DNA of 64,000 nt from Bradyrhizobium lablabi (lineage in GTDB: Bacteria > Pseudomonadota > Alphaproteobacteria > Rhizobiales > Xanthobacteraceae), in assembly GCF_900141755.1 (NCBI RefSeq), contig NZ_LT670844.1, positions 992,001-1,056,000 on the forward strand, in the 5' to 3' direction. Positions 1-64,000 of this stretch are shown here, in pieces. The notes under the pieces are model-generated. The model did not search any database and was not told the DNA's origin. It saw only the letters and a list, made by a program, of their open reading frames with translations. A program made the position numbers and the translations under genes. Position 1 is the stretch's first letter. Every line of letters begins with the position of its first letter.

Positions 1-35
1 GTCCGGGCAACGGCCTGCTCGGCGAGAGTGCTCAT
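1..35 (-). CDS. Start of a gene cut by the left edge, possibly an ABC transporter permease
   Basis: Only the first 11 codons are in the window (MSTLAEQAVAR). An AGGA-type ribosome site lies about 5 bases before the ATG at 35. The gene is on the same strand as the solute-binding protein at 125-1450, about 90 bp downstream of it, where a membrane permease of the same ABC system is normally found. No domain can be seen in this fragment, so the permease call rests on context alone. Confidence 0.4.
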   Translation of the reverse strand, partial: MSTLAEQAVAR

Positions 36-124
36 GTTGGTCCTGTCGTTCACGGATCCGGACACGCTCGAGGAGGCAGTCTCCCGATCCCCTTGGGGAC
101 CGGGAAACCTGCGGCTGATCAAGC

Positions 125-1450
125 TTAGATCTTACCGTCTTCCTTGAACACCTTTTGCCAATCCTTCACCAATAGATCGAGCGCTTCCTGCGCCGTTCCC
201 TTGTCGGCCACGACATAGTCATGGACGCGCTTCTGCATGTCGAGCAGGAGCTCGGCATAAGAGGGCTCGGCCCAGAAGTCTTTCACCATATCCATGGACT
301 TCAGGAAGTCGGCCGCAAACGGCGCACTTTTCGGGAAAGATGGATCCGTGAGCACCGCCTTGTGGCAGGAATAGCCGCCGAGCGCCCACCACTTCTTCTG
401 GACGTCAGGCTGCGCGAACCATTTGATGTAGGCGAGCGCGTCGTCCCGGTGGTCGGAATAGGAGACGACCGAGATGCCCTGCCCGCCGAGCTGCGTGAAC
501 TGATACTTCTGCTTCGGATTGACGAAGAAGCCGATCTTGTCGCCACCGACATTGGGGTCCTTGTAGAGGCCGGGGAAGAACGCGAAGAAGTTCATCTGCA
601 TCGCGACCTGTCCGGACTTGAAGGCGTCGAGGCCCTCCGACATGTAGGCATTGCTCATCCCGGGCGCGGTGCAGCATTTGTAGAGCGACTTATAAAACTC
701 CAGTCCCTTGACCGCGTCGGGTGAATTGACAAAACCTTCCATCTGATAGGGCTTCTTTGGATTTTCGTACTGGAAACCCCAATCATAGAGCACGTTGGTT
801 ACGCCCATCGTGATGCCTTCGGAGCCGCGCTCGGTATAGATGTAGGCGCCGTAGACCTTCTTGCCGTCGATCTCCCTGCCTTGAAAGAACTCGGCGATCT
901 CCTTGAGTTGATCATAGGTTTCGGGCGGGGCGAGATCGCGGCCGAATTTCTTCTTGAACTCGGCCTGGATCTCCGGCCGGGCGAACCAGTCCTTGCGGTA
1001 GGTCCAGCCGATCGCGTCGCCCATCGCCGGCAGCGCCCAGTAGTTCGGGGTGTTCTTGGGCCATTCGGAATAGCCGACCACGGTTGCCGGCATGAAATCG
1101 TCCATCGAGATTTTCTCTTTGGCGAAGAAGTCGTTGAGTTTGACGTAGTGACCGTTTTCGGCGGCGCCGCCGATCCATTGGCTGTCACCGATAATGACGT
1201 CGCAGAGTTTTCCCTTTGAGTTGAGTTCATTGAGGAAGCGGTCGGCGTAGCTCGTCCACGGGACGAACTCGTATTTCATTTGAACTCCGGTCTTGGTGGT
1301 GAAGTCTTTCGAAAGTTCCACCAACGCGTTGGCCGGGTCCCACGCCGCCCAGCACAAGGTCAATTGTTTGGTCTGGGCCACCGCCTGACCGCCGAGACAC
1401 GAGACGGCAACAACCGCAGCCGCCCCCAATGCACGCATCATTTGGATCAT
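125..1450 (-). CDS. ABC transporter substrate-binding protein, family 1 (sugar/polyol type)
   Basis: A 441-residue exported binding protein of a carbohydrate-type ABC importer. Residues 1-26 form a signal peptide (basic start, hydrophobic AAAVVAV core, cleavage near AVA-Q). The mature part has the extracellular solute-binding family 1 layout: substrate-contact WxxWDPANAL near the start, a GDSQWIGG-like segment, and the hinge region around PNYWALPAMGD. The frame stays open upstream to 1714, but the ATG at 1450 is preceded by GGGAGGTTGTA, a strong ribosome site, and directly begins the signal peptide. A partial gene follows on the same strand, consistent with the start of an SBP-permease-permease-ATPase operon. 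The substrate cannot be read from the sequence; family relatives bind sugars, glycerol phosphate or polyols. Confidence 0.88.
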   Translation of the reverse strand: MIQMMRALGAAAVVAVSCLGGQAVAQTKQLTLCWAAWDPANALVELSKDFTTKTGVQMKYEFVPWTSYADRFLNELNSKGKLCDVIIGDSQWIGGAAENGHYVKLNDFFAKEKISMDDFMPATVVGYSEWPKNTPNYWALPAMGDAIGWTYRKDWFARPEIQAEFKKKFGRDLAPPETYDQLKEIAEFFQGREIDGKKVYGAYIYTERGSEGITMGVTNVLYDWGFQYENPKKPYQMEGFVNSPDAVKGLEFYKSLYKCCTAPGMSNAYMSEGLDAFKSGQVAMQMNFFAFFPGLYKDPNVGGDKIGFFVNPKQKYQFTQLGGQGISVVSYSDHRDDALAYIKWFAQPDVQKKWWALGGYSCHKAVLTDPSFPKSAPFAADFLKSMDMVKDFWAEPSYAELLLDMQKRVHDYVVADKGTAQEALDLLVKDWQKVFKEDGKI

Positions 1451-1564
1451 TACAACCTCCCTGTTGTCGCAGGCGATTGCCTGCTCGTCTTGCCAATCAC
1501 GCTTCGCCATTCGGCGGTCATGCACGCAGACTGAGTCCGCCTCGCTGAAAGTGCGGGCGAGGCC

Positions 1565-1606
1565 ATGTTTAGTATTATTGTTAAGTCGAAGCCTTTCACT
1601 AAACAT
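1565..1606. promoter_or_regulatory. Inverted repeat, candidate operator of the ABC operon
   Basis: ATGTTTAGT at 1565-1573 is repeated in reverse complement as ACTAAACAT at 1598-1606, a perfect 9-bp inverted repeat with a 24-bp spacer. It lies 115-155 bp upstream of the solute-binding protein start. The right arm read on the minus strand is TGTTTAGTGA, which recurs exactly at 1719-1728. No regulator gene is adjacent, so the binding protein is unknown. Confidence 0.45.
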
Positions 1607-1718
1607 ATTTTCTGTCAATCGGGCGCTCCGAATCTTTTCGAAGTGAAGTAATTGCTGCAGTGCAACCGTTATCGAGCTCGCGTTCCCGTCGCCCGATCGG
1701 CATGCCGGAACCAATCTT

Positions 1719-1728
1719 GTTTAGTGAA
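1719..1728 (+). promoter_or_regulatory. Third copy of the TGTTTAGTGA motif
   Basis: TGTTTAGTGA at 1719-1728 is identical to the reverse complement of 1596-1605. It lies in the same 387-bp non-coding stretch (1451-1837) upstream of the ABC operon. This stretch holds no convincing gene. Confidence 0.35.
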
Positions 1729-1837
1729 TTTGACGGGCAAGCTCCTCTGCGTATTCGCAGATTCGCAAAAGCCAAGGCGGGCTTGCCGCGATTGGCGACG
1801 TCAGAGCTTCTCGGGTGACTTCTCGTTTAAAGCCCAG

Positions 1838-4800
1838 CTACGCTGCAGGCTCATCCGGAAGCGGCGACGGCTCAGGTGCGACTGGTTGCGCTTCGCGGCT
1901 GAGAAAGATCTTTCGCAGCGCGGGTGCGACGACGAGCAGGAGCAAGGGTCCAATGAACATGCCGCCCACGACCACCGTCGCGAGCGGGCGCTGCACCTGG
2001 CTGCCGATCCCGTGCGAGAGCGCCGCCGGAAACAATCCGACGCCCGCGGACAGCGCCGTCATCAACATCGGTCGCATGCGCTGCTCGGCGCCGCGAAACA
2101 CCGCTTCGGCGATATCCATGCCGGTGGCGCGCAGTTCGCGGAAATAAGTGATGTTGAGGATGCCGTCCATGACAGCGACGCCGAACAGCGAGATGAAGCC
2201 GATCGCGGCCGAGACGCTGAAATCAAGACCGGCGAGATAAAGTGCGATCAATCCGCCGCCGACCGAAAACGGGATTCCGGCAAGCGCCAGAAGACTGTCG
2301 CGCAGCGAATTGAACAGGCCGTACAGCAGAACGAGGATCAAGAGCAGCGTGATCGGAACCACGATCAGCAGGCGTTCCTTGGCGCTTTGCAGGTCCTCGA
2401 ATTCGCCCGCCCAGAGGATCTGGTAGCCGTTCGGCAGCTTGATCGCGTTGGCAACCCGCGCTTGCGCTTCGGCGACGGTGCCGCCGAGGTCGCGGCCGCG
2501 GACGCTGAACTTGACCGGAATATAGCGCTGGCTGCGCTCGCGGTAGATGAAGGAAGCCCCGGTATCCAACGAGATGTCGGCGAGCTCGCTCAAGGGAATG
2601 TAGGCGTTGGTGCCCGACGGCGTGGAATAGGCGACCTTCACGGTGCGGATCGCATCGATGCTGTCGCGAAATTTCGGATCGAGCCTGACCGCCAGGCTGA
2701 AACTCCGGTCGCCTTCGAGAATATTGGTTGCATTGGTTCCGCCCAGCGCCGCCTGCACCACGGTGTTGACGTCACCGGTGTTGAGGCCGTAGCGCGCGGC
2801 CTTTTCGCGATCGACCTTGATGTTCAGATTGGGCTGGCCGAGCACGTGAAATATTCCGAGGTCGGCGACGCCCTGGACCTTGGCCATCTCCGCCATCACC
2901 TGATTTGCCAGCGATTCCAGCACCTGAAGATTCGGGCCGACGATCTTGACCGAATTGGCGCCTTTGACGCCCGACAACGCCTCTTCGACATTGTCCTGGA
3001 TATATTGCGAGAAATTGAACCCGATGCCCGGCAGTTCCTCGCTGAATTCCTTTTGCAATTCTTCGGTCAGCTGTTCCTTGGTGAGGTTGGCCGGCCATTC
3101 GTCAAAGGGTTTTAGCGGCGCAAACAACTCGACATTGGAGAAGGGCGATGCGTCGCTGCCATTGTCGGGGCGGCCATGCTGCGACACCACCGTGAGCACC
3201 TCGGGATGCCGCAACAATATCTCCCGCATCTTCGCCGTCGCCTGGGTACCGGCGTCGAGCGAGATGGTGGGCGGCATCGATGCCCTGATCCAGAAATTGC
3301 CCTCTTCCAGCGCCGGGAGAAATTCGCTGCCGAGCCGCGACGCCGCGATCGCGCTCAACAACAGAAATGCGATTCCCAAAAATACCGCGATGCTGGTGCG
3401 GGAAAGCGCCCAGCGCAGCACCGGGGTATAAGCCGCGCGCAAGCCGCGCACGATCACGGTTTCGACCTCCTCGATGTGCTTGGGGAGCACCAGCGCGGCC
3501 AGGACCGGCGTGACGGTGAAGGTCGCCAGCAACGCGCCGGCGAGCGCATAGCCGTAGGTCCGCGCCATCGGCCCGAAGATCTGGCCCTCGACGCCCTGCA
3601 TCGTGAACAGCGGCACGAATGCGGTCACCGTGATGGCGGCGGTGAAGAACACGGCCCTGTCGACCTGCAGCGCGCTGGCGAAGATCAATCGCAAGCGCTC
3701 CGTCCACCGCGGGCCCGATCCCCGCTCCACCCCCGTTCCGCCGGTCGGATCGGCGCCCCAATAACCCTCCGCGAGCCGGTTGAGCAGCGATTGACGGTGC
3801 TCGGGCGTCGACTGGAAATTGCGATAGATGTTTTCCATCATGATCACGGCGGAATCGACGATGATGCCGAAATCGACCGCGCCGAGCGACAGCAGGTTGG
3901 CATCCTCGCCGCGCAACACCAGAATGATGATGGCAAAGAACAGCGCGAACGGAATATTGGCGCCGACGATGATGGCGCTGCGCAGGTCTCCCAGAAAGAC
4001 CCACTGGATCAGGAAAACCAAAAGGCAGCCGAACACCAAATTATGCAGCACGGTGTGGGTGGTGACGCCGACCAGCGAGCTGCGGTCATAATATGGGACG
4101 ACCTTGACACCCGGCGGCAGGCTTCCGTCGGAGTTCAGTTTTTCGACAGCGGCCTGAATCCGTGGAATGATGTCGTTGGTGTGCTGGGTCCGGCCCATCA
4201 CCACGATGGCGGTCACAACGTCATCGTCCCTGTCCCGGCCGGCGATGCCGAGCCGCGGGACATATCCGACCGAGACTTTCGCGACATTCTTGACCTGGAT
4301 CGGAAGGCCGCCGGACTGCGTCAGGACGACATTTTCGATGTCCTGGACCTTGTAACCCTTGGTGACGTCGTCGGCGCCGCCGCTGTCGACCAGCCCGATG
4401 CCGCGGATATTGACCGATTGCTGGCCGACCGTGATCTCGCGGCCGCCGACATTGATGTTGGCATTGGCGAGTGCCGAGATCAGTTGCGGAACGGTGATGT
4501 TGTAGGCTTCGAGCTTTTCGGTATCGGCTTCGACAATGAACTGTTTTGTCGTCCCGCCCCACGAATTGATCTGCACCACGCCGGGGATGGTCAGAAGCCG
4601 GCGGGTGACGACATAGTCCTGCAGCGTCCGCAGATTGGTGAGTCCAAAATGCGGCGGGCCGACGAGTTGGTAGCGGTAGATTTCGCCGACCAGGCTCGAC
4701 TGCTGGATCGTCGGCACCAGACTGCCCGGCAGGCTGACATTCTGCTGCAGGCTGATCGACGCTTGCGTCAGCGCGAAGTAATAGTCGACGCCATACGCAA

Positions 4801-5089
4801 AAGTCACCCGAACAAACGACAGGCCGTAGAAAGACGTCGAGCGGATGTTGACCACGCCGGGCGTCGGGTAGAGCCCAACTTCCATCGGGATCGTGTAGTA
4901 TTTCTCCATCTCCTCGGCCGAAAGGCCGGCGGCTTGCGCGGTGATTTCGAGGATGACCGGCGCCGGATTTGGATAGGCCTCGATATTTAGTCTGGTGAAC
5001 GCAACCAGCCCCGCCGCGCAGAACACGACGAGACCCAGCACGATGATCGCGCTGCGCGTCAAGCCAAACTCAAGGACAGACTTTATCAA
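1838..5089 (-). CDS. RND efflux pump, inner-membrane permease of the heavy-metal (CzcA/CusA) type
   Basis: A 1083-residue RND permease. The N-terminal helix is followed by the CzcA-like segment LNIEAYPNPAPV. The large duplicated periplasmic loops and 12-helix layout are as expected for the family (usual length 1030-1080). The TM4 motif GAVDFGIIVDSAVIMMENIY carries the D/D/E triad typical of metal-exporting HME-RND pumps rather than the DD of drug pumps. The reading starts at TTG (5089), 39 bp after the membrane-fusion gene, with which it forms an operon. There is no outer-membrane factor gene alongside. The metal specificity (Co/Zn/Cd/Ni or Cu/Ag) is not decidable by eye. The tail is proline/acid rich. 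Long open frames on the opposite strand (1652-3115, 3176-4990) are codon-bias shadows. Confidence 0.92.
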   Translation of the reverse strand: MIKSVLEFGLTRSAIIVLGLVVFCAAGLVAFTRLNIEAYPNPAPVILEITAQAAGLSAEEMEKYYTIPMEVGLYPTPGVVNIRSTSFYGLSFVRVTFAYGVDYYFALTQASISLQQNVSLPGSLVPTIQQSSLVGEIYRYQLVGPPHFGLTNLRTLQDYVVTRRLLTIPGVVQINSWGGTTKQFIVEADTEKLEAYNITVPQLISALANANINVGGREITVGQQSVNIRGIGLVDSGGADDVTKGYKVQDIENVVLTQSGGLPIQVKNVAKVSVGYVPRLGIAGRDRDDDVVTAIVVMGRTQHTNDIIPRIQAAVEKLNSDGSLPPGVKVVPYYDRSSLVGVTTHTVLHNLVFGCLLVFLIQWVFLGDLRSAIIVGANIPFALFFAIIILVLRGEDANLLSLGAVDFGIIVDSAVIMMENIYRNFQSTPEHRQSLLNRLAEGYWGADPTGGTGVERGSGPRWTERLRLIFASALQVDRAVFFTAAITVTAFVPLFTMQGVEGQIFGPMARTYGYALAGALLATFTVTPVLAALVLPKHIEEVETVIVRGLRAAYTPVLRWALSRTSIAVFLGIAFLLLSAIAASRLGSEFLPALEEGNFWIRASMPPTISLDAGTQATAKMREILLRHPEVLTVVSQHGRPDNGSDASPFSNVELFAPLKPFDEWPANLTKEQLTEELQKEFSEELPGIGFNFSQYIQDNVEEALSGVKGANSVKIVGPNLQVLESLANQVMAEMAKVQGVADLGIFHVLGQPNLNIKVDREKAARYGLNTGDVNTVVQAALGGTNATNILEGDRSFSLAVRLDPKFRDSIDAIRTVKVAYSTPSGTNAYIPLSELADISLDTGASFIYRERSQRYIPVKFSVRGRDLGGTVAEAQARVANAIKLPNGYQILWAGEFEDLQSAKERLLIVVPITLLLILVLLYGLFNSLRDSLLALAGIPFSVGGGLIALYLAGLDFSVSAAIGFISLFGVAVMDGILNITYFRELRATGMDIAEAVFRGAEQRMRPMLMTALSAGVGLFPAALSHGIGSQVQRPLATVVVGGMFIGPLLLLVVAPALRKIFLSREAQPVAPEPSPLPDEPAA

Positions 5090-5128
5090 GGATCTACCCG
5101 TGCTCGTCGATTGGACGCTTAAAGGGGC

Positions 5129-6382
5129 TTAGCCGTCGGCTCCCAGCAGCAGCTTGTTGCTGAGAAAGACCGCGCCATCGGTGACGACCAGTTCGCCGGG
5201 CTCGAGACCCTCCAGGATCTGACTGAAGCCACCCTGTTGCTGGATGCCGACCTTTACCGTTCGCTTCACAAACCGATGGCGGTCGGCGGTCACCCACACC
5301 GTCATCGTGCCGTCGCCGTCTCTGACCACGGCCTCGACCGGGACCGCGGGCGAACGGGCCGGATCGCCGATCCGGATCACAAAGCTTGCGAACATTCCCG
5401 ATCGCAACAGATGCTGCGGGTCGGCGATCTCCGAGCGGACCAGCTGTCGGCGGGTGTTCGGGTCGATCATCGATCCGACGGTAGTGACGTGGCCATGGAA
5501 GATCTTATCCGGATAGGCCGGCACCCTGACCTCGACTTCCTGACCCAATCGGTAGGCGGGCGCGTCGGTCTCGATGACATTGGCGATCATCCACATCGTC
5601 GACACATCCGCGACCGTGAAAGGCGCCGGCGCACTGCCCGGCTGGGTCAGGAACCCCGGCGCCGCGTTACGCGCGACGATCTTTCCCGAGATCGGGCTCG
5701 GCACCAGCAGCGTGGAGTCGACTTTTCGTTGCCCCAGGATCCGGTCGACCTCTTCATCGGTCTTGCCGAAGATGCGAACGGCATTTCGCGCCGCTTTGAA
5801 ATTACCTTCCGCGGTCTGTTGGTCGGACGTCGACTGATCGACATCCTTCTGCGAGCTGCCTCCGGATTTCAGCAGCATCGTCAACCGCGCCAATGTTCGC
5901 TTCTGCAATTCGAGGACGCCGGCGGTGGCGAGAAGGTTCGATTCCGCCTGCAGGAGATCGGGGCTGTCGATCGTAAACAGGACATCGCCCTGCTTGACTT
6001 CGTCCCCCAGGTTGAAGAACGCCTTCAATATTTTTCCCGGGTATTGCGAAAAAACCTGCACCAATAGGTGCTCGTTGAAATCGATGGTGCCGACCGCCCG
6101 TTTCAACACCTCGAAATTGCGCGATTCGACCGGGGCGATCTTGAGCGATCCGGTTTGCTTTTCGGTCAATGCGACAAATTGCGGTCCGCCGTCTCCACCT
6201 GACGCGGGCTGAACCGCCGACACCCGATCTCCCGTCGCCGCCTCGACGCCGGCGGGGCCTGCGAAATACCGGCCGGCGGCAATGCCCGCAGCGCCCATGA
6301 TGAGCAACGCGAATGCGATCGTCGACAGCGTCTGTTTCGAAACGGCGCCGGGCAATTTCACGTCGATCTTCCCAGTCGGCAA
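5129..6382 (-). CDS. RND efflux periplasmic adaptor (membrane-fusion protein, CzcB-like)
   Basis: A 417-residue adaptor linking the RND pump at 1838-5089 to an outer-membrane channel. It has an N-terminal membrane anchor (about residues 18-40), then the lipoyl/barrel-sandwich halves around the segment LVQVFSQYPGKILKAFFNLG and the second half ending with PSPISGKIVARNAAPG. These are separated by a coiled-coil hairpin rich in L, Q and K, and a beta-barrel/MP domain reaches the C-terminus. The first codon in this frame is TTG at 6382 without a clear ribosome site, so the exact start is uncertain. It is first in the operon, and a CTTAC-N6-CTTAC direct repeat lies 87 bp upstream. Confidence 0.9.
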   Translation of the reverse strand: MPTGKIDVKLPGAVSKQTLSTIAFALLIMGAAGIAAGRYFAGPAGVEAATGDRVSAVQPASGGDGGPQFVALTEKQTGSLKIAPVESRNFEVLKRAVGTIDFNEHLLVQVFSQYPGKILKAFFNLGDEVKQGDVLFTIDSPDLLQAESNLLATAGVLELQKRTLARLTMLLKSGGSSQKDVDQSTSDQQTAEGNFKAARNAVRIFGKTDEEVDRILGQRKVDSTLLVPSPISGKIVARNAAPGFLTQPGSAPAPFTVADVSTMWMIANVIETDAPAYRLGQEVEVRVPAYPDKIFHGHVTTVGSMIDPNTRRQLVRSEIADPQHLLRSGMFASFVIRIGDPARSPAVPVEAVVRDGDGTMTVWVTADRHRFVKRTVKVGIQQQGGFSQILEGLEPGELVVTDGAVFLSNKLLLGADG

Positions 6383-6851
6383 AGCTGCGGACGACGCCCT
6401 GTGGCCAGGCGTTCATGGCCGCCGTTCGTCGTCTGAGGAAAAGGTTCGGCCGATCTAGACCCGGCCCACTTACGGAAGCCTTACAAAGGGTTCTTCTTTT
6501 GCCGAATTCAAGTGCAAGTGATGAGATTATTAGCAGAAGGTAACTAACCGCGACAGGTCTTGCCGGGCCTCAGCGCGATTACTCCCAAGAAGATTTTCGT
6601 TGTTTGTCGCCGGCATCGCGCGCGGCCAAATATACCAATGATCTTGGACCGATGTGGGTGCCTGTCAGCGATACCTAGCGGCAGACCGGACAAGGCAGGC
6701 TGAGGCATGGACCCGCAAACAAAGCTGGGAAGTTGCCTAAGAAATTCTCACGTCCGCCCGCGTTAACCGGGAAATATATTATCTTTATATTTTCTTGAGT
6801 CGGTAAGGCCCGTGTCAGCGCGGGATTGTAGCTTCGCGTCTGAGGGCTGCG
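6383..6851. other. Non-coding region upstream of the RND operon
   Basis: About 470 bp with no convincing gene on either strand. It holds the CTTAC direct repeat at 6469-6484 and, near 6770-6800, an AT-rich stretch (GAAATATATTATCTTTATA) that may carry the promoter of the small gene at 6852. Confidence 0.5.
6469..6484 (+). promoter_or_regulatory. CTTAC-N6-CTTAC direct repeat, candidate response-regulator box
   Basis: CTTAC at 6469-6473 and 6480-6484 are spaced 11 bp centre to centre, one helical turn. This is the arrangement bound by OmpR/PhoB-type dimers. The repeat ends 87 bp from the start of the RND adaptor gene. The same repeat with the same spacing occurs at 7256-7271 before the response regulator gene. 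Confidence 0.5.
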
Positions 6852-6971
6852 ATGGGCGACTGGCTTGTAAGAAATTTTACGGTTTTCGGCGTCCCCGGTC
6901 AGAATTGGATGCCGGTAGCGCTAGCTGTCATCCTGGTCTCGATCGCTATTTCGTGGTGGTTACAGCGGTAG
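6852..6971 (+). CDS. Small single-helix membrane protein, 39 residues
   Basis: A short reading frame, ATG 6852 to TAG 6969-6971, with GAGGG five bases before the start. The protein begins MGDWLVRNFTVFGVPGQNW and continues into one hydrophobic helix (about residues 20-37, rich in A, V, I and L) ending WWLQR. A basic/aromatic head followed by a single membrane span resembles small regulatory subunits of transporters, but I do not recognise the family. A GC-rich hairpin begins at the stop codon. It lies between a metal-type efflux operon and a two-component system, so a role in that stress response is possible but unproven. Confidence 0.5.
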   Translation: MGDWLVRNFTVFGVPGQNWMPVALAVILVSIAISWWLQR

Positions 6972-6991
6972 GCCGCCTCAGTTAGCGGCCT
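6970..6991 (+). terminator. Hairpin after the small membrane protein gene
   Basis: AGGCCGC (6970-6976) pairs with GCGGCCT (6985-6991) across an 8-base loop, immediately at the stop codon of the gene at 6852. Only a short T-rich run (TCTT) follows, so termination efficiency is uncertain. From here to 7357 no other gene is evident. Confidence 0.45.
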
Positions 6992-7255
6992 CTTGGCTGC
7001 ATGGAATTGCATGACCGCTTGATGGTTGGCGTCCGCATCGAACGCCTGGAATAGGATGAGGCGTGGTCGTTCGTTTGCGATAAAACAAAGGCACGTCCTG
7101 CGTCACGAGAGAAGCCCCCACGCGTCCACGATTCTCCCCCTCAGGGCAGCAAAGTAGCCGAGGACGGGAACTTGCGCAGGATGCAAGTGACCCATTTCGC
7201 GTCTGCGAGTGGCCCAATTCGGCCAACACCCATTCTTGCTCCCCGCGTAAGCATA

Positions 7256-7271
7256 CTTACACTAACCTTAC
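7256..7271 (+). promoter_or_regulatory. CTTAC-N6-CTTAC direct repeat before the response regulator gene
   Basis: CTTAC at 7256-7260 and 7267-7271, 11 bp apart, ending 87 bp before the response regulator start at 7358. It matches the repeat at 6469-6484 in sequence and spacing. Autoregulation by the response regulator is the simplest reading. Confidence 0.5.
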
Positions 7272-7357
7272 AGCGATTTCTGCGGACCAGCCTCACCTTG
7301 CGTGGTGGCCCAAATCGTCTCATGGCTAGGCACCACCGTGCTGTTAGGTAACCGAAT

Positions 7358-8032
7358 ATGCGATTGTTGGTTGTCGAGGACAACGAGCAGCTTGCCGAGC
7401 TTTTGACCAAGGGACTGCAAGCGGCAGGCTATGAAACCGATGTGCTGTCGACGCTCGAAGAAGCCAGTACGGTTCTTCGCACGACGTTCTACGCCGCCCT
7501 GATCCTGGACCTCGGCCTGCCGGATGGCGACGGCCTGGCTCTGTTGCGTGAGCTACGACACCGGGACAATCCAATTCCGGTCATCGTCCTGACCGCGCGG
7601 GGCGGCCTTCACGACCGCGTCCAGGGCCTGCGCAGCGGCGCCGACGATTATCTGGTGAAGCCGTTCGCGCTCGAGGAACTGCTGGCGCGACTGGAGGCTC
7701 AATTGCGGCGCCCGGGCCAACTGCTCGGCAGTTCGCTCCGCATCGCCAATCTCGAATTCGACACCCGCAACCGGCAAGCCTCCATCGATGACCAGCCCCA
7801 GGTGCTGTCGGCCCGCGAAACCGCGGTGCTCGAACTATTGATGCGCAGCAAGGGGCGCGTGGTTTCCAAGAAGCAGGTCGAAGATCATATCTTCGGGCAT
7901 TCGGGCGAGGTCGCATCGAACGCGATCGAGGTGTACGTCCACCGTTTGCGCAAGCAGCTTTCGGAGCGCGGCGCCAAGGTCCAGGTTCATACCATCCGCG
8001 GAGTGGGATACCTGATCGCAGAGGAAAAATAG
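7358..8032 (+). CDS. Two-component response regulator, OmpR/PhoB family
   Basis: A 224-residue DNA-binding regulator. The receiver domain (1-115) has the acidic pocket (VVEDNE), phospho-acceptor D51 in LILDLGLPDGDG, T79 and K101 in DYLVKPF. A winged-helix output domain follows (about 125-220) with the usual end VHTIRGVGYLIAEE. The kinase gene starts 1 bp after its stop codon, so the two form a coupled operon. Sequence type and position beside a metal-type RND operon suggest control of metal efflux, as in CzcRS/CusRS/CopRS systems. The shared direct repeat supports this but the inducer is unknown. Confidence 0.92.
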   Translation: MRLLVVEDNEQLAELLTKGLQAAGYETDVLSTLEEASTVLRTTFYAALILDLGLPDGDGLALLRELRHRDNPIPVIVLTARGGLHDRVQGLRSGADDYLVKPFALEELLARLEAQLRRPGQLLGSSLRIANLEFDTRNRQASIDDQPQVLSARETAVLELLMRSKGRVVSKKQVEDHIFGHSGEVASNAIEVYVHRLRKQLSERGAKVQVHTIRGVGYLIAEEK

Positions 8033-8033
8033 C

Positions 8034-9392
8034 GTGATCCGGTTCAAGTCGATCATTTCCCGCATCGTGTTCCTGCATGTCGTCGCCGTCGTCATCACCT
8101 CCATTTTGATGTCGCTCGCGCTGTCATGGCTGTTGAGCTATGCGACCAACAACATTCACAACAAGGCGATGCAGGAACAAGCGGTTTCCGTCGGTGAACA
8201 CTTAAGGGCGCTGCCCGACGGCAGTCTCGAACTAAAACTTCCGCAGGACCTGCTTGGGCTCTATTCGCAGGCCTATGGGCGCTATTCCTATGCGGTGATC
8301 GATCGTCAGGGGAAAGTTTTGTTTTCCTCGCTCAGGGATCAAAGCGCCCTGTTTCCGGCCGACGCAGAATCCAGCGATGTCGAGTTCCTGCAGCAACGGC
8401 GTGGCGATGCCACCGTGTCCGGCGCCAGCATCAAGAAGACCGTCGGCGGCCAGACCGTCTGGATCCAGGCCGGCGAGGATCTCGCCAACCGCGATGTGCT
8501 GATCGACGATATCGTCGCTGATTTCTACAAGAATGTCGGATGGATTACGCTGCCCATCCTTCTCGTGCTGCTGATCGCGGATATCGCGATCTTCCGCCGC
8601 GCGCTGAAACCGCTGCGCGAGGCCTCCGAGATCGCCCGCGACATCGGACCGGCGCGTACCGGCCTTCGGCTGCCGACCGATGAGATTCCAGGCGAAGTGC
8701 GCCCGCTCGTCTCGGCCGTCAACCAGGCGCTCGACCGGCTCGAGGAAGGTTTCCGGATTCAGCGCGATTTCACCGCGGATGCCGCGCACGAGCTGCGCAC
8801 CCCCCTAAGCATCCTCCGGACGCGTCTGGATATTCTGAAAGACGAGAAGATGGGCCAGGCGTTACGCCAGGATGTCGACGGCATGGCGCATATCATCAGC
8901 CAATTGCTCGAGATCGCGGAACTGGACGCGTTCGTGGTCGACCCCAGCGAAAAAGCCGATCTTCGATCGGTCGCCGCAGAGGTCGCGGAGTTCGTCGCGC
9001 CGCTGGCGCTGGCGCAGGGCAAGGATATCGCGCTATTGGGCGCGACCGAGCCGGTCTGGGTCAAAGGCAGCCCGGAGATGCTGAACCGCGCCATCCGGAA
9101 TCTGGCGGAAAATGCCATCAACCATACCGCACCCGGAACGACCGTGGAATTCGTCGTCGAAGACAACGGCACGGTGAGCGTTTCCGATCACGGACCGGGG
9201 ATTGCCGAAGAGGAGCGGAACCTGATTTTTCAACGCTTCTGGCGGCGCGACCGCCGCAAGCCCGGCAGCACGGGCCTTGGCCTTTCCATCGTCCAGCGCA
9301 TCGCCGAATTACATCTCGCCAAGATCACCGTGGAAAATCGCTGCCCCACCGGCGCGCGCTTTTCGCTGAGATTCATGCCGTTGCGACCTTGA
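8034..9392 (+). CDS. Sensor histidine kinase partner of the adjacent response regulator
   Basis: A 452-residue membrane kinase starting at GTG one base after the response regulator stop. It has TM1 at about 13-35, a periplasmic sensor part to about 165, TM2 at about 168-187, then a HAMP-like linker. The dimerisation/phospho-acceptor box is ADAAHELRTPLSI with H252. The ATP-binding domain has the N-box (NLAENAINHT), G1 box (DHGPGIAEEE) and G2 box (GSTGLGLSIV). The architecture is that of CusS/CzcS-like kinases, in agreement with the neighbouring RND genes. The periplasmic part has no obvious cysteine or histidine cluster, so direct metal sensing is not shown by the sequence. Confidence 0.92.
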   Translation: MIRFKSIISRIVFLHVVAVVITSILMSLALSWLLSYATNNIHNKAMQEQAVSVGEHLRALPDGSLELKLPQDLLGLYSQAYGRYSYAVIDRQGKVLFSSLRDQSALFPADAESSDVEFLQQRRGDATVSGASIKKTVGGQTVWIQAGEDLANRDVLIDDIVADFYKNVGWITLPILLVLLIADIAIFRRALKPLREASEIARDIGPARTGLRLPTDEIPGEVRPLVSAVNQALDRLEEGFRIQRDFTADAAHELRTPLSILRTRLDILKDEKMGQALRQDVDGMAHIISQLLEIAELDAFVVDPSEKADLRSVAAEVAEFVAPLALAQGKDIALLGATEPVWVKGSPEMLNRAIRNLAENAINHTAPGTTVEFVVEDNGTVSVSDHGPGIAEEERNLIFQRFWRRDRRKPGSTGLGLSIVQRIAELHLAKITVENRCPTGARFSLRFMPLRP

Positions 9393-9427
9393 GAGACCGC
9401 CACAACACCATCGCGACAAGATTGCCG

Positions 9428-11221
9428 TCACGGAGCCCGCACACAGTCAGTGCCGATGTACAGGCGCTGGCCGTTCGCGGTGATCTCCTTGAGCGTTGGC
9501 TGGGCTGTTTCGAAATGACCAGCATGGATTGCATCGCGGACGCCAGAACAGTTCGCATTGAGGACCGCGCCCAAATAGCTCCAGGTCCCCTCGGTGAGCC
9601 CCTTCTTGAAGGCCGCGGCGACCCCGCCCGGACGATCGAAGAGCTGGACTTCCGGCTGTCCATCCCCATCAAGATCGGTCAGGATCGCGTCACACGGGGT
9701 GTCTGAGACGAGGCAGTTCGGAAGTTTCCACCGCGGCTGAAAGGCATTCCAGTCCTGCTGCACAAAACCTTCCGGCAACGTTGCGCCGATCGGGAAGATC
9801 ACCGTGATGTGGAGCCCTCGCTGGGCCGGCGTCGTTGGCGGCTGCGCCGCTGCCCGTGCTAGCTCCCAAGGGCTCTTGGCGTGCAGTGCCTGATTGGCGC
9901 GCTCGGCGATGACGGAGGCTTGAGGACCTTCCGTCCGGGCTGCGAGTTGCTCGAGGGCTTGTACGCCGTAGCGCCCTGCCCGATAGCGCAGAAAGCCGAA
10001 ATCGAAATGCTCCGGCTTCTCCGTCCCGGCTTGCAGCCGGCTCAACTGGTCCGCCACGGAGATTCTCGCGGGGTCGGCCACGGGTGTACTCAGCGCCAGG
10101 AGCACGCCGACGATGGCCAACGATGTGAAGATATTGGTGGGCTCGAGCCACGCCATCGACGTTGTCGAGCGCAACGCCGCGAACAAGTAGCCGAGCCCAT
10201 AGCACGCGGCGACGATGACGCAGGCGAGCGCGGTGATCCGCTCCGGCGTCCAGCCATATTGGGCAATGCGCAGCATCACCCCATAGGCCGCGAGCGCAAC
10301 CAGCGGCACCAGCACGAACGCGGCAAGCCGGCTCGCATACCGCAATATGGCGACGGCGCGGGTCTCGGCCCGCCCATCCTGATAGGCCGCGTTGACGAGA
10401 AAGACCAGCGCCGCGGCCGCAACGAGCAGAATGCTGGCTGCACGCCGCGTACTCCAGAGCGGAGTGAGACCGGTAAACAGCAGCGCCACGACGAAGGCCG
10501 CGCCCAACAGCGCCATCAATGGCAATAGCCATGACAACAGGATCAGGGCAAGCGTCCGAGCGCCCTGGACGATGTTGGCGCGCACATCGGTGACATGGAT
10601 GGCGTAGCTGAACGCCAGCGCGGTTACGGGAATCGAAAATGTCGTCCGCTTGATCAGCTCCGCGAGAAATTCGATCTTGATCAGACGAAACAGTTCCGCC
10701 CCGAGGAACAGCAATCCCCAGAACAGGCTGACGAAGCCCACCGCCAGCACGAATTGCACGCCGTGCTTCCAGGCGATGTCGAAATGGGTCGGATAGCTGG
10801 CAATCAGCTTGCGGTCGGCTTCGCCCGATATGGTCAAAGTGTGGATGATGAACAGAATAGATGCCAGCGACCACCACATGACCCAAGACGGGAGGATAGG
10901 CATCAGACCTGTCGTTACGACGGAAATTCCCACAACAGAAACCGAATTGCGAAAGATGTCATATGTCGCAAGCCCGGCGCACAATAGCGTCGCGACCACC
11001 GCCCAGGCCGCCAAGGTGCGCAACCGAAGATGACCGAGGGCGGATATGACGATCAAGGGGACAAAGGTCGCAATAGTGGCAAGTGGCGCGAAAACAAGCC
11101 CGTCGGTGGCCGGCCATGTCTTATGCTCGGACGCCTGATAGAGCATCAGCAGCGCTACGCCCTGCAGCAAGCCAATGGCCAGACGTATCACTGGCGTCGA
11201 TATCCCCACCACACTAGCCAT
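9428..11221 (-). CDS. DUF4153-type integral membrane protein
   Basis: A 597-residue protein. About the first 390 residues consist of roughly ten or more hydrophobic helices, followed by a soluble C-terminal part of about 190 residues with an acidic LTDLDGDGQPEVQLF segment reminiscent of an FG-GAP/EF-hand-like loop. The membrane part fits the DUF4153 family, whose function is not established. It is convergent with the sensor kinase gene (35 bp apart) and appears to be a single-gene unit. The ATG at 11221 is close to the first helix. Confidence 0.75.
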   Translation of the reverse strand: MASVVGISTPVIRLAIGLLQGVALLMLYQASEHKTWPATDGLVFAPLATIATFVPLIVISALGHLRLRTLAAWAVVATLLCAGLATYDIFRNSVSVVGISVVTTGLMPILPSWVMWWSLASILFIIHTLTISGEADRKLIASYPTHFDIAWKHGVQFVLAVGFVSLFWGLLFLGAELFRLIKIEFLAELIKRTTFSIPVTALAFSYAIHVTDVRANIVQGARTLALILLSWLLPLMALLGAAFVVALLFTGLTPLWSTRRAASILLVAAAALVFLVNAAYQDGRAETRAVAILRYASRLAAFVLVPLVALAAYGVMLRIAQYGWTPERITALACVIVAACYGLGYLFAALRSTTSMAWLEPTNIFTSLAIVGVLLALSTPVADPARISVADQLSRLQAGTEKPEHFDFGFLRYRAGRYGVQALEQLAARTEGPQASVIAERANQALHAKSPWELARAAAQPPTTPAQRGLHITVIFPIGATLPEGFVQQDWNAFQPRWKLPNCLVSDTPCDAILTDLDGDGQPEVQLFDRPGGVAAAFKKGLTEGTWSYLGAVLNANCSGVRDAIHAGHFETAQPTLKEITANGQRLYIGTDCVRAP

Positions 11222-11464
11222 ATCCTACCTCCACCCCGGCGATCGCGCCTCACCAACCGGGCGCAAACTGCCGCCTCACATAGAGGATGAGACCGGTGTA
11301 GGCTGAAGGATTTTCTGAGGATTTATTTTTTGTTGCACGTGCAGAGCGACGAATATTGGCTCCATCTGGCCACGAAAGACGTCCTCATTTTTGGCCGCAA
11401 GTAGGCGCAGCCGCCTAAGCTGATCGGTGTCGTGCAGCCGCGTATCCGCGGCAAGATCGAGCTA

Positions 11465-11677
11465 TCAAGACGGAGAATCGGCTTCCCTGATCTGAATTCG
11501 GTCGGCATGCAGCGACCACTCGCAGAGCGACTCGGTTTCGCAGAATTTTATCTTTGCCAGTTCGGTCGCCTGGCCCTCGTTCGAGGCGTCGACTTCCAGC
11601 GAGCGCTGGCAGATTTCGATCTCCCGGCCGTTTCCGCCGAGCACATCCTTCATGAAGCGTACGACAAACCGTGACAT
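11465..11677 (-). CDS. Small conserved-looking soluble protein, 70 residues
   Basis: The protein starts MSRFVVRFMKDVLGGNGREI at the ATG at 11677, preceded by GGAGGAGGGTGTC, a very strong ribosome site. The frame is open upstream to 11812 but without a site. It contains two cysteines (EICQRSL and IKFCETESL) and an alternating charged/hydrophobic pattern, suggesting a compact alpha/beta fold. I do not recognise a named family; proteins like it appear as hypothetical genes in Bradyrhizobium. No operon partner is evident. Confidence 0.7.
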   Translation of the reverse strand: MSRFVVRFMKDVLGGNGREIEICQRSLEVDASNEGQATELAKIKFCETESLCEWSLHADRIQIREADSPS

Positions 11678-11821
11678 GACACCCTCCTCCCGCGTGCGTA
11701 ACGCCAAGACAGGCCCATATAACTTTATCGCGTGGAAATTGTTTTGACCGGGATCAAAGCCGCGCCGGTGATCGCGCGGGCTGAACTTACGGCGTTTCCG
11801 CCATAATACCAATACTGATTT

Positions 11822-11929
11822 TTAGGCGCCGGCGGCCGGCAGGCTGGCAGCTGCGATGGCAACGATCAAAGCCAAACGGCGTCCTAAGCGGGACGGCGTG
11901 GCACGCAGCAATGAACGTAACTGTTGCAT
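11822..11929 (-). CDS. Possible tiny exported peptide, 35 residues
   Basis: ATG 11929 to TAA 11822 encodes MQQLRSLLRATPSRLGRRL followed by a hydrophobic ALIVAIAAASLPAAGA end. This is an arginine-rich head plus a signal-like core with nothing after it. The ribosome site is weak (AGGA one base from the ATG, GGAA about ten bases away). It could be a tiny membrane peptide, a decayed gene start, or chance. About 210 bp between it and the next gene hold nothing else that I can identify. Confidence 0.25.
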   Translation of the reverse strand: MQQLRSLLRATPSRLGRRLALIVAIAAASLPAAGA

Positions 11930-12142
11930 ATCCTAGAGTTCCTGGCGCCGGCGGAACTTCGGTCCGCGAACGATGGCGCTAGCGGCAACATGATCCCGCC
12001 CAGGGGGCATGTCGAGATCGCCGCGAAAATAGCAACGCGGCCATTGTCCGGCCGCTCGGCGGCAGTGGTTTTGTTGCCTTTACCAGACCGGCCGCGGTCG
12101 AAATTTTCTACGCCAAAATTAACCGCGCGGCGTCCCGATCCG

Positions 12143-13195
12143 CTAATCCCCCGGCGCGAACCCAAAAGTCCGCTCAAAGCGCCTGGCATAAGCAGGCCAG
12201 ACCTCGGGGTTGATGATGCGCGGCGGCCGCTTGCCGTCCAATGCGTCGAGCATTTGCTCGGCGGCGATCCGGCCCATATTGGCGCGTGCTTCCGTCGTGA
12301 CCCCTGCGGTATGCGGGCTCGCCAGCACATTGTCGAACTGCAACAGGGGATGGTCCGGCGGCGGCGGCTCCTTGGCCCAGACGTCGAGCCCCGCGCCCGC
12401 GATGCGCTTGTCGCGCAGCGCATCGGTCAGCGCGGTCTCGTCGTGGATGAAGCCGCGCGCGGTGGTGATGAAATAGGCGTGCCTCTGCATCAGCGCGAAT
12501 TCGCGCGCGCCGATCATGCCGCGGCTCTCTTTTGTCAATGGACAGGAGATCGACACGTAATCTGCGCGGCGCAACAGCTCGTCGAGCTCGACCTTCTCGC
12601 CGCCACGCGCCGCCATTTCCGCCGCCGAGAGATAAGGATCATAGGCCAGCACCTTCATGCCGAGCAGGCCGTTGCAAAGCGCGGCGATGCGGCGGCCGAC
12701 ATTGCCAAGCCCGACAATGCCGATGGTCTTGCCCTGCACCTCGGTGCCCATCAAGGCGTTGCGGTTGACATTCGCCTCGCGCCGCAAGGTCCGGTCGGCC
12801 TGGATGATGCGCTTCGACAGCGTGAGCAGCATCGCCAGCGCATGTTCGGCCACCGAATGCGCGTTGCCGCCGGATTGATTGACGACCAGAACGCCCGCCG
12901 CCGTGCAAGCCTCGACATCGACGGGATCGTAGCCCGCGCCATTGCTGGACACGATCAAAAGGTTGGGCGCCCGCGCCAGTAGGTCGCGATGGACATGAAA
13001 ATGGCTCGCGAGCTCATCGCGCGCCGCACCGATCTGATAGGCATGAGCGGCGGCGAGGATCGGCGCCGAGACTTCCTCCGGGCTTTCATTCTCAAGCCGG
13101 TCGAGCCGCACGTCGGGCCGCGCCCGCAGGATGTCGGCATAAATCTCGTTCGCCAGATATTTGACGTAGAACACACGCTTGTTGTTGACGGACAT
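12143..13195 (-). CDS. D-2-hydroxyacid dehydrogenase (NAD-dependent)
   Basis: A 350-residue member of the D-isomer-specific 2-hydroxyacid dehydrogenases. It has the nucleotide-binding GIVGLGNVGRRIAA loop near residue 160, and the catalytic set R in ITTARGFIHD, E in DVWAKEPPPP and H in ASPHTAGVTT. It would interconvert a 2-oxo acid and a D-2-hydroxy acid. It is the last gene of a tight minus-strand set (dehydrogenase, lactonase-like hydrolase, TctC-type binding protein) under a GntR regulator, opposite a ThDP decarboxylase pair. That context points to a catabolic route through a 2-oxo acid rather than a biosynthetic role such as serine synthesis. The substrate is unknown. Confidence 0.88.
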   Translation of the reverse strand: MSVNNKRVFYVKYLANEIYADILRARPDVRLDRLENESPEEVSAPILAAAHAYQIGAARDELASHFHVHRDLLARAPNLLIVSSNGAGYDPVDVEACTAAGVLVVNQSGGNAHSVAEHALAMLLTLSKRIIQADRTLRREANVNRNALMGTEVQGKTIGIVGLGNVGRRIAALCNGLLGMKVLAYDPYLSAAEMAARGGEKVELDELLRRADYVSISCPLTKESRGMIGAREFALMQRHAYFITTARGFIHDETALTDALRDKRIAGAGLDVWAKEPPPPDHPLLQFDNVLASPHTAGVTTEARANMGRIAAEQMLDALDGKRPPRIINPEVWPAYARRFERTFGFAPGD

Positions 13196-13210
13196 TTTTC
13201 GATGCGACTT

Positions 13211-14095
13211 TCAGTTCGGGAAATCGTAGAGCTTGGCGGGATTGGCGACGAGGATGCGGTGCTGGGCCGACTGGTCCGGCGTCCAGGCCTGAAACAATTC
13301 GAACAAATGTCCGGCGTCCGGCATCTCGCCTTCGACGCGGGGATGCGGCCAGTCGCCGCCCCATACCAGCCGTTCCGGATTGGCCCGTACCAGCGCCTCA
13401 TGAAACGGCCGCGCGTCGGGATAATCGGGCGCGTCGCGGCTGAGGCGATGGGCGCCGGACAATTTCGCCCAGCACCAGCCCTCGCCGACCGCACCCAGCA
13501 GGCTCTGGAAGCCTGCCGTCGCCGTGCCGGCGCGGGCGTCGGTGCGGCCCATATGGTCGATCACGACCGGCAGGCCGAGAGCTTTCAACACGGGTATCGT
13601 CTCAGGCAAATCCTTCACATCGATCCAGAGCTGAAGGTGCCAGCCGAGTTCGGCCATGACCGGCGCCAGCGTTTGCGCCGCCGTCAGCGGCACGCCGCCG
13701 CGATAATGCAATTGCCCGTGGCGGAAAAAATGATTGAAGCGCAAGCCGCGGACGCCGAGACGGTCCCATTCGCGCAAGGTCGCCGTCGCGATGTCGGCAT
13801 CCGCCACCGCGACGCCGCGCAACCGGTCGGGCCGGCGCGCAAGCGCATCGAGCATGGCGGAATTGTCGCGGCCATGCGCGCTGCCTTGCACCAACACGCC
13901 GCGCGCGAATCCGATTCGATCGAGCATGCCCAGATATTTTTCGAGCGGCGCGTCGGGCGGCGTATAGCTGCGGTCGTCGGCATACGGAAATCGCGCCGCG
14001 GGGCCGAACACATGGGCGTGCGTATCGCAGGCATTCGGCGACGGCGGAACTTTGGGCCGTGTTACGTCGCGGGGAGGCAGACAAGCGGGGATCAT
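13211..14095 (-). CDS. Amidohydrolase-family hydrolase, LigI-like (2-pyrone-4,6-dicarboxylate lactonase type)
   Basis: A 294-residue TIM-barrel hydrolase. The N-terminal block CDTHAHVFGPAARFPYADD contains the HxH metal/catalytic motif, and FARGVLVQGSAHGRDNSAML follows. This whole start closely resembles 2-pyrone-4,6-dicarboxylate lactonase (LigI). Later come VIDHMGR and the terminal catalytic aspartate in VWGGDWPHP. It therefore probably hydrolyses a lactone or related cyclic acid. The gene starts 4 bp after the binding-protein stop and ends 15 bp before the dehydrogenase, so the three genes are co-transcribed. No ring-cleavage genes are nearby, so the true substrate may differ from the pyrone. 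Confidence 0.83.
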   Translation of the reverse strand: MIPACLPPRDVTRPKVPPSPNACDTHAHVFGPAARFPYADDRSYTPPDAPLEKYLGMLDRIGFARGVLVQGSAHGRDNSAMLDALARRPDRLRGVAVADADIATATLREWDRLGVRGLRFNHFFRHGQLHYRGGVPLTAAQTLAPVMAELGWHLQLWIDVKDLPETIPVLKALGLPVVIDHMGRTDARAGTATAGFQSLLGAVGEGWCWAKLSGAHRLSRDAPDYPDARPFHEALVRANPERLVWGGDWPHPRVEGEMPDAGHLFELFQAWTPDQSAQHRILVANPAKLYDFPN

Positions 14096-14099
14096 CGTC

Positions 14100-15071
14100 T
14101 CATTCCGCCTTCATGCCGGCGGCCTTGATGATCGGGCCCCATTTTTCGTAATCGGCGTGAATCTTCTGGTCGAATTGCTGCGGTGTGCTGCCGATCGGCG
14201 ACGCCCCGAGTTTTGTCAGCCGCGCCTTCATCTGGTCTGTATTCAAGGCCGCGACAAAATCATGCGCGAGTTTTTCGACGAGGTCGGCCGGCATGCCGGC
14301 CGGTCCGAGCAAGCCCCACCACACTTCGGTGTCATAGCCCGGCACGGTCTCTGCCATGCTCGGCACGTCGGGCAAAAACGACGCGCGCGAGGCGGTGGTG
14401 ACGGCGAGCGCGCGGACGGCGCCGGCTTGAAGCTGCCCGACCGATTCCGGCCCGTTGTTGAACGACATCGGAATTTGCCCGCCCAGGAGGTCATTGATCG
14501 CCGGCACGCCGCCCTTGTAGGGGATGGCATTGATGTCGATTTTCGCCAGACCCTTCAGGAGCTCGCCGGCCAGATGCGTCGATGTTCCGTTGCCGGCATG
14601 GCCGAAGGCGAGGCTCCCCGGCTTGGCGCGCGCCTGCGCGATCATGTCGGCCAGCGTCTTGAACGGAGAATCGGCCTTCACCAGGAGGATATTGGGAGAC
14701 GAGGCCAAAAGCGTAATCGGGGTGAAATCCTTGAACGTGTCGTAGGGCAGTTTCTCATACAGGAACGGATTGGTGGCGTGGCCGCTGGCGACGACGATCA
14801 GGGTATGGCCGTCGGGCGCTGAACCCGCGAGCGCCTGCGACGCCACCACCCCACCCGCGCCCGGCCGGTTCTCGATGACGACGCCCTGGCCCCATTGTTT
14901 GGAGACCACCTCGCCCAGCGTGCGCGCCAGGATGTCGACGGCGCCGCCGGCGGAATAGGGCACGTAAATATGCACAGGCTTTGACGGAAATCCGCTCTGC
15001 GCTGACGCCGCGCCTGAGGTCAGCACCGCAGCCGCGACAACCGCACACATCCCCAACCATTTGCCCATCAT
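14100..15071 (-). CDS. Tripartite tricarboxylate transporter-type (Bug/TctC) substrate-binding protein
   Basis: A 323-residue periplasmic binding protein with a signal peptide (about 24 residues, cleavage after ASAQ). The signature segments are FPSKPVHIYVPYSAGGAVDI, the GxGG-type loop in ENRPGAGGVVASQALA, and the central HLAGELLKG and PYKGG. Such proteins capture carboxylates for TctAB permeases or act in signalling; no TctAB genes are present here. It heads the operon with the lactonase-like enzyme and dehydrogenase, and probably binds the pathway's entry substrate. Confidence 0.9.
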   Translation of the reverse strand: MMGKWLGMCAVVAAAVLTSGAASAQSGFPSKPVHIYVPYSAGGAVDILARTLGEVVSKQWGQGVVIENRPGAGGVVASQALAGSAPDGHTLIVVASGHATNPFLYEKLPYDTFKDFTPITLLASSPNILLVKADSPFKTLADMIAQARAKPGSLAFGHAGNGTSTHLAGELLKGLAKIDINAIPYKGGVPAINDLLGGQIPMSFNNGPESVGQLQAGAVRALAVTTASRASFLPDVPSMAETVPGYDTEVWWGLLGPAGMPADLVEKLAHDFVAALNTDQMKARLTKLGASPIGSTPQQFDQKIHADYEKWGPIIKAAGMKAE

Positions 15072-15152
15072 CCCACTCCCTTACAGTTTTTTTGCCGTCT
15101 ATATCTTGATCTTGTCCCGGTTCGCGAACCGCATTCCCGGAGTCTCCGCCCC

Positions 15153-15824
15153 TCATCCCATTCCTGCATTCAACGCGATCGCCTGTTTCAGCGCTGCAAT
15201 CACGCCGTCCATGTGCCGCAGCATCGCGGCTTCGGCGGCCGTCTCGTCACCAGCACAGATCGCTGCAACGATTGCTGCATGCTCCTGCACCGACGCCTTG
15301 GCCCTGCCGGGCAGCAGGATGGCACGGTATTGCTGTCGAACGATCTGCGATTTCAACGTCTCCAGCAATCTCGCCACCGTCTTATTGCCGGCGATGCGTT
15401 GAATCTCCGCATGAAGCTGTCCGTTCAGCCGCGACACCTGGATGAAGTCTGATGCGGCATAAGCCTTCCGCATGCTGGTAACGATCTTGCGCAGACTAAT
15501 GGCATCCGCTTTGCCGGCACACGCGGCAGCCTGCCGTGCGACGACGCCTTCGAGCGCACGTCGCGCGTCGGCGATTTCCATCGCTTCGATATCGGAGACC
15601 AGGCGGACACGCGCGCCGCGATTGCGCTCGCGAATGACGAGGCCTTCCTGGTCCAGCATCGCCAGCGCGATCCGGACGTTGGCGCGGTTGGTTTGCAGCA
15701 CTGTCGCAAGGTCCACCTCGACCAAACGCTCGTTGGGCACGAACCGTCCGGTCGCAATGAACTCACGCAGGCGCACCGCCACATCGCCCTGGTCATTCTG
15801 CTTGGGTACGTGCGCCTCCATCAA
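15153..15824 (-). CDS. GntR-family transcriptional regulator with FCD domain
   Basis: A 223-residue regulator. The N-terminal winged helix is present, with VDLATVLQTNRANVRIALAM as the recognition-helix region. It is followed by an all-helical FCD ligand domain with the metal/ligand-type residues in DARRALEG, LNGQLHAEIQ and QEHAAIVAAI. It lies between the minus-strand catabolic operon, which it precedes on the same strand by about 80 bp, and the divergent decarboxylase genes, so it probably controls both. A 12-bp palindrome lies in the divergent spacer. Confidence 0.87.
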   Translation of the reverse strand: MMEAHVPKQNDQGDVAVRLREFIATGRFVPNERLVEVDLATVLQTNRANVRIALAMLDQEGLVIRERNRGARVRLVSDIEAMEIADARRALEGVVARQAAACAGKADAISLRKIVTSMRKAYAASDFIQVSRLNGQLHAEIQRIAGNKTVARLLETLKSQIVRQQYRAILLPGRAKASVQEHAAIVAAICAGDETAAEAAMLRHMDGVIAALKQAIALNAGMG

Positions 15825-15884
15825 CCACCGCTTACGAAATTGTCAGCCTTGACGCCCCGCGGCGCCCGACATTTAATGTCCAAT

Positions 15885-15896
15885 ATTGTTAACAAT
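15885..15896. promoter_or_regulatory. Palindrome ATTGTTAACAAT in divergent spacer, candidate GntR operator
   Basis: A perfect 12-bp palindrome, AT-rich in a GC-rich setting. It lies about 61 bp from the GntR start and 91 bp from the decarboxylase start. Its position and FCD-type symmetry fit the adjacent regulator, but no second site was found. Confidence 0.45.
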
Positions 15897-15986
15897 CTTG
15901 TTGATCAGGTCAAGTCTGACTGCTACGGATACAACCGTCAGCAATGACGCGCTGCGACGCCGAACGCCTATCAAAGGGAGCGACTA

Positions 15987-16529
15987 ATGACGGCTGCCGG
16001 GGAACAAACCTCGACCCGAAGCTGGCACGAGGTGGTGCTGCAAACGCTGAAGCGCAACGACATCCGCCTCGTGCCCTATGTTCCCGATCGTGTGCTGACC
16101 GCGCTGATCAAGAACATTCACGCCGATCCGTTCTTCACGACCTTCCCCACCGCGCGCGAAGAAGAAGCGGTCGGCATCGTCTCCGGCGCCTGGATGGGCG
16201 GGTTGAAGGGCGCCGTCCTGATGCAGACCTCCGGCTTCGCCACGCTCGCCAACGTGCTGGCCTCGCTCGCGATCCCCTATCAGATCCCGCTGATCATGTT
16301 CGTGTCCGAACGCGGCACGCTCGGCGAATTCAACTACGGGCAGTCGCTGGTTTGCCGCACCATGCGGCCGGTGCTCGATTCGCTCGCCATGGAACATCAC
16401 ACCATCACCCGGCTTGACGAGTTCGAGTTCATCGTCGATCGATCGATCAAGCAGGCTATCACCACGCAGGCGCCGGTGGCGCTGATCCTGTCGCCGCTTT
16501 TGACCGGCGGCAAAGTGTTTGACAAGTGA
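15987..16529 (+). CDS. ThDP-dependent decarboxylase, alpha (PYR) subunit, ComD-like
   Basis: A 180-residue protein matching the N-terminal pyrimidine-binding half of sulfopyruvate/phosphonopyruvate decarboxylases. The activating glutamate is in TAREEEAVGIVSGAWMGG, followed by LMQTSGFATLANVLASLAIP and MFVSERGTLGEFNYGQ. It overlaps the beta gene by 4 bp (ATGA), so the two subunits are translationally coupled. Family members remove CO2 from sulfopyruvate or phosphonopyruvate; other 2-oxo acids are possible. GGGAG before the ATG supports the start. Confidence 0.85.
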   Translation: MTAAGEQTSTRSWHEVVLQTLKRNDIRLVPYVPDRVLTALIKNIHADPFFTTFPTAREEEAVGIVSGAWMGGLKGAVLMQTSGFATLANVLASLAIPYQIPLIMFVSERGTLGEFNYGQSLVCRTMRPVLDSLAMEHHTITRLDEFEFIVDRSIKQAITTQAPVALILSPLLTGGKVFDK

Positions 16530-17152
16530 GCGCCCCAATGAGCACGGCAACCAACACCCCCGCCCGCAACACCAAGGTGATGAACCGCTTCGATCTCACC
16601 TCACGGCTGATTGCAAAACTGAAGAACGAGGAGGCCGTGGTCGGCGGCATCGGCAATACCAATTTCGATCTTTGGGCGGCCGGCCATCGCCCGCAGAATT
16701 TTTACATGCTGGGCAGCATGGGGCTTGCCTTCCCGATTGCGCTCGGCGTCGCACTAGCCCAGCCCAAGCGCCGCGTTTTCGCGCTTGAGGGCGATGGCTC
16801 GCTTTTGATGCAGATGGGGTGCCTGTCGACGATCGCGGCGCTCAAGCCGCAAAACCTCACCATGATCGTGATGGATAACGGCGTTTACCAAATCACCGGC
16901 GCGCAGCCGACGCCGGCCGCTTCCGTCTCGGACCTCGTCGCGATTGCGATTGGCTGCGGACTTGCCAACAGCGCCTGGGCGGCCGACGAAGAGGACTTCG
17001 AGCGCCTGGTCGACCAATCCATGTCCGCGTCCGCGCCGACGCTGATCGGGGTGCGCATCGACGACAAGCCGGGCGTCGGAACCACCCGTCGGGATCCCGT
17101 GCAGATCAGGGAGCGCTTTATGGTTGGTCTTGGCGCGCGGCAGGCGCTGTGA
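16526..17152 (+). CDS. ThDP-dependent decarboxylase, beta (PP) subunit, ComE-like
   Basis: A 208-residue ThDP-diphosphate-binding subunit. It contains GIGNTNFDLWAAGHRP, the dimer/ThDP contact MLGSMGLAFPIALGVALA, and the Mg-ThDP motif starting EGDGSLLMQMGCLSTIAAL and ending in MDNGVYQ. It completes the active site with the alpha subunit. A single polypeptide would be usual for phosphonopyruvate decarboxylase, while split subunits are typical of ComDE sulfopyruvate decarboxylase. A hairpin follows its stop codon. Confidence 0.86.
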   Translation: MSAPMSTATNTPARNTKVMNRFDLTSRLIAKLKNEEAVVGGIGNTNFDLWAAGHRPQNFYMLGSMGLAFPIALGVALAQPKRRVFALEGDGSLLMQMGCLSTIAALKPQNLTMIVMDNGVYQITGAQPTPAASVSDLVAIAIGCGLANSAWAADEEDFERLVDQSMSASAPTLIGVRIDDKPGVGTTRRDPVQIRERFMVGLGARQAL

Positions 17153-17161
17153 CGGGGATTC

Positions 17162-17190
17162 GTTAACGGCGCGCGGTATCGCGCGTTAAC
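17162..17190 (+). terminator. Hairpin downstream of the decarboxylase operon
   Basis: GTTAACG-G-CGCG (17162-17173, one bulged G) pairs with CGCGCGTTAAC (17180-17190), loop CGGTAT. It starts 10 bp after the beta-subunit stop. There is no T run, so it may be a weak terminator or an RNA-stabilising hairpin. Confidence 0.4.
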
Positions 17191-17253
17191 TACACCAACA
17201 ACGCACGGCCGCGTGAGCGGTTATCGAGCGGTGAACCGTGCTATCCCGGCCCG

Positions 17254-17616
17254 ATGACCACCCTTGTTAGATTGTTCGCCTGGCTCCTGGCCTTAGCCGT
17301 CACCTTCGCAACCCTGGGACCGCCACGCTTCCGGCCGCACTCCGACCTCGGTCAGGATGGCGAGCATGCGCTCGCCTTCGTGCTGATCGGTCTCGCATTC
17401 GGCTTGGCCTATGCGCGAAATCGGCTGCTCACCTCGGTGGTGTCGATCGCAGCCATCGGCATCCTTGAAATCCTGCAGCTCTGGGTGCCGGGACGGCATG
17501 CGCGGTTCGAAGATTTTGTCGTCGACGCGCTGGCGGCCTGTGCCGGCTTCACGCTTGCGGCTGCGCTTGACTGGATCATTCAACGCTCGCGCCGATCCAG
17601 CGCCAATGCCGTCTAG
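17254..17616 (+). CDS. VanZ-like membrane protein
   Basis: A 120-residue protein with four hydrophobic helices. It carries the VanZ-family hallmarks: a conserved DKxxH-like position represented by QDGEHALAFVLIGL, ILEILQLWVPGRHARFEDF and DFVVDALAACAG. The family is named for a glycopeptide-resistance accessory protein but is widespread, and its function here is unknown. The spacing to the decarboxylase gene (101 bp with a hairpin) argues for a separate unit. Confidence 0.72.
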   Translation: MTTLVRLFAWLLALAVTFATLGPPRFRPHSDLGQDGEHALAFVLIGLAFGLAYARNRLLTSVVSIAAIGILEILQLWVPGRHARFEDFVVDALAACAGFTLAAALDWIIQRSRRSSANAV

Positions 17617-17622
17617 CCTTAA

Positions 17623-17658
17623 AAAATCCCCGCGGGAAACAAATCCCGCGAGGATTTT
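17623..17658. terminator. Bidirectional rho-independent terminator
   Basis: AAAATCC-C-CGCGGGA (from 17623) pairs with TCCCGCG-A-GGATTTT (to 17658) around the loop AACAAA: fourteen pairs with one mismatch, and A/T runs on both sides. It sits between the convergent VanZ-like gene (ends 17616) and the DUF1236 gene (ends 17677) and can serve both. Confidence 0.8.
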
Positions 17659-17676
17659 GGCAAGTCGGCCGCTCGG

Positions 17677-18066
17677 TTAGTCGATGATCTTGATGATCTT
17701 GCGCGTCCGCGGCTCGACGATCACCCGCCGGTCATTGACGAGCGCGTAGCGATACTCCGTGTAGTTGGGGACCGGCCGCAATTCGACGGTTGGCGGCAAC
17801 GGTTCGCCCACCACAACACGCTCACGTACCGTCACCGAGGGTGCACGCTCGCCCTGAATGGATGTGATGACGGCGCTCGGGATTTCCAGACCGGCGCCGA
17901 CAGCCGCACCGACCGTACCGCCGACGATCTCGCCGACCGGTCCACCGACTTCGCCGCCGGCACGGGCGCCGTTCGCAGCACCTGTCGCCGTGGTGGATTG
18001 AGCGAACGCCGCGCCCGATGCAAACAGCGACGCTGCAATCAATGAGACAGCAATGTGCTTCTTCAT
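17677..18066 (-). CDS. Exported DUF1236-domain protein
   Basis: A 129-residue protein with a clear signal peptide (MKKHIAVSLIAASLFASGAAFA). A glycine-rich middle follows (GGEVGGPVGEIVGGTVGAAVGAG), then the C-terminal DUF1236-type repeat unit ending with YTEYRYALVNDRRVIVEPRTR. GGAGGAACT directly before the ATG at 18066 fixes the start, although the frame is open further upstream. DUF1236 proteins are common periplasmic or cell-surface proteins of rhizobia with no known function. Confidence 0.8.
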   Translation of the reverse strand: MKKHIAVSLIAASLFASGAAFAQSTTATGAANGARAGGEVGGPVGEIVGGTVGAAVGAGLEIPSAVITSIQGERAPSVTVRERVVVGEPLPPTVELRPVPNYTEYRYALVNDRRVIVEPRTRKIIKIID

Positions 18067-18211
18067 AGTTCCTCCAGTCAATTTTGTTGACATCCCGTCA
18101 ACAGCGGGACCGGAGAGACGTTCCACGCGACTGAGGGGGGTTCCATCGCGAACCCTGTCGTCATCGCGGCGAATGAAGTTCCGAAAAATTGGAACATGGA
18201 GAATCCAAAAA

Positions 18212-18258
18212 TTCGTCATTCCGGGTCGACGCGACGACGCGTGTCCCGGAATGACGAA
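18212..18258. repeat. Dispersed palindromic repeat, short form (TTCGTCAT...ATGACGAA)
   Basis: TTCGTCATTCCGGG (18212-18225) and CCCGGAATGACGAA (18245-18258) form a perfect 14-bp inverted repeat immediately downstream of the acyl-CoA synthetase gene. The ends match those of the larger elements at 23260-23409 and 37593-37723, so it is probably one member of a genome-wide family. Confidence 0.7.
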
Positions 18259-18262
18259 CTCT

Positions 18263-20392
18263 TTACAACAACCCCGCGCCGCGCGCCCATTTGTATTTCG
18301 CGCCCAGCACGGCGACCGGGATTTCGGTCGAGTAGGCGTAGGCGACGATGCCGTTCTGGTAGAGATAGTCGGCGGCCTCCTCGACCTCGATATCGCCGGC
18401 GAGCGAAGCCACCATCGGCTTTTCGATGCCCTTGGCCTTCATCTCCTTCTTCACTTCCACCATGTTCCGCGCAAACACCATCGGCGGCGTCACGATGGTG
18501 TGCCAGTAGCCCAGGATCAGCGCATGGATGCGCGGGTCTTCGAGCCCGAGCTTTACCGTATTGACGTATGTGATCGGCGGCTCGCCGCCGGTGATGTCGA
18601 CGGGATTGCCGGCAGCGCCGAACGGCGGGATGAATTTGCGGAACGCCGCGTCGAGATCAGGCGGGATCGTCATCAGCGACAATTTGTTGTCGATACAGGC
18701 GTCCGACAGCAGCACGCCCGAGCCGCCGGCGCCGGTGATGATGACGACGTTTTCCCCTTTCGGCGTCGGCAGCACCGGGACGCCGCGGGCGAATTCCAGC
18801 ATGTCGCGCAGCGACCGCGCGCGGATCACGCCGGACTGGTTGAACACATCCTCATAGATCTTGTCGTTGCCCGCGAGCGCGCCGGTGTGCGAGCTTGCGG
18901 CCTTGGCGCCGGCCGAAGTGCGTCCGGCTTTGAGCACCACGATCGGCTTCTTCTTCGACACCCGCTTTGCGACTTCGGCAAACGCCCGGCCGTCCTTCAA
19001 ATCCTCGCAATGCTGCGCGATGATTTGGGTATTGTCGTCCTGCTCGAAGAACGTCAACAGATCGTCCTCGTCGATATCGGACTTGTTGCCGAGGCCGACG
19101 ATCGCCGAGACGCCCATTTTCGCCGAGCGCGAAAAGCCGATGATCGCCATGCCGATGCCGCCGGATTGCGATGACAGCGCGGCCTGGCCCTTGACGTCGT
19201 AGGCGGTGCAGAACGTCGCGCACAGATTGGCGTGGGTATAATAGAAGCCGTAGATGTTCGGCCCCATCAGGCGGATGCCGTATTTCTGTCCGATCGCCTG
19301 GATTTCTTCCTGGCCCTTCACATTGCCGGTCTCGGCATAGCCGGAGGGAATGAGAATAGCGCCGACGACCTTCTTTTCCCCGCATTCGATCAGCGCACCG
19401 GCGACGAGACTTGCCGGGATCGCAAACACCGCGATATCGACCTCGCCCGGGATATCCTTGACCGACTTGTAGACCTTCTTGCCCAGGATCTCCTCGGCCT
19501 TGGGATGGATCGGATAGATCTCGCCCTTGTAGCCGCCGTTGATGAGATTCTTCATCACGGAGTTGCCGATCTTGCCGTTCTCGCTGGAAGCGCCGATCAC
19601 CGCGACCGCTTTCGGCTTCATGATCCGGTTCATCTGGCGCACGATGTCGTCGTGGTTCGGCCGCGGGCGCGGCGGCTTTGGCGCGAAGTCGACGACAATG
19701 CGCACGTCGGCGGCGACAGCGGCATCTTTGGTCGCGAATACCGGGTTCAAATCCATTTCGGCGATCTCAGGGAAATCGGTAACCAGCTTCGAGACGTTGA
19801 TAATGATGTCGGCGATCGCCTCGCGGTTGGCGGGGTCGCTGCCGCGCACGCCCTTGAGCATCTCATGGGCCTGGATGCCGTCCAGCATCGAGAGCGCGTC
19901 CTGCTTCGTCGCCGGCGCGAGGCGGAAGGTGATGTCTTTCAACACCTCGACCAATACCCCGCCGAGGCCGAACGCCACCAGCTTTCCGAACGAGCCGTCG
20001 GTCACCGCGCCGACGATGACCTCCTGTCCGCCCGTCAGCATCTGCTGAATCTGTACGCCCTCGATCTTGGCGTCGGATTTGTATTTCTTCGCATTCGCCA
20101 AGATCGTCGCGTAGTTGGTTTCGACTTCCGCAGCAGTCTTGACGCCGACCATCACGCCGCCGGCTTCGGTCTTGTGCAGGATGTCCGGCGAGACGATTTT
20201 CATCACGACCGGAAAACCCATGTCGGTCGCGATCCCGGCCGCCTCGGTTGCGGATTTGGCCACGCCCTCTTTCGGGACGGGAATGCCATAGGCGTCGCAG
20301 ACCAGTTTGCCTTCCGGCGCCGTCAGGCTGGTGCGTTTGTCCGCCTTGACTGAATCGAGTATTTTGCGGACCGCATCCTTGGAATTCGACAT
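18263..20392 (-). CDS. NDP-forming acyl-CoA synthetase (acetate-CoA ligase family), oxalate locus
   Basis: A 709-residue two-part enzyme. Residues about 1-230 form an ATP-grasp domain (VVMKIVSPDILHKTEAGGVM, then a GGQEVIVGAVTDGSFG segment). Residues about 260-700 carry a CoA-binding Rossmann fold (AVIGASSENGKIGNSVMKNL) and succinyl-CoA-ligase-like domains with the phosphohistidine-type segment SSHTGALAGND. The ATP-grasp domain precedes the CoA-binding part, the reverse of the commonest order. GGGAGGAAGCC before the ATG at 20392 fixes the start. It is divergent from the GntR regulator of the oxalate genes, with two identical operators between them. The acyl substrate is unknown; oxalate, formate or acetate are reasonable guesses from context. 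Confidence 0.86.
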   Translation of the reverse strand: MSNSKDAVRKILDSVKADKRTSLTAPEGKLVCDAYGIPVPKEGVAKSATEAAGIATDMGFPVVMKIVSPDILHKTEAGGVMVGVKTAAEVETNYATILANAKKYKSDAKIEGVQIQQMLTGGQEVIVGAVTDGSFGKLVAFGLGGVLVEVLKDITFRLAPATKQDALSMLDGIQAHEMLKGVRGSDPANREAIADIIINVSKLVTDFPEIAEMDLNPVFATKDAAVAADVRIVVDFAPKPPRPRPNHDDIVRQMNRIMKPKAVAVIGASSENGKIGNSVMKNLINGGYKGEIYPIHPKAEEILGKKVYKSVKDIPGEVDIAVFAIPASLVAGALIECGEKKVVGAILIPSGYAETGNVKGQEEIQAIGQKYGIRLMGPNIYGFYYTHANLCATFCTAYDVKGQAALSSQSGGIGMAIIGFSRSAKMGVSAIVGLGNKSDIDEDDLLTFFEQDDNTQIIAQHCEDLKDGRAFAEVAKRVSKKKPIVVLKAGRTSAGAKAASSHTGALAGNDKIYEDVFNQSGVIRARSLRDMLEFARGVPVLPTPKGENVVIITGAGGSGVLLSDACIDNKLSLMTIPPDLDAAFRKFIPPFGAAGNPVDITGGEPPITYVNTVKLGLEDPRIHALILGYWHTIVTPPMVFARNMVEVKKEMKAKGIEKPMVASLAGDIEVEEAADYLYQNGIVAYAYSTEIPVAVLGAKYKWARGAGLL

Positions 20393-20548
20393 TGGCTTCC
20401 TCCCCGAGGTCATTTTTTTCGTTCGTCGGCACGATCTCGTTGTGTCAGAACAGTGCTGGCATGCGCGCGATCGGTTTTCCGGTGATCGCAAACGCGGCAT
20501 CCGCGTGTGCGGCGGCTTGCTCCGGCCGCTGGGATCGTAGGCTGATTA

Positions 20549-20565
20549 TGGCATTTGGTATGCCA
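20549..20565. promoter_or_regulatory. GntR operator, oxalate regulon, copy 1
   Basis: TGGCATTTGGTATGCCA, a palindrome with 6-bp arms (TGGCAT/ATGCCA), 157 bp before the acyl-CoA synthetase start and 138 bp before the GntR start. It is identical over 17 bp to the copy at 20630. Confidence 0.65.
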
Positions 20566-20629
20566 GAAGCGAGGTTGTCAAGGCGCGATGCCTCGTGAAA
20601 ACGCCGAAAATAGGCGCAGCTTGACATTC

Positions 20630-20646
20630 TGGCATTTGGTATGCCA
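20630..20646. promoter_or_regulatory. GntR operator, oxalate regulon, copy 2
   Basis: An identical 17-bp palindrome, 81 bp from copy 1 and 57 bp before the GntR start. TTGACA at 20621-20626 lies just upstream and may be a -35 element that bound repressor would mask. Confidence 0.65.
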
Positions 20647-20702
20647 AAAATCTAATCGATATTTTTCTGATAGAGGACGTCTCCGGCTGGAGCAGATCCG
20701 TC

Positions 20703-21431
20703 ATGCCCACGCGCAAACAACCCAAGGCGTCGCCCACCATGGCTGAGCCAGACATCGCAATCGTCCGCATCGTCCCCGAGACCAGCTTCAAGAACAAGGC
20801 CTATGAGGCGTTGAAGGAAGCAATCCTCAAGATGGACATCTATGCGACGCCCGAGCCCGTCATGCTCGACGAGCGCGCACTGTCGGAACGCCTCGGCGTC
20901 AGCCGCACCCCGATCCGAGAGGCGATCGCAATGCTGGAGCAGGACGGTTTTGTGAAGACCGTGCCGCGCCGTGGCATTGTCGTGGTGCGCCGGACCAAGA
21001 CCGAGATCGTCGACATGATCCGCGCCTGGGCCGCGCTCGAGAGCATGGCCGCGCGGCTGATCACGACTACCGCGCGCAAGAAAGACATTTCGGCGCTGCG
21101 CGACTTCTTCAAGGATTTTAACAGCGATCGCTTGCCGCAGGATCATGTCGAGGAATATTCCAGGGCCAACATCGCCTTCCACCAGGCGCTGATCTCGCTC
21201 AGCGAGTCGCCGGTTTTGGTCGACATGACCAACGACATCCTCTTGCACGTGCGGGGCTACCGCCAATTGACGATCGGACGCAAGGATCGCACCGCGACGT
21301 CGCTGCCCGAGCACATGTCGATCATCGAAGCGCTGGAAGCGCGCGACACCGAACTCGCCGAGAAGCGCGCCCGCGATCATACGCTCGGCCTTGCCGCCTA
21401 TGTGGAAGCCCACGGGCAAGAGCTGTTTTAA
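20703..21431 (+). CDS. GntR-family regulator with FCD domain, probable oxalate regulon repressor
   Basis: A 242-residue regulator. The winged helix (about 25-90) contains [20 protein letters not shown], the FCD-subfamily recognition helix. The C-terminal helical ligand-binding domain carries the usual D/H metal-ligand positions ([22 protein letters not shown]). It is divergent from the acyl-CoA synthetase and 77 bp ahead of oxalyl-CoA decarboxylase on the same strand. Two identical palindromes lie in its promoter region, with variants before the antiporter, the CBS protein and a small gene. The inducer is plausibly oxalate or a CoA ester. Confidence 0.88.
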
Positions 21432-21508
21432 CAAAGCCACTGACTTGGGCGGTCACTGTGCAGACGAAAACCTCGTCGCAACAAGAAACGATCAGGGAGA
21501 CCCGGCCG

Positions 21509-23242
21509 ATGCTGAACACCGCGAGCAAGACCGAGGCGAGCGACGCCCATGACGAACTGACCGACGGCTTTCATCTCGTCATCGACGCCCTCAAGCTCAA
21601 TGGCATCACCACGATCTACGGCGTGCCCGGCATCCCGATCACGGATTTGGGACGCATGGCGCAGGCCGCGGGCATCCGTGTCATCTCGTTCCGCCACGAG
21701 CAGAATGCCGGTAACGCCGCGGCGATCGCCGGTTACCTGACCAAACAGCCCGGTGTCTGCCTCACGGTGTCGGCGCCCGGCTTTCTCAACGGCCTCACCG
21801 CGCTCGCCAACGCCACCACCAACTGCTTCCCGATGATTTTGATCAGTGGCTCATCGGAGCGCGAGATCGTCGACCTGCAGCAGGGCGACTATGAAGAGAT
21901 GGATCAGCTCGCGATCGCAAAACCGCTGTGCAAGGCGGCGTTCCGCGTGCTGCACGCCGCCGACATCGGCATTGGTCTGGCGCGCGCGATCCGCGCCGCC
22001 GTGTCGGGGCGGCCGGGCGGCGTCTATCTCGACCTGCCCGCAAAACTCTTTTCGCAGGTCATGAAGGCGGATGCCGGCGCCAAATCGCTGGTCCGGGTGA
22101 TCGACGCGGCACCGGCCCAGATCCCGGCACCATCAGCGGTCAAGCGCGCGCTCGATGTTCTCAAGAGCGCAAAACGTCCGCTGATCATTCTCGGCAAGGG
22201 CGCGGCCTACGCGCAGGCGGATGATTCGATCCGCACCCTGGTCGAGAAGAGCGGCGTTCCCTTCCTGCCGATGAGCATGGCCAAGGGCCTGTTGCCCGAC
22301 ACTCATCCGCAATGCGCGGGCGCCGCGCGCTCGACGGTATTGAAGGACGCCGACGTGGTGATGCTGATCGGCGCGCGCCTCAACTGGCTGTTGTCGCATG
22401 GCAAGGGCAAGAGTTGGGGCGAAGCGCCGAAAAAATTCATCCAGATCGACATCGAGCCCAAGGAGATGGACTCCAATGTCGAGATCGCAGCCCCCGTGGT
22501 CGGCGATATCGGCTCCTGCGTCGCCGCACTTCTTGAATCCATGGGCAGCAACTGGCCGGCCGCGCCGGCCGACTGGGTCGGTACCGTCAATGCGAAGCGG
22601 GAGGAAAACATCGCAAAAATGGCGCCGCGGCTGATGAACAACAAATCGCCGATGGACTATCACGGTGCGCTCGGGGCGCTGCGCAGCATCATCAAGGAGC
22701 GGCCGGACGCCATCCTCGTCAACGAAGGCGCCAACACGCTCGATCTCGCCCGCGGCGTCATCGACATGTACAAACCGCGCAAACGCCTGGATGTCGGCAC
22801 CTGGGGCGTGATGGGCATCGGCATGGGCTTTGCCATTGGTGCCGCGATCGAAACCGGCAAGCCCGTGCTCGCGGTCGAAGGCGACAGCGCCTTTGGTTTC
22901 TCCGGCATGGAGGTCGAGACCATCTGCCGCTACAATTTGCCGGTCTGCGTCGTCATCTTCAACAATGACGGCATCTATCGCGGCACCGACGTCAATCCGA
23001 CCGGCGGTCCCGATGTTGCGACCACCGTCTTCGTCAAGGGCTCGCGCTACGACAAGATGATGGAGGCGTTCGGCGGCACAGGCGTCAATGCGACGACGCC
23101 CGACGAGTTGAAGCGCGCCGTCAACGCGGCGATGGATTCCGGCAAGCCTACCCTGATCAACGCCGTGATCGATCCCGCGGCCGGCTCCGAGAGCGGCCGC
23201 ATCGGCAACCTCAACCCGCAAAGCGTGCTGAAGAAGAAATGA
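21509..23242 (+). CDS. oxc: Oxalyl-CoA decarboxylase
   Basis: A 577-residue ThDP enzyme converting oxalyl-CoA to formyl-CoA and CO2. The PYR domain has the catalytic E64 in [18 protein letters not shown]. The OXC-type [20 protein letters not shown] loop follows. The middle domain is FAD/ADP-binding-like, and the PP domain has the ThDP-Mg motif [19 protein letters not shown] ending NNDGIYRG. The ATG at 21509 (AGGGAGA upstream) gives a length like known OXC proteins (about 565-580); the frame opens 17 codons earlier at 21458. It forms an operon with the transferase gene downstream, though a palindromic repeat separates them. Confidence 0.95.
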
Positions 23243-23259
23243 ACGGGCCTAACCATCAA

Positions 23260-23409
23260 CGTCATCCCCCGCCACCGGGTCTCGGCTTCGGCGAGCCCGA
23301 TGACAGGCTCCGGCGGGGGATCCAGTACCCACCGAACTATCGTGACATGAGAGCTGTGCCCAATTTAACCGACGGTGAGTACTGGATGCCCGCCTTCGCG
23401 GGCATGACG
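23260..23409. repeat. Dispersed palindromic repeat between oxc and frc
   Basis: It begins CGTCATCCCCCGCC (23260) and ends GCGGGCATGACG (to 23409). Internal inverted segments include ATCCAGTACCCA against GAGTACTGGAT. It is non-coding and lies inside the oxc-frc transcript, where it may act on mRNA stability. The termini are like those of 18212-18258 and 37593-37723. Confidence 0.7.
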
Positions 23410-23434
23410 GCGTCACACTTATGGAGAGAGTAAG

Positions 23435-24712
23435 ATGACAAAGGCGCTCGAGGGCGTTCGCATTCTCGATTTCACCCACGTCCAGTCGGGCCCGACCTGC
23501 ACGCAATTGCTGGCCTGGTTCGGCGCCGACGTGATCAAGGTCGAGCGCCCCGGGGTCGGCGACATCACCCGCGGTCAATTGCAGGACATCCCCAAGGTCG
23601 ACAGCCTGTATTTCACCATGCTCAACCACAACAAGCGCTCGATCACGCTCGACACCAAGAACCCGAAGGGCAAGGAAGTCCTGACCGCGCTGATCAAGCA
23701 ATGCGACGTGCTGGTGGAAAATTTCGGCCCCGGCGTGCTCGACCGCATGGGATTTCCGTGGGAGAAGATCCAAAGCATCAATCCGAAGATGATCGTGGCC
23801 TCGATCAAGGGTTTCGGGCCCGGGCCTTACGAAGACTGCAAGGTCTATGAGAACGTCGCGCAATGCACCGGCGGCGCGGCATCGACCACCGGCTTTCGCG
23901 ACGGCCTGCCGCTGGTCACCGGCGCGCAGATCGGCGACAGCGGCACCGGGCTGCATTTGGCGCTCGGCATCGTCACCGCGCTCTATCAGCGCACCGTCAC
24001 GGGCAAGGGACAAAAGGTCACCGCCGCGATGCAGGACGGCGTGCTCAATCTCGCGCGCGTAAAACTGCGCGATCAGCAGCGCCTCGCTTATGGTCCGCTC
24101 AAGGAATACAGCCAGTTCGGCGAAGGCATTCCGTTTGGCGACGCGGTGCCGCGCGCAGGCAACGATTCCGGCGGCGGCCAGCCCGGCCGCATCCTGAAGT
24201 GCAAGGGCTGGGAGACCGATCCCAACGCCTACATCTACTTCATCACGCAAGCGCCGGTCTGGGAGAAGATTTGCGACGTCATCGGCGAGCCCGGCTGGAA
24301 GACCCATCCCGATTACGCCAAGCCCCCTGCCCGGCTGTCACGCCTCAACGAGATCTTTTCGCGCATCGAGCAATGGACGATGACCAAGACCAAGTTCGAG
24401 GCGATGGAGATCCTCAACAAGGACGACATCCCCTGCGGCCCGATCCTGTCGATGAAGGAACTCGCCGAAGACCAATCGCTGCGTGCCACCGGCACCGTGG
24501 TCGAGGTCGATCATCCCGAGCGCGGCAAGTATTTGTCGGTCGGCAATCCCATCAAGATGTCGGACAGCCCGACCGAGGTGAAGCGCTCGCCGCTGCTCGG
24601 CGAACACACCGACGAGATTTTGCGGCAGGTGCTCGGCTTGACCGATCACCAGGTGGCGGAGATCCACGATTCCGGCGCGCTCGATCCGCCGCGCAAGCTC
24701 GCCGCCGAATAG
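23435..24712 (+). CDS. frc: Formyl-CoA:oxalate CoA-transferase
   Basis: A 425-residue class III CoA-transferase that moves CoA from formyl-CoA to oxalate, supplying oxalyl-CoA for Oxc. It has the N-terminal [20 protein letters not shown] block, the catalytic aspartate D168 in [11 protein letters not shown] and the glycine loop NDSGGGQPG near residue 258. Length matches the family (about 425-430). GGAGAGAG precedes the ATG at 23435. It ends 16 bp from the convergent sulfite-exporter-like gene, which marks the boundary to the inserted sulfide cassette. Confidence 0.95.
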
Positions 24713-24728
24713 GCAGGCTGGACCTTCC

Positions 24729-25508
24729 CTAACTCATCATCGCTTGTCCACTGCGATAGAGGACGTAGCCGGCCACGACGAAGATCAGGGCCGCGAAGAT
24801 GCGCGTCAGCGTATCTTTGCCGTGCGACAGCCGATTGGCCAGCATCATGCCGGCGAGCCCACCCACGATGCCGCCGGCGATGAACTCGCCGGCGAGCCGC
24901 CAATCGACCAGACCGGACAGCGAGTAGTTGATCGCCGTGGCGAGCCCGAAGCTGCCCACCGCCAGCAGCGAGGAGCCTACTGCCTTGATCATCGGCATGC
25001 GGGTAGCCAGCATCAGGCCCGGCACGATCAGGAATCCGCCGCCGATGCCGAAGAATCCCGACGCCATACCGGCGAGGAACGCGACTGCCGCCGTCAGCAG
25101 GCAGGTTGCGAGATTGGCCTCCCGCTCGGCCGCACCATTTTCACGGCGCGGCCGCAGCATCATCGCACCAACGGCGACCATGATGAGCCCGAACAGAAAC
25201 AGCAGCCGATTGCCGTCGACGAGCTTGCCGAGGCTCGATCCGGCGAAGGCGCCGAGCGTGCCGACGACGGCGAAGATGACGGCACATCGCCAGCGGACGT
25301 TTCCGGCGCGGGCATGGCCGGCGAGATTGGCGAAAGCATTCACCGAAACCGCAAGTGCGCCGGTGCCGATCGCGACATGGGGCTGAGCCACGCCCACGAC
25401 GTAGAGCAACAGCGGCGTTGCGAGGATGGAGCCGCCGCCTCCGACCAGTCCGAGCGAAAACCCGACCAGCGCTCCAGAACTCAGCGCGGCGCTGATCATC
25501 GCGGTCAT
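24729..25508 (-). CDS. TSUP (TauE/SafE) family membrane exporter
   Basis: A 259-residue protein with about eight hydrophobic helices in two related halves. Each half begins with a glycine-rich motif (GFSLGLVGGGGSILATPLLL and MASGFFGIGGGFLIVPGLML). TSUP proteins move sulfite, thiosulfate or sulfoacetate-type anions. It is the last gene of a five-gene sulfide-detoxification operon and overlaps the repressor gene by 4 bp. Export of sulfite produced by the persulfide dioxygenase is the natural reading. Confidence 0.88.
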   Translation of the reverse strand: MTAMISAALSSGALVGFSLGLVGGGGSILATPLLLYVVGVAQPHVAIGTGALAVSVNAFANLAGHARAGNVRWRCAVIFAVVGTLGAFAGSSLGKLVDGNRLLFLFGLIMVAVGAMMLRPRRENGAAEREANLATCLLTAAVAFLAGMASGFFGIGGGFLIVPGLMLATRMPMIKAVGSSLLAVGSFGLATAINYSLSGLVDWRLAGEFIAGGIVGGLAGMMLANRLSHGKDTLTRIFAALIFVVAGYVLYRSGQAMMS

Positions 25509-25936
25509 AGTGCGCTCCTGCCACCCGGCTCGACGCGGGCGAACATGGCAGCTTCAGTGAACTTCCTGCGAGCTGGCGTGGCCTGTGGCGCCGGGACGGC
25601 AGACGTGAGATCCGGCATCTCTCCACAAAAAATCTGGTGCAGGGTCGCAAGCAGGGCGACCGCTCGCTGATCCGAAATCCGGTAGAAGACCTGCTTGGCC
25701 TCGCGACGCGCCTCGACGATGCCGCTCTCACGCAGCTCGGCGAGCTGTTGCGACAGGCTTGGCTGGCGAAGACCGAGATCGGTTTCCAGATCGCCCACGG
25801 AGCGTTCGCCGTCGAGCAGCGCGCAGGCGATCATGAGCCGGTTTGGATTGGCGAGGCTCTTCATGAACGAGCTGGCAGCCTCCGCCTTCTCGCGCGTGAC
25901 CGTAGAGTCGCGTTTCTGTGGCTTGCGCATGATCAT
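25505..25936 (-). CDS. bigR: BigR/SqrR-type ArsR-family sulfide-responsive repressor
   Basis: A 143-residue winged-helix repressor. The recognition region is DLGLRQPSLSQQLAELRESG. Cysteines C38 (MIACALLDGE) and C104 (HQIFCGEMP) are 66 residues apart, the same separation as the redox pair of SqrR/BigR that forms a disulfide or tetrasulfide with persulfide and releases DNA. It overlaps the genes on both sides by 4 bp. The probable operator is the AT-rich palindrome at 27964-27995, between this operon and sqr. Confidence 0.88.
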   Translation of the reverse strand: MIMRKPQKRDSTVTREKAEAASSFMKSLANPNRLMIACALLDGERSVGDLETDLGLRQPSLSQQLAELRESGIVEARREAKQVFYRISDQRAVALLATLHQIFCGEMPDLTSAVPAPQATPARRKFTEAAMFARVEPGGRSAL

Positions 25937-26835
25937 TCCCAGGCCGCGCCCGGAAGCGCATCGAGCGGAAATTTGAGATAGCGTCTGCCGTTGTCCTCGG
26001 ACTCGGGAAGACGCCCGCCACGAACGTTCACCTGCAGGGCATGCAGGATCAGCTTCGGCATCGGGAGCGTCCGGTCGCGGGCCTCGCGCAGAGCGATGAA
26101 CTCCGCCTCGCTCTTGCCGACCAGATGCGGGTTCAGGCGCTTCTGGTCGCCGACCGTGCTTTGCCAGCGCGGCTCTCGCCCGCCCGGTTGATAATCGTGA
26201 CCAGTAAAGACCCGGGTCTCATCGGGAAGCGCGAGAATGTCCTGGATCGACGCCCACAGCGTCTTGGCGCTGCCGCCGGGAAAATCGGCGCGCGCCGTGC
26301 CGCTATCCGGCATGAACAGCGTGTCGTGGACGAAGGCGGCGTCGCCGATCACATAGGTGATCGAGGCGAGCGTGTGTCCGGGCGAGAACAGCACATGCGC
26401 GTTGAGCGAGCCGACCTTGAAGCGGTCGCCATGCTGGAAGAGACAGTTCCATTGCGAACCGTCGGATGGCAGCGACGGCAAGTTGTAGATGCCCTTCCAA
26501 AGGCGTTGCACGTCGACGACACGCTCGCCGATCGCCGTCGGCGCACCCGTCTTCTCGTGCAGATAATGCGCGGCCGAGAAGTGGTCGGCGTGCGGATGGG
26601 TGTCGAGAATCCATGCGACCGTCAGGTCATTCTCGGCGACATAGGCGAGGATGGCGTCCGCGTTGACGGTCCCGGTCGCGCCCGACTTCTCGTCGAAGTC
26701 GAGCACGGGATCGATGATGGCGCAGGCCCTGGTGGCCGGATCGCCGACGACGTACTGGATGCTCGAAGTGCGCGGGTCGAAAAAGCCTTTGACGTCGGGT
26801 TTGACGCGCGTGATCTGGTTCATCATCCGCCTCAT
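25933..26835 (-). CDS. Metallo-beta-lactamase-fold persulfide dioxygenase (ETHE1/Blh type)
   Basis: A 300-residue enzyme that oxidises glutathione persulfide to sulfite. The metal motif is THPHADHFSAAH (H80, H82, D84, H85), followed by SPGHTLAS, the aspartate in MPDSGTARADFPGGSA and the terminal histidine in FTGHDYQPGG, the mono-iron persulfide dioxygenase pattern. The start at 26835 overlaps the peroxiredoxin stop (ATGA). A start three codons in, with GAGG before it, is also possible. In Xylella-type operons this domain is fused to the DUF442 phosphatase-like domain; here they are separate genes. Confidence 0.9.
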   Translation of the reverse strand: MRRMMNQITRVKPDVKGFFDPRTSSIQYVVGDPATRACAIIDPVLDFDEKSGATGTVNADAILAYVAENDLTVAWILDTHPHADHFSAAHYLHEKTGAPTAIGERVVDVQRLWKGIYNLPSLPSDGSQWNCLFQHGDRFKVGSLNAHVLFSPGHTLASITYVIGDAAFVHDTLFMPDSGTARADFPGGSAKTLWASIQDILALPDETRVFTGHDYQPGGREPRWQSTVGDQKRLNPHLVGKSEAEFIALREARDRTLPMPKLILHALQVNVRGGRLPESEDNGRRYLKFPLDALPGAAWE

Positions 26836-27497
26836 AGTTTTCTCAGGCGGTAATACCAGTCCAGCGTGTCGCCGGACGCGCCTGATTCATTGAGGGCATC
26901 GACGGTGATCGGCGCCGGCTCGATCACGGCATCGCCGTGCCGCCAGCCTTCCGGCGTTGACACGGCTTCCCGGTCGGTGGTCTGCAGCGCTTCGACGAGA
27001 CGGAGAATTTCCTCGACAGAACGGCCGGTCGACATCGGATACCAGACCATCGCGCGGATCAGGCCGTCAGGATCGATGACAAAGGTCGCCCGCACGGTGG
27101 AGCTGTCGGCCGCGTCCGGATGAATCATGCCGTAGGCGGCGGCGATCGCCATCGACGGATCCTCGGTGATCGGGAACGGCACCGTCACATCGAAGCGTTC
27201 GTGGATCGAGCGCACCCAGGCGATATGCGAGTACAGGCTGTCGACGGAGAGCGCCAGGAGATCGCAGCCCAGCGCCTGGAAGCGGTCGTAGGCTTTCGAG
27301 AAGGCGACGAACTCGCTGGTGCAGACCGGCGTGAAATCCGCTGGATGCGAGAAGAACACCAGCCAGCGGCCGCGATAATCGTCCAGCGATCGCTTGCCCA
27401 TGGTGGTGCGGGTTGAGAAGCGAGGCGCGGGGCTGCCGATCAGCAGCGGCCGGGTAACGACGGCCGGCGCCGGTCGTTCAAGGATGGGCTCGGTCAT
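26832..27497 (-). CDS. Peroxiredoxin, 1-Cys (Prx6/AhpC-TSA) type
   Basis: A 221-residue thioredoxin-fold peroxidase. The peroxidatic cysteine C59 is in PADFTPVCTSEFVAFSK. The C-terminal part (DEXDWYY-like end SGDTLDWYYRLRKL) belongs to the Prx6 group, and no canonical resolving cysteine is seen. Inside the sulfide operon it may reduce peroxides or persulfides formed during sulfide oxidation. It overlaps its neighbours by 4 bp on both sides. Confidence 0.9.
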   Translation of the reverse strand: MTEPILERPAPAVVTRPLLIGSPAPRFSTRTTMGKRSLDDYRGRWLVFFSHPADFTPVCTSEFVAFSKAYDRFQALGCDLLALSVDSLYSHIAWVRSIHERFDVTVPFPITEDPSMAIAAAYGMIHPDAADSSTVRATFVIDPDGLIRAMVWYPMSTGRSVEEILRLVEALQTTDREAVSTPEGWRHGDAVIEPAPITVDALNESGASGDTLDWYYRLRKL

Positions 27498-27940
27498 TTG
27501 TGATCTCCTGCAGAACCGTTGCGGTGGGCGGCAAGCCAGGCCCGGGCCGCGTTCGTGTCGACGCCGAGCTCTCTCGCCTTGGCAAGCAGTTCCTCGTCAG
27601 AAAGCGAATCGAGATCACCCGAGAGAACCCAAAGGTAGAAGGAGCGTGCGCCGCTCCTGCAGTGCGCGACGACAGGACCGGGCGCCTGCTCGATCGTCTC
27701 CTTGAGAAGCCGAGCGTCCTGTTCGGTCATGCCCATGGTCGTCACGGGAATGTGGACATAGCCGAGCCCAGCTGCGCGAGCGGCTTCCGCTTCCACGGCT
27801 GAGCCGAGCTGGGTGGGATCTTCGCCGTCGGGCCGGTTGTTGACCACGGTCGTAAAACCAGACCGTCTAAACTCTTGAAAGTCCGAAAGTTTCGGCTGCG
27901 GCGCGACCGCGAGCTTGGCTGTGACTGCAATAGGTTTCAT
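27494..27940 (-). CDS. DUF442/TIGR01244 sulfur transferase or phosphatase-like protein
   Basis: A 148-residue protein with the cysteine loop AHCRSGARSFYLW (CX5R), shared by tyrosine-phosphatase-like and rhodanese-like folds. The family is usually joined to a persulfide dioxygenase domain (Blh) and probably handles persulfide sulfur. The start is fixed by AAGGAGGTCCCG before the ATG at 27940; the frame is open to 27970. It is the first gene of the operon, 102 bp from the divergent sqr start. Confidence 0.85.
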   Translation of the reverse strand: MKPIAVTAKLAVAPQPKLSDFQEFRRSGFTTVVNNRPDGEDPTQLGSAVEAEAARAAGLGYVHIPVTTMGMTEQDARLLKETIEQAPGPVVAHCRSGARSFYLWVLSGDLDSLSDEELLAKARELGVDTNAARAWLAAHRNGSAGDHK

Positions 27941-27963
27941 CGGGACCTCCTTGACGCCGGTCG

Positions 27964-27995
27964 ATATCATTATATAATTAACTATAGTGAGATAT
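27964..27995. promoter_or_regulatory. AT-rich imperfect palindrome, candidate BigR operator
   Basis: A 32-bp imperfect palindrome with outer arms ATATC/GATAT and inner TATA/TATA around a TTAA centre. It is strikingly AT-rich against its surroundings and lies between the divergent sulfide operon (start 27940) and sqr (start 28043). BigR-type repressors bind TA-rich palindromes overlapping the -10 region. Confidence 0.55.
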
Positions 27996-28042
27996 GAAAA
28001 AATGCAAGTGAAAAAGATCTAACAAGAGCGAAGGAGGCGTCC

Positions 28043-29305
28043 ATGGACGCAATCGTGCAAGAAGCAGCGGCAGGCATCGCAGAGGTGAAACATGCCATCG
28101 TGATCGTCGGGGGCGGCGCCGCCGGCATCACCGTCGCGGCGGAGTTGAAGCGCCATGACCCGGGCCTCGACATCGCCATTGTCGAGCCATCGGAGCTTCA
28201 CTGGTACCAGCCGGGCTGGACGCTGGTTGGCGCCGGCGTCTTTAGCCGCAAGCAGACCGAACGGCGCGAGGAGAAGTTGATCCCGAAAGGCGTGACGTGG
28301 ATCAGGGCCGCGGTGGCAAGCTTTGATCCGGACGAGAACGCGGTCCGGCTCTCGGACGGCCGGCAGGTCCGCTACGACTTCCTCATCGCCTGCCCCGGGC
28401 TCAAGATCGATTGGGACGCCATTGAGGGCCTGACCGACGCGCTGGGACGCAACGGCGTCTGCAGCAATTATCGGCCCGATACCGCCGAATACACATGGCA
28501 GCTGATCAAGAGCTTTCGCGGCGGCACCGCCCTGTTCACGCAGCCGGCCATGCCGATCAAATGCGCCGGCGCGCCGCAGAAGATCATGTATCTGATGGCC
28601 GACCACCTGCGGCGCAATCGCGAGCTCTCGGCCGCCTCGCTCGAATTCAACCTGGCGGGCGAGGCGCTGTTCGGCGTGCCATTCTTCGTTCCGCCGCTGC
28701 AGAAAGCGGTCGACGGCTACGGCATCAAGGTTGCTTACAAGCACAATCTCAAGGCGATCGATGGATCTACGAAGACTGCGCTGTTTTCCGTCACTGGCGC
28801 GGATGGCAAGGTCTCCGAGGTCGAAAAGCGCTTCGACATGATCCATGTCGTGCCGCCGCAGACCGGCCTCGACGTCGTCCGTGCAAGTCCGCTCGCGAAC
28901 GCCGCCGGTTGGATCGAGGTCGATCCCGCCAACCTGCGTCATGTTCGCTATCCGAATATCTTTGCCCTCGGAGATGCGGCTTCCACGACCAACGCCAAGA
29001 CCGCAGCGGCCGTGCGCATACAGGCGCCCATCGTGGTCGCCAATCTGCTGGCCGCCATGAAAGGCGAGCCGCTGACGAGAGCCTATGACGGCTACGGGTC
29101 GTGCCCCCTCACCGTTGCCTACGGCAAGATCGTGCTCGCCGAGTTCGCCTATGGCGGCAAGGTGACGCCGAGCTTCCCGCTCGACCCGCGCGTTCCCCGC
29201 CGCAGCATGTGGCTCCTGAAGACGAAGTTGCTTCCCTGGCTCTACTGGTCTCACATGTTCAAGGGCGGCGAGTTCGACATTCCTCACCGCGCGAGAGGCT
29301 GGTGA
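28043..29305 (+). CDS. sqr: Sulfide:quinone oxidoreductase (type II, SQOR-like)
   Basis: A 420-residue peripheral membrane flavoprotein that oxidises H2S and passes electrons to quinone. The FAD-binding IVGGGAAGITVAAELKR is at residues 21-37. Redox cysteines C174 (MPIKCAGAPQK) and C354 (YGSCPLTVAY) correspond to the pair of mitochondrial-type SQOR, and C117 (IACPG) is also present. A second dinucleotide contact is at IFALGDAASTTNAKTAAAV. The C-terminal amphipathic KTKLLPWLYWSHMFKG should anchor it to the membrane. GGAGG lies 5 bp before the ATG. It is divergent from the bigR operon and probably shares its operator. Confidence 0.93.
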   Translation: MDAIVQEAAAGIAEVKHAIVIVGGGAAGITVAAELKRHDPGLDIAIVEPSELHWYQPGWTLVGAGVFSRKQTERREEKLIPKGVTWIRAAVASFDPDENAVRLSDGRQVRYDFLIACPGLKIDWDAIEGLTDALGRNGVCSNYRPDTAEYTWQLIKSFRGGTALFTQPAMPIKCAGAPQKIMYLMADHLRRNRELSAASLEFNLAGEALFGVPFFVPPLQKAVDGYGIKVAYKHNLKAIDGSTKTALFSVTGADGKVSEVEKRFDMIHVVPPQTGLDVVRASPLANAAGWIEVDPANLRHVRYPNIFALGDAASTTNAKTAAAVRIQAPIVVANLLAAMKGEPLTRAYDGYGSCPLTVAYGKIVLAEFAYGGKVTPSFPLDPRVPRRSMWLLKTKLLPWLYWSHMFKGGEFDIPHRARGW

Positions 29306-29476
29306 CCTGCCGAGGGGCGTCCGGGCATTCTCCTGCCGTCGCGACCGAGTCGCTCGGCATGCCGATTCCAGATGATTGGGCCCTTTGGCTCGGGCCGGAC
29401 AATGCTACCGCTTGCGGAACCAATTATGTTGCATTGCAAGAGCCAATATGCTGCTATGCAGGCGAATGCGTGGCGC

Positions 29477-29493
29477 TGGCATCTGGCATGCCT
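29477..29493. promoter_or_regulatory. Oxalate-regulon operator variant before the small gene
   Basis: TGGCATCTGGCATGCCT keeps both 6-bp arms of the GntR palindrome with one mismatch. It lies 35 bp before the ATG of the 45-residue gene at 29528. Confidence 0.5.
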
Positions 29494-29527
29494 AGCTCAT
29501 GTCTCGCTATCGCAACAAGGGAACAAA

Positions 29528-29665
29528 ATGTCCAAGTCTGCCTCTATCGGCCTCGCACGCCCGGCCACATTTTTCGGCCGCGTGATGGCCGCGATCGATC
29601 GCCTGCTGATGGCGAACGCCAATATCGCTGTTCGTAACGGCGACCTCCCCTATTTCGGCCTCTGA
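29528..29665 (+). CDS. Small protein of the oxalate locus, 45 residues
   Basis: The protein is basic and amphipathic. It begins MSKSASIGLARPATFFGRVM, has an I/L/M-rich helix in the middle (AAIDRLLMANANIAV) and ends RNGDLPYFGL. AAGGGA six bases before the ATG at 29528 gives a good ribosome site; the frame is open upstream to 29372 without one. It has its own candidate GntR operator 35 bp upstream and a strong terminator at 29737, so it looks like a stand-alone short transcript. I recognise no family. Its regulation suggests a role in oxalate growth. Confidence 0.6.
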   Translation: MSKSASIGLARPATFFGRVMAAIDRLLMANANIAVRNGDLPYFGL

Positions 29666-29736
29666 GCGCTGCAAAAGCGCGGCGTTGCAGCAAGCCTGCA
29701 CTATCGCGGACCAGACCCTGCAATCCGCTTCCCAGC

Positions 29737-29761
29737 CCCCGGTTTACCGGGGTCTTTTTTT
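29737..29761 (+). terminator. Rho-independent terminator after the 45-residue gene
   Basis: CCCCGG (29737-29742), loop TTTA, CCGGGG (29747-29752), then TCTTTTTTT. A canonical terminator that isolates the small gene from the antiporter gene. Confidence 0.88.
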
Positions 29762-29857
29762 GCCCTGCGTTCCGCGCCCGGAACCGCGGAGGCCGACAGC
29801 AAGCGACTGCGACATTTTGGACGCGACAACGCTGCAAAGGAAGTATGACTTGCGCTC

Positions 29858-29874
29858 TGGCATATCACATACCA
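29858..29874. promoter_or_regulatory. Oxalate-regulon operator before the antiporter gene
   Basis: TGGCATATCACATACCA, arms TGGCAT/ATACCA, 55 bp before the antiporter ATG. It differs from the 20549/20630 palindrome by one arm base plus the spacer. Confidence 0.55.
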
Positions 29875-29928
29875 AAATGGCTTCCGGGTAACGCTCGTCC
29901 AACAGAAGCGTGCCCTTGGGGAGAAACC

Positions 29929-31242
29929 ATGACCGCCACCACTCGAGGGCCGGCGTCGCCGGTCTCTGAACGCACCTACTTCCGCTGGTTACAACTTGCG
30001 ATGGGCGTCGTCTGCATGGCGATGATCGCGAATCTGCAATATGGCTGGACGCTGTTCGTCGACCCCATCGACGCCAAATATCACTGGGGCCGCGCCGCGA
30101 TCCAATTGGCCTTTACGCTGTTCGTGGTGACGGAGACCTGGCTGGTTCCGATCGAAGCGTGGTTCGTCGACAAATACGGTCCACGTGCGGTGATCATGTT
30201 CGGCGGGGTGATGATCGCGATCGCCTGGGTGATGAACTCCTACGCCAATTCGCTGGTGCTGCTTTATGTCGCCGCGATCGTCGGCGGCATCGGCGCCGGC
30301 TCGGTATACGGCACCTGCGTCGGCAATGCGCTAAAATGGTTTCCCGACCGCCGTGGCCTGGCGGCGGGCGCGACCGCCGCGGGTTTTGGCGCCGGTGCTG
30401 CGATCACGGTGGTGCCGATTGCGAACATGATTGCGGCGAGCGGCTACCAGGCCGCTTTTCTTACATTTGGCATCGGCCAGGGCTTGATCGTCTTCATCCT
30501 CGCCTTTTTCCTGCGCAAGCCGGCGCGGGCGATGCCGATCAAGAAGAAGCAGCTCAATCTGCCCCAGACCAAGATCGACTTCACGCCGCCGCAGGTGCTG
30601 CGCAGCCCGATCTTCTGGGTGATGTATCTGACATTCGTGATGGTCGCCGCGGGCGGTCTGATGGCGGCGGCGCAAATCGCGCCGATCGCCCACGACTTCA
30701 AGATCGCCAATGAGCCCGTCGGTCTTCTCGGCTTCCAGATGGCGGCGCTGACCTTTGCGATATCGCTCGACCGGATCTTCGACGGCTTCGGCCGTCCGTT
30801 CTTCGGCTGGGTTTCCGACCATATCGGCCGCGAACACACGATGTTTATCGCGTTCGCGATCGGCGCCTTGATGCTGCTGACGCTATCGACCTACGGCCAA
30901 ATCCCCATCGTCTTCGTGCTGGCGACCGCGGTTTATTTCGGCGTGTTCGGTGAAATCTACAGCCTGTTCCCGGCGACATCAGGCGATACGTTCGGAGCAA
31001 AATATGCCACCACCAACAACGGCATGCTGTACACGGCGAAGGGAACCGCCGCCCTGCTGGTGCCGCTCGCAAGCCTCGTCGCCTCCAAATATGGCTGGCA
31101 GGCGGTGTTCGTGATCGCCGTTGCGCTCAACGCGACCGCCGCGCTCACGGCGCTGTTCGTGATCAAGCCAATGCGACGCACTTTCATCCTGGGCAGTGAA
31201 GCGAGGTCGGATACTCGCGCCGGCGACGCCAGGGCCGCCTGA
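29929..31242 (+). CDS. oxlT: Oxalate/formate antiporter, MFS (OxlT type)
   Basis: A 437-residue 12-helix transporter exchanging oxalate for formate. The substrate-binding basic residues of OxlT are matched by R282 in LDRIFDGFGRPFFGWVSD and K371 in MLYTAKGTAALLVP. The N-terminal YGWTLFVDPI and MFS loop FVDKYGPR are typical. GGGGAGAAACC before the ATG at 29929 fixes the start, although the frame is open from 29845. It is separated from oxc-frc by the sulfide cassette but carries the same operator type upstream. Confidence 0.92.
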   Translation: MTATTRGPASPVSERTYFRWLQLAMGVVCMAMIANLQYGWTLFVDPIDAKYHWGRAAIQLAFTLFVVTETWLVPIEAWFVDKYGPRAVIMFGGVMIAIAWVMNSYANSLVLLYVAAIVGGIGAGSVYGTCVGNALKWFPDRRGLAAGATAAGFGAGAAITVVPIANMIAASGYQAAFLTFGIGQGLIVFILAFFLRKPARAMPIKKKQLNLPQTKIDFTPPQVLRSPIFWVMYLTFVMVAAGGLMAAAQIAPIAHDFKIANEPVGLLGFQMAALTFAISLDRIFDGFGRPFFGWVSDHIGREHTMFIAFAIGALMLLTLSTYGQIPIVFVLATAVYFGVFGEIYSLFPATSGDTFGAKYATTNNGMLYTAKGTAALLVPLASLVASKYGWQAVFVIAVALNATAALTALFVIKPMRRTFILGSEARSDTRAGDARAA

Positions 31243-31260
31243 TAACCCTTGCATTCAATG

Positions 31261-31291
31261 AAAAGAGGCGCACCGTGTGCGCCTCTTTTTT
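31261..31291 (+). terminator. Rho-independent terminator after the antiporter gene
   Basis: AAAAGAGGCGCAC (31261-31273), loop CGT, then GTGCGCCTC (31277-31285) and TTTTTT. Strong canonical hairpin, 19 bp after the stop codon. Confidence 0.92.
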
Positions 31292-31458
31292 GCGCGGCTC
31301 AACGGAACGTAAAATGTGATAGCATGTTTGGTCTGCTTTCAACCTGAACGGGCGAGGCCCGAGGTGCGAGATCCAGGTCGTCCAAACGTCAAGATCACTG
31401 CCGTTTTTTTAAAGTTCGCGAGTGGCTGACGGCGTTAAAGCGAAATTTAATTGACGGT

Positions 31459-31475
31459 TGGCATAATGTATACCA
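31459..31475. promoter_or_regulatory. Oxalate-regulon operator before the CBS-domain gene
   Basis: TGGCATAATGTATACCA, with the same arms as the antiporter site, 49 bp before the CBS-protein start. TTGACG at 31451-31456 just upstream is a possible -35. Confidence 0.55.
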
Positions 31476-31523
31476 ATCTTTTCCACACGAAGAGGGTCCT
31501 GCGGCTCATCTAGGGAGGTTGCG

Positions 31524-31952
31524 ATGCAAGTCGGAGACATCCTGTGTAAGAAAACTGCCCGCGTTGTGACGGTTCGAATGAACGAAACCGTCGCCATTGC
31601 CGCTCAATTGATGCGCGCCAGCAATATCAGCGCGCTGGTGGTCAAAGACGTGGTCCGGACCGAGGGCAACACCGCGGTCGGCATGTTCACCGAGCGCGAC
31701 GTCGTCCGCGCCATTGCCGAGCATGGTGCTGCCGGCGTCAACCTGAAGGTCTCGCAACTGATTTCCGTGCAGCATCTCGTCTCCTGCAGTTCGACCGATA
31801 CGCTCGAACAGGTCCGTTATCTCATGCACCGGCACCACATCCGCCATCTGCCTGTGATCGACAATTACTCCCTGATCGGCGTCATCAGCATGCGCGACAT
31901 CGCTACCGCGCTCGATGAAGTGGCAGCGGTGCCAACCGTCTCGGCTGCCTGA
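31524..31952 (+). CDS. Two-CBS-domain protein of the oxalate locus
   Basis: A 142-residue protein consisting only of a CBS pair. The first CBS (about 5-65) ends with VGMFTERDVVRAIAEHG and the second (about 75-135) with IGVISMRDIATALDEV; both have the G-h-h-S/T-x-x-D nucleotide-contact motif. CBS pairs bind AMP, ATP, SAM or NADH-type ligands and often regulate partner enzymes. AGGGAGGTTGCG precedes the ATG. The upstream operator ties it to the oxalate regulon, where it could sense energy or CoA-nucleotide state; the partner is unknown. Confidence 0.85.
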   Translation: MQVGDILCKKTARVVTVRMNETVAIAAQLMRASNISALVVKDVVRTEGNTAVGMFTERDVVRAIAEHGAAGVNLKVSQLISVQHLVSCSSTDTLEQVRYLMHRHHIRHLPVIDNYSLIGVISMRDIATALDEVAAVPTVSAA

Positions 31953-32055
31953 CAAGAGCTCCGCGTCGGCTGCGACCTCCCCGGCTTTGAGTTACCGCTC
32001 AAAGCCTGCAAGGAGTCGGTGCTGAAATTTCCACCAACTGCGCTGGAAAGTTTTC

Positions 32056-33075
32056 ATGAAAATCTGCATCTATGGCGCCGGCGCGATCGGCGGATATCTG
32101 GGAGTGCAACTGCTGCGCGCTGGCGCCGACGTCAGCCTGGTTGCGCGCGGAGCGCATCTTGCCTCGATGCGCGAGAGCGGATTGAAACTGCTGATCGGTG
32201 ATGAAGAACGCGTGGTGCAGCCACGCTGCACCGACAATCCTTCCGAGCTCGGACCGCAAGATTTCGTGATCGTCTGCCTGAAGGCACATTCCATCACCGG
32301 CGCGATCGAAGCGATGCAGCCGCTGCTCGGGCCACGAACGCGGATCGTCACCGCGGTCAATGGAATTCCCTATTGGTATTTTTACAAGCACGGCGGCCGC
32401 TTCGAGGGTTCGACGCTGGACAGCATCGATCCCGGCGGACGGCAATGGCGCGAGCTTACGCCAGAGCGGGCGATCGGATGCATCGTCTATCCCGCAACCG
32501 AGATCGAGGCGCCAGGCGTGATCCGCCATGTCTACGGCGATCGCTTCCCGATCGGAGAGCCGTCGGGCGAAATCAGTTCGGACGTTGAGCGGCTTTCCGC
32601 GCTATTCGTCGCGGCTGGAATGCAGGCCCCCGCGCTCGAGCGCATCCGCGACGAAATCTGGCTCAAGTTGTGGGGTAATGTCTGCCTCAATCCGATCTCG
32701 GCGCTGACCCATGCAACGCTCGATGTGATCTGCTCCGATCCGACCACGCGCGCGCTGTCGAAAGCGATTATGCTGGAAACCCAGGCGATCGCCGAAAGTT
32801 TTGGGGTCAAATTCCGCGTCGACGTCGAACGGCGGATCGAGGGCGCACGCAAGGTCGGCGCTCACAAGACATCAATGCTGCAGGATCTTGAACGCGGCCG
32901 CCCGATGGAGATCGATCCGCTGGTGACCGTGGTGCAGGAAATGGGGCGTTTAACGCAGATACCGACGCCAGCGCTGGATGCGGTGCTGGCGCTGGTTGCC
33001 CAGCGCGCCAAAATCGCCGGCCTATATGACGGAATTGTCCGCCCCACGGAAACAAAGGCCCTCGCCTTTGCATGA
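32056..33075 (+). CDS. PanE-like 2-dehydropantoate 2-reductase family protein
   Basis: A 339-residue NADP-dependent reductase of the ketopantoate reductase fold. It has the nucleotide-binding IYGAGAIGGYLGVQLLRAG at the start, lysine in CLKAHS, the catalytic lysine/asparagine pair in EIWLKLWGNVCLNPISAL, and a C-terminal helical domain with the E-D motif around GRPMEIDP. GGAAAG precedes the ATG. The family includes true PanE (CoA biosynthesis) and many paralogues acting on other 2-oxo acids. Its place 100 bp after the CBS gene suggests the oxalate locus, but no operator precedes it. Confidence 0.82.
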   Translation: MKICIYGAGAIGGYLGVQLLRAGADVSLVARGAHLASMRESGLKLLIGDEERVVQPRCTDNPSELGPQDFVIVCLKAHSITGAIEAMQPLLGPRTRIVTAVNGIPYWYFYKHGGRFEGSTLDSIDPGGRQWRELTPERAIGCIVYPATEIEAPGVIRHVYGDRFPIGEPSGEISSDVERLSALFVAAGMQAPALERIRDEIWLKLWGNVCLNPISALTHATLDVICSDPTTRALSKAIMLETQAIAESFGVKFRVDVERRIEGARKVGAHKTSMLQDLERGRPMEIDPLVTVVQEMGRLTQIPTPALDAVLALVAQRAKIAGLYDGIVRPTETKALAFA

Positions 33076-33108
33076 TCGGACTGCCTGAGCCGCTTTCGCG
33101 CCCGGTAG

Positions 33109-34206
<1,098 letters not shown>

Positions 34207-34238
34207 AGCCCTTCGCCTTAACAAAAAAGAGAAGAGCC

Positions 34239-35207
34239 ATGAAAGCCTATGTCTACGGCGCCAACGGCCCCGCCATCACCGAGGTTGCGAAACCTGCGCC
34301 GAAAGGCACCCAAGTGTTGGTTCGCGTGCGCGCCTGCGGTCTCAATCGCGCCGATCTCGGCATGACCAAGGGCCATGCGCACGGCAGCGCCGGCGGCGTC
34401 GGCGCGGTACTGGGGATGGAATGGGCCGGCGAAGTTGCCGAACTTGGCCCGGATGCCAAAGGCGTCAAGGTCGGCGACCGGGTGATGGGCTCCGGCGGTG
34501 CTGCGTTCGCCGAATATACGCTCGCCGATCACGGCCGGGTGTTTAAAAACCCCTCGAACATGAATTTCGAGGAAGCCGCCACCCTGCCCGTCGCACTCGC
34601 CACCATGCACAATGCGGTCGTGACCAACGGCGCGCTGCAGCCGGGCCAGTCGGTCTTGATTCAAGGCGCGAGCTCCGGCGTCGGCCTGATGGCGATGCAG
34701 ATCGCAAAACTCAAAGGCGCGAGCCTCGTGATCGGCTCTTCGACGGATCCGATGCGGCGTTCCCGGCTGAAGGAGTTCGGCGCCGATCTCGCGGTCGATT
34801 CCAGCGATCCCGGCTGGGTCGATCAGGTGCTGAAAGCGACCAGCGGCGAAGGCGTCGACCTGATCGTCGATCAGGTCTCGGGCAAGGTCGCAAGCCAGAA
34901 TCTCGCCGCCACGAAAATAAAAGGCCGTATCGTCAATGTCGGCCGGCTCGGCGGCACCCGCGCCGAATTCAATTTTGATTTACACGCCGCGCGGCGCATT
35001 CATTATATCGGCGTCACCTTCCGCACCCGGACGATCGAGGAAATCCGCGAGATTTTTGACGAAGTCCGCAAAGATATCTGGCCCGCGGTTGAATCGCGAA
35101 AATTGCAATTGCCGATCGACAAGGTTTTTTCATTCGACGATATCGCCAAAGCGTTCGAGCACATGGAAGCCAACAGGCATCTCGGCAAGATCGTCGTGAC
35201 GCTGTAA
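34239..35207 (+). CDS. Zinc-free medium-chain NADPH:quinone oxidoreductase-like protein
   Basis: A 322-residue MDR-superfamily enzyme. The N-terminal GroES-like domain contains VRACGLNRADLGMTKG and GMEWAGEVAELG. The Rossmann half contains VLIQGASSGVGLMAMQIAKL. The catalytic zinc ligands of alcohol dehydrogenases are lacking, as in quinone reductases (QOR). Substrate unknown. It sits between an FMN oxygenase and a lactonase gene with short gaps (32 and 11 bp), implying one transcript. Confidence 0.87.
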   Translation: MKAYVYGANGPAITEVAKPAPKGTQVLVRVRACGLNRADLGMTKGHAHGSAGGVGAVLGMEWAGEVAELGPDAKGVKVGDRVMGSGGAAFAEYTLADHGRVFKNPSNMNFEEAATLPVALATMHNAVVTNGALQPGQSVLIQGASSGVGLMAMQIAKLKGASLVIGSSTDPMRRSRLKEFGADLAVDSSDPGWVDQVLKATSGEGVDLIVDQVSGKVASQNLAATKIKGRIVNVGRLGGTRAEFNFDLHAARRIHYIGVTFRTRTIEEIREIFDEVRKDIWPAVESRKLQLPIDKVFSFDDIAKAFEHMEANRHLGKIVVTL

Positions 35208-35218
35208 GCGCAATTACG

Positions 35219-36058
35219 ATGCTAACTCGCGTACTCGACGGGGGTCGCTATTTCGAGGGGCCACGCTGGCATGGCGGCCGCCTCTGGTTTGTCGATTGCA
35301 TGGATCGGACACTTCTGAGTCTCGATCCCGCCGGCAAATGCGAACAGCACGCGAAATTTGCGGACGACACTCCCTGCGGGCTCGGCATCTTGCCGGGAGG
35401 AAAACTCATCGTGTTGACGATGTTCCGCAAGCGTCTGATGAGCTACGCCGACGGCGAGCTTTCGCTCTACGCCGACCTGTCGGGAATAGCGACCGGTACG
35501 ATCGACGACATGATCGTCGATGGATTGGGACGGGCTTATGTCGGCGATCTCGGCTTCGATTTGCCGCCGCCGCCGGATCGAGGCGCCGTCGGGCGCATCA
35601 TTCTGGTGATGCCTGACGGCGCGAGGCGAGTTGTGGCCGATGGATTGCGGTTTCCCAACGGCATTGCGGTCTCCGCTGATAACAGCCGGCTGGTCGTCGC
35701 TGAAATGGATGGCGATTGCCTCGCCGAGTACGACATTGAGGCCGACGGTGGCCTGAACTTTCGCGCCCGATTTGGGCGTGTGAAATCTCCCGACGGCATC
35801 TGCCTTGGTCGTGACGGCGCCGTGTGGGTCGCATCCTTCGATGAGGACGCGTTCATTCGCCTGGACCGCGACGGGCGCGAGTTGCAGCGAATAAACGTGC
35901 CCGGCCGCCGCGCCATTGCCTGTGTTCTCGGCGGAGCGGAGCGGCGGACGCTGTTCTGCCTGAGTGCTGCGACGTCGCCCGAAGAGCTGCGGCAGCGTAA
36001 ATCGTCTGCCCGCATCGATGTCGTGGATGTGGAAATTCCCGGGGCTGGCTATCCGTGA
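35219..36058 (+). CDS. SMP-30/gluconolactonase-like protein
   Basis: A 279-residue six-bladed propeller hydrolase. Metal-ligand segments of the SMP-30 family are present: the N-terminal EGPRWHGGRLWFVD, the middle LRFPNGIAVSADNSRLVV and the later KSPDGICLGRDGAVWVAS. Such enzymes hydrolyse sugar or other lactones with a divalent metal. It starts 11 bp after the oxidoreductase stop, so a joint pathway (flavin oxygenase, reductase, lactonase) is likely, with unknown substrate. Confidence 0.87.
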   Translation: MLTRVLDGGRYFEGPRWHGGRLWFVDCMDRTLLSLDPAGKCEQHAKFADDTPCGLGILPGGKLIVLTMFRKRLMSYADGELSLYADLSGIATGTIDDMIVDGLGRAYVGDLGFDLPPPPDRGAVGRIILVMPDGARRVVADGLRFPNGIAVSADNSRLVVAEMDGDCLAEYDIEADGGLNFRARFGRVKSPDGICLGRDGAVWVASFDEDAFIRLDRDGRELQRINVPGRRAIACVLGGAERRTLFCLSAATSPEELRQRKSSARIDVVDVEIPGAGYP

Positions 36059-36180
36059 ACGCTATGCGCTCCCTCTTTAAAATCGGAACAATTCGCAACA
36101 ATCACTGCTGCAATTGATTGGCAACTAACGCATTCGATCGCGTCTTTAATCTTGCATGACGCCCTGCTACACCCCGGCCC

Positions 36181-37560
36181 ATGAGCCATCCCGATCATAT
36201 CGTAAAATCCCGCGTCGCGGCGATTTCCGTGTTCGCCAGCGCCGGCATGGCCGCGGCGAAATTCGTCGTCGGCATTGCGATCGGTTCGCTCGCGCTGGTC
36301 TCGGAAGCCCTGCACTCGTCGGTCGACGTGGTCGCGACCATCATCACCTGGATGGTGGTGCGGGTTTCCGACCGCCCCGCCGACAAGGAGCATCATTACG
36401 GCCATGGCAAGCTCGAGAGCATCTCCGCGCTTGGCATTATCGCGATGCTGTACGTGCTCTCCGGCGGCATTCTCGTCGAATCCTGGAGCCGGCTGCGCGA
36501 AGGCGCGCCGCCGCCGACGATCTCGGCCATCCCGTTCATCGTGCTGGTGGTCGATATCGCGGTGAACGTCTGGCGTGCGCGGGCGCTGCACCGGGCGGCG
36601 CACGACACCAAGAGCCAGGCGCTGGCGGCCGACGCGCTGCATTTTGCATCCGACGTGCTCGGCTCGGTCGCCGTCATCATTGGGCTTGCGCTTTCCGCGA
36701 AGGGCTACGCCTGGGGTGATGCCGCGGCCGCGGTCGCGGTCGCAATCATGATCGCGCTACTCGGATTGCGGTTGGCGCGCTCCACCGTCGAAACCCTGCT
36801 CGACCGCGCGCCCGAAGGCGCCGCCGAGCGCGCCACCGCCGCAATCCGGACCGTGCCCGGCGTGGTCGGTGTCGAACGTTTGCGGATGCGGATGGTCGGC
36901 TCGACGCATTTCATCGACGCCATTGTGCAGGTGCCGCGCACCTATCCGATCGACCGGGTCGAGGAGATCAAGCGCCGCGCGCAGGACGCCGTGACAAAGG
37001 CGCTCAAGGACGCCGATCTGACCTTCACCGCGGTGCCGGTCGCGCGCAACAATGAGAGCGTGCGCGAGCGCATCATGGTGATCGCCCGCAATTCCGGCCT
37101 CGCCGTCCACCATGTCACCGTGCATGATCTCGGCGGCAAATTGACGGTGAGCATCGATCTCGAGGTCGACGGCGAGATGGCGCTCAACGACGCCCACGCC
37201 ATCGCCCACGAACTCGAGCGCCACATCCGCGACGAATTCGGCGAGGACGTCGAGGTCGACACCCATATCGAGCCGCTGGAGCCGGAACTGCCGCACGGCA
37301 CCGACGCCGCGCCCGACCGCGTCGAAACCATCAAGACCGCATTGTCGCGCTTTGCCGCCGACACCGCGATCCATGACATCCATAATGTGCGGGTGCGCAA
37401 CACCGACGCCGGCGAAATCGTCAATTTCCATTGCCGCGCCGCACCCTCGATGAGCGTGATCAGGGTTCACGAGAACGTCGATGCGATCGAGCGCGCGCTG
37501 CGCCGCGCGTTCCCGACCGTCAAGCGCGTCATCAGTCACGCCGAGCCGCCGAACGCGTAA
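36181..37560 (+). CDS. Cation diffusion facilitator with extended C-terminus
   Basis: A 459-residue CDF exporter, longer than the usual 290-330. Six helices occupy about 1-205. The transport site is H45 and D49 in SEALHSSVDV (TM2) and H154 and D158 in DALHFASDVL (TM5), a two-His/two-Asp set associated with Zn2+ selectivity. The first cytoplasmic dimerisation domain (about 210-290) is followed by a second, similar stretch (about 290-370; VHHVTVHDLGGKLTVSIDLEVDG) and a third histidine/acid-rich segment to the end. Two or three tandem cytoplasmic domains are unusual and may act as metal sensors. It is a stand-alone gene. Confidence 0.88.
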   Translation: MSHPDHIVKSRVAAISVFASAGMAAAKFVVGIAIGSLALVSEALHSSVDVVATIITWMVVRVSDRPADKEHHYGHGKLESISALGIIAMLYVLSGGILVESWSRLREGAPPPTISAIPFIVLVVDIAVNVWRARALHRAAHDTKSQALAADALHFASDVLGSVAVIIGLALSAKGYAWGDAAAAVAVAIMIALLGLRLARSTVETLLDRAPEGAAERATAAIRTVPGVVGVERLRMRMVGSTHFIDAIVQVPRTYPIDRVEEIKRRAQDAVTKALKDADLTFTAVPVARNNESVRERIMVIARNSGLAVHHVTVHDLGGKLTVSIDLEVDGEMALNDAHAIAHELERHIRDEFGEDVEVDTHIEPLEPELPHGTDAAPDRVETIKTALSRFAADTAIHDIHNVRVRNTDAGEIVNFHCRAAPSMSVIRVHENVDAIERALRRAFPTVKRVISHAEPPNA

Positions 37561-37592
37561 AAGCATTTTTCCGCTCAATTCACCCAATACTC

Positions 37593-37723
37593 TTCGTCAT
37601 GGCCGGGCATAGCCGTCTGAAGGACGGCGTCGCTTCCGCTCGCCTATGTCCCGGCCATCCACGTCTTTGTTGCGGCGATACTGGAAAGACGTGGATGCCC
37701 GGGACAAGCCCGCGCATGACGAA
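37593..37723. repeat. Dispersed palindromic repeat, long form
   Basis: It starts TTCGTCATGGCCGGGC and ends GCCCGCGCATGACGAA. Internal inverted segments (CCACGTCTT against AAGACGTGG; CGGCCATCC against GGATGCCCG) can fold into a branched hairpin. It is non-coding, downstream of the CDF gene, with the same termini as 18212-18258. Confidence 0.75.
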
Positions 37724-37934
37724 CTCTGAAAACTGCGTTCTCGTTTCGGACTCGCTTCGCAAGTATTTTGCGGGGATTTCGGAACGCCGATTCCGTGTTG
37801 GACAAGATTTATTTTCATTAAGGAATTGTTGACTCTCGACAGCCCGCGAAAACTGGATTCAAATCGCCTTGATTCGGAAAGGGACTGGGGCTCTTCCGAA
37901 CCGGTGCGAAACGGTTTTCGAGGGGGCTATAGGC

Positions 37935-40259
<2,325 letters not shown>

Positions 40260-40529
40260 AGCCTGATCGGCTCGCATTGAATCAGAAGCCGTTTTCCGGT
40301 CGCGGACTTCTCATGTGTAATCTTGCGCGACGCATTTTATGGACTCTGTTAAGCTATTTCCCTTCCTGGCATCGTTACAGTGCCAATACCGGGCCTGCTC
40401 GTGCATCCTAGGTGGTCGCCGCCCCGCGTTTGCCGAAATCCGGCGAAGCTGCTTAAATCGAGTCTCTAACTGAGAAGTGCAAGCAAAGAGCTTGCGGACG
40501 CGCCTTGCTTGATGTCGCTTGGGCCCCAA

Positions 40530-42236
40530 ATGACGATCCGCAAGAAAATCTTTCTTCTTGCCGGCATCTTGCTGGCGCTGTTTGGCGTCGTGGTCGGCGT
40601 CCTTGCCATTGTTCAAAAGCTGGACAGCGATCAAATCGGCAACATTGCCGAATACGAGCTGCCGCTGACGCGGCTGGTTGCAGAGCTCGATGTCGATACC
40701 GACAGGTACGAACTCGGTATTTTGCGTGCGCTGCGGCTTGATCCCCTGAATCCGCCGGAACTGGCGGCGGCAATTGCCGCCAAGAACGACGTCGGCAACG
40801 AATTGCGCGCCGATGTCGACACGGCAACGACATTGCTCGCCAAGGCGATCCAGGACCCGGGCTACCGGGCCTCGGAGCGCGTCGAACTGGCGCGCATCGA
40901 AGGATCGTTCAAGTACCTGACCCGCAGCCTCGAAGGGTTTCTCGCCACCGGCGAGCAGACCATGGCGGACCTTGCCGAGGGCCGGCGCGAGGATGCCCGG
41001 ACGGCCTCGCTTGGCTTCGCCAAATATGCCCAGGCTTTTGGGCCGGATCTATCCGAGATCCGCCGCAACCTCGCCGGTCTCACCGATCGCGCCACCCGCA
41101 ACGTGCTCGCGAGACAACGGCTCAATAGCTATTTGAGCTTTGGCTTGTTCCTGGCCGCCTGCGGTCTCGGCCTCGGCATCAGCGCCGTGGGATCGGCGCG
41201 TGTCGTCGGTGCGCTGCGCCAACTGGTGGTCCGCACCCGCGCCATCGAGGCCGGCACGGATTCGGAGCCGCTGTCGATTCGCACGCGCGACGAGGTTGGC
41301 GAACTCGCGCTGTCGTTCAATCGCATGGTCGAGGAGCTTCGCACGCGGGAACGCATCAAGGATACGTTCGGCAAGTTTGTCGACCCGCGCATCGTCACCC
41401 GTTTGATCGGCAGCGGCGCCGAACAGGCCGAGCGCCGCACGCTGACGATCTTCTTTTCCGACATCAAGGGTTTTAGCGGCATCAGCGAGCAACTGACCGC
41501 CAGCGCCGTCGTCAACCTGCTGAACAGCTATTTCGGAACGGTCGCCGAAATCATTCACGCCCATCGCGGCTTCATCGACAAATATATCGGTGACGCCGTC
41601 ATGGCATTTTGGGTCTCACCGTTCTCTGCCGGCGACGATCACGCCAGCGACGCCTGCCTCGCGGCGCTTGCACAACAGGAAGCGATGATCCTGCTTCGCG
41701 CCCAATTGCCCGAGATCACGGGAATGCGACGCAATCCCCCGGAGCTTGCTATCCGCATGGGGATAGCCACCGGCGAAGCCGTGGTCGGGACCATCGGCTC
41801 GGATTCGTCGCGGACTTATACCGTGATCGGCGACACGGTGAACCTCGCCTCGCGTCTCGAGAGTATCAACAAACTCTATGGCACCTCGCTCATCCTCAGC
41901 GAGGAGACCTATCGAACGGCGCAACATGTCATCGAGGCACGCGAGCTCGATCTTGTCACCGTCGCCGGCAAGACCGAGCCGGTTCGTATCTATGAGGCCA
42001 TGGGCCGCGTCGGCGAGATCGCGCCGGAGCGGATTGCGCTTCGCGAGATGTTTGCCAACGGTCTTGATGCCTATCGCCGTCAGGACTGGGATGAGGCGCA
42101 GCGATGCTTCGAAAGCTGCCAGCTCAGCGACGCCGAAGATGGACCTTCGCGCCTGTTTGTCGGCCGCGTCAGCCTATTGCGCAACACTCCGCCGCCAGCC
42201 GATTGGGACGGCGTCTGGCATTTTAAAGAGAAATGA
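40530..42236 (+). CDS. Membrane-bound class III adenylate/guanylate cyclase with HAMP domain
   Basis: A protein of about 568 residues. TM1 is at about 7-28, a long helical periplasmic region runs to about 190, TM2 at about 200-222, then HAMP (REVGELALSFNRMVEEL-like segment). The cyclase domain (about 285-490) has metal aspartates in IFFSDIKGFSGISE and YIGDAVMAFW, the transition-state residues in GDTVNLASRLESINK, and a lysine in FIDKYIG. A short C-terminal TPR-like tail follows. Residue choice favours ATP as substrate. Starts at 40509 (TTG) and 40512 are possible; MTIRKKIF at 40530 fits the first helix best. The 250 bp before it hold no gene. It may form a signalling pair with the upstream kinase, but they are not clearly co-transcribed. 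Confidence 0.88.
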   Translation: MTIRKKIFLLAGILLALFGVVVGVLAIVQKLDSDQIGNIAEYELPLTRLVAELDVDTDRYELGILRALRLDPLNPPELAAAIAAKNDVGNELRADVDTATTLLAKAIQDPGYRASERVELARIEGSFKYLTRSLEGFLATGEQTMADLAEGRREDARTASLGFAKYAQAFGPDLSEIRRNLAGLTDRATRNVLARQRLNSYLSFGLFLAACGLGLGISAVGSARVVGALRQLVVRTRAIEAGTDSEPLSIRTRDEVGELALSFNRMVEELRTRERIKDTFGKFVDPRIVTRLIGSGAEQAERRTLTIFFSDIKGFSGISEQLTASAVVNLLNSYFGTVAEIIHAHRGFIDKYIGDAVMAFWVSPFSAGDDHASDACLAALAQQEAMILLRAQLPEITGMRRNPPELAIRMGIATGEAVVGTIGSDSSRTYTVIGDTVNLASRLESINKLYGTSLILSEETYRTAQHVIEARELDLVTVAGKTEPVRIYEAMGRVGEIAPERIALREMFANGLDAYRRQDWDEAQRCFESCQLSDAEDGPSRLFVGRVSLLRNTPPPADWDGVWHFKEK

Positions 42237-42316
42237 CAACGTTCAGTGCAATTCATCGGCGGTCGAGAGCAGATCACCTGGGACGTGAAGTCCAAGCGTT
42301 TTCGCTGAGGTAGCGA

Positions 42317-43096
42317 TTAATTCGCACTGTCCTGCGCCGCGAGCGCTGTCACAATGGCGCGCGCAGTTGCGTTGAGCGATCCGAGGTAGCGATCGGCCGC
42401 TTGTTCATGCGTCATCACGGATCTGGGAAAACGCATCACGAGGCAGGCGAGCACCTGGCGGCCCTGCCTCACGGGAACCGCGAGCCCGAGCACCTTGTAG
42501 GGGCGCGGCGATAGCGTCACGGCGTAGCCACGGCGCCGAACTACGGCGAGATGCGTCTCGAGCGCTTGGGTGTCTCGCATACCTAAAACGCCGAGCTCGT
42601 TATCGGGAAGCAACTCCCGGATCAAACGCCGCCGCTCGTCCGCCGGACAGAAGGCCAGATAGGCCTGCCCGAGCGCGCTGGGGATGAGCGGATAGGTCCG
42701 ATTGTATCCAGCTCGCTCGAACGACAGCGGGCTTTGCGGAGCGGTGCTGTGGAGAAGCGCCACAACGCCATCCCGGAGCTTGGCGAGCCCGATCGGCCAA
42801 TTGTGTTCCCGGGTAAATTGGCTCATCGCAGGCATTGCGGCATCAACGATGCGGTCGATGAAGCGAAGGCCGATGGAGAGTGCCAGCACATTCTCGGTGA
42901 TCCGGTAGCCGGCTTCGCTCGAAATGCGGGCGCCATATCCCGCGGCGATCAGAGTGTCCAGGAGGCGGATCAGCGTTGGCTTGGGCAGACCCGTGGCAGC
43001 GCGCAGATCGCCGAGACTGCTCGCGGATTTGCGATTAAGCGCCTCGAGCAACTTCAGGGCTCGCACCACTGGTTCTACTGGTTTGCTAGCACCCAT
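42317..43096 (-). CDS. IclR-family transcriptional regulator
   Basis: A 259-residue regulator. The N-terminal winged helix contains SSLGDLRAATGLPKPTLIRL. The C-terminal effector domain contains LAKLRDGVVALLHSTAP and the late VRQGRQVLACLVMRFP. It is divergent from the dioxygenase-ferredoxin-P450-MFS genes, and two palindromes fill the spacer. IclR proteins of this kind usually act on catabolic genes with the pathway substrate as effector. Confidence 0.88.
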   Translation of the reverse strand: MGASKPVEPVVRALKLLEALNRKSASSLGDLRAATGLPKPTLIRLLDTLIAAGYGARISSEAGYRITENVLALSIGLRFIDRIVDAAMPAMSQFTREHNWPIGLAKLRDGVVALLHSTAPQSPLSFERAGYNRTYPLIPSALGQAYLAFCPADERRRLIRELLPDNELGVLGMRDTQALETHLAVVRRRGYAVTLSPRPYKVLGLAVPVRQGRQVLACLVMRFPRSVMTHEQAADRYLGSLNATARAIVTALAAQDSAN

Positions 43097-43120
43097 GCCG
43101 AAAATGCCTTTCCCGCCGGT

Positions 43121-43137
43121 ATTCCGTAATACGGAAT
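43121..43137. promoter_or_regulatory. Palindrome ATTCCGTAATACGGAAT, candidate IclR operator
   Basis: A perfect 8+1+8 palindrome, 25 bp before the IclR start and 91 bp before the dioxygenase start. It is the size and symmetry of known IclR-family sites. Confidence 0.6.
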
Positions 43138-43145
43138 CTGCTCAG

Positions 43146-43161
43146 AATCAGCAAGCTGATT
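43146..43161. promoter_or_regulatory. Second palindrome AATCAGCAAGCTGATT in the same spacer
   Basis: A perfect 7+2+7 inverted repeat, 8 bp from the first palindrome and unrelated to it in sequence. It could bind a second regulator or be the dioxygenase-side operator. Confidence 0.4.
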
Positions 43162-43227
43162 TGCTTTTATTCCGGCAAAGAACGCCAAGACGCGCGAACA
43201 GACCAGCGTCGATATGGAGGAAATGCA

Positions 43228-44064
43228 ATGGCATATCAGTCAATCGAAGTGCGAAAGCTGACCCCGACAATCGGCGCGGAGATCTTCGGCGTCGATCTCG
43301 GCAAGCAAGTCGGTAACCAGCAATTCCAGGAGGTGCATGACGCGCTGATGGAGAACCTGGTGATATTCTTCCGGGATCAAAAGCTGACGCCGGAGCAACA
43401 AAAGGATTTCGGCCGCCGGTTCGGCAAGCTGCATGTGCACCCAAACGCACCACAGCTGATCGAAGGCCATCCCGAAATCCTGGTGATTAAGGCTGACGAA
43501 AAGTCGAAACGGGTGGCTGGAGAAGAATGGCACTCCGACGTGTCCTGTGACGGGGAGCCGCCTATGGGCTCGATCCTCTACATGCATGAGACACCTGCTA
43601 ACGGCGGCGGCGACACCATGTTCGCAAATATGTATGCCGCCTACGATGCCCTGTCGGAACCGATCCGGCATTTGCTTGAGGGCTGCACGGCGATCCATGA
43701 CAGCAACAAGGCGCATCCCTACCGCCACAAGGCGACCGATCGCGCCGACATGCAATTTCCGAAATCGGAACATCCGGTGATCCGCACCCATCCGGTGACC
43801 GGACGGAAAGCGCTCTACGTCAACCGGGGCTTCACCACACATATTCCGCAGTTAAAGAAGCCGGAGAGCGCAGCGCTGCTCGAGATGTTGCACCGGCATG
43901 TTGAGACGCCGGCATTCATGTGCCGCTTCAAATGGCAGCCCGGCTCGATTGCCTTCTGGGACAATCGCAGCACGCAGCATCATGCGCTGTGGGATTATTT
44001 CCCGGAGCGACGCTACGGTCATCGCGTGACCATTTGTGGCGACAAGCCATTTTTTCGCGGCTGA
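43228..44064 (+). CDS. TauD/TfdA-family 2-oxoglutarate/Fe(II) dioxygenase
   Basis: A 278-residue non-heme iron dioxygenase. H102 and D104 are in EEWHSDVSCDGEPP, the distal histidine in STQHHALWDYFP and the 2-oxoglutarate-binding arginine in RRYGHRVTICG. Relatives attack taurine, alkyl sulfates or phenoxyacetates. GGAGG lies upstream of the ATG at 43228. It opens a plus-strand set with ferredoxin, P450 and MFS transporter, controlled by the divergent IclR gene. The substrate is not decidable. Confidence 0.88.
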   Translation: MAYQSIEVRKLTPTIGAEIFGVDLGKQVGNQQFQEVHDALMENLVIFFRDQKLTPEQQKDFGRRFGKLHVHPNAPQLIEGHPEILVIKADEKSKRVAGEEWHSDVSCDGEPPMGSILYMHETPANGGGDTMFANMYAAYDALSEPIRHLLEGCTAIHDSNKAHPYRHKATDRADMQFPKSEHPVIRTHPVTGRKALYVNRGFTTHIPQLKKPESAALLEMLHRHVETPAFMCRFKWQPGSIAFWDNRSTQHHALWDYFPERRYGHRVTICGDKPFFRG

Positions 44065-44232
44065 AACGGTTCTTTCGGACAGCGAGCGGCGGCGATACCG
44101 GCGCTCGCGACAGACACGGGCGAACAAAGCGCCGCGGAAAGACCACGCAAACTAACCGCACGCCATGTCGCTGCCGATGAAAGAGCGCGCAGCGCGACGT
44201 CGCGATCAATCAACCGGAGGAAAAAAGCGGCT

Positions 44233-44553
44233 ATGCCGAAGGTCACCTATATCGGATACACCGGAACCGAGCACGAAATCGAGTTGCAATCAGGTCTTTC
44301 GGTGATGCAGGGCGCGATCAACAACTGCATCGTCGGCATTGACGCCGACTGCGGCGGCGAATGCGCCTGCGCGACCTGTCATGTGTATGTCGATCCTCGC
44401 TGGCTCGAAAAGGTCGGGCCTCAGGGATCACAGGAGGCCGCGCTGCTCGACTTCGCCGCGCTCGCAAAACCCAATTCGCGTCTGTCATGCCAAATCAAGA
44501 TGACCGATGAGTTGGACGGCCTCGTCGTCAACTTGCCTGAGGCTCAGCACTGA
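44233..44553 (+). CDS. [2Fe-2S] ferredoxin, putidaredoxin/adrenodoxin type
   Basis: A 106-residue electron carrier. Cluster ligands C40, C46 and C49 in [18 protein letters not shown] (C-x5-C-x2-C) and C86 in RLSCQIKM match vertebrate-type/putidaredoxin ferredoxins that serve P450s. CGGAGGAAAA precedes the ATG. It directly precedes the P450 gene (67 bp) and is its likely electron donor. No ferredoxin reductase gene is in the cluster. Confidence 0.92.
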
Positions 44554-44620
44554 CCGCGAGCTCGTCGACCGCGCTTTTGGAATCAGTCCTCGCTATTGGC
44601 AGACATTTGGAGAATTCCGC

Positions 44621-45862
44621 ATGACCACGCAAACCGTTCAATCTGCGAAAGCCAATGCGGCCGATATCCCACTCGATCAGATCGACGTCAGCGATCCGCA
44701 ACTGTTTCAGGACGGAACCATCTGGCCGTATTTCGAGCGATTGCGCCGCGAGGATCCCGTTCACTATTGCGGGAAAAGCGCGTTCGGACCCTATTGGTCG
44801 ATCACCAAGTATAAAGACATCATGCAGGTCGACACCAATCACGCCGTGTTTTCCTCGGAAGGCGGCATATCCATCCTGGATCGACCCGAAGAGTTTCGAA
44901 CACCCAATTTCATTTCGATGGATCCGCCGAAGCATGACGAGCAGCGCAAGACGGTGAGCCCGATCGTCGCGCCCGGTAACCTGGCCAAGCTTGAGCACCT
45001 CATTCGCACCCGAGCTTGCGCCATTCTCGACTCTCTGCCCGTTAACGAGACGTTCGACTGGGTGGACCGCGTGTCCATCGAACTGACCACCCAGATGTTG
45101 GCGACGCTGTTCGATTTTCCGTTGCGAGATCGACGCTTACTTACCTACTGGTCCGACGCGGCGACAGCTCCTATTGGCCCCGGGGGAATGTTCAACTCCG
45201 AAGAGGCCCGCTTGGCCGAGTTGAAGAACTGCCTGGAGTATTTTACCAAGCTTTGGAACGAGCGGATAAACGCTGAGCCAAGAAGCGATCTTATTTCAAT
45301 GCTGGCGCACTCGCCCGCGACCAGAAACATGGGACCGAAGGAGTTTCTCGGGAATCTAATTCTCCTGATCGTGGGCGGCAACGACACCACGCGAAATTCC
45401 ATTACCGGTGGCGTGCTGTTCCTGAACGAAAACCCGGATCAGTACCAAAGGCTGCGCGACGACCCCGGCCTCATCAGCAACATGGTGTCGGAAATCATCC
45501 GCTATCAGACGCCGCTTGCGCACATGCGGCGCACGGCTCTTGCCGATACGGAAATTGGAGGCAAGCAGATCAAGAAAGGGGCGAAGGTCGTCATGTGGTA
45601 CATTTCCGGGAACCGCGACGACGAGGTGATCGACAACCCGAACAAGTTCATGATCGATCGTCCGCGCGCGCGACAGCATCTGTCGTTCGGCTTCGGGATT
45701 CATCGGTGCGTGGGAAATAGACTCGCGGAATTGCAGTTGAAAATCCTGTGGGAAGAAGCCCTGAAGCGCTATCCTACGATCGAGGTCGTCGGCGAGCCCG
45801 AACGTGTCTATTCCAGCTTCGTCCACGGATACCGGTCTCTCCCAGTACGCATCCCGGCCTGA
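44621..45862 (+). CDS. Cytochrome P450, CYP153-like
   Basis: A 413-residue soluble bacterial P450. The oxygen-activating I helix is [16 protein letters not shown], the ExxR motif is EIIR (E291-R294) and the heme loop [20 protein letters not shown] has ligand C363. The segments [20 protein letters not shown] and [17 protein letters not shown] resemble CYP153 alkane/fatty-acid terminal hydroxylases closely. The start is the ATG at 44621 (GGAG upstream), although the frame is open from 44507. The subfamily call is from recognition and would need a search. Confidence 0.9.
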
Positions 45863-45937
45863 CGAGACCCCCGATGCGCCGTACATCCATGACGCGACTT
45901 CGGCAACGTTAGCAATCACGAAGCGGGGAGCAAATAC

Positions 45938-47248
45938 ATGAGCAGGCAGAGACCGTCAAAGTACGCCTGGGTGATCGTGCTGCTTCTATTTCTGTTTATG
46001 CTGATCAACTTCGCGGACAAGGCGGTGATCGGGCTTGCCGCGGAACCTATCATGAAGGAATTGGAATTGACGCCGAGCCAATTCGGCCTCGTCGGTTCCA
46101 GTTTCTTCTTTCTGTATGCGGTGTCCGGGGTCATCACAGGCTTCGTCGTCAATCGTATTCAGACCCGCTGGGCGCTGCTTGCGATGGGACTGATCTGGGC
46201 GCTTACCCAATTTCCCATGGTCGGCTCGGTCGGCTTCACAACGTTGATTGCCTGCCGTGTGCTGCTCGGCGCCGGTGAAGGGCCGGCATATCCTGTGGCG
46301 CTGCACTCGGCCTACAAGTGGTTTCCCAACGAACTGCGCACCTTGCCTACCGCCATGGTCTCCCAGGGCGCGAGCATCGGGGTGGTCCTGGCGCTGCCCG
46401 CGCTCAACTATCTCATTGTGCGTTATTCCTGGCACTGGGCTTTCGCAGCGCTGGGGTTGACCGGCCTGGTCTGGGCGCTGGCATGGCTGGCGCTCGGACG
46501 CGAAGGCACCCTCAATGAAACGCCAACGCCGACCGAGGGACGATCGTTCGGACGGATTCCCTACCGACGCCTTTTGCTCAATCCCACCGTATTCGCGGCA
46601 TGCGCATCGGGCTTCGGCGCCTATTGGGGTCTGTCGCTCATGATCGCGTGGTTACCGCACTATTTGATTAGAGGTCTCGGATATACCCAACAACAGACCG
46701 GGTGGCTCAGCACCCTGCCATGGGTATGCAATGTTTTTATCGTCATCGGAGCTGGCTGGCTTTCGCAAAACCTGCTCGCACGGAATTATTCAAGCCTCGT
46801 CGCTCGCAGTTTGATTGGCGGCGGCGCGGTCGCCTTGGGAGGGATTGCCTTGATTGCCATGCCGCACGTCGAAGCGCCCATGCTGAACCTGGCACTCCTT
46901 GTGTTCGGGATTTCAGTCCCTTCGGTGATTTATGTCCTCAGTCCGGCGATTGTCAGCGAGTTCACGCCGGTGTCACAGCGTGGCGCGATGTTGACGATCA
47001 TCACCGCGGTGTCGACATCAGCGGGTCTGCTGGCACCCTATGTCATGGGAAGAATTATCGAGAATGGCGCCACTGCTTCCGAGGGCTTCCATCGCGGCTT
47101 CCTGATCTGCGGCTTCGTAAGCCTTATTGGAGGCCTGATCGGCATGGCATTTCTGCGCCCCGAGGCTGAGGCCGCACGGTTTGCCGCCGCCGACGCGGCT
47201 GCAGCAGCAACGCGAAATCGCCTGATCAACGCCGAATTAGCCTTGTGA
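45938..47248 (+). CDS. MFS transporter, anion:cation symporter-like
   Basis: A 436-residue 12-helix transporter. The helix-1 region is FLFMLINFADKAVIGLAAEP, with an acid/aromatic pattern typical of the ACS family that carries organic acids. The central loop and second half are typical of MFS. GGGGAG precedes the ATG. It follows the P450 gene by 75 bp and probably imports the substrate of the IclR-controlled pathway. Confidence 0.87.
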   Translation: MSRQRPSKYAWVIVLLLFLFMLINFADKAVIGLAAEPIMKELELTPSQFGLVGSSFFFLYAVSGVITGFVVNRIQTRWALLAMGLIWALTQFPMVGSVGFTTLIACRVLLGAGEGPAYPVALHSAYKWFPNELRTLPTAMVSQGASIGVVLALPALNYLIVRYSWHWAFAALGLTGLVWALAWLALGREGTLNETPTPTEGRSFGRIPYRRLLLNPTVFAACASGFGAYWGLSLMIAWLPHYLIRGLGYTQQQTGWLSTLPWVCNVFIVIGAGWLSQNLLARNYSSLVARSLIGGGAVALGGIALIAMPHVEAPMLNLALLVFGISVPSVIYVLSPAIVSEFTPVSQRGAMLTIITAVSTSAGLLAPYVMGRIIENGATASEGFHRGFLICGFVSLIGGLIGMAFLRPEAEAARFAAADAAAAATRNRLINAELAL

Positions 47249-47381
47249 GGGGACGGAGCAGCCAAAGCCTGCATCGACTCCCGTGATTGGCAGATATAGT
47301 CTGTCAATATTCCAGCCGCACCCGGGCAGCGACCGATAACGCGGGATCACAAAGAAGCAAGAACTGTACAGGGAGGCCGCA

Positions 47382-48485
47382 ATGCGAACCGCAATTTGCA
47401 CGGTATTCATCGTTTGCGGATTTGTGGCCCCGGCTGCTGCACAACAGGCCCCACCCGCCACTATTCCGGTCGGCGTCGTCAAGGCCGAGCACAAGTCCAT
47501 CGAGAAGACACTCGATTTTGTCGGGCGCGTCGAAGCGGTCAACCGCGTCGAGATCAGGGCGCGCGTCCAGGGCTTCCTGGAAGCAGTGCTGTTCAAGGAA
47601 GGTGACCCGATCAAGGAGGGCGACGCTCTCTATCGCATCGAGAAAGGATTGTTCCAGGCGGCGGTCGAGCAGGCCGAAGGCGCCTTGGTACGCAGCAAGG
47701 CTTCGAAAACGCTGACCGAGGCGCAGCTCGCGCGGGCGGAGGACTTGCTGGCAAAGAACGCGGGAACGACCGTTGCACGGGATCAGGCGTTTGCCGCGGA
47801 CGAGCAGGCAAAAGGCCAAATCCTCAGCGACGAAGCCAGCCTGCAGACCGCCAAAATCAATCTTGGCTACACCGACATCGTCGCGCCGGTTTCCGGACGG
47901 ATCGGCCGCACCAACATCACCAAGGGCAATGTTGTCGGCCCCGACAGCGGCCCACTCACTGTCGTCGTGAGCCAGGAGCCGATGTATGTGACATTTCCGG
48001 TGAGCCAGCGCGATTTTCTGCGCTCGCGGGAGGAGGCTCACCAGATCGACCTCAAGGCGATCAAGGCCAAGCTTCGCTTTGCCGACGGCAAGACCTACGA
48101 CCAAACCGGCCAGATCAATTTTGTCGACGTCACGGTCGATCGCGCCACCGATACCGTGCTGGTGCGCGCCACTTTCCCTAATCCGGCCGGCGGACTGATC
48201 GACGGCCAGCTCGTGCGTGTGACGCTGGAAAGCGGCACCCCTCAGGAAATGGTGGTCGTCCCACAATCGGCCCTGATCGCCGACCAGGAAGGCGTCTATG
48301 TCTTCGTGGTCGAGGACGGCAAGGCCGTCGTGAAACGGATCAAGCCCGGCGGTGAGAGCGGAACCGATGCTGTCGTGCAGGAAGGTCTGTCCGGAAACGA
48401 GCAGGTCATCGTCGAAGGATTGCAGGGGGTACGCCCGGGAATACCGGTCAAGGCCAGCCCGCTGACGACGCTCAAAAGGAGCTGA
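47382..48485 (+). CDS. RND efflux periplasmic adaptor, AcrA/MexE type
   Basis: A 367-residue membrane-fusion protein with a cleavable signal (about 20 residues, end AAAQQ). The lipoyl half [20 protein letters not shown], alpha hairpin, second half [18 protein letters not shown], and beta-barrel with [20 protein letters not shown] follow. AGGGAGG precedes the ATG. It is 4 bp before the permease gene, so they form an operon. There is no TetR or outer-membrane gene beside it. Confidence 0.92.
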
Positions 48486-48489
48486 TCCG

Positions 48490-51400
48490 ATGTTCTCCGC
48501 CATCTTCGTCGATCGGCCGCGGCTCGCCATCGTGATTGCCATCGTGACGACCATCGCCGGATTCCTGGCACTGTTTTCGATCCCGATTGCGCAATATCCC
48601 GACATCGTCCCACCCCAGGTCTCGGTCACGACCTTCTATCCGGGAGCCAACTCCGCCGTTGTCGATGCGACCGTCGCACAACCGATCGAGGCGCAAGTCG
48701 TCGGCGTCGACAAGATGATTTACATGAAGAGCGTGAGCGGCGATGACGGCAGCTACACGCTGACCTGCTCGTTCGAGCTCGGCACCGACCCTGACATCAA
48801 CGCCGTCAACGTCAACAACCGCGTCCAGGTCGCCTTGTCCAAGCTGCCACAAGATGTCCAGCGCCAGGGGGTCACGGTCAAGAAGAAGTCTTCGGCGCTG
48901 CTCGGCGTGATCGCGGTGTACTCGCCGAAGCATACGCACGACCCGTTGTTCATCTCGAACTACGTCACCATCAACCTGCTCGACCCCGTCAAGAACACGG
49001 CGGGCGTTGGCGACGCGTATTTATGGGGCCCGCAGGATTACGCGATGCGGGCCTGGGTGCGGACCGACCGGCTGACCGGGCTCAACCTGACGACCGGCGA
49101 CATCATCAATGCGATCCAGTCGCAGAACATCCAGGCCGCCGTCGGGCGTATCGGCGCGCGGCCGATTTCGGACGATCAGCAGCTACAGCTCAACATTCAG
49201 ACCAAGGGCCGCCTGGACTCGCCCGAGGAATTCGCCAACATCGTCGTGCGCACCAATCCCGACGGCTCCGTGCTGCGCCTGAGCGACGTCGCGAGGCTGG
49301 AACTGGGCGCCGCCAACCTCGACCGGGAGACGAGGTTCAACGGCGGACCCGCGGCAGTGGTGGCAGTTTTCCAGTCGCCGGGCGCCAATGCCATCGCAAC
49401 CCTCAAGGCAGTGCGCGAGCGCTTTACCGAGCTGGAAACGCGATTTCCCGACGATCTCGCCTGGAAGGTCACCTACGATCCGACAACCTTCGTCACCGAT
49501 ACCATACACGAGGTTCAGAAGACGCTGCTCGAGGCATTCGTCCTTGTCGTCATCGTGGTCTTTCTGTTCCTGGGGAGCGTGCGGGCCACCTTGATCCCGA
49601 TGTTTGCGGTGCCGGTCAGCCTGGTCGGCACCTTCATCGTGCTCAAGGCGATCGGCTATTCCGCCAATACGGTCTCACTTCTCGCGATCGTGCTGGCCAT
49701 CGGCATCGTCGTCGACGATGCCATCGTGGTGGTCGAGAATGTCGAACGGGTGATGGAGGAGCATCCGGAGCTTTCCCCCGGCGATGCGACCAAGCTGGCA
49801 ATGGGGGAGATCATTGCTCCCATCATCGCGATCACGCTGGTGCTGCTTTCGGTGTTCGTGCCGGTGGCATTCATCCCCGGCATATCCGGCGAGCTTTTCC
49901 GGCAGTTCGCGGTCACGGTCGCGGTCTCGATGTTTCTCTCCGCGATCAACGCGCTCACTCTGTCTCCCGCGCTGTGCGGGGTGTTGCTGCGTCCGCATCA
50001 CGGACCACGTCGCGGCGTGATGGGATCGGTGATGCGCTCCATCGACCGCGTGCGCGACGCCTACGGGACCGCGGTTGCCCGCATCGTCCGGATATCGGTT
50101 ATCGGATTGGCCGTTGTCGCGGTTTGCGGTTTCGGCGTCGTGGGCCTGGCGAAAATCACCCCGACGGGCTTCTTGCCTGAAGATGATCAGGGCGCGCTGT
50201 TTGTCGTCGCGCAATTGCCGGGCGGCGCGTCGGTCGAACGGACTTCGGAGGTGATCCGCCAGGCTGAAGCCATCGTGAAAGACGAGCCGGCTGTCGCCGA
50301 CTATACGTCAGCGATCGGATTGAACTTCATCGACAATTACTCGCAGTCGAACGCCGCGTTCATGGTGTTGTCGTTCAAGCCCTTCGACGAGCGCAAGGAC
50401 GCTTCGCTCGGGGCGCAAGAGGTCATCAAGCGACTTGGTGCCAAGTTCCGCCAGATCCAGGGCGGAACCGTCGTACCCCTCGCGCCGCCGCCGATCGTCG
50501 GTCTTGGCACGGGGGGTGGATTCACTTATGTGCTGCAAGATCTCCGCGGCGGCGACCCGAAGGCGCTCGCGCAGGTCGTCCGCGGGCTCATGGTTGCCGC
50601 CAACCAGGATCCGCGACTGAACCGCGTGTTCAGCACGTTCTCGGCAACGAACCCGTCGATTTACCTCGACATCGATCGCGACAAGGCACAGATCCTTGGC
50701 GTGCCCTTGAGTGCCGTCTTCCAGGCGCTGCAAGCGTCGCTTGGAGGATATTTCGTCAACAACATGAACCTGTACGGCCGTACCTGGCAGGTGCAGGTCC
50801 AGGCCGAGGCGGCCGACCGGACCAGTATCGACGACATCTATCGGATCAACGTCCGCAACAGCAAAGAACAGATGATCCCGCTCCGGAGTCTGGTGGAAGT
50901 TCGCGTCGTTGTCGGTCCGCCGTCGCTGATCCGTTACAACAATCTCCGCGCCGTGACCGTTCAGGGAGCCCCCGCGCCCGGCGTCTCGTCCGGGCAGGCG
51001 CTCAAGGCCATGGAAGAGGTGGCCGCGCGCACCCTTCCCCCGGGCTTCGCGGGCGAATGGACCGACACTGCGTTCCAGGAAAAACGTGCCGAGGGCAAGA
51101 CCGGCACGATCCTCGGATTTGCGGTGCTGTTTGCATATCTCTTTCTGGTTGGACTGTATGAAAGCTGGACCATTCCGGTGCCAGTGCTGCTCTCGGTCTC
51201 GGTTGGCATTCTCGGATCGTTCGTCGCGATCGTCCTCGGCCATTTGACACTCGATCTCTATGGGCAAATCGGCATCATCGTGCTGATCGGGCTTGCCGCC
51301 AAGAACGGCATTCTGATCGTCGAATTTGCGAAGGAGAAGCGTGAGCACGGGGTACCGTTGCTCGAGGCCGCAACTGAAGGAGCGAGGCAGCGCTTCCGTC

Positions 51401-51645
51401 CCGTGATGATGACGTCTTTCGCCTTCATCCTTGGTCTTCTTCCTCTGGTAGTTGCAGTCGGCGCCTCCCAGCTCGCCCGACGCAACGTCGGAACCCCAGT
51501 GTTCGGCGGCATGATCTTCGCCTCGTTCATCGGCGTCTTCGTCATCCCGCCGCTTTACGTCGTCTTCCAGATGGTTCGCGAACGGATCAGACCGTCGATC
51601 CGTCCTGAAAAAGCGGCTGAGCCCAGCGCTGGCGCGGCGGAATAA
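48490..51645 (+). CDS. RND multidrug efflux permease, HAE1 (AcrB/MexF) type
   Basis: A 1051-residue 12-helix permease. The proton relay is [20 protein letters not shown] in TM4 (adjacent aspartates) and lysine in [16 protein letters not shown] in TM10. The N-terminal segment [18 protein letters not shown] and the [11 protein letters not shown] block are classical for the drug-efflux branch, in contrast to the metal-type pump at 1838-5089. Full length for the family. GGAGCTG lies before the ATG at 48490. The partner outer-membrane channel is not in the window. Confidence 0.94.
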
Positions 51646-51720
51646 TGCACGTACCGCGCCACGATCTTGAGGATCGAGCCTTTTTAGTCGGTCCTTTCCG
51701 ACGAACCGGCGATCGAAGCG

Positions 51721-54687
51721 CTACTCCCGCCCCTCGATCAAATTGCGAAACACCCGCCGCACTTCGCCCTGCGTCTCCTTGACCCGCGCCTCGAGCGAGG
51801 AAAAGTCCGGCGCGTCGCCGGCACGCGCCATCACCCGCAGCAGGTCTTCGCCGGCCGTTTCCGGCTTGAACCTGTCGATCACGCAGAGCCGCAAGATCTG
51901 GGTGAGATCATGATAGAGATGCGCCGCCGCGCGCAATATTTCGGCTGATGCTTGCGGCAGCACGCCGAGCCGCGCGGCGTTGTCGAGCACGTGCAGCGTC
52001 GAGACGTCGAGGATATCCGGCTTCTCGGCGGCGTGGACGAGCTGCAGATATTGCGCGATGAAATCGATATCGACCACGCCGCCGGCGGCATATTTCAGGT
52101 CCCAGATTTCCTTGTCGCCCTTCTCCAGCGCGACCGCGCGGCGCATCTCTTTGACGTCCTTGGCAACCGCGGCGGCGGAGCGCGGCCGCGTCAGCACCTT
52201 GCGGATGATGTTCTCGATTTTGGCGCGAAACTCGGGCGAGGATGAAATCACCCGCGCCCGCGTCAGCGCCATATGCTCCCAGGTCCAGGCCTCCCGTTCC
52301 TGATACTCGGCAAACGACGTGACATGCGAGGCGACAGGTCCCGCCCGCCCGGAGGGGCGCAGCCGCATGTCGACTTCGTAGAGCACGCCGTAATTGGTCC
52401 GCGTCGTGAACGCGCTGATCAGCCGCTGCGTGAAGCGCGCGAAATAATGCGCGCCGTGCAGCGGCCGCGCGCCGTCGGAGTCTGGCCGCTCAGGATCGAA
52501 ATCATAGAGCAGGATCAGATCGAGATCGGAGGACGCCGTCATCTCGCGGCTGCCGAGCCGGCCCATCGCCAGGATCGCGGTCTCCTGGCCCTTGATCTCG
52601 CCATGCTGGGCCGCGAAGCGTTCCGTCACCAGGGCATGCACGGTATGGACGATGCCCTCGGCGACGTCGGCGAAGGCGGTCGAGGCCTGCTGGGCCGAAA
52701 CAGTGCCGGACAGGATGCGCGTGCCGATCAAAAACAGGCTCTCCTGACCGAATAGTCGCAGCCGGTCGAGGAATTCCTCGTAGGAATACGCATCCGCGAG
52801 AGTCGCGGCGAGCCGGGTGGACAATTCGCGCCGGTCCGGCATCGCGCCGAAGAAACGCGGATCGATCAGGCCGTCCATGATCTGTGGCTGACGAGCCAGC
52901 ATATCGCCGAGCCGAGGTGCGGAGCCGAGAATGAGGGCGACCAGCGCGACCAGTTCGCGGTTCTGGCTGAGCAGCGAGATCAGCCGGCCTCCGCGCTGCA
53001 GCGCCCCGAGGAAACGGTCGAACGCCGCCACCGCATTGTCGGGGTCTTCGGCGTCCGCAAGCCCCGCGATCAACGCCGGCACGAACTCGACAAAGGCGTT
53101 GCGCGTCGTCTCCATCCGGAACACGCGATAGTCGCCGGTGAGCCATTGCCGCACGGTCTCCGCCACCATGATCGGCTTCTTGAAGCCGAGGCTGGCGAGA
53201 TGTTCGAGCAGCCGCGGATCGTCGGGACCTGCGCCGTAATCGGCCAGCGGCAATTGCGCGGTGCCGGTCGGATCGCCTTCGAACAGTTTTGCGTAATGGC
53301 CCTGCACGATGTTGAGATGGCCGAGCAGATCGTGAGCGAAGGCGGCGCGGTTCTCGTAACCGAGAAAGTGGGCAAAACGCTCTACCGCCTCCATTTCCTC
53401 GGGCAGCGTATGGGTCTGCTCGTCGGCGACCATCTGCAGCCGGTGCTCGAGGCGCCGCAGGAATAAATAGGCCGCCGTCAGCTCGTCGCGCGCGGCAAAG
53501 GTGATCCAGTTGCTCGACGCCAGCACGTTCAACGCTTCCAGCGTCGGCCGCACCCGCAATTCCGGATGCCGGCCGCCGGCGATCAATTGCTGAGTTTGGG
53601 CAAAAAATTCGATCTCGCGGATGCCGCCGCGGCCGACCTTGACATTGTGGCCCTCGACCGCGGTCTCGCTCTGGCCGCGAAAGGTCTGCATCTGCCGCTT
53701 CATGTCGTGAACGTCGGCCAGCGCCGCGAAATCCAGATGCTTGCGCCAGACAAAGGGCGCGATGTCGGAAACCAGCTTTTCGCCGGCATCGGCGTCGCCG
53801 GCACAGGGCCGCGCCTTGATCATGGCCGCGCGTTCCCAGGTCCGCCCTTCCCGCTCGTAATAATGCAGCGCCGCCTCGGTCGAGATCGCGACCTGCGTCG
53901 AGGACGGATCGGGCCGCAGTCGCAGATCGACGCGAAACACGTAACCGTCGCCGGTGCGCTGCTGCAGCAACCGCGCCAGGGTTTGCGTGACGCGGACGAA
54001 GAACGGCTGCGGCTCGATATCGGGTGCGAGCGTCGGCGCCCTCGAATCGAAGAATACGATGAGATCGATGTCGCTGGAAAAATTCAATTCGCCGGCGCCC
54101 ATCTTGCCCATGGCGAGCACGACGAGGCCGCTATTGTCCTCGGGCGCGTCCGGGTTCGGCGGCGACAGCCGTCCGCGCGCGACTTCCTGCCGTAAGGCGA
54201 AACGCAGCGCCGCCTGCACCGCGGCGACCGCGAGTTCCGTCAGCTTAGCCGTCACGGCCATCACCGGCCAGACGCCGCCGATGTCGCACAGCGCAATCAA
54301 CAGCGCCGCCTCGGATTTCATGCGGCGAAGCAGTTGCATCGCGTCGGCTTCGCTCGATGCAGCGGCTACGACGCGGCCTGTGTTCTCGATCAGTTGCGCC
54401 AGATAAGGCTCGGGATCGCATTGCAGCAACCGGGGCGCGCGCGCGGCATCGGCACGGATGAGATCGGACAGATAGGGCGAGGCTTCCACGATGCCCAACA
54501 GAATGCGCTTGGCACGGGGAAAGCTGTCGCAGACATCGCCGATCGCGGCCGCCTGCTCCGATCCGAGATCGGTCAGCCAGTCCTTGAGGTGCTGCTCGGC
54601 TTTGTCGGGCGCGGACACATGCGGGCCGTCCACGAACCGCGCGGCCAGACATTGTCGGTCCGCGCCGCCCTTCGCGGATGAGATCAT
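51721..54687 (-). CDS. glnE: Bifunctional glutamine-synthetase adenylyltransferase/deadenylylase
   Basis: A 988-residue nitrogen-control enzyme. It has two nucleotidyltransferase domains. The N-terminal one (deadenylylation) carries ELNFSSDIDLIVFFDS near residue 200. The C-terminal one (adenylylation) carries TASSDLDLILLYDFD near 715. A helical PII-interaction linker lies between them and a helical tail follows each. Length is as in rhizobia. It overlaps the sensor-kinase stop by 4 bp (ATGA), an arrangement I associate with Bradyrhizobium relatives. The long plus-strand frame opposite the upstream kinase gene (54678-56405) is a shadow. Confidence 0.95.
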   Translation of the reverse strand: MISSAKGGADRQCLAARFVDGPHVSAPDKAEQHLKDWLTDLGSEQAAAIGDVCDSFPRAKRILLGIVEASPYLSDLIRADAARAPRLLQCDPEPYLAQLIENTGRVVAAASSEADAMQLLRRMKSEAALLIALCDIGGVWPVMAVTAKLTELAVAAVQAALRFALRQEVARGRLSPPNPDAPEDNSGLVVLAMGKMGAGELNFSSDIDLIVFFDSRAPTLAPDIEPQPFFVRVTQTLARLLQQRTGDGYVFRVDLRLRPDPSSTQVAISTEAALHYYEREGRTWERAAMIKARPCAGDADAGEKLVSDIAPFVWRKHLDFAALADVHDMKRQMQTFRGQSETAVEGHNVKVGRGGIREIEFFAQTQQLIAGGRHPELRVRPTLEALNVLASSNWITFAARDELTAAYLFLRRLEHRLQMVADEQTHTLPEEMEAVERFAHFLGYENRAAFAHDLLGHLNIVQGHYAKLFEGDPTGTAQLPLADYGAGPDDPRLLEHLASLGFKKPIMVAETVRQWLTGDYRVFRMETTRNAFVEFVPALIAGLADAEDPDNAVAAFDRFLGALQRGGRLISLLSQNRELVALVALILGSAPRLGDMLARQPQIMDGLIDPRFFGAMPDRRELSTRLAATLADAYSYEEFLDRLRLFGQESLFLIGTRILSGTVSAQQASTAFADVAEGIVHTVHALVTERFAAQHGEIKGQETAILAMGRLGSREMTASSDLDLILLYDFDPERPDSDGARPLHGAHYFARFTQRLISAFTTRTNYGVLYEVDMRLRPSGRAGPVASHVTSFAEYQEREAWTWEHMALTRARVISSSPEFRAKIENIIRKVLTRPRSAAAVAKDVKEMRRAVALEKGDKEIWDLKYAAGGVVDIDFIAQYLQLVHAAEKPDILDVSTLHVLDNAARLGVLPQASAEILRAAAHLYHDLTQILRLCVIDRFKPETAGEDLLRVMARAGDAPDFSSLEARVKETQGEVRRVFRNLIEGRE

Positions 54688-56150
54688 GCGGCCTTCTGTG
54701 GCACATCCGACGTTTGAGCCGCAAGCCTGTCACCGGCGCCCGCCAGCGCCGGAATGACCAGTGTGGCGGCAAGGCCTGGGTTTGCATCGCCGAGCCGCAG
54801 CTCGCCGCCATGCAGGGTCGCCACCGCCGAGGCCAGGCTCAATCCAAGCCCGGAACCCGGCTGGGTACGGCTCGCCTCGAGCCGCACGAACCGCTCCACC
54901 GCGTGTTTGCGGTCGGCTTGCGGAATGCCCGGCCCGTGGTCGGTGACGCTGAGCAATACGGAATCGCCCTCGCGCCGGGCCTCGATCAGGATTTCCTTGG
55001 CACCAGCGACCGCATCGGCGCCGAGCGGCTGCGCCACTGGGGCCGGCTTGCCGTATTTGATGGCGTTCTCGACCAGGTTGGCGAGCGCCTGGCTGATCAA
55101 TTCGCGGTTGCCGCGCAGCCGTGTCGGCACGGTCTTGACGTGCAAGGTCATGCCGTCGTCTTCCGCCAGCGGCTCGTAGAGTTCATAAATGCCGTTGGCG
55201 ACGTCGGCGGCGTCGAAATCGTCCATGTTGCCGCGCGCCTGCCCGGACTCGGCGCGCGCGATCATCAACAGCGCATTGAAGGTGCGAATCAGGCCATCGG
55301 ATTCCTCTATTGTCCGTTCCAGCGCCGAACGGTACTCGGCCTCGCTGCCGGATCTCGCCAGCGCCTCCTCGGCGCGGTTGCGCAGTCGCGTCAGCGGCGT
55401 CTTGAGATCATGGGCGATGTTGTCGGAAACCTCCTTCAGGCCCATCATCAGGGCTTCGATCCGCTCCAGCATGGCGTTGAGATTTTCCGCCAGACGATCG
55501 AGTTCGTCGCCGCTGCGCCCGACCGGCAGCCGCCCGGAGAGATCGCCGGCCATGATGCGCTGGGTGGTGCCGGTCATGGCGTCGATCCGGCGCAACACCC
55601 GCCGCGCCACGAAGACGCCACCGCCAAGGCCGAGCACGACGACGATCAAGATCGACCATTGCGCCGCCTTCGCGACAATACCGAACAGCCGCCGCCGCTC
55701 CTCCAGGTCGCGCCCGATCAAGAGGCGAAAACCGCCGCTCAATTCGCTGACCCGCACCAGCGCACGATGGTCGGCCGCGTCCTGCTCGTCGAGCCGCCGG
55801 TAGGCGGTCTCCGACCAGCCGGTGGTCGCCATCACGCCCGGCGCCAGCGAACCGACATTGCCGGCGATGGCCTGCCCGTTCGGCGCGGTCACGAGGTAAA
55901 GATTGGCGCCGGGCCGCAACGCCCGGTTCTCGATCGTCAAAACCAGGCCGTGCAGTCCGCGGCGGCCGAAAATATCCGAGACCTCGCCGGTTTCAGCGTT
56001 CACCGTGGTGGCGATTTGCTCGGTGATCAGCCGGCGCGTGTTCCAGGCGAAATAGCCCAGCAGCGAAGCGGCAAACAACGCAAACAAAAACAGATAGACC
56101 AGCGTCAACCGGAACGCGGTGGTTCGGATCAGCTTACCGAATGCCGTCAC
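54684..56150 (-). CDS. Sensor histidine kinase upstream of glnE, separated from its response regulator
   Basis: A 488-residue membrane kinase with TM1 at about 13-33, a sensor loop, TM2 at about 170-190 and HAMP. The phospho-acceptor box is SDNIAHDLKTPLTRL, and the ATPase domain has NLVENAIKYG and GSGLGLSLASAVATLHGG. It starts at GTG (56148-56150), two codons after an in-frame TGA that closes a frame ending ASKMDT. This looks like the 3' tail of an upstream gene, normally the cognate response regulator. That gene is absent: foreign, repeat-rich DNA and an integrase gene begin within about 30 bp. Confidence 0.9.
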   Translation of the reverse strand: MTAFGKLIRTTAFRLTLVYLFLFALFAASLLGYFAWNTRRLITEQIATTVNAETGEVSDIFGRRGLHGLVLTIENRALRPGANLYLVTAPNGQAIAGNVGSLAPGVMATTGWSETAYRRLDEQDAADHRALVRVSELSGGFRLLIGRDLEERRRLFGIVAKAAQWSILIVVVLGLGGGVFVARRVLRRIDAMTGTTQRIMAGDLSGRLPVGRSGDELDRLAENLNAMLERIEALMMGLKEVSDNIAHDLKTPLTRLRNRAEEALARSGSEAEYRSALERTIEESDGLIRTFNALLMIARAESGQARGNMDDFDAADVANGIYELYEPLAEDDGMTLHVKTVPTRLRGNRELISQALANLVENAIKYGKPAPVAQPLGADAVAGAKEILIEARREGDSVLLSVTDHGPGIPQADRKHAVERFVRLEASRTQPGSGLGLSLASAVATLHGGELRLGDANPGLAATLVIPALAGAGDRLAAQTSDVPQKAA

Positions 56151-56157
56151 GGATCAT
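56144..56157 (-). repeat. 14-bp inverted repeat, left copy (at kinase start)
   Basis: CCGTCACGGATCAT overlaps the GTG start of the kinase gene. Its exact reverse complement, ATGATCCGTGACGG, lies at 56331-56344 and overlaps the start of the integrase gene 173 bp away. Possibly part of the attachment-site structure. Confidence 0.55.
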
Positions 56158-56337
56158 GTATCCATTTTGGACGCATCACCGGCTATCGTCCGCTGCCGTC
56201 GGTTAGTGAAAATCATCTTATTTCCCATAGTATTAGCTGCATTACCTGTCGTCTAACGTCACCCGCTATCGTCTGTACGCGGGCTGGAACTGGTAGAAAA
56301 CTGGTAGTTGGACGGCGTCTTCCTTTCCAAATGATCC
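56158..56337. other. Junction region of the integrated element with CTRTCGTC-type repeats
   Basis: The region between the kinase and integrase start codons has no gene. It contains four related decamers in the same orientation: CTATCGTCCG (56183), CTGCCGTCGG (56193), CTGTCGTCTA (56246) and CTATCGTCTG (56266). Short repeated sites next to a tyrosine-recombinase gene are typical of integrase arm or core sites, so this is the probable left attachment region. Confidence 0.4.
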
Positions 56338-56344
56338 GTGACGG
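56331..56344 (+). repeat. 14-bp inverted repeat, right copy (at integrase start)
   Basis: ATGATCCGTGACGG is the exact reverse complement of 56144-56157. It overlaps the GTG codon taken as the earliest integrase start (56338). Confidence 0.55.
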
Positions 56345-57669
56345 TAATAAACCCACAAATGTCCGGGGCCTTCAACCACCCCGGCATGCATGTGGGAGAC
56401 TTTAAAGTGCCACTCAACAGCACCCAAGTTAAAACGAAGCAACCCGGAACCCACGCCGATGGCGGAGGTCTGTACCTTGTTGTCCGGGAGAGCGGCGAAC
56501 GGGTCTGGGCCTTTCGCTTCACTGCACCGGACGGCAAGCGGGCCACGATGGAGTTCGCCGGGGTCGGCGACAAGGAAGGCCAGCTCGGCTTGACCGAGGC
56601 GCGCGACCAGGCGCGCGCATATCGCCTCGCACTCAAAAAGAATGGCATCGACCCGCGGCACAAGAAGAAGATCGACGCTAAGGGCGGCAAGAGCTTCAAG
56701 GAATACTGGGGCGAAAAAGCCCCTGGCTGGTGCGTTGGAAAACACCGCGACGAGCTGAAGTCATGGGAACGGTCCCTTCGTGACATTCCGATCTTGCACG
56801 ATCTCAAGCTCCACGAGATCGACACGCCGCAAGTGATCGAGGCGCTGAAAGGTATCTGGTGGGAGAAGCCGATCACGGCTAACCGGACGCGCGAGCGTAT
56901 CGAGAAGGTCCTCGATGCGGCCAAGGTCGAGAAGTATCGCGCAGGAGAAAATCCGGCTGCGTGGCGCGGCAATCTAAAACTCGTCCTCCCCTCCGCTCGG
57001 AAGCTAAACAAGAAGCGCGGCCATGCGTCCGTCCCCTACGCCAAGGCACCGGCGCTGATGGTCGAGCTGCACAATGACCCCGGCCGAGTCGCGCGCTGCG
57101 TTGAGGTCGGCATCCTGACGGTGACGCGCAGCCAGGAAATCCGCCTGATGGAATGGGACGAGATCAACTTCGACAAAAAGACGTGGCTGATCCCGGCCGA
57201 CAAGATGAAAATAAAAGGGGATGGAGAGGAGAAGCCCAAGGACCACCTGGTCCCGCTGACAGATCAGGCCATTGCGATCATCAAGTCGATGCCGCGGCTT
57301 GGGCGTTATGTGTTCCCCTCAGACCATGCCATCGAGCATCAGCCCTTCTTTCCGAACGCACTGACCAACTGCATCAAGCGTGCGGGATTTGCTTTCACGA
57401 TGCACGGCATGCGGACCACGTTCCGCAATTGGGGCGCCGACAGCAAGGAGCACAATTTCCGCCGCGAAGTGCTGGAGTTCTGTCTCTCACATCGTGTCGG
57501 CGATGAAGCCGAGCTCTCTTACTGGGACAGCGACATGATCGACAGGCGCCGCGTCGTGATGGAGGCGTGGTCGAGATTCATGAAGCCGAATGTAAAACTG
57601 AAATCTACCCGCACCGGTCGTGTCGTGCCCGTCCCCGACGGGCGGCGACCGCGCGCCCGACTACGATAA
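56338..57669 (+). CDS. Tyrosine recombinase (phage/island-type integrase)
   Basis: A 443-residue site-specific recombinase. The N-terminal arm-binding domain of the DUF4102 type contains DGGGLYLVVRESGERVWAFR. The core-binding domain is at about 115-210 and the catalytic domain at about 230-430, with R in TRSQEIRLMEWDE, K in the beta-turn near WLIPADKMKIKG, H and R in MHGMRTTFRNWG, H in LSHRVGDEAEL and the nucleophile tyrosine in SYWDSDMIDRRR. Starts at GTG 56338, or internal ATGs 7 or 16 codons later, are all possible. It marks the left end of an element that runs to the right. No tRNA is adjacent; the target appears to be the 3' end of a response-regulator gene. Confidence 0.9.
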   Translation: MTVINPQMSGAFNHPGMHVGDFKVPLNSTQVKTKQPGTHADGGGLYLVVRESGERVWAFRFTAPDGKRATMEFAGVGDKEGQLGLTEARDQARAYRLALKKNGIDPRHKKKIDAKGGKSFKEYWGEKAPGWCVGKHRDELKSWERSLRDIPILHDLKLHEIDTPQVIEALKGIWWEKPITANRTRERIEKVLDAAKVEKYRAGENPAAWRGNLKLVLPSARKLNKKRGHASVPYAKAPALMVELHNDPGRVARCVEVGILTVTRSQEIRLMEWDEINFDKKTWLIPADKMKIKGDGEEKPKDHLVPLTDQAIAIIKSMPRLGRYVFPSDHAIEHQPFFPNALTNCIKRAGFAFTMHGMRTTFRNWGADSKEHNFRREVLEFCLSHRVGDEAELSYWDSDMIDRRRVVMEAWSRFMKPNVKLKSTRTGRVVPVPDGRRPRARLR

Positions 57670-57712
57670 AGCCGAGTTTACCCGCGAGCTTTAACTAAGG
57701 ACCAAAGCAAAA

Positions 57713-57737
57713 CCCCACCGTCTGCGAAACGGCGGGG
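57713..57737 (+). terminator. Hairpin after the integrase gene
   Basis: CCCC-A-CCGT (57713-57721) pairs with ACGG-C-GGGG (57729-57737) with one mismatch. It is followed by CTGCCTTAAAAAA rather than a T run, so this is a weak terminator at best. Confidence 0.4.
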
Positions 57738-57813
57738 CTGCCTTAAAAAATAGAGCCGGATCATCACTCCGAGCTCGCCACCAAAGTCAGACGGCATGGA
57801 GGTGCCGCAAGAC

Positions 57814-58530
57814 ATGACCAACAATATACAGCCGCCGGCGCTACCGCGCAAGAGTCGCTACCCCATCACGTCATTCCGAGATCGCGTCGTCAGGGTCGAT
57901 CCGAACGATCCCATCGCGGTCTCAAAGGCACGGTCCGCGATTGCCGATCGGTACGCTGCAATGAGTCGGCGTCGGTATGGGGCTCGGCCTACATCGTCCG
58001 GTATCCACTGGATGGCCGCCAAGCGCATCAACGAACTCGAGCGCTACCTCTCTCATCGATACGGTCACCACCTGCCGGACGATGACGCCGGCCGCGAGGA
58101 TCTCGTGATCCTGGCAAATCATGTTGCCCAGAACCGCCATGATCCCCGCGCGAAAATCCTTGGCTTCATTCGCAGATGGGCGCCCTGGATGGTGGCGACT
58201 GAGGCCGAGGCGCTCGCCGACAAGGTCCTGAAGAAGCCCCGTAGATACAGGGCCAAGACGCTCGGAGGCCTGCTGCGCCTTGCAGAGGACGAACGAATCA
58301 ACCTCAACATCGAAACAATTCGCCCCTTCGGTAGGACCGATGCGGACATGGTTGAGGACAAGAAGCGCAAGGACCGGGAGCGGAAGGCAGCCGGCCGGGC
58401 GGCAAATAGGTCTGGTCGCCCCCGTGGGCGACCGAAATCGGAGGGGGGCTCCAAGCCGTGGGAGACCTCTGGCATGTTGGCGACACTCGACTGCGCGACC
58501 TCAAACCCGAGCTTGAGCAGCTCACCGTGA
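57814..58530 (+). CDS. Hypothetical element gene truncated by a transposase remnant
   Basis: GGAGGT ten bases before the ATG at 57814 supports this start (57796 is also open). The protein is basic. Its region around residues 190-215 is rich in K and R (KKRKDRERKAAGRAANRSG), then GRPRGRPKSEGGSKPWETSG. The last motif is the lead-in to a helix-turn-helix ('PWE..G(I/M)SR.TWYRR') in many rhizobial mobile-element proteins. Here the frame departs immediately after PWETSGM into antisense transposase sequence (from about 58478) and stops at 58530, so the native C-terminus is lost. Function unknown; DNA binding is plausible. Confidence 0.6.
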   Translation: MTNNIQPPALPRKSRYPITSFRDRVVRVDPNDPIAVSKARSAIADRYAAMSRRRYGARPTSSGIHWMAAKRINELERYLSHRYGHHLPDDDAGREDLVILANHVAQNRHDPRAKILGFIRRWAPWMVATEAEALADKVLKKPRRYRAKTLGGLLRLAEDERINLNIETIRPFGRTDADMVEDKKRKDRERKAAGRAANRSGRPRGRPKSEGGSKPWETSGMLATLDCATSNPSLSSSP

Positions 58531-58901
58531 ATGCGCGGCGCTCCCCAAAGCGGATTTTCAACGCTCATCCGCCGGATCAGCGCGCGCAATTCTATCTCGA
58601 TTCGCGGGCGCCCTCCCCGCGAGTTCGATTTCCAACGCCAATAGCGACGAAAGCCGGCCCGATGCCACCGCACCAGCGTTTCAGGTTGGACAATCGTAAC
58701 GACCTTCAGGATCGATGGAAACCATCGATACATCTGGACGAGGAACCAGCGGTCGTTGTTGGTAAGCTGAGCTCGACCCCTCACCCTACGCCGCAAGACG
58801 ATCAGCTGATGTCGGAGCACCGCATTCTCCGCCTCAAGCCTGCTCTTCGACTTGAACGGCGAGACCAGCACGGCCAGAAGAAACCAAATCAGCGCGATCA
58901 T
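58479..58901 (-). pseudogene. Transposase remnant (integrase-core type), N-terminal 140 residues only
   Basis: It begins MIALIWFLLAVLVSPFKSKS, continues ENAVLRHQLIVLRRRVRGRA and RWFLVQMYRWFPSILKVVTI, and ends at LLKLGFEVAQSSVA. This is the recognisable N-terminus of a widespread Bradyrhizobium IS transposase with an rve catalytic domain. After SSVA the family sequence is lost and the frame runs antisense through the hypothetical gene at 57814. The DDE domain and the other IS end are therefore deleted, and the remnant cannot transpose. Confidence 0.75.
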
Positions 58902-59413
58902 CGCGCCAATTTAGCCGATTCTGTTACCTGATAAATCAGGATAAGGTTTTCGGTACACACAGGGGCAATTGCTTGGCAATTATTGGATGCACCACGGAGC
59001 ATTTGACATGCCCGCATATTTGGTCCGCACGATTGACAGCATGACCTGGTCGGAGTTTTCGCCGCAACAAGCATTGTCGACTTAGTCGTTTTAGTCGACG
59101 AGGCTGTCGATGCTGACAAATGCGAATATCAACGGTTGGCATCCGGGGATATTATGTGGACCGGCCCAGCCGTCGCTATACCAATTGAAGGCGCGGGCGG
59201 AGACGACGAAGAAATCAGCGAAGCTAAAATCTCTTGGGAAGGCGCCCGCTTCACGGAAAGCTGGAGTAATGTTGTGCACGGCTTCGCAACTGTTTGCAAC
59301 TTTGCTCCGAACTTCACGACGCGGTCACGTTCTGCTCACCTCTCAACTTTGTGAACTTGCAGCCGTGTGAACGTACCCACATCCATCCAGAGCTGGGTGC
59401 GTGTGGAGGCGAT
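58902..59413. other. Non-coding stretch of the element
   Basis: About 510 bp of lower-GC sequence with short open frames on both strands but no ribosome sites or protein-like composition. It probably includes the outer flank of the transposase remnant. No gene called. Confidence 0.5.
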
Positions 59414-59626
59414 ATGGTTAGCAAAGAATATTTGGAAACCGCGCGGACCTTGCTCCGTGCTGCCCAAAACATGACTGACCCAAAGATTGCGGGTCAGCTT
59501 AAGGCGCTTGCCGACGACTACGAGCGTCGAGCTGAGCAAGCCTCGCACGCTGATATGGCCAAGGCATTGGCTCGGTCGGCCGCCCATGCTGAACATGAAC
59601 GCGAGGGAATTGATCGTTTATTGTGA
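59414..59626 (+). CDS. Small helical hypothetical protein, 70 residues
   Basis: GGAGGCGAT precedes the ATG at 59414; the frame is open from 59294 without a site. The sequence MVSKEYLETARTLLRAAQNM continues as charged amphipathic helices (KALADDYERRAEQASHADMAKALA). It is probably a small cytoplasmic helical protein of the kind common in Bradyrhizobium genomes. Function unknown. It ends 10 bp before the DUF305 gene, so the two are probably co-transcribed. Confidence 0.65.
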   Translation: MVSKEYLETARTLLRAAQNMTDPKIAGQLKALADDYERRAEQASHADMAKALARSAAHAEHEREGIDRLL

Positions 59627-59636
59627 CGGAGGTCAA

Positions 59637-60080
59637 ATGTGGCTTTGTTGCACTCGTCCAATCAAGCGGCTCATCCCGCTGGCGACGACAGTATCGATGA
59701 TCTTGGCGACTCCCATTGCCTTGGCACAGGACCAAACAACACAGCGCCGCGTCGCCCCTGCCCCCATCGACAGCAGCGAGCAGCACTTCATAATCGAACA
59801 CGACCTTGCCATAAGCAAAATGAGCCTGAGTATGTTGGTCGGTCCAACAGGCGACGTCGATCACGATTTCGTTGCGGCAATGATGCCCCACCATCAGGGC
59901 GCGATCGATATAGCTCGCGCCGAGCTCAAATACGGCCACAATGACGAGCTTCGGCGTTTGGCTCAGAACATCATCGCGCAACGAGAGCGCGAGATATCGG
60001 CAATGCGTGGCGCTGTTGGAGAGGCGCGGCCCCTGCAGACCAGTGATACGGCGGCACCGGAATCCAAACAGCGTCCGTAG
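59637..60080 (+). CDS. Exported DUF305 protein
   Basis: A 147-residue protein starting at the ATG at 59637 with GACGGAGGTCAA before it. The signal region covers residues 1-30 (IPLATTVSMILATPIALAQ). The DUF305 core is DFVAAMMPHHQGAIDIARAE, with the paired histidines and methionines thought to bind metal, followed by RRLAQNIIAQREREISAM. DUF305 proteins are often found with copper-resistance genes on mobile elements; none are visible here. The tail is rich in P, A and S. Confidence 0.82.
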   Translation: MWLCCTRPIKRLIPLATTVSMILATPIALAQDQTTQRRVAPAPIDSSEQHFIIEHDLAISKMSLSMLVGPTGDVDHDFVAAMMPHHQGAIDIARAELKYGHNDELRRLAQNIIAQREREISAMRGAVGEARPLQTSDTAAPESKQRP

Positions 60081-60165
60081 CCCGCGCAAAGTTATGGGCA
60101 CGGAAACCGCACTTGAGCGCAACCTGAATAACTGAGGTGTCCTCGGAAGATTGCTCTAGCATTCG

Positions 60166-60210
60166 ACGATGAGAGAGGACCTTCTTCCCTATCTACGATG
60201 AGAGAGGACC
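60166..60210 (+). repeat. Duplicated leader/ribosome-site sequence with a 10-codon mini-ORF
   Basis: ACGATGAGAGAGGACC occurs exactly at 60166-60181 and 60195-60210 (29-bp period). The first copy opens a mini-ORF, ATG 60169 to TGA 60201, encoding MREDLLPYLR, which ends inside the second copy. The second copy supplies the AGAGG site of the gene at 60215. Confidence 0.6.
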
Positions 60211-60214
60211 AACC

Positions 60215-60508
60215 ATGATGACGACCAGACTGGCGATTGCCGTGCTCGTGACTGTGGCGTTGGCGGGTGCGCCCTTTGCTGCGGAAGGGAGGAAATACAA
60301 GCACATCAGGCACTATATCTCGACAATGCAATCCGATACTTATGGGACGTCCGGAATGTCGACAACGCGATCCGGAACTTATGGGACATCCGGAACTTCT
60401 GTTGGAACTGTCACCGCTCCGTCAGTGGGGTCGTACTACTGGCCTTCGGTAGGCGTGACAAACGCAGTCCCCACCTGGAGCAACACTACTCCTCCCGTTC
60501 GCAGGTAA
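60215..60508 (+). CDS. Small exported S/T/G-rich protein, 97 residues
   Basis: Residues 1-23 form a signal peptide (TTRLAIAVLVTVALAGAPFA). The mature part has a short basic stretch (RKYKHIRHY). It then carries imperfect repeats of TYGTSGMSTTRSG / TYGTSGTSVGT and a Y/W/P-rich end. Low complexity and no cysteines suggest a surface or periplasmic protein. No family recognised. The tandem ATG ATG start follows AGAGGACCAACC. Confidence 0.6.
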   Translation: MMTTRLAIAVLVTVALAGAPFAAEGRKYKHIRHYISTMQSDTYGTSGMSTTRSGTYGTSGTSVGTVTAPSVGSYYWPSVGVTNAVPTWSNTTPPVRR

Positions 60509-60583
60509 AGGGAAATGCCAACACGCCTCGCGGGATCCCTCGGATGGGTGGCAACCGGTGGCCCATCCATAGTCGGCGGATTG

Positions 60584-60735
60584 GAAGCCCGACCGGGACA
60601 CGCCCAATCCATCGCATAGCCATGCCACCGGCCAGATGGTCCGGTGCTTCGCGATGAAGACGAACTTCATGTCGCTTCCTTCGCGGAGAAGGCTGTGGCC
60701 TTTTTTAGGATATCCCGCATGACCCACCTCCAGCT
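60584..60735 (-). pseudogene. IS3-family transposase remnant (orfA end/orfB start)
   Basis: On the minus strand, MRDILKKATAFSAKEAT ends at a TGA that overlaps the ATG (60670) of MKFVFIAKHRTIWPVAWLCD...GVSRSGF. This is the exact junction of the two overlapping genes of IS3-family elements, including the A-rich CCTAAAAAAGG slippery stretch in orfA. Family similarity stops on both sides after about 150 bp, so only a fragment is left. Confidence 0.75.
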
Positions 60736-61420
60736 TCATGAAACACCTAAACTCGGTGTCCATCAAACCGGCAGCAGCTCACCCCTCTTGGTTTTATCGG
60801 AGCTGTTCGTCGATCATCCTTTTCACTGTCGCACTTGATGAGCCTGTGCGCTCTTCCGAGGGATGCAACCTAGGACAATCGAGATCAACCGCTCAATTGA
60901 ACGTAGGTAAATGTCGGGCATTAAAAGGGGGCACGGAACTATACGAAGGTCTGCCCTTAACCGGCTTCGCCCGGACCGCGCTCAAATGCCTTAGATGCCG
61001 AACGAAGGCGGATATCTGAGGAATTGCAGAGTGCCCCCTGCTCCGGAGGCAGTCGCGTTGCATATCGGAGTGTACACGTCGACGCTCGTCAGGTTTCACG
61101 CTTAAGATCCGAAGGAAGCTTACTCCAAGCCGCTTGAATCGCCTGTCTTGGACCGACCTCGCGATCTCAACGCAACGCGCAGCAGTAAGCGACACGGCAG
61201 CAATCATTGAGGCAAACTCGTTATTCATTCTTTGCGTCAGTTCAAGTAGTTGTTCTCCAAAGTTGCGAATGGCCGCTTTGCGCCAAAACCGGCCGTCCCC
61301 ACAAGGATGCGATTGACCCCTAACGGGCATCAGGCCCTTTCAAAAAGTGACGAGCCGTTTGCGCATTGCCTGGATGGTCGTGGGTACACAAGAACACGCG
61401 AGCCAATTCGATGCTGTTCG
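60736..61420. other. Non-coding, decayed sequence
   Basis: About 680 bp with no supported gene. An open minus frame (60893-61330; FWRKAAIRNFGEQLLEL-like) looks like the recurrent pseudo-coding repeats that litter Bradyrhizobium intergenic regions. It has no ribosome site and unusual composition, so it is not called as a gene. Confidence 0.45.
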
Positions 61421-62317
61421 TCAATCAAATCTCGTTTGGCGTAGCTTTTCGACGCATTCATCGACGAAGGCATGCATCCTGTTCGATAGAAGAGTCGAGT
61501 GGGTGTAGACGACATGCACAGGAATTGGCTCCGGCTCGAATTGTTCCAGGACATATTTGAGTCGGCCGCTTTTTCGGAGGGGCGCGACTTGGTAGGAAAG
61601 AAACATGCCGAGACCCAACCCATCGATGCAGGCGCTCAATGAGCTGTCGATCTCGTTGCAGCTGACCCTGCTGATAATTGGAATCGAGACATTGCGCCGC
61701 CCAACTCTGAAATGCCATTCGCTTCGCGGAGCCAAACCCGTGTGTCTAACGCAGCGGTGTTTCCTGATATCGTCTGGCACTTTTGGAATGCCATTCGAGC
61801 GCAGATATTGCTGAGTTGCGCAAATGACACGACGTACCTGGCCGACGGGGATAGCGACGAGGGAAGAGTCCTTGAGATGCGCGATCCGAACCGCGACATC
61901 CACATGCTCCTCGTCCAGATTTAAGACACGATCGCCAAATCGCAGATCGATGTTCACTTTTGGATGACGACGCAGAAAATCATTAACGACCGGGGCCACA
62001 TAGCGTCGGCCAAACAAGACGGAAGCGCCTACAGTCAGATTTCCCCGCAGTTCCGCTTCGCGCGAGATCAGAGTTTCTTCAGCCTCGTGCGTGGCAGACA
62101 GAATGACGCGACAACGGTCGAGATATAGCGCGCCCTCCTCGGTGAGGCGGATCCGACGCGTGGTGCGATGGAGCAACTTCACGCCGAGATGGCGCTCCAG
62201 CGACGCGAGGATCCGAACCACGGTCGGCAAGGAGGTGTCGAGGGCGCTCGCGGCCCCGGTCAGGCTGCCCTTCTCGACGATCCGCACAAACGTTTCCATC
62301 GCATCGAACTTGTCCAT
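61421..62317 (-). CDS. LysR-family transcriptional regulator
   Basis: A 298-residue regulator. The N-terminal helix-turn-helix contains FVRIVEKGSLTGAASALDTS and LLHRTTRRIRLTEEGALYLD. The effector-binding part (about 90-290) contains VGASVLFGRRYVAPVVNDFL and DLRFGDRVLNLDEEHVDVAVR, the AaeR/DsdC-like branch that often acts on the adjacent divergent gene. It is divergent from the TPR protein at 62490 with a 172-bp spacer. Its regulation target is probably itself and that gene. Confidence 0.88.
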   Translation of the reverse strand: MDKFDAMETFVRIVEKGSLTGAASALDTSLPTVVRILASLERHLGVKLLHRTTRRIRLTEEGALYLDRCRVILSATHEAEETLISREAELRGNLTVGASVLFGRRYVAPVVNDFLRRHPKVNIDLRFGDRVLNLDEEHVDVAVRIAHLKDSSLVAIPVGQVRRVICATQQYLRSNGIPKVPDDIRKHRCVRHTGLAPRSEWHFRVGRRNVSIPIISRVSCNEIDSSLSACIDGLGLGMFLSYQVAPLRKSGRLKYVLEQFEPEPIPVHVVYTHSTLLSNRMHAFVDECVEKLRQTRFD

Positions 62318-62489
62318 GAGGACATTATTACTTCATTTTTTGGAGTAGTCGATTGCATCGAGCACTATTTATTCAGGCAGAGGAAGTTGCGATAGTGGCT
62401 GCCAACCGCCGGCCGACGGCTGTATCCAACAGAGGGTCCGCATGAGCTGCGGCCCCCTGCGGCATTATGCCTAGACAGGGAACCCGATC

Positions 62490-64000
62490 ATGATCAGGAC
62501 GCGTCTGACAACAATCGCCGTCGTCGCTATGGCAGCGGCGTTTGCGCAATCAGCCTTGGCGGCGGCCCCGGAAGCTCTGGGCAAGGTCCACTTCCAGACT
62601 TCGTGCAAACCCGATGCGCAGCAGGATTTCGACCAGGCGATGCTGTACCAGCACTCGTTCTGGTATCGGGCTTCGCAGAAGTCCTTCGAGGACGCGCTCA
62701 AGGCCGATCCCGAATGTGCCATCGCCTATTGGGGCATCGCGCTGAGCCTATTGTACAATCCGCATGTCGCGCCGCCCGTCAAAAACCTCGCGGAGGGCGC
62801 TGCTGCGCTTGAAAAGGGCAAAGCCCTGGGTGCGAAGACGCAGCGCGAGCGCGACTATATCGATGCGCTCGGCGCCATGTACGCCGACTACGACAAGGTC
62901 GACCATCGCACACGCGTCTTGGCCTACCTCAAGGCCATGGAACAACTGGCGCAGCGCTACCCCGATGATGACGAAGCGCAGATCTATTACGCGCTCGCCC
63001 TCAATGTCGCCGCTTCACCCGCCGACAAAACCTATACCAATCAACTCAAGGGGGCGGCAATCTTGGAAAAAATCTGGACGCGTCAGCCGGAGCATCCGGG
63101 AATAGCCCATTATCTGATACACCTTTACGATACGCCGGCGCTCGCCGAGAAGGGGCTCGCGGCGGCGCGCCGCTACGCCAAGGTGGCGCCGGCCGCGGCG
63201 CACGCGCAGCACATGCCGTCGCACATTTTCACCCGGCTCGGCTACTGGCAGGAGTCGATTGCTTCCAACATCGAATCGGGGCGCGTTGCGAAGGAAGCTG
63301 GAGATTTCCACGATCAGCTGCATTCGATGGACTATCTGGTCTATGCCTATCTGCAGCTCGGGCAGGATGGGAAAGCTAAGGCCGTCATCGACGACATGAC
63401 GAAGGTCACCGGCTTTACCGAGACTTTCCTTCCCGCGCCATATGCGCTGGCTGTTTCGCCGGCCCGCTACGCAATGGAGCGCGGCGACTGGAAGGCCGCA
63501 GCGGAGCTGCAGGTCCGCCCCAGCCCGCTCGCGAATGTGCAAGCGATCACGTATTTCGCGCGCGCGCTCGGCGCGGCCCGTTCCGGCAATCCCGAGGCCG
63601 CCAAGATCGACATCGCCAAGCTCGCCGAGCTGCGGGACAAGCTCCGTGATGGAAAAGACGGCTATTGGTCGGAACAGGTTGATATTCAACGGCAGGTCGC
63701 GACCGCCTGGGTCCTTTACGCCGAGGGCAAGCGCGACGACGCGCTGAACGCGATGAGCGCCGCTGCCGATGCCGAAGACAAGACCGAGAAGCATCCGGTG
63801 ACACCGGGCGTGCCCAGGCCGGCCCGCGAACTCTACGGCGTCATGCTGCTTGACAGCGGCAATGCCAAGGAAGCGCTCATCGCCTTCGAAGCGACACTCA
63901 AGAAGGAGCCGAACCGGTTGGGCGCCTATGCGGGAGCAGCGACATCGGCCGAAAAGGCGGGAGACAAGGCCAAGGCCAGGGAGTATTACGAGAAGATTGT
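62490..64000 (+). CDS. Exported TPR-repeat protein, truncated by the window end
   Basis: The reading frame from the ATG at 62490 (AGGGA upstream) stays open to the window edge, at least 503 residues, so no stop is seen. Residues 1-26 form a signal peptide (TTIAVVAMAAAFAQSALA). The opening motif FQTSCKPDAQQDFDQAMLY, then HSFWYRASQKSFEDALKADP and CAIAYWGIALSLLYNP, is typical of a family of periplasmic tetratricopeptide proteins. Further helical repeats follow (for example AHYLIHLYDTPALAEKGLAA and MPSHIFTRLGYWQESIASN). TPR arrays mediate protein contacts; the role here is unknown. The start lies 172 bp from the divergent LysR gene. Confidence 0.85.
   Translation, partial: MIRTRLTTIAVVAMAAAFAQSALAAAPEALGKVHFQTSCKPDAQQDFDQAMLYQHSFWYRASQKSFEDALKADPECAIAYWGIALSLLYNPHVAPPVKNLAEGAAALEKGKALGAKTQRERDYIDALGAMYADYDKVDHRTRVLAYLKAMEQLAQRYPDDDEAQIYYALALNVAASPADKTYTNQLKGAAILEKIWTRQPEHPGIAHYLIHLYDTPALAEKGLAAARRYAKVAPAAAHAQHMPSHIFTRLGYWQESIASNIESGRVAKEAGDFHDQLHSMDYLVYAYLQLGQDGKAKAVIDDMTKVTGFTETFLPAPYALAVSPARYAMERGDWKAAAELQVRPSPLANVQAITYFARALGAARSGNPEAAKIDIAKLAELRDKLRDGKDGYWSEQVDIQRQVATAWVLYAEGKRDDALNAMSAAADAEDKTEKHPVTPGVPRPARELYGVMLLDSGNAKEALIAFEATLKKEPNRLGAYAGAATSAEKAGDKAKAREYYEKI

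Follow-up and report, generated by a model that had tools for sequence, protein, structure and literature searches.

We find that the palindrome TGGYAT-N5-ATRCCA very likely serves as the operator of an oxalate regulon, both in Bradyrhizobium and in other families of its order, where a dimer of an FCD-subfamily GntR protein would bind it as a repressor. Oxalate occurs abundantly in plants, in fungi and in soil; its degradation supplies the oxalate-carbonate carbon sink. The window, the whole 64,000-nucleotide stretch of Bradyrhizobium lablabi DNA analyzed here, carries five copies of the palindrome (O1 to O5, Table 1). It lies upstream of frc/oxc, of the transporter and of downstream enzymes, as members of one regulon would share it, and its position in or before the promoters of most oxalate uptake and use genes very probably lets one repressor switch them on together.

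Table 1. Features of the window, in nucleotide positions counted from its first letter.
Feature	Coordinates	Strand	Basis
ADP-forming acyl-CoA synthetase; ORF to 20500, conserved start 20392	18263..20392	-	family profiles, N-terminus conservation
Operator O1, perfect 17-bp palindrome, synthetase side of divergent region	20549..20565	.	motif scan
-35-like TTGACA, GntR promoter	20621..20626	+	promoter geometry
Operator O2, 17-mer identical to O1, in GntR-oxc-frc promoter	20630..20646	.	motif scan
FCD-subfamily GntR regulator, proposed repressor	20703..21431	+	PF00392 and PF07729 above cut-off
oxc, oxalyl-CoA decarboxylase (ORF start; true start uncertain)	21458..23242	+	TIGR03254 above cut-off
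frc, formyl-CoA transferase	23435..24712	+	TIGR03253 above cut-off
Operator O3, 45-residue gene; right arm ends CCT	29477..29493	.	motif scan, orthologue conservation
45-residue protein gene, conserved, C-terminus RNGDLPYFGL	29528..29665	+	codon pattern, relatives
Terminator-like hairpin and T run, 3' of 45-residue gene	29737..29752	+	terminator scan
-35-like TTGCGC, antiporter promoter; -10-like CAAAAT 29873-29878, 17-bp spacer	29850..29855	+	promoter geometry
Operator O4, oxalate/formate antiporter	29858..29874	.	motif scan, orthologue conservation
Oxalate/formate MFS antiporter	29929..31242	+	TIGR04259 above cut-off
Terminator-like hairpin, 3' of antiporter gene	31268..31280	+	terminator scan
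-35-like TTGACG, CBS promoter; -10-like CAATCT 31474-31479, 17-bp spacer	31451..31456	+	promoter geometry
Operator O5, CBS gene	31459..31475	.	motif scan, orthologue conservation
Two-CBS-domain protein	31524..31952	+	PF00571
Ketopantoate-reductase-like, probable oxalyl-CoA reductase (PanE2 type)	32056..33075	+	NF005089 above cut-off

Scanning the window recovered TGGCAT-N5-ATRCCW at exactly the five places claimed in an earlier, sequence-only reading of this DNA, against 0.02 expected from 100 shuffles; O1 and O2 are perfect palindromes, matched on both strands. With up to two mismatches, TGGYAT-N5-ATRCCA gave 18 matches against 4.1 expected, four of them perfect and two, at 16645 and at O3, with a single mismatch. 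The 7.91-Mb host genome contains nine perfect places and none for the reversed-pattern control: the four in the window, three at another oxalate locus, unlinked to the first, where they adjoin an IclR-family gene, one 45 bp upstream of the formate dehydrogenase operon, and one inside an ORF. The genome scan that had been proposed as a check thus finds the motif nearly absent elsewhere in the host and recurring at unlinked oxalate and formate genes, and the regulon extends beyond the 11 kb first assigned to it. Elsewhere in the host, the matches at C1:837418 (one mismatch), at 1507563 (off-consensus T) and at 5981138 fall inside mechanically called ORFs, and 7530212 (one mismatch) lies 48 bp upstream of an NAD(P)H-hydrate epimerase gene.

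Relatives were compared at the GntR locus, with 80 of 134 kept, and genes were counted at an identity of at least 45%, an alignment beginning no later than residue 12 (residue 60 in the synthetase) and 400 to 450 bp of upstream DNA present. Sites with at most one mismatch preceded GntR in 80/80, CBS genes in 30/30, antiporters in 53/55 and the tripartite transporter in 33/33 cases, against 0/247 for nine control genes; the counts for AcsD and GntR are not independent, since the two share one intergenic region. At two mismatches the controls scored 15/247, 14 of them TctA, and for this reason the threshold of two used below for the 45-residue gene is the weaker one. A perfect site also stands before sucC in 29 of the 30 Bradyrhizobium loci read, out of 41 matches in 39 of 40 genomes, of which two have two copies; for formate dehydrogenase, 30 of 40 matches were read. 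Both the host and genome G015 carry a second sucC within an oxalate or glyoxylate locus, and their housekeeping sucC has no site (best match in the host, 3 mismatches). Candidate regulon sites occur in at least eight sampled families of the order. Outside Bradyrhizobium, GntR genes with a site of their own (at most one mismatch) number 7/21 in stretches L166 to L185 and 14/20 in L186 to L205, and 4/20 stretches of L166 to L185 hold no such site at all.

Chance or a compositional repeat would account for the one perfect host place in nine that sits within a long ORF and for the abundance of looser forms, TGGNAT-N5-ATNCCA at one mismatch or fewer giving 155 host places against 25 for its control, a comparison that is not informative. 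The expectation of 0.02 in the window, the empty reversed control in the genome, and the retention of sites before orthologous genes and not before the nine controls make this vanishingly improbable; conservation at orthologues refutes random occurrence. The conservation upstream of orthologues that the earlier reading had called for is present, and its claim that the motif defines a regulon is supported by enrichment, by this conservation and by the unlinked oxalate and formate sites.

The position of the sites suggests how they act. In most cases a TTG (-35) is found 7 to 9 bp ahead of the operator in six promoter types; at O2 it begins 9 bp ahead in 80/80 relatives, and it is absent upstream of O3 in the window. 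In four of seven promoter classes (CBS, OxlT, OxlT2 and TctC), the right arm of the operator overlaps a -10-like element, in most cases CA(N3)T, at a 17-bp spacer; the best -10 of the GntR promoter needs a spacer of 19 bp. A consensus scan of 29300-32100 found no sigma-70 promoter. That the sites occupy promoter spacers had escaped the earlier reading. An operator inside the spacer has the predicted geometry of a repressor site. GntR could instead bind the sites chiefly to activate transcription, or play both roles, which would suit the paired sites 71 to 90 bp apart in the divergent region and the TctC and acyl-CoA synthetase sites far from their start codons; this is unlikely, as the operator takes up the spacer and reaches into the -10 of the CBS, OxlT, OxlT2 and TctC promoters, a position from which a bound dimer would be expected to keep polymerase out. 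We also considered whether the sites might be sigma-54 -24/-12 promoters (TGGCAC-N5-TTGC) and no operator, as TGGCAT-N5-ATGC resembles that consensus. This identity was rejected and is extremely improbable: the CBS and OxlT sites (ATACC) have AC in place of the invariant -12 GC, the right arm extends as RCCA to mirror the left, and a sigma-70-like TTGAC precedes the site at a fixed distance.

In the divergent region, all 80 relatives have two perfect sites, spaced mostly 81 or 82 bp apart (58 and 16 of 80). For the acyl-CoA synthetase the probable start is 20392, where the conserved N-terminus MSNSKDAV is preceded by GGGGAGG; because that N-terminus lies at 20392 and not at the first ATG (20500), O1 is probably about 156 bp upstream of the start. 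The short distances claimed between sites and start codons accordingly hold for GntR (56 bp), the 45-residue gene (34 bp), the antiporter (54 bp, from the ATG at 29929) and CBS (48 bp), and probably fail for the synthetase, for which 48 bp had been counted.

The adjacent GntR protein is likely the repressor at these sites. It has a winged-helix domain (PF00392, 48.1 bits, cut-off 27) and an FCD ligand domain (PF07729, 80.1 bits, cut-off 24.3), and scores under the cut-off for each NCBIfam family that it matched. Of 48 aligned sequences, at least 95% keep its SRTPxREA helix and the FCD pocket residues N, FH, H, H and H; the pocket presumably follows the Asn/Asp plus three His pattern with its metal-binding residues. 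After GntR comes oxc in 79/80 loci, the remaining contig ending inside oxc. In a sample of 249 genomes from the order, 48 have both oxc and a GntR homologue, 1 (76% complete) has oxc alone, 18 have GntR alone and 182 have neither. Genomes that carry a close GntR homologue (n=30) average 6.2 sites, those whose homologue is distant (n=36) 2.3 and those with none (n=183) 1.27, in comparisons where related genomes are not independent. Within single genera, genomes missing GntR have 0 (G088) and 1 (G125) sites against 5 to 6, 0 (G256) against 3 to 5, and 0 to 2 (eight g22 genomes) against 5. Site counts alone are no proof of the link, because 12 of 183 genomes lacking a GntR match hold at least five sites, G116 (which has oxc) among them.

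These 12 genomes would fit a real regulon with another binder, such as an unlinked protein or the IclR/BhcR-like one encoded next to glyoxylate carboligase, with GntR regulating something else. So would the IclR-family genes next to the second-locus sites and behind a site in G015, and the frequent lack of an own site at GntR outside Bradyrhizobium. The pairing of oxc and GntR homologue in 48 of 49 genomes, the gene order oxc after GntR, the two sites flanking the GntR promoter in every relative and the scarcity of sites in genus members without GntR make another binder improbable, and the GntR protein is strongly suggested as the binder of the palindrome.

The 45-residue gene had been assigned to the regulon, and its operator is indeed kept at 48/48 orthologous positions at two mismatches or fewer, in a weakened form whose commonest version is TGGCATCTGGTATACAT (22/48). 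The gene appears to be protein-coding, with a pN/pS of 0.46 over 47 unique 45-codon sequences out of 51 members; a spurious ORF or mere leader is disfavored, since its codons show the pattern expected of a protein. A scan of the region gave 7 terminator-like matches against 3.0 expected, and the T-run hairpin after this gene suggests that its transcript is probably separate and short. The family is present in three other taxonomic families, each time with its own operator. Among distant relatives, L170 and L171 (E 1e-4 and 3e-4 in a profile search) are the only ones found without being in the profile, since L166 and L180, at first weak matches (E 0.06 and 0.11), were then added to it. A pattern search gave 20 candidates, reported where they had a site at two mismatches or fewer, and a further search for this gene covered 120 of 2419 proteins. 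The protein was also considered as NF047966 'MFS transporter small subunit', whose tail sits on an MFS protein next to formate dehydrogenase; this was rejected, as the window protein matched 0 families even at E≤10 and none of five relatives matched NF047966 either.

The CBS gene, likewise assigned to the regulon earlier, keeps its operator in all 30 orthologues. The PanE2-like gene follows it after 103 bp with no site of its own (0/10 orthologues have one), and in part of the relatives another gene takes this place. Its product belongs to the 2-dehydropantoate-2-reductase family, and the neighborhood makes it a probable oxalyl-CoA reductase.

We propose that the GntR dimer, most likely bound to TGGYAT-N5-ATRCCA, would block RNA polymerase until the FCD pocket is occupied by oxalate or by a CoA ester derived from it. 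Derepression would then turn on uptake through OxlT (and TctCBA in relatives), CoA activation by Frc and the ADP-forming ligase, joined by SucCD in many relatives, decarboxylation by Oxc with formate oxidation by Fds, and probably reduction to glyoxylate through the CBS and PanE2-like genes, with the 45-residue protein as a co-induced helical accessory. The ATP-dependent ligases would re-supply acyl-CoA when oxalyl-CoA drains to glyoxylate and formyl-CoA/oxalate exchange cannot regenerate it. In its widest form, to which we give even odds, the model is one global oxalate regulon across at least eight families that recruits succinyl-CoA ligase as an ATP-dependent CoA loader, assigns TctCBA to oxalate and includes an undescribed family of about 45 residues, helical and with its own operator wherever found, that tunes or couples oxalate transport or CoA loading. 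The motif offers a testable regulon with a named likely regulator, gives context to the CBS protein, the TctCBA transporter and the 45-residue family, and ties oxalate use to formate dehydrogenase and the TCA cycle.

Repressors of the FCD (FadR) subfamily of GntR proteins include FadR, PdhR, LldR and McbR. The present protein has 13 solved structural relatives, among them McbR (4p9f) and PdhR (9jpj), and shares with these repressors the winged-helix and FCD domains, a conserved His/Asn pocket and, as predicted here, short palindromic operators overlapping promoters and control of an organic-acid pathway. Sites of the FadR/PdhR type read TGGT-N3-ACCA, with half-sites about 7 bp apart (TGG-N5-CCA), whereas the half-sites here are centered 11 bp apart (TGG-N11-CCA). 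The expectation that FCD proteins bind palindromes of this kind thus stands for a short palindrome and not for the spacing, which at N5 is wider than in the FadR type. In the literature searched, oxalate was not found as a described ligand of FCD-type repressors, and a search mostly at the level of listings, outside subscription papers, found neither an operator nor a regulator of the aerobic frc/oxc pathway. Co-expression reported independently agrees with the proposed regulon: in B. diazoefficiens grown on L-arabinose, frc, oxc, gcl, hyi and a NuoF-like protein are reported as higher, oxc not significantly in one of two fractions (PMC5996035, available part). Its frc/oxc (bll3156/bll3157) encode the same enzymes as here; the term GntR is absent from both texts on them, and their available parts name no operator (PMC5996035, PMC4926349). 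In Methylobacterium, oxalate catabolism combines Frc/Oxc with the oxalyl-CoA reductase PanE2 (PMC8411744). As far as the available part of that paper goes, frc, oxc and a PanE2-like gene occur together in both systems, and here one operator additionally joins to them Fds, CBS, the 45-residue protein and the ADP-forming ligase, with SucCD and TctCBA in relatives.

All five copies of the palindrome TGGCAT-N5-ATRCCW that a sequence-only reading had placed in the window are present, with 0.02 matches expected in shuffled windows; against the form TGGYAT-N5-ATRCCA, used from here on, the copy at O3 carries one mismatch. Scanning of the host genome (one contig, C1, of 7,909,999 bp; the window is C1:992001-1056000) showed that the perfect motif is rare, with 9 places versus 0 for the reversed control. 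A looser pattern gave 155 places versus 25 for the control, and these counts are not informative. Four of the nine perfect places are window sites. The earlier confinement of the regulon to 11 kb did not hold, as perfect sites also occur at a formate dehydrogenase operon (FdsG/B-like protein; alpha subunit matching TIGR01591 above cut-off) and, three in number, at an unlinked second oxalate locus at C1:6.88 Mb. There, a second antiporter gene has one operator ahead of it and a second oxc has two, 84 bp apart; next to these lie frc, sucC and sucD, a gene for a PanE2-like reductase and a cluster with glyoxylate carboligase. The ninth place, within a 2164-aa ORF, is probably a chance match. The second frc product is 99% identical to that of the window and the second Oxc 87-89%, which suggests that frc alone was recently duplicated or underwent gene conversion.

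Features of the window, with sites and genes elsewhere in the host (contig C1) and in stretches read around loci in host or relatives (L numbers)
Feature	Position	Strand	Detail
ADP-forming acyl-CoA synthetase	18263..20392	-	
Operator O1	20549		
Operator O2	20630		
FCD-type GntR	20703..21431	+	
Oxalyl-CoA decarboxylase (Oxc)			
Formyl-CoA transferase (Frc)	23435-24709		
Sulfur gene block	24729-29305		TauE-type exporter, BigR-like repressor, sulfur dioxygenase-like protein, peroxiredoxin, sulfide:quinone-reductase-like protein
Operator O3	29477		mismatch: final T
45-residue gene			
Operator O4	29858		
Oxalate/formate antiporter (OxlT)			
Operator O5	31459		
Two-CBS protein			
Ketopantoate-reductase-like (PanE2-like)	32056..33075	+	
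Perfect site	C1:2518638		45 bp 5' of formate dehydrogenase operon
Perfect site	C1:5981138		within 2164-aa ORF
One-mismatch site	C1:7530212 (L025 4213)		48 bp 5' of NAD(P)H-hydrate epimerase/dehydratase gene
Second frc	L021 7071-8336		
TctCBA	L030 14421-17977; L181 10738-13987		often with operator
Thiamine-diphosphate enzyme	L170 12270-14333; L171 2043-3998; L180 3-1640		in place of Oxc

A GntR scan of relatives, mostly Bradyrhizobium and Tardiphaga, gave 134 loci, of which 80 were kept. Both perfect sites of the synthetase/GntR divergent region are retained in 80/80, spaced by 71 (2 loci), 80 (1), 81 (58), 82 (16) or 90 bp (3). The conserved start of the synthetase probably lies at 20392 rather than 20500. 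At ≤1 mismatch, sites lie upstream of GntR and the synthetase (80/80 each, sharing the same region), CBS (30/30), OxlT (14/14), the second antiporter type OxlT2 (39/41) and TctC of a tripartite transporter absent from the window (33/33, 274-377 bp upstream). At this threshold the controls Oxc (0/60), Frc (0/78), TctB (0/32), TctA (0/32), PanE2-like (0/10) and four downstream genes (0/16, 0/13, 0/1 and 0/5) had none; at two mismatches TctA reached 14/32 and one downstream gene 1/16. For the 45-residue gene, 48/48 loci show a site at ≤2 mismatches (38-73 bp upstream in 45), most commonly TGGCATCTGGTATACAT (22/48), in which the left arm is intact and the right arm weakened. The assignment of this gene and the CBS gene to the regulon is thus borne out by their retained operators.

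When unrelated promoters were aligned on the operator, a common TTG appeared at a fixed distance before it: at -8 for CBS (30/30), OxlT (14/14), OxlT2 (39/39) and TctC (28/33), at -9 for GntR (80/80), and at -7 for the 45-residue gene (38/48, absent from the window copy). A T lies four bases past the operator in CBS (29/30), OxlT (13/14), OxlT2 (39/39) and TctC (29/33). These conserved positions point to a -35 TTG and a -10, mostly CA(N3)T, 17 bp apart; the operator occupies this predicted spacer and crosses the -10. GntR fits more poorly (T at +5 in 61/80, 19-bp spacer), and the synthetase promoter deviates, with TTG at -16 in 74/80. The hexamers are poor, and a simple consensus scan of 29300-32100 found no promoter; the promoter assignment rests on conservation.

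Across 40 genomes of the genus, host included, each carries 4-10 sites (reversed control 0-2). Of 40 formate dehydrogenase loci found, 30 were read, with a site at ≤1 mismatch in 24/30 and at ≤2 in 30/30. For sucC (41 loci in 39/40 genomes, 30 read), a perfect site lies 52-59 bp upstream in 29/30. Among shuffled upstream sequences for formate dehydrogenase and sucC, the rates were 0.3% and 0%, respectively, at ≤1 mismatch and 1.8% and 2.2% at ≤2. The scanned upstream regions of the sucC exception (genome G015) and of the host housekeeping sucC contain no site; host (beside oxc/frc) and G015 each have a second sucC copy; the one in G015 faces an IclR-family gene, and a site lies in the gap between these two genes. 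TctCBA, a candidate oxalate transporter, also recurs in or beside oxalate loci L186, L187, L189, L191, L193, L198, L199, L200, L202 and L204; the Bradyrhizobium TctC operator, about 300 bp upstream, implies a long leader.

Among 249 genomes of the order, 49 encode oxc (E≤1e-150), and 48 of these have a GntR match (E≤1e-40; Fisher p about 5e-35 without correction for phylogeny); the one genome lacking such a match, G116, has a completeness of 76%. Genomes with a close GntR homolog (n=30) averaged 6.2 sites, those with a distant homolog (n=36) 2.3 and those lacking any (n=183) 1.27. GntR-less members of genera have few sites (G088, 0; G125, 1; G256, 0; eight of genus g22, 0-2) versus 5-6 (for G088 and G125), 3-5 and 5 in same-genus members with GntR. 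Twelve GntR-less genomes, G116 among them, have at least five sites; the other eleven, with at least five perfect sites, also lack an oxc match (G050, G078, G097, G121, G122, G134, G189, G194, G213, G237 and G255, the last with 11), and another regulator or a repeat may share the palindrome in these eleven. In 20 stretches (L166-L185) from 17 further genomes, 16 of other families and one (G115) of the same, sites precede OxlT2, Oxc, synthetase, FdsGB, Tct genes and SucC, and 4/20 have none at ≤1 mismatch. A site lies near GntR itself in 7/21 cases here and in 14/20 around more distant homologs (L186-L205), so autoregulation appears lineage-dependent. In an alignment of 48 sequences, at least 95% retain the recognition helix and the FCD histidines. 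The thiamine-diphosphate enzymes of L170, L171 and L180 share 25-27% identity with Oxc, and their genomes carry GntR, operators, OxlT2 and synthetase, with Frc in two of the stretches; the one scanned (L170) did not reach the cut-off for any of the 25 families among the matches listed. They are possibly alternative oxalyl-CoA or 2-hydroxyacyl-CoA enzymes.

Of 51 members of the 45-residue family in the loci read, 48 have exactly 45 codons and 50 start with ATG; pN/pS is 0.46 in frame versus 0.93 and 2.02 in shifted frames, and the consensus C-terminus is RNGDLPxFGL. The window protein matched no Pfam or NCBIfam family, and AlphaFold2 predicts one helix (residues 15-37; mean pLDDT 76). A search with the family profile gave a total of 2419 proteins at E≤0.01, 120 of which were listed. 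Four genomes from three other families encode relatives 44-45 residues long that end in PFGL, two of them added by eye from weak matches; each has an operator upstream, with 1 (L166), 0 (L170), 0 (L171) and 2 (L180) mismatches.

Terminator-like hairpins (7 matches in the scanned region, 3.0 expected) follow the 45-residue and antiporter genes, which suggests three transcripts with one operator each: the 45-residue gene, the antiporter gene, and CBS either alone or together with the PanE2-like gene. CBS and the PanE2-like gene may belong to a single unit; some relatives have a different gene after CBS. The sulfur block lies between frc and the 45-residue gene, which are only about 200 bp apart in many relatives (e.g., L030); the block was probably inserted into the oxalate locus.

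Around the established operator, its conservation, the regulon content, promoter overlap and GntR co-occurrence, we propose that GntR would bind the operator and repress the regulon until released by an oxalate-derived ligand, and that ATP-dependent CoA ligases would reload CoA when oxalyl-CoA drains to glyoxylate. The sections of the literature covered fit this mechanism: on L-arabinose, Bradyrhizobium diazoefficiens shows higher frc, oxc (not significantly in one of two fractions), gcl, hyi and NuoF-like blr2316, possibly an FdsB homolog (PMC5996035); frc/oxc are expressed in its nodules (PMC4926349); and PanE2 is an oxalyl-CoA reductase (PMC8411744). Literature on oxalate with GntR, regulator or regulon, covered mostly by listing (PMC5987411 in part), revealed no such regulator, and the text of a 2026 survey of oxalate genes (PMC12927642) contains neither 'GntR' nor 'regulator'. 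GntR operator regulons are known as a kind; what appears to be new is the oxalate regulon described here, together with how widely it extends and the small protein it includes.
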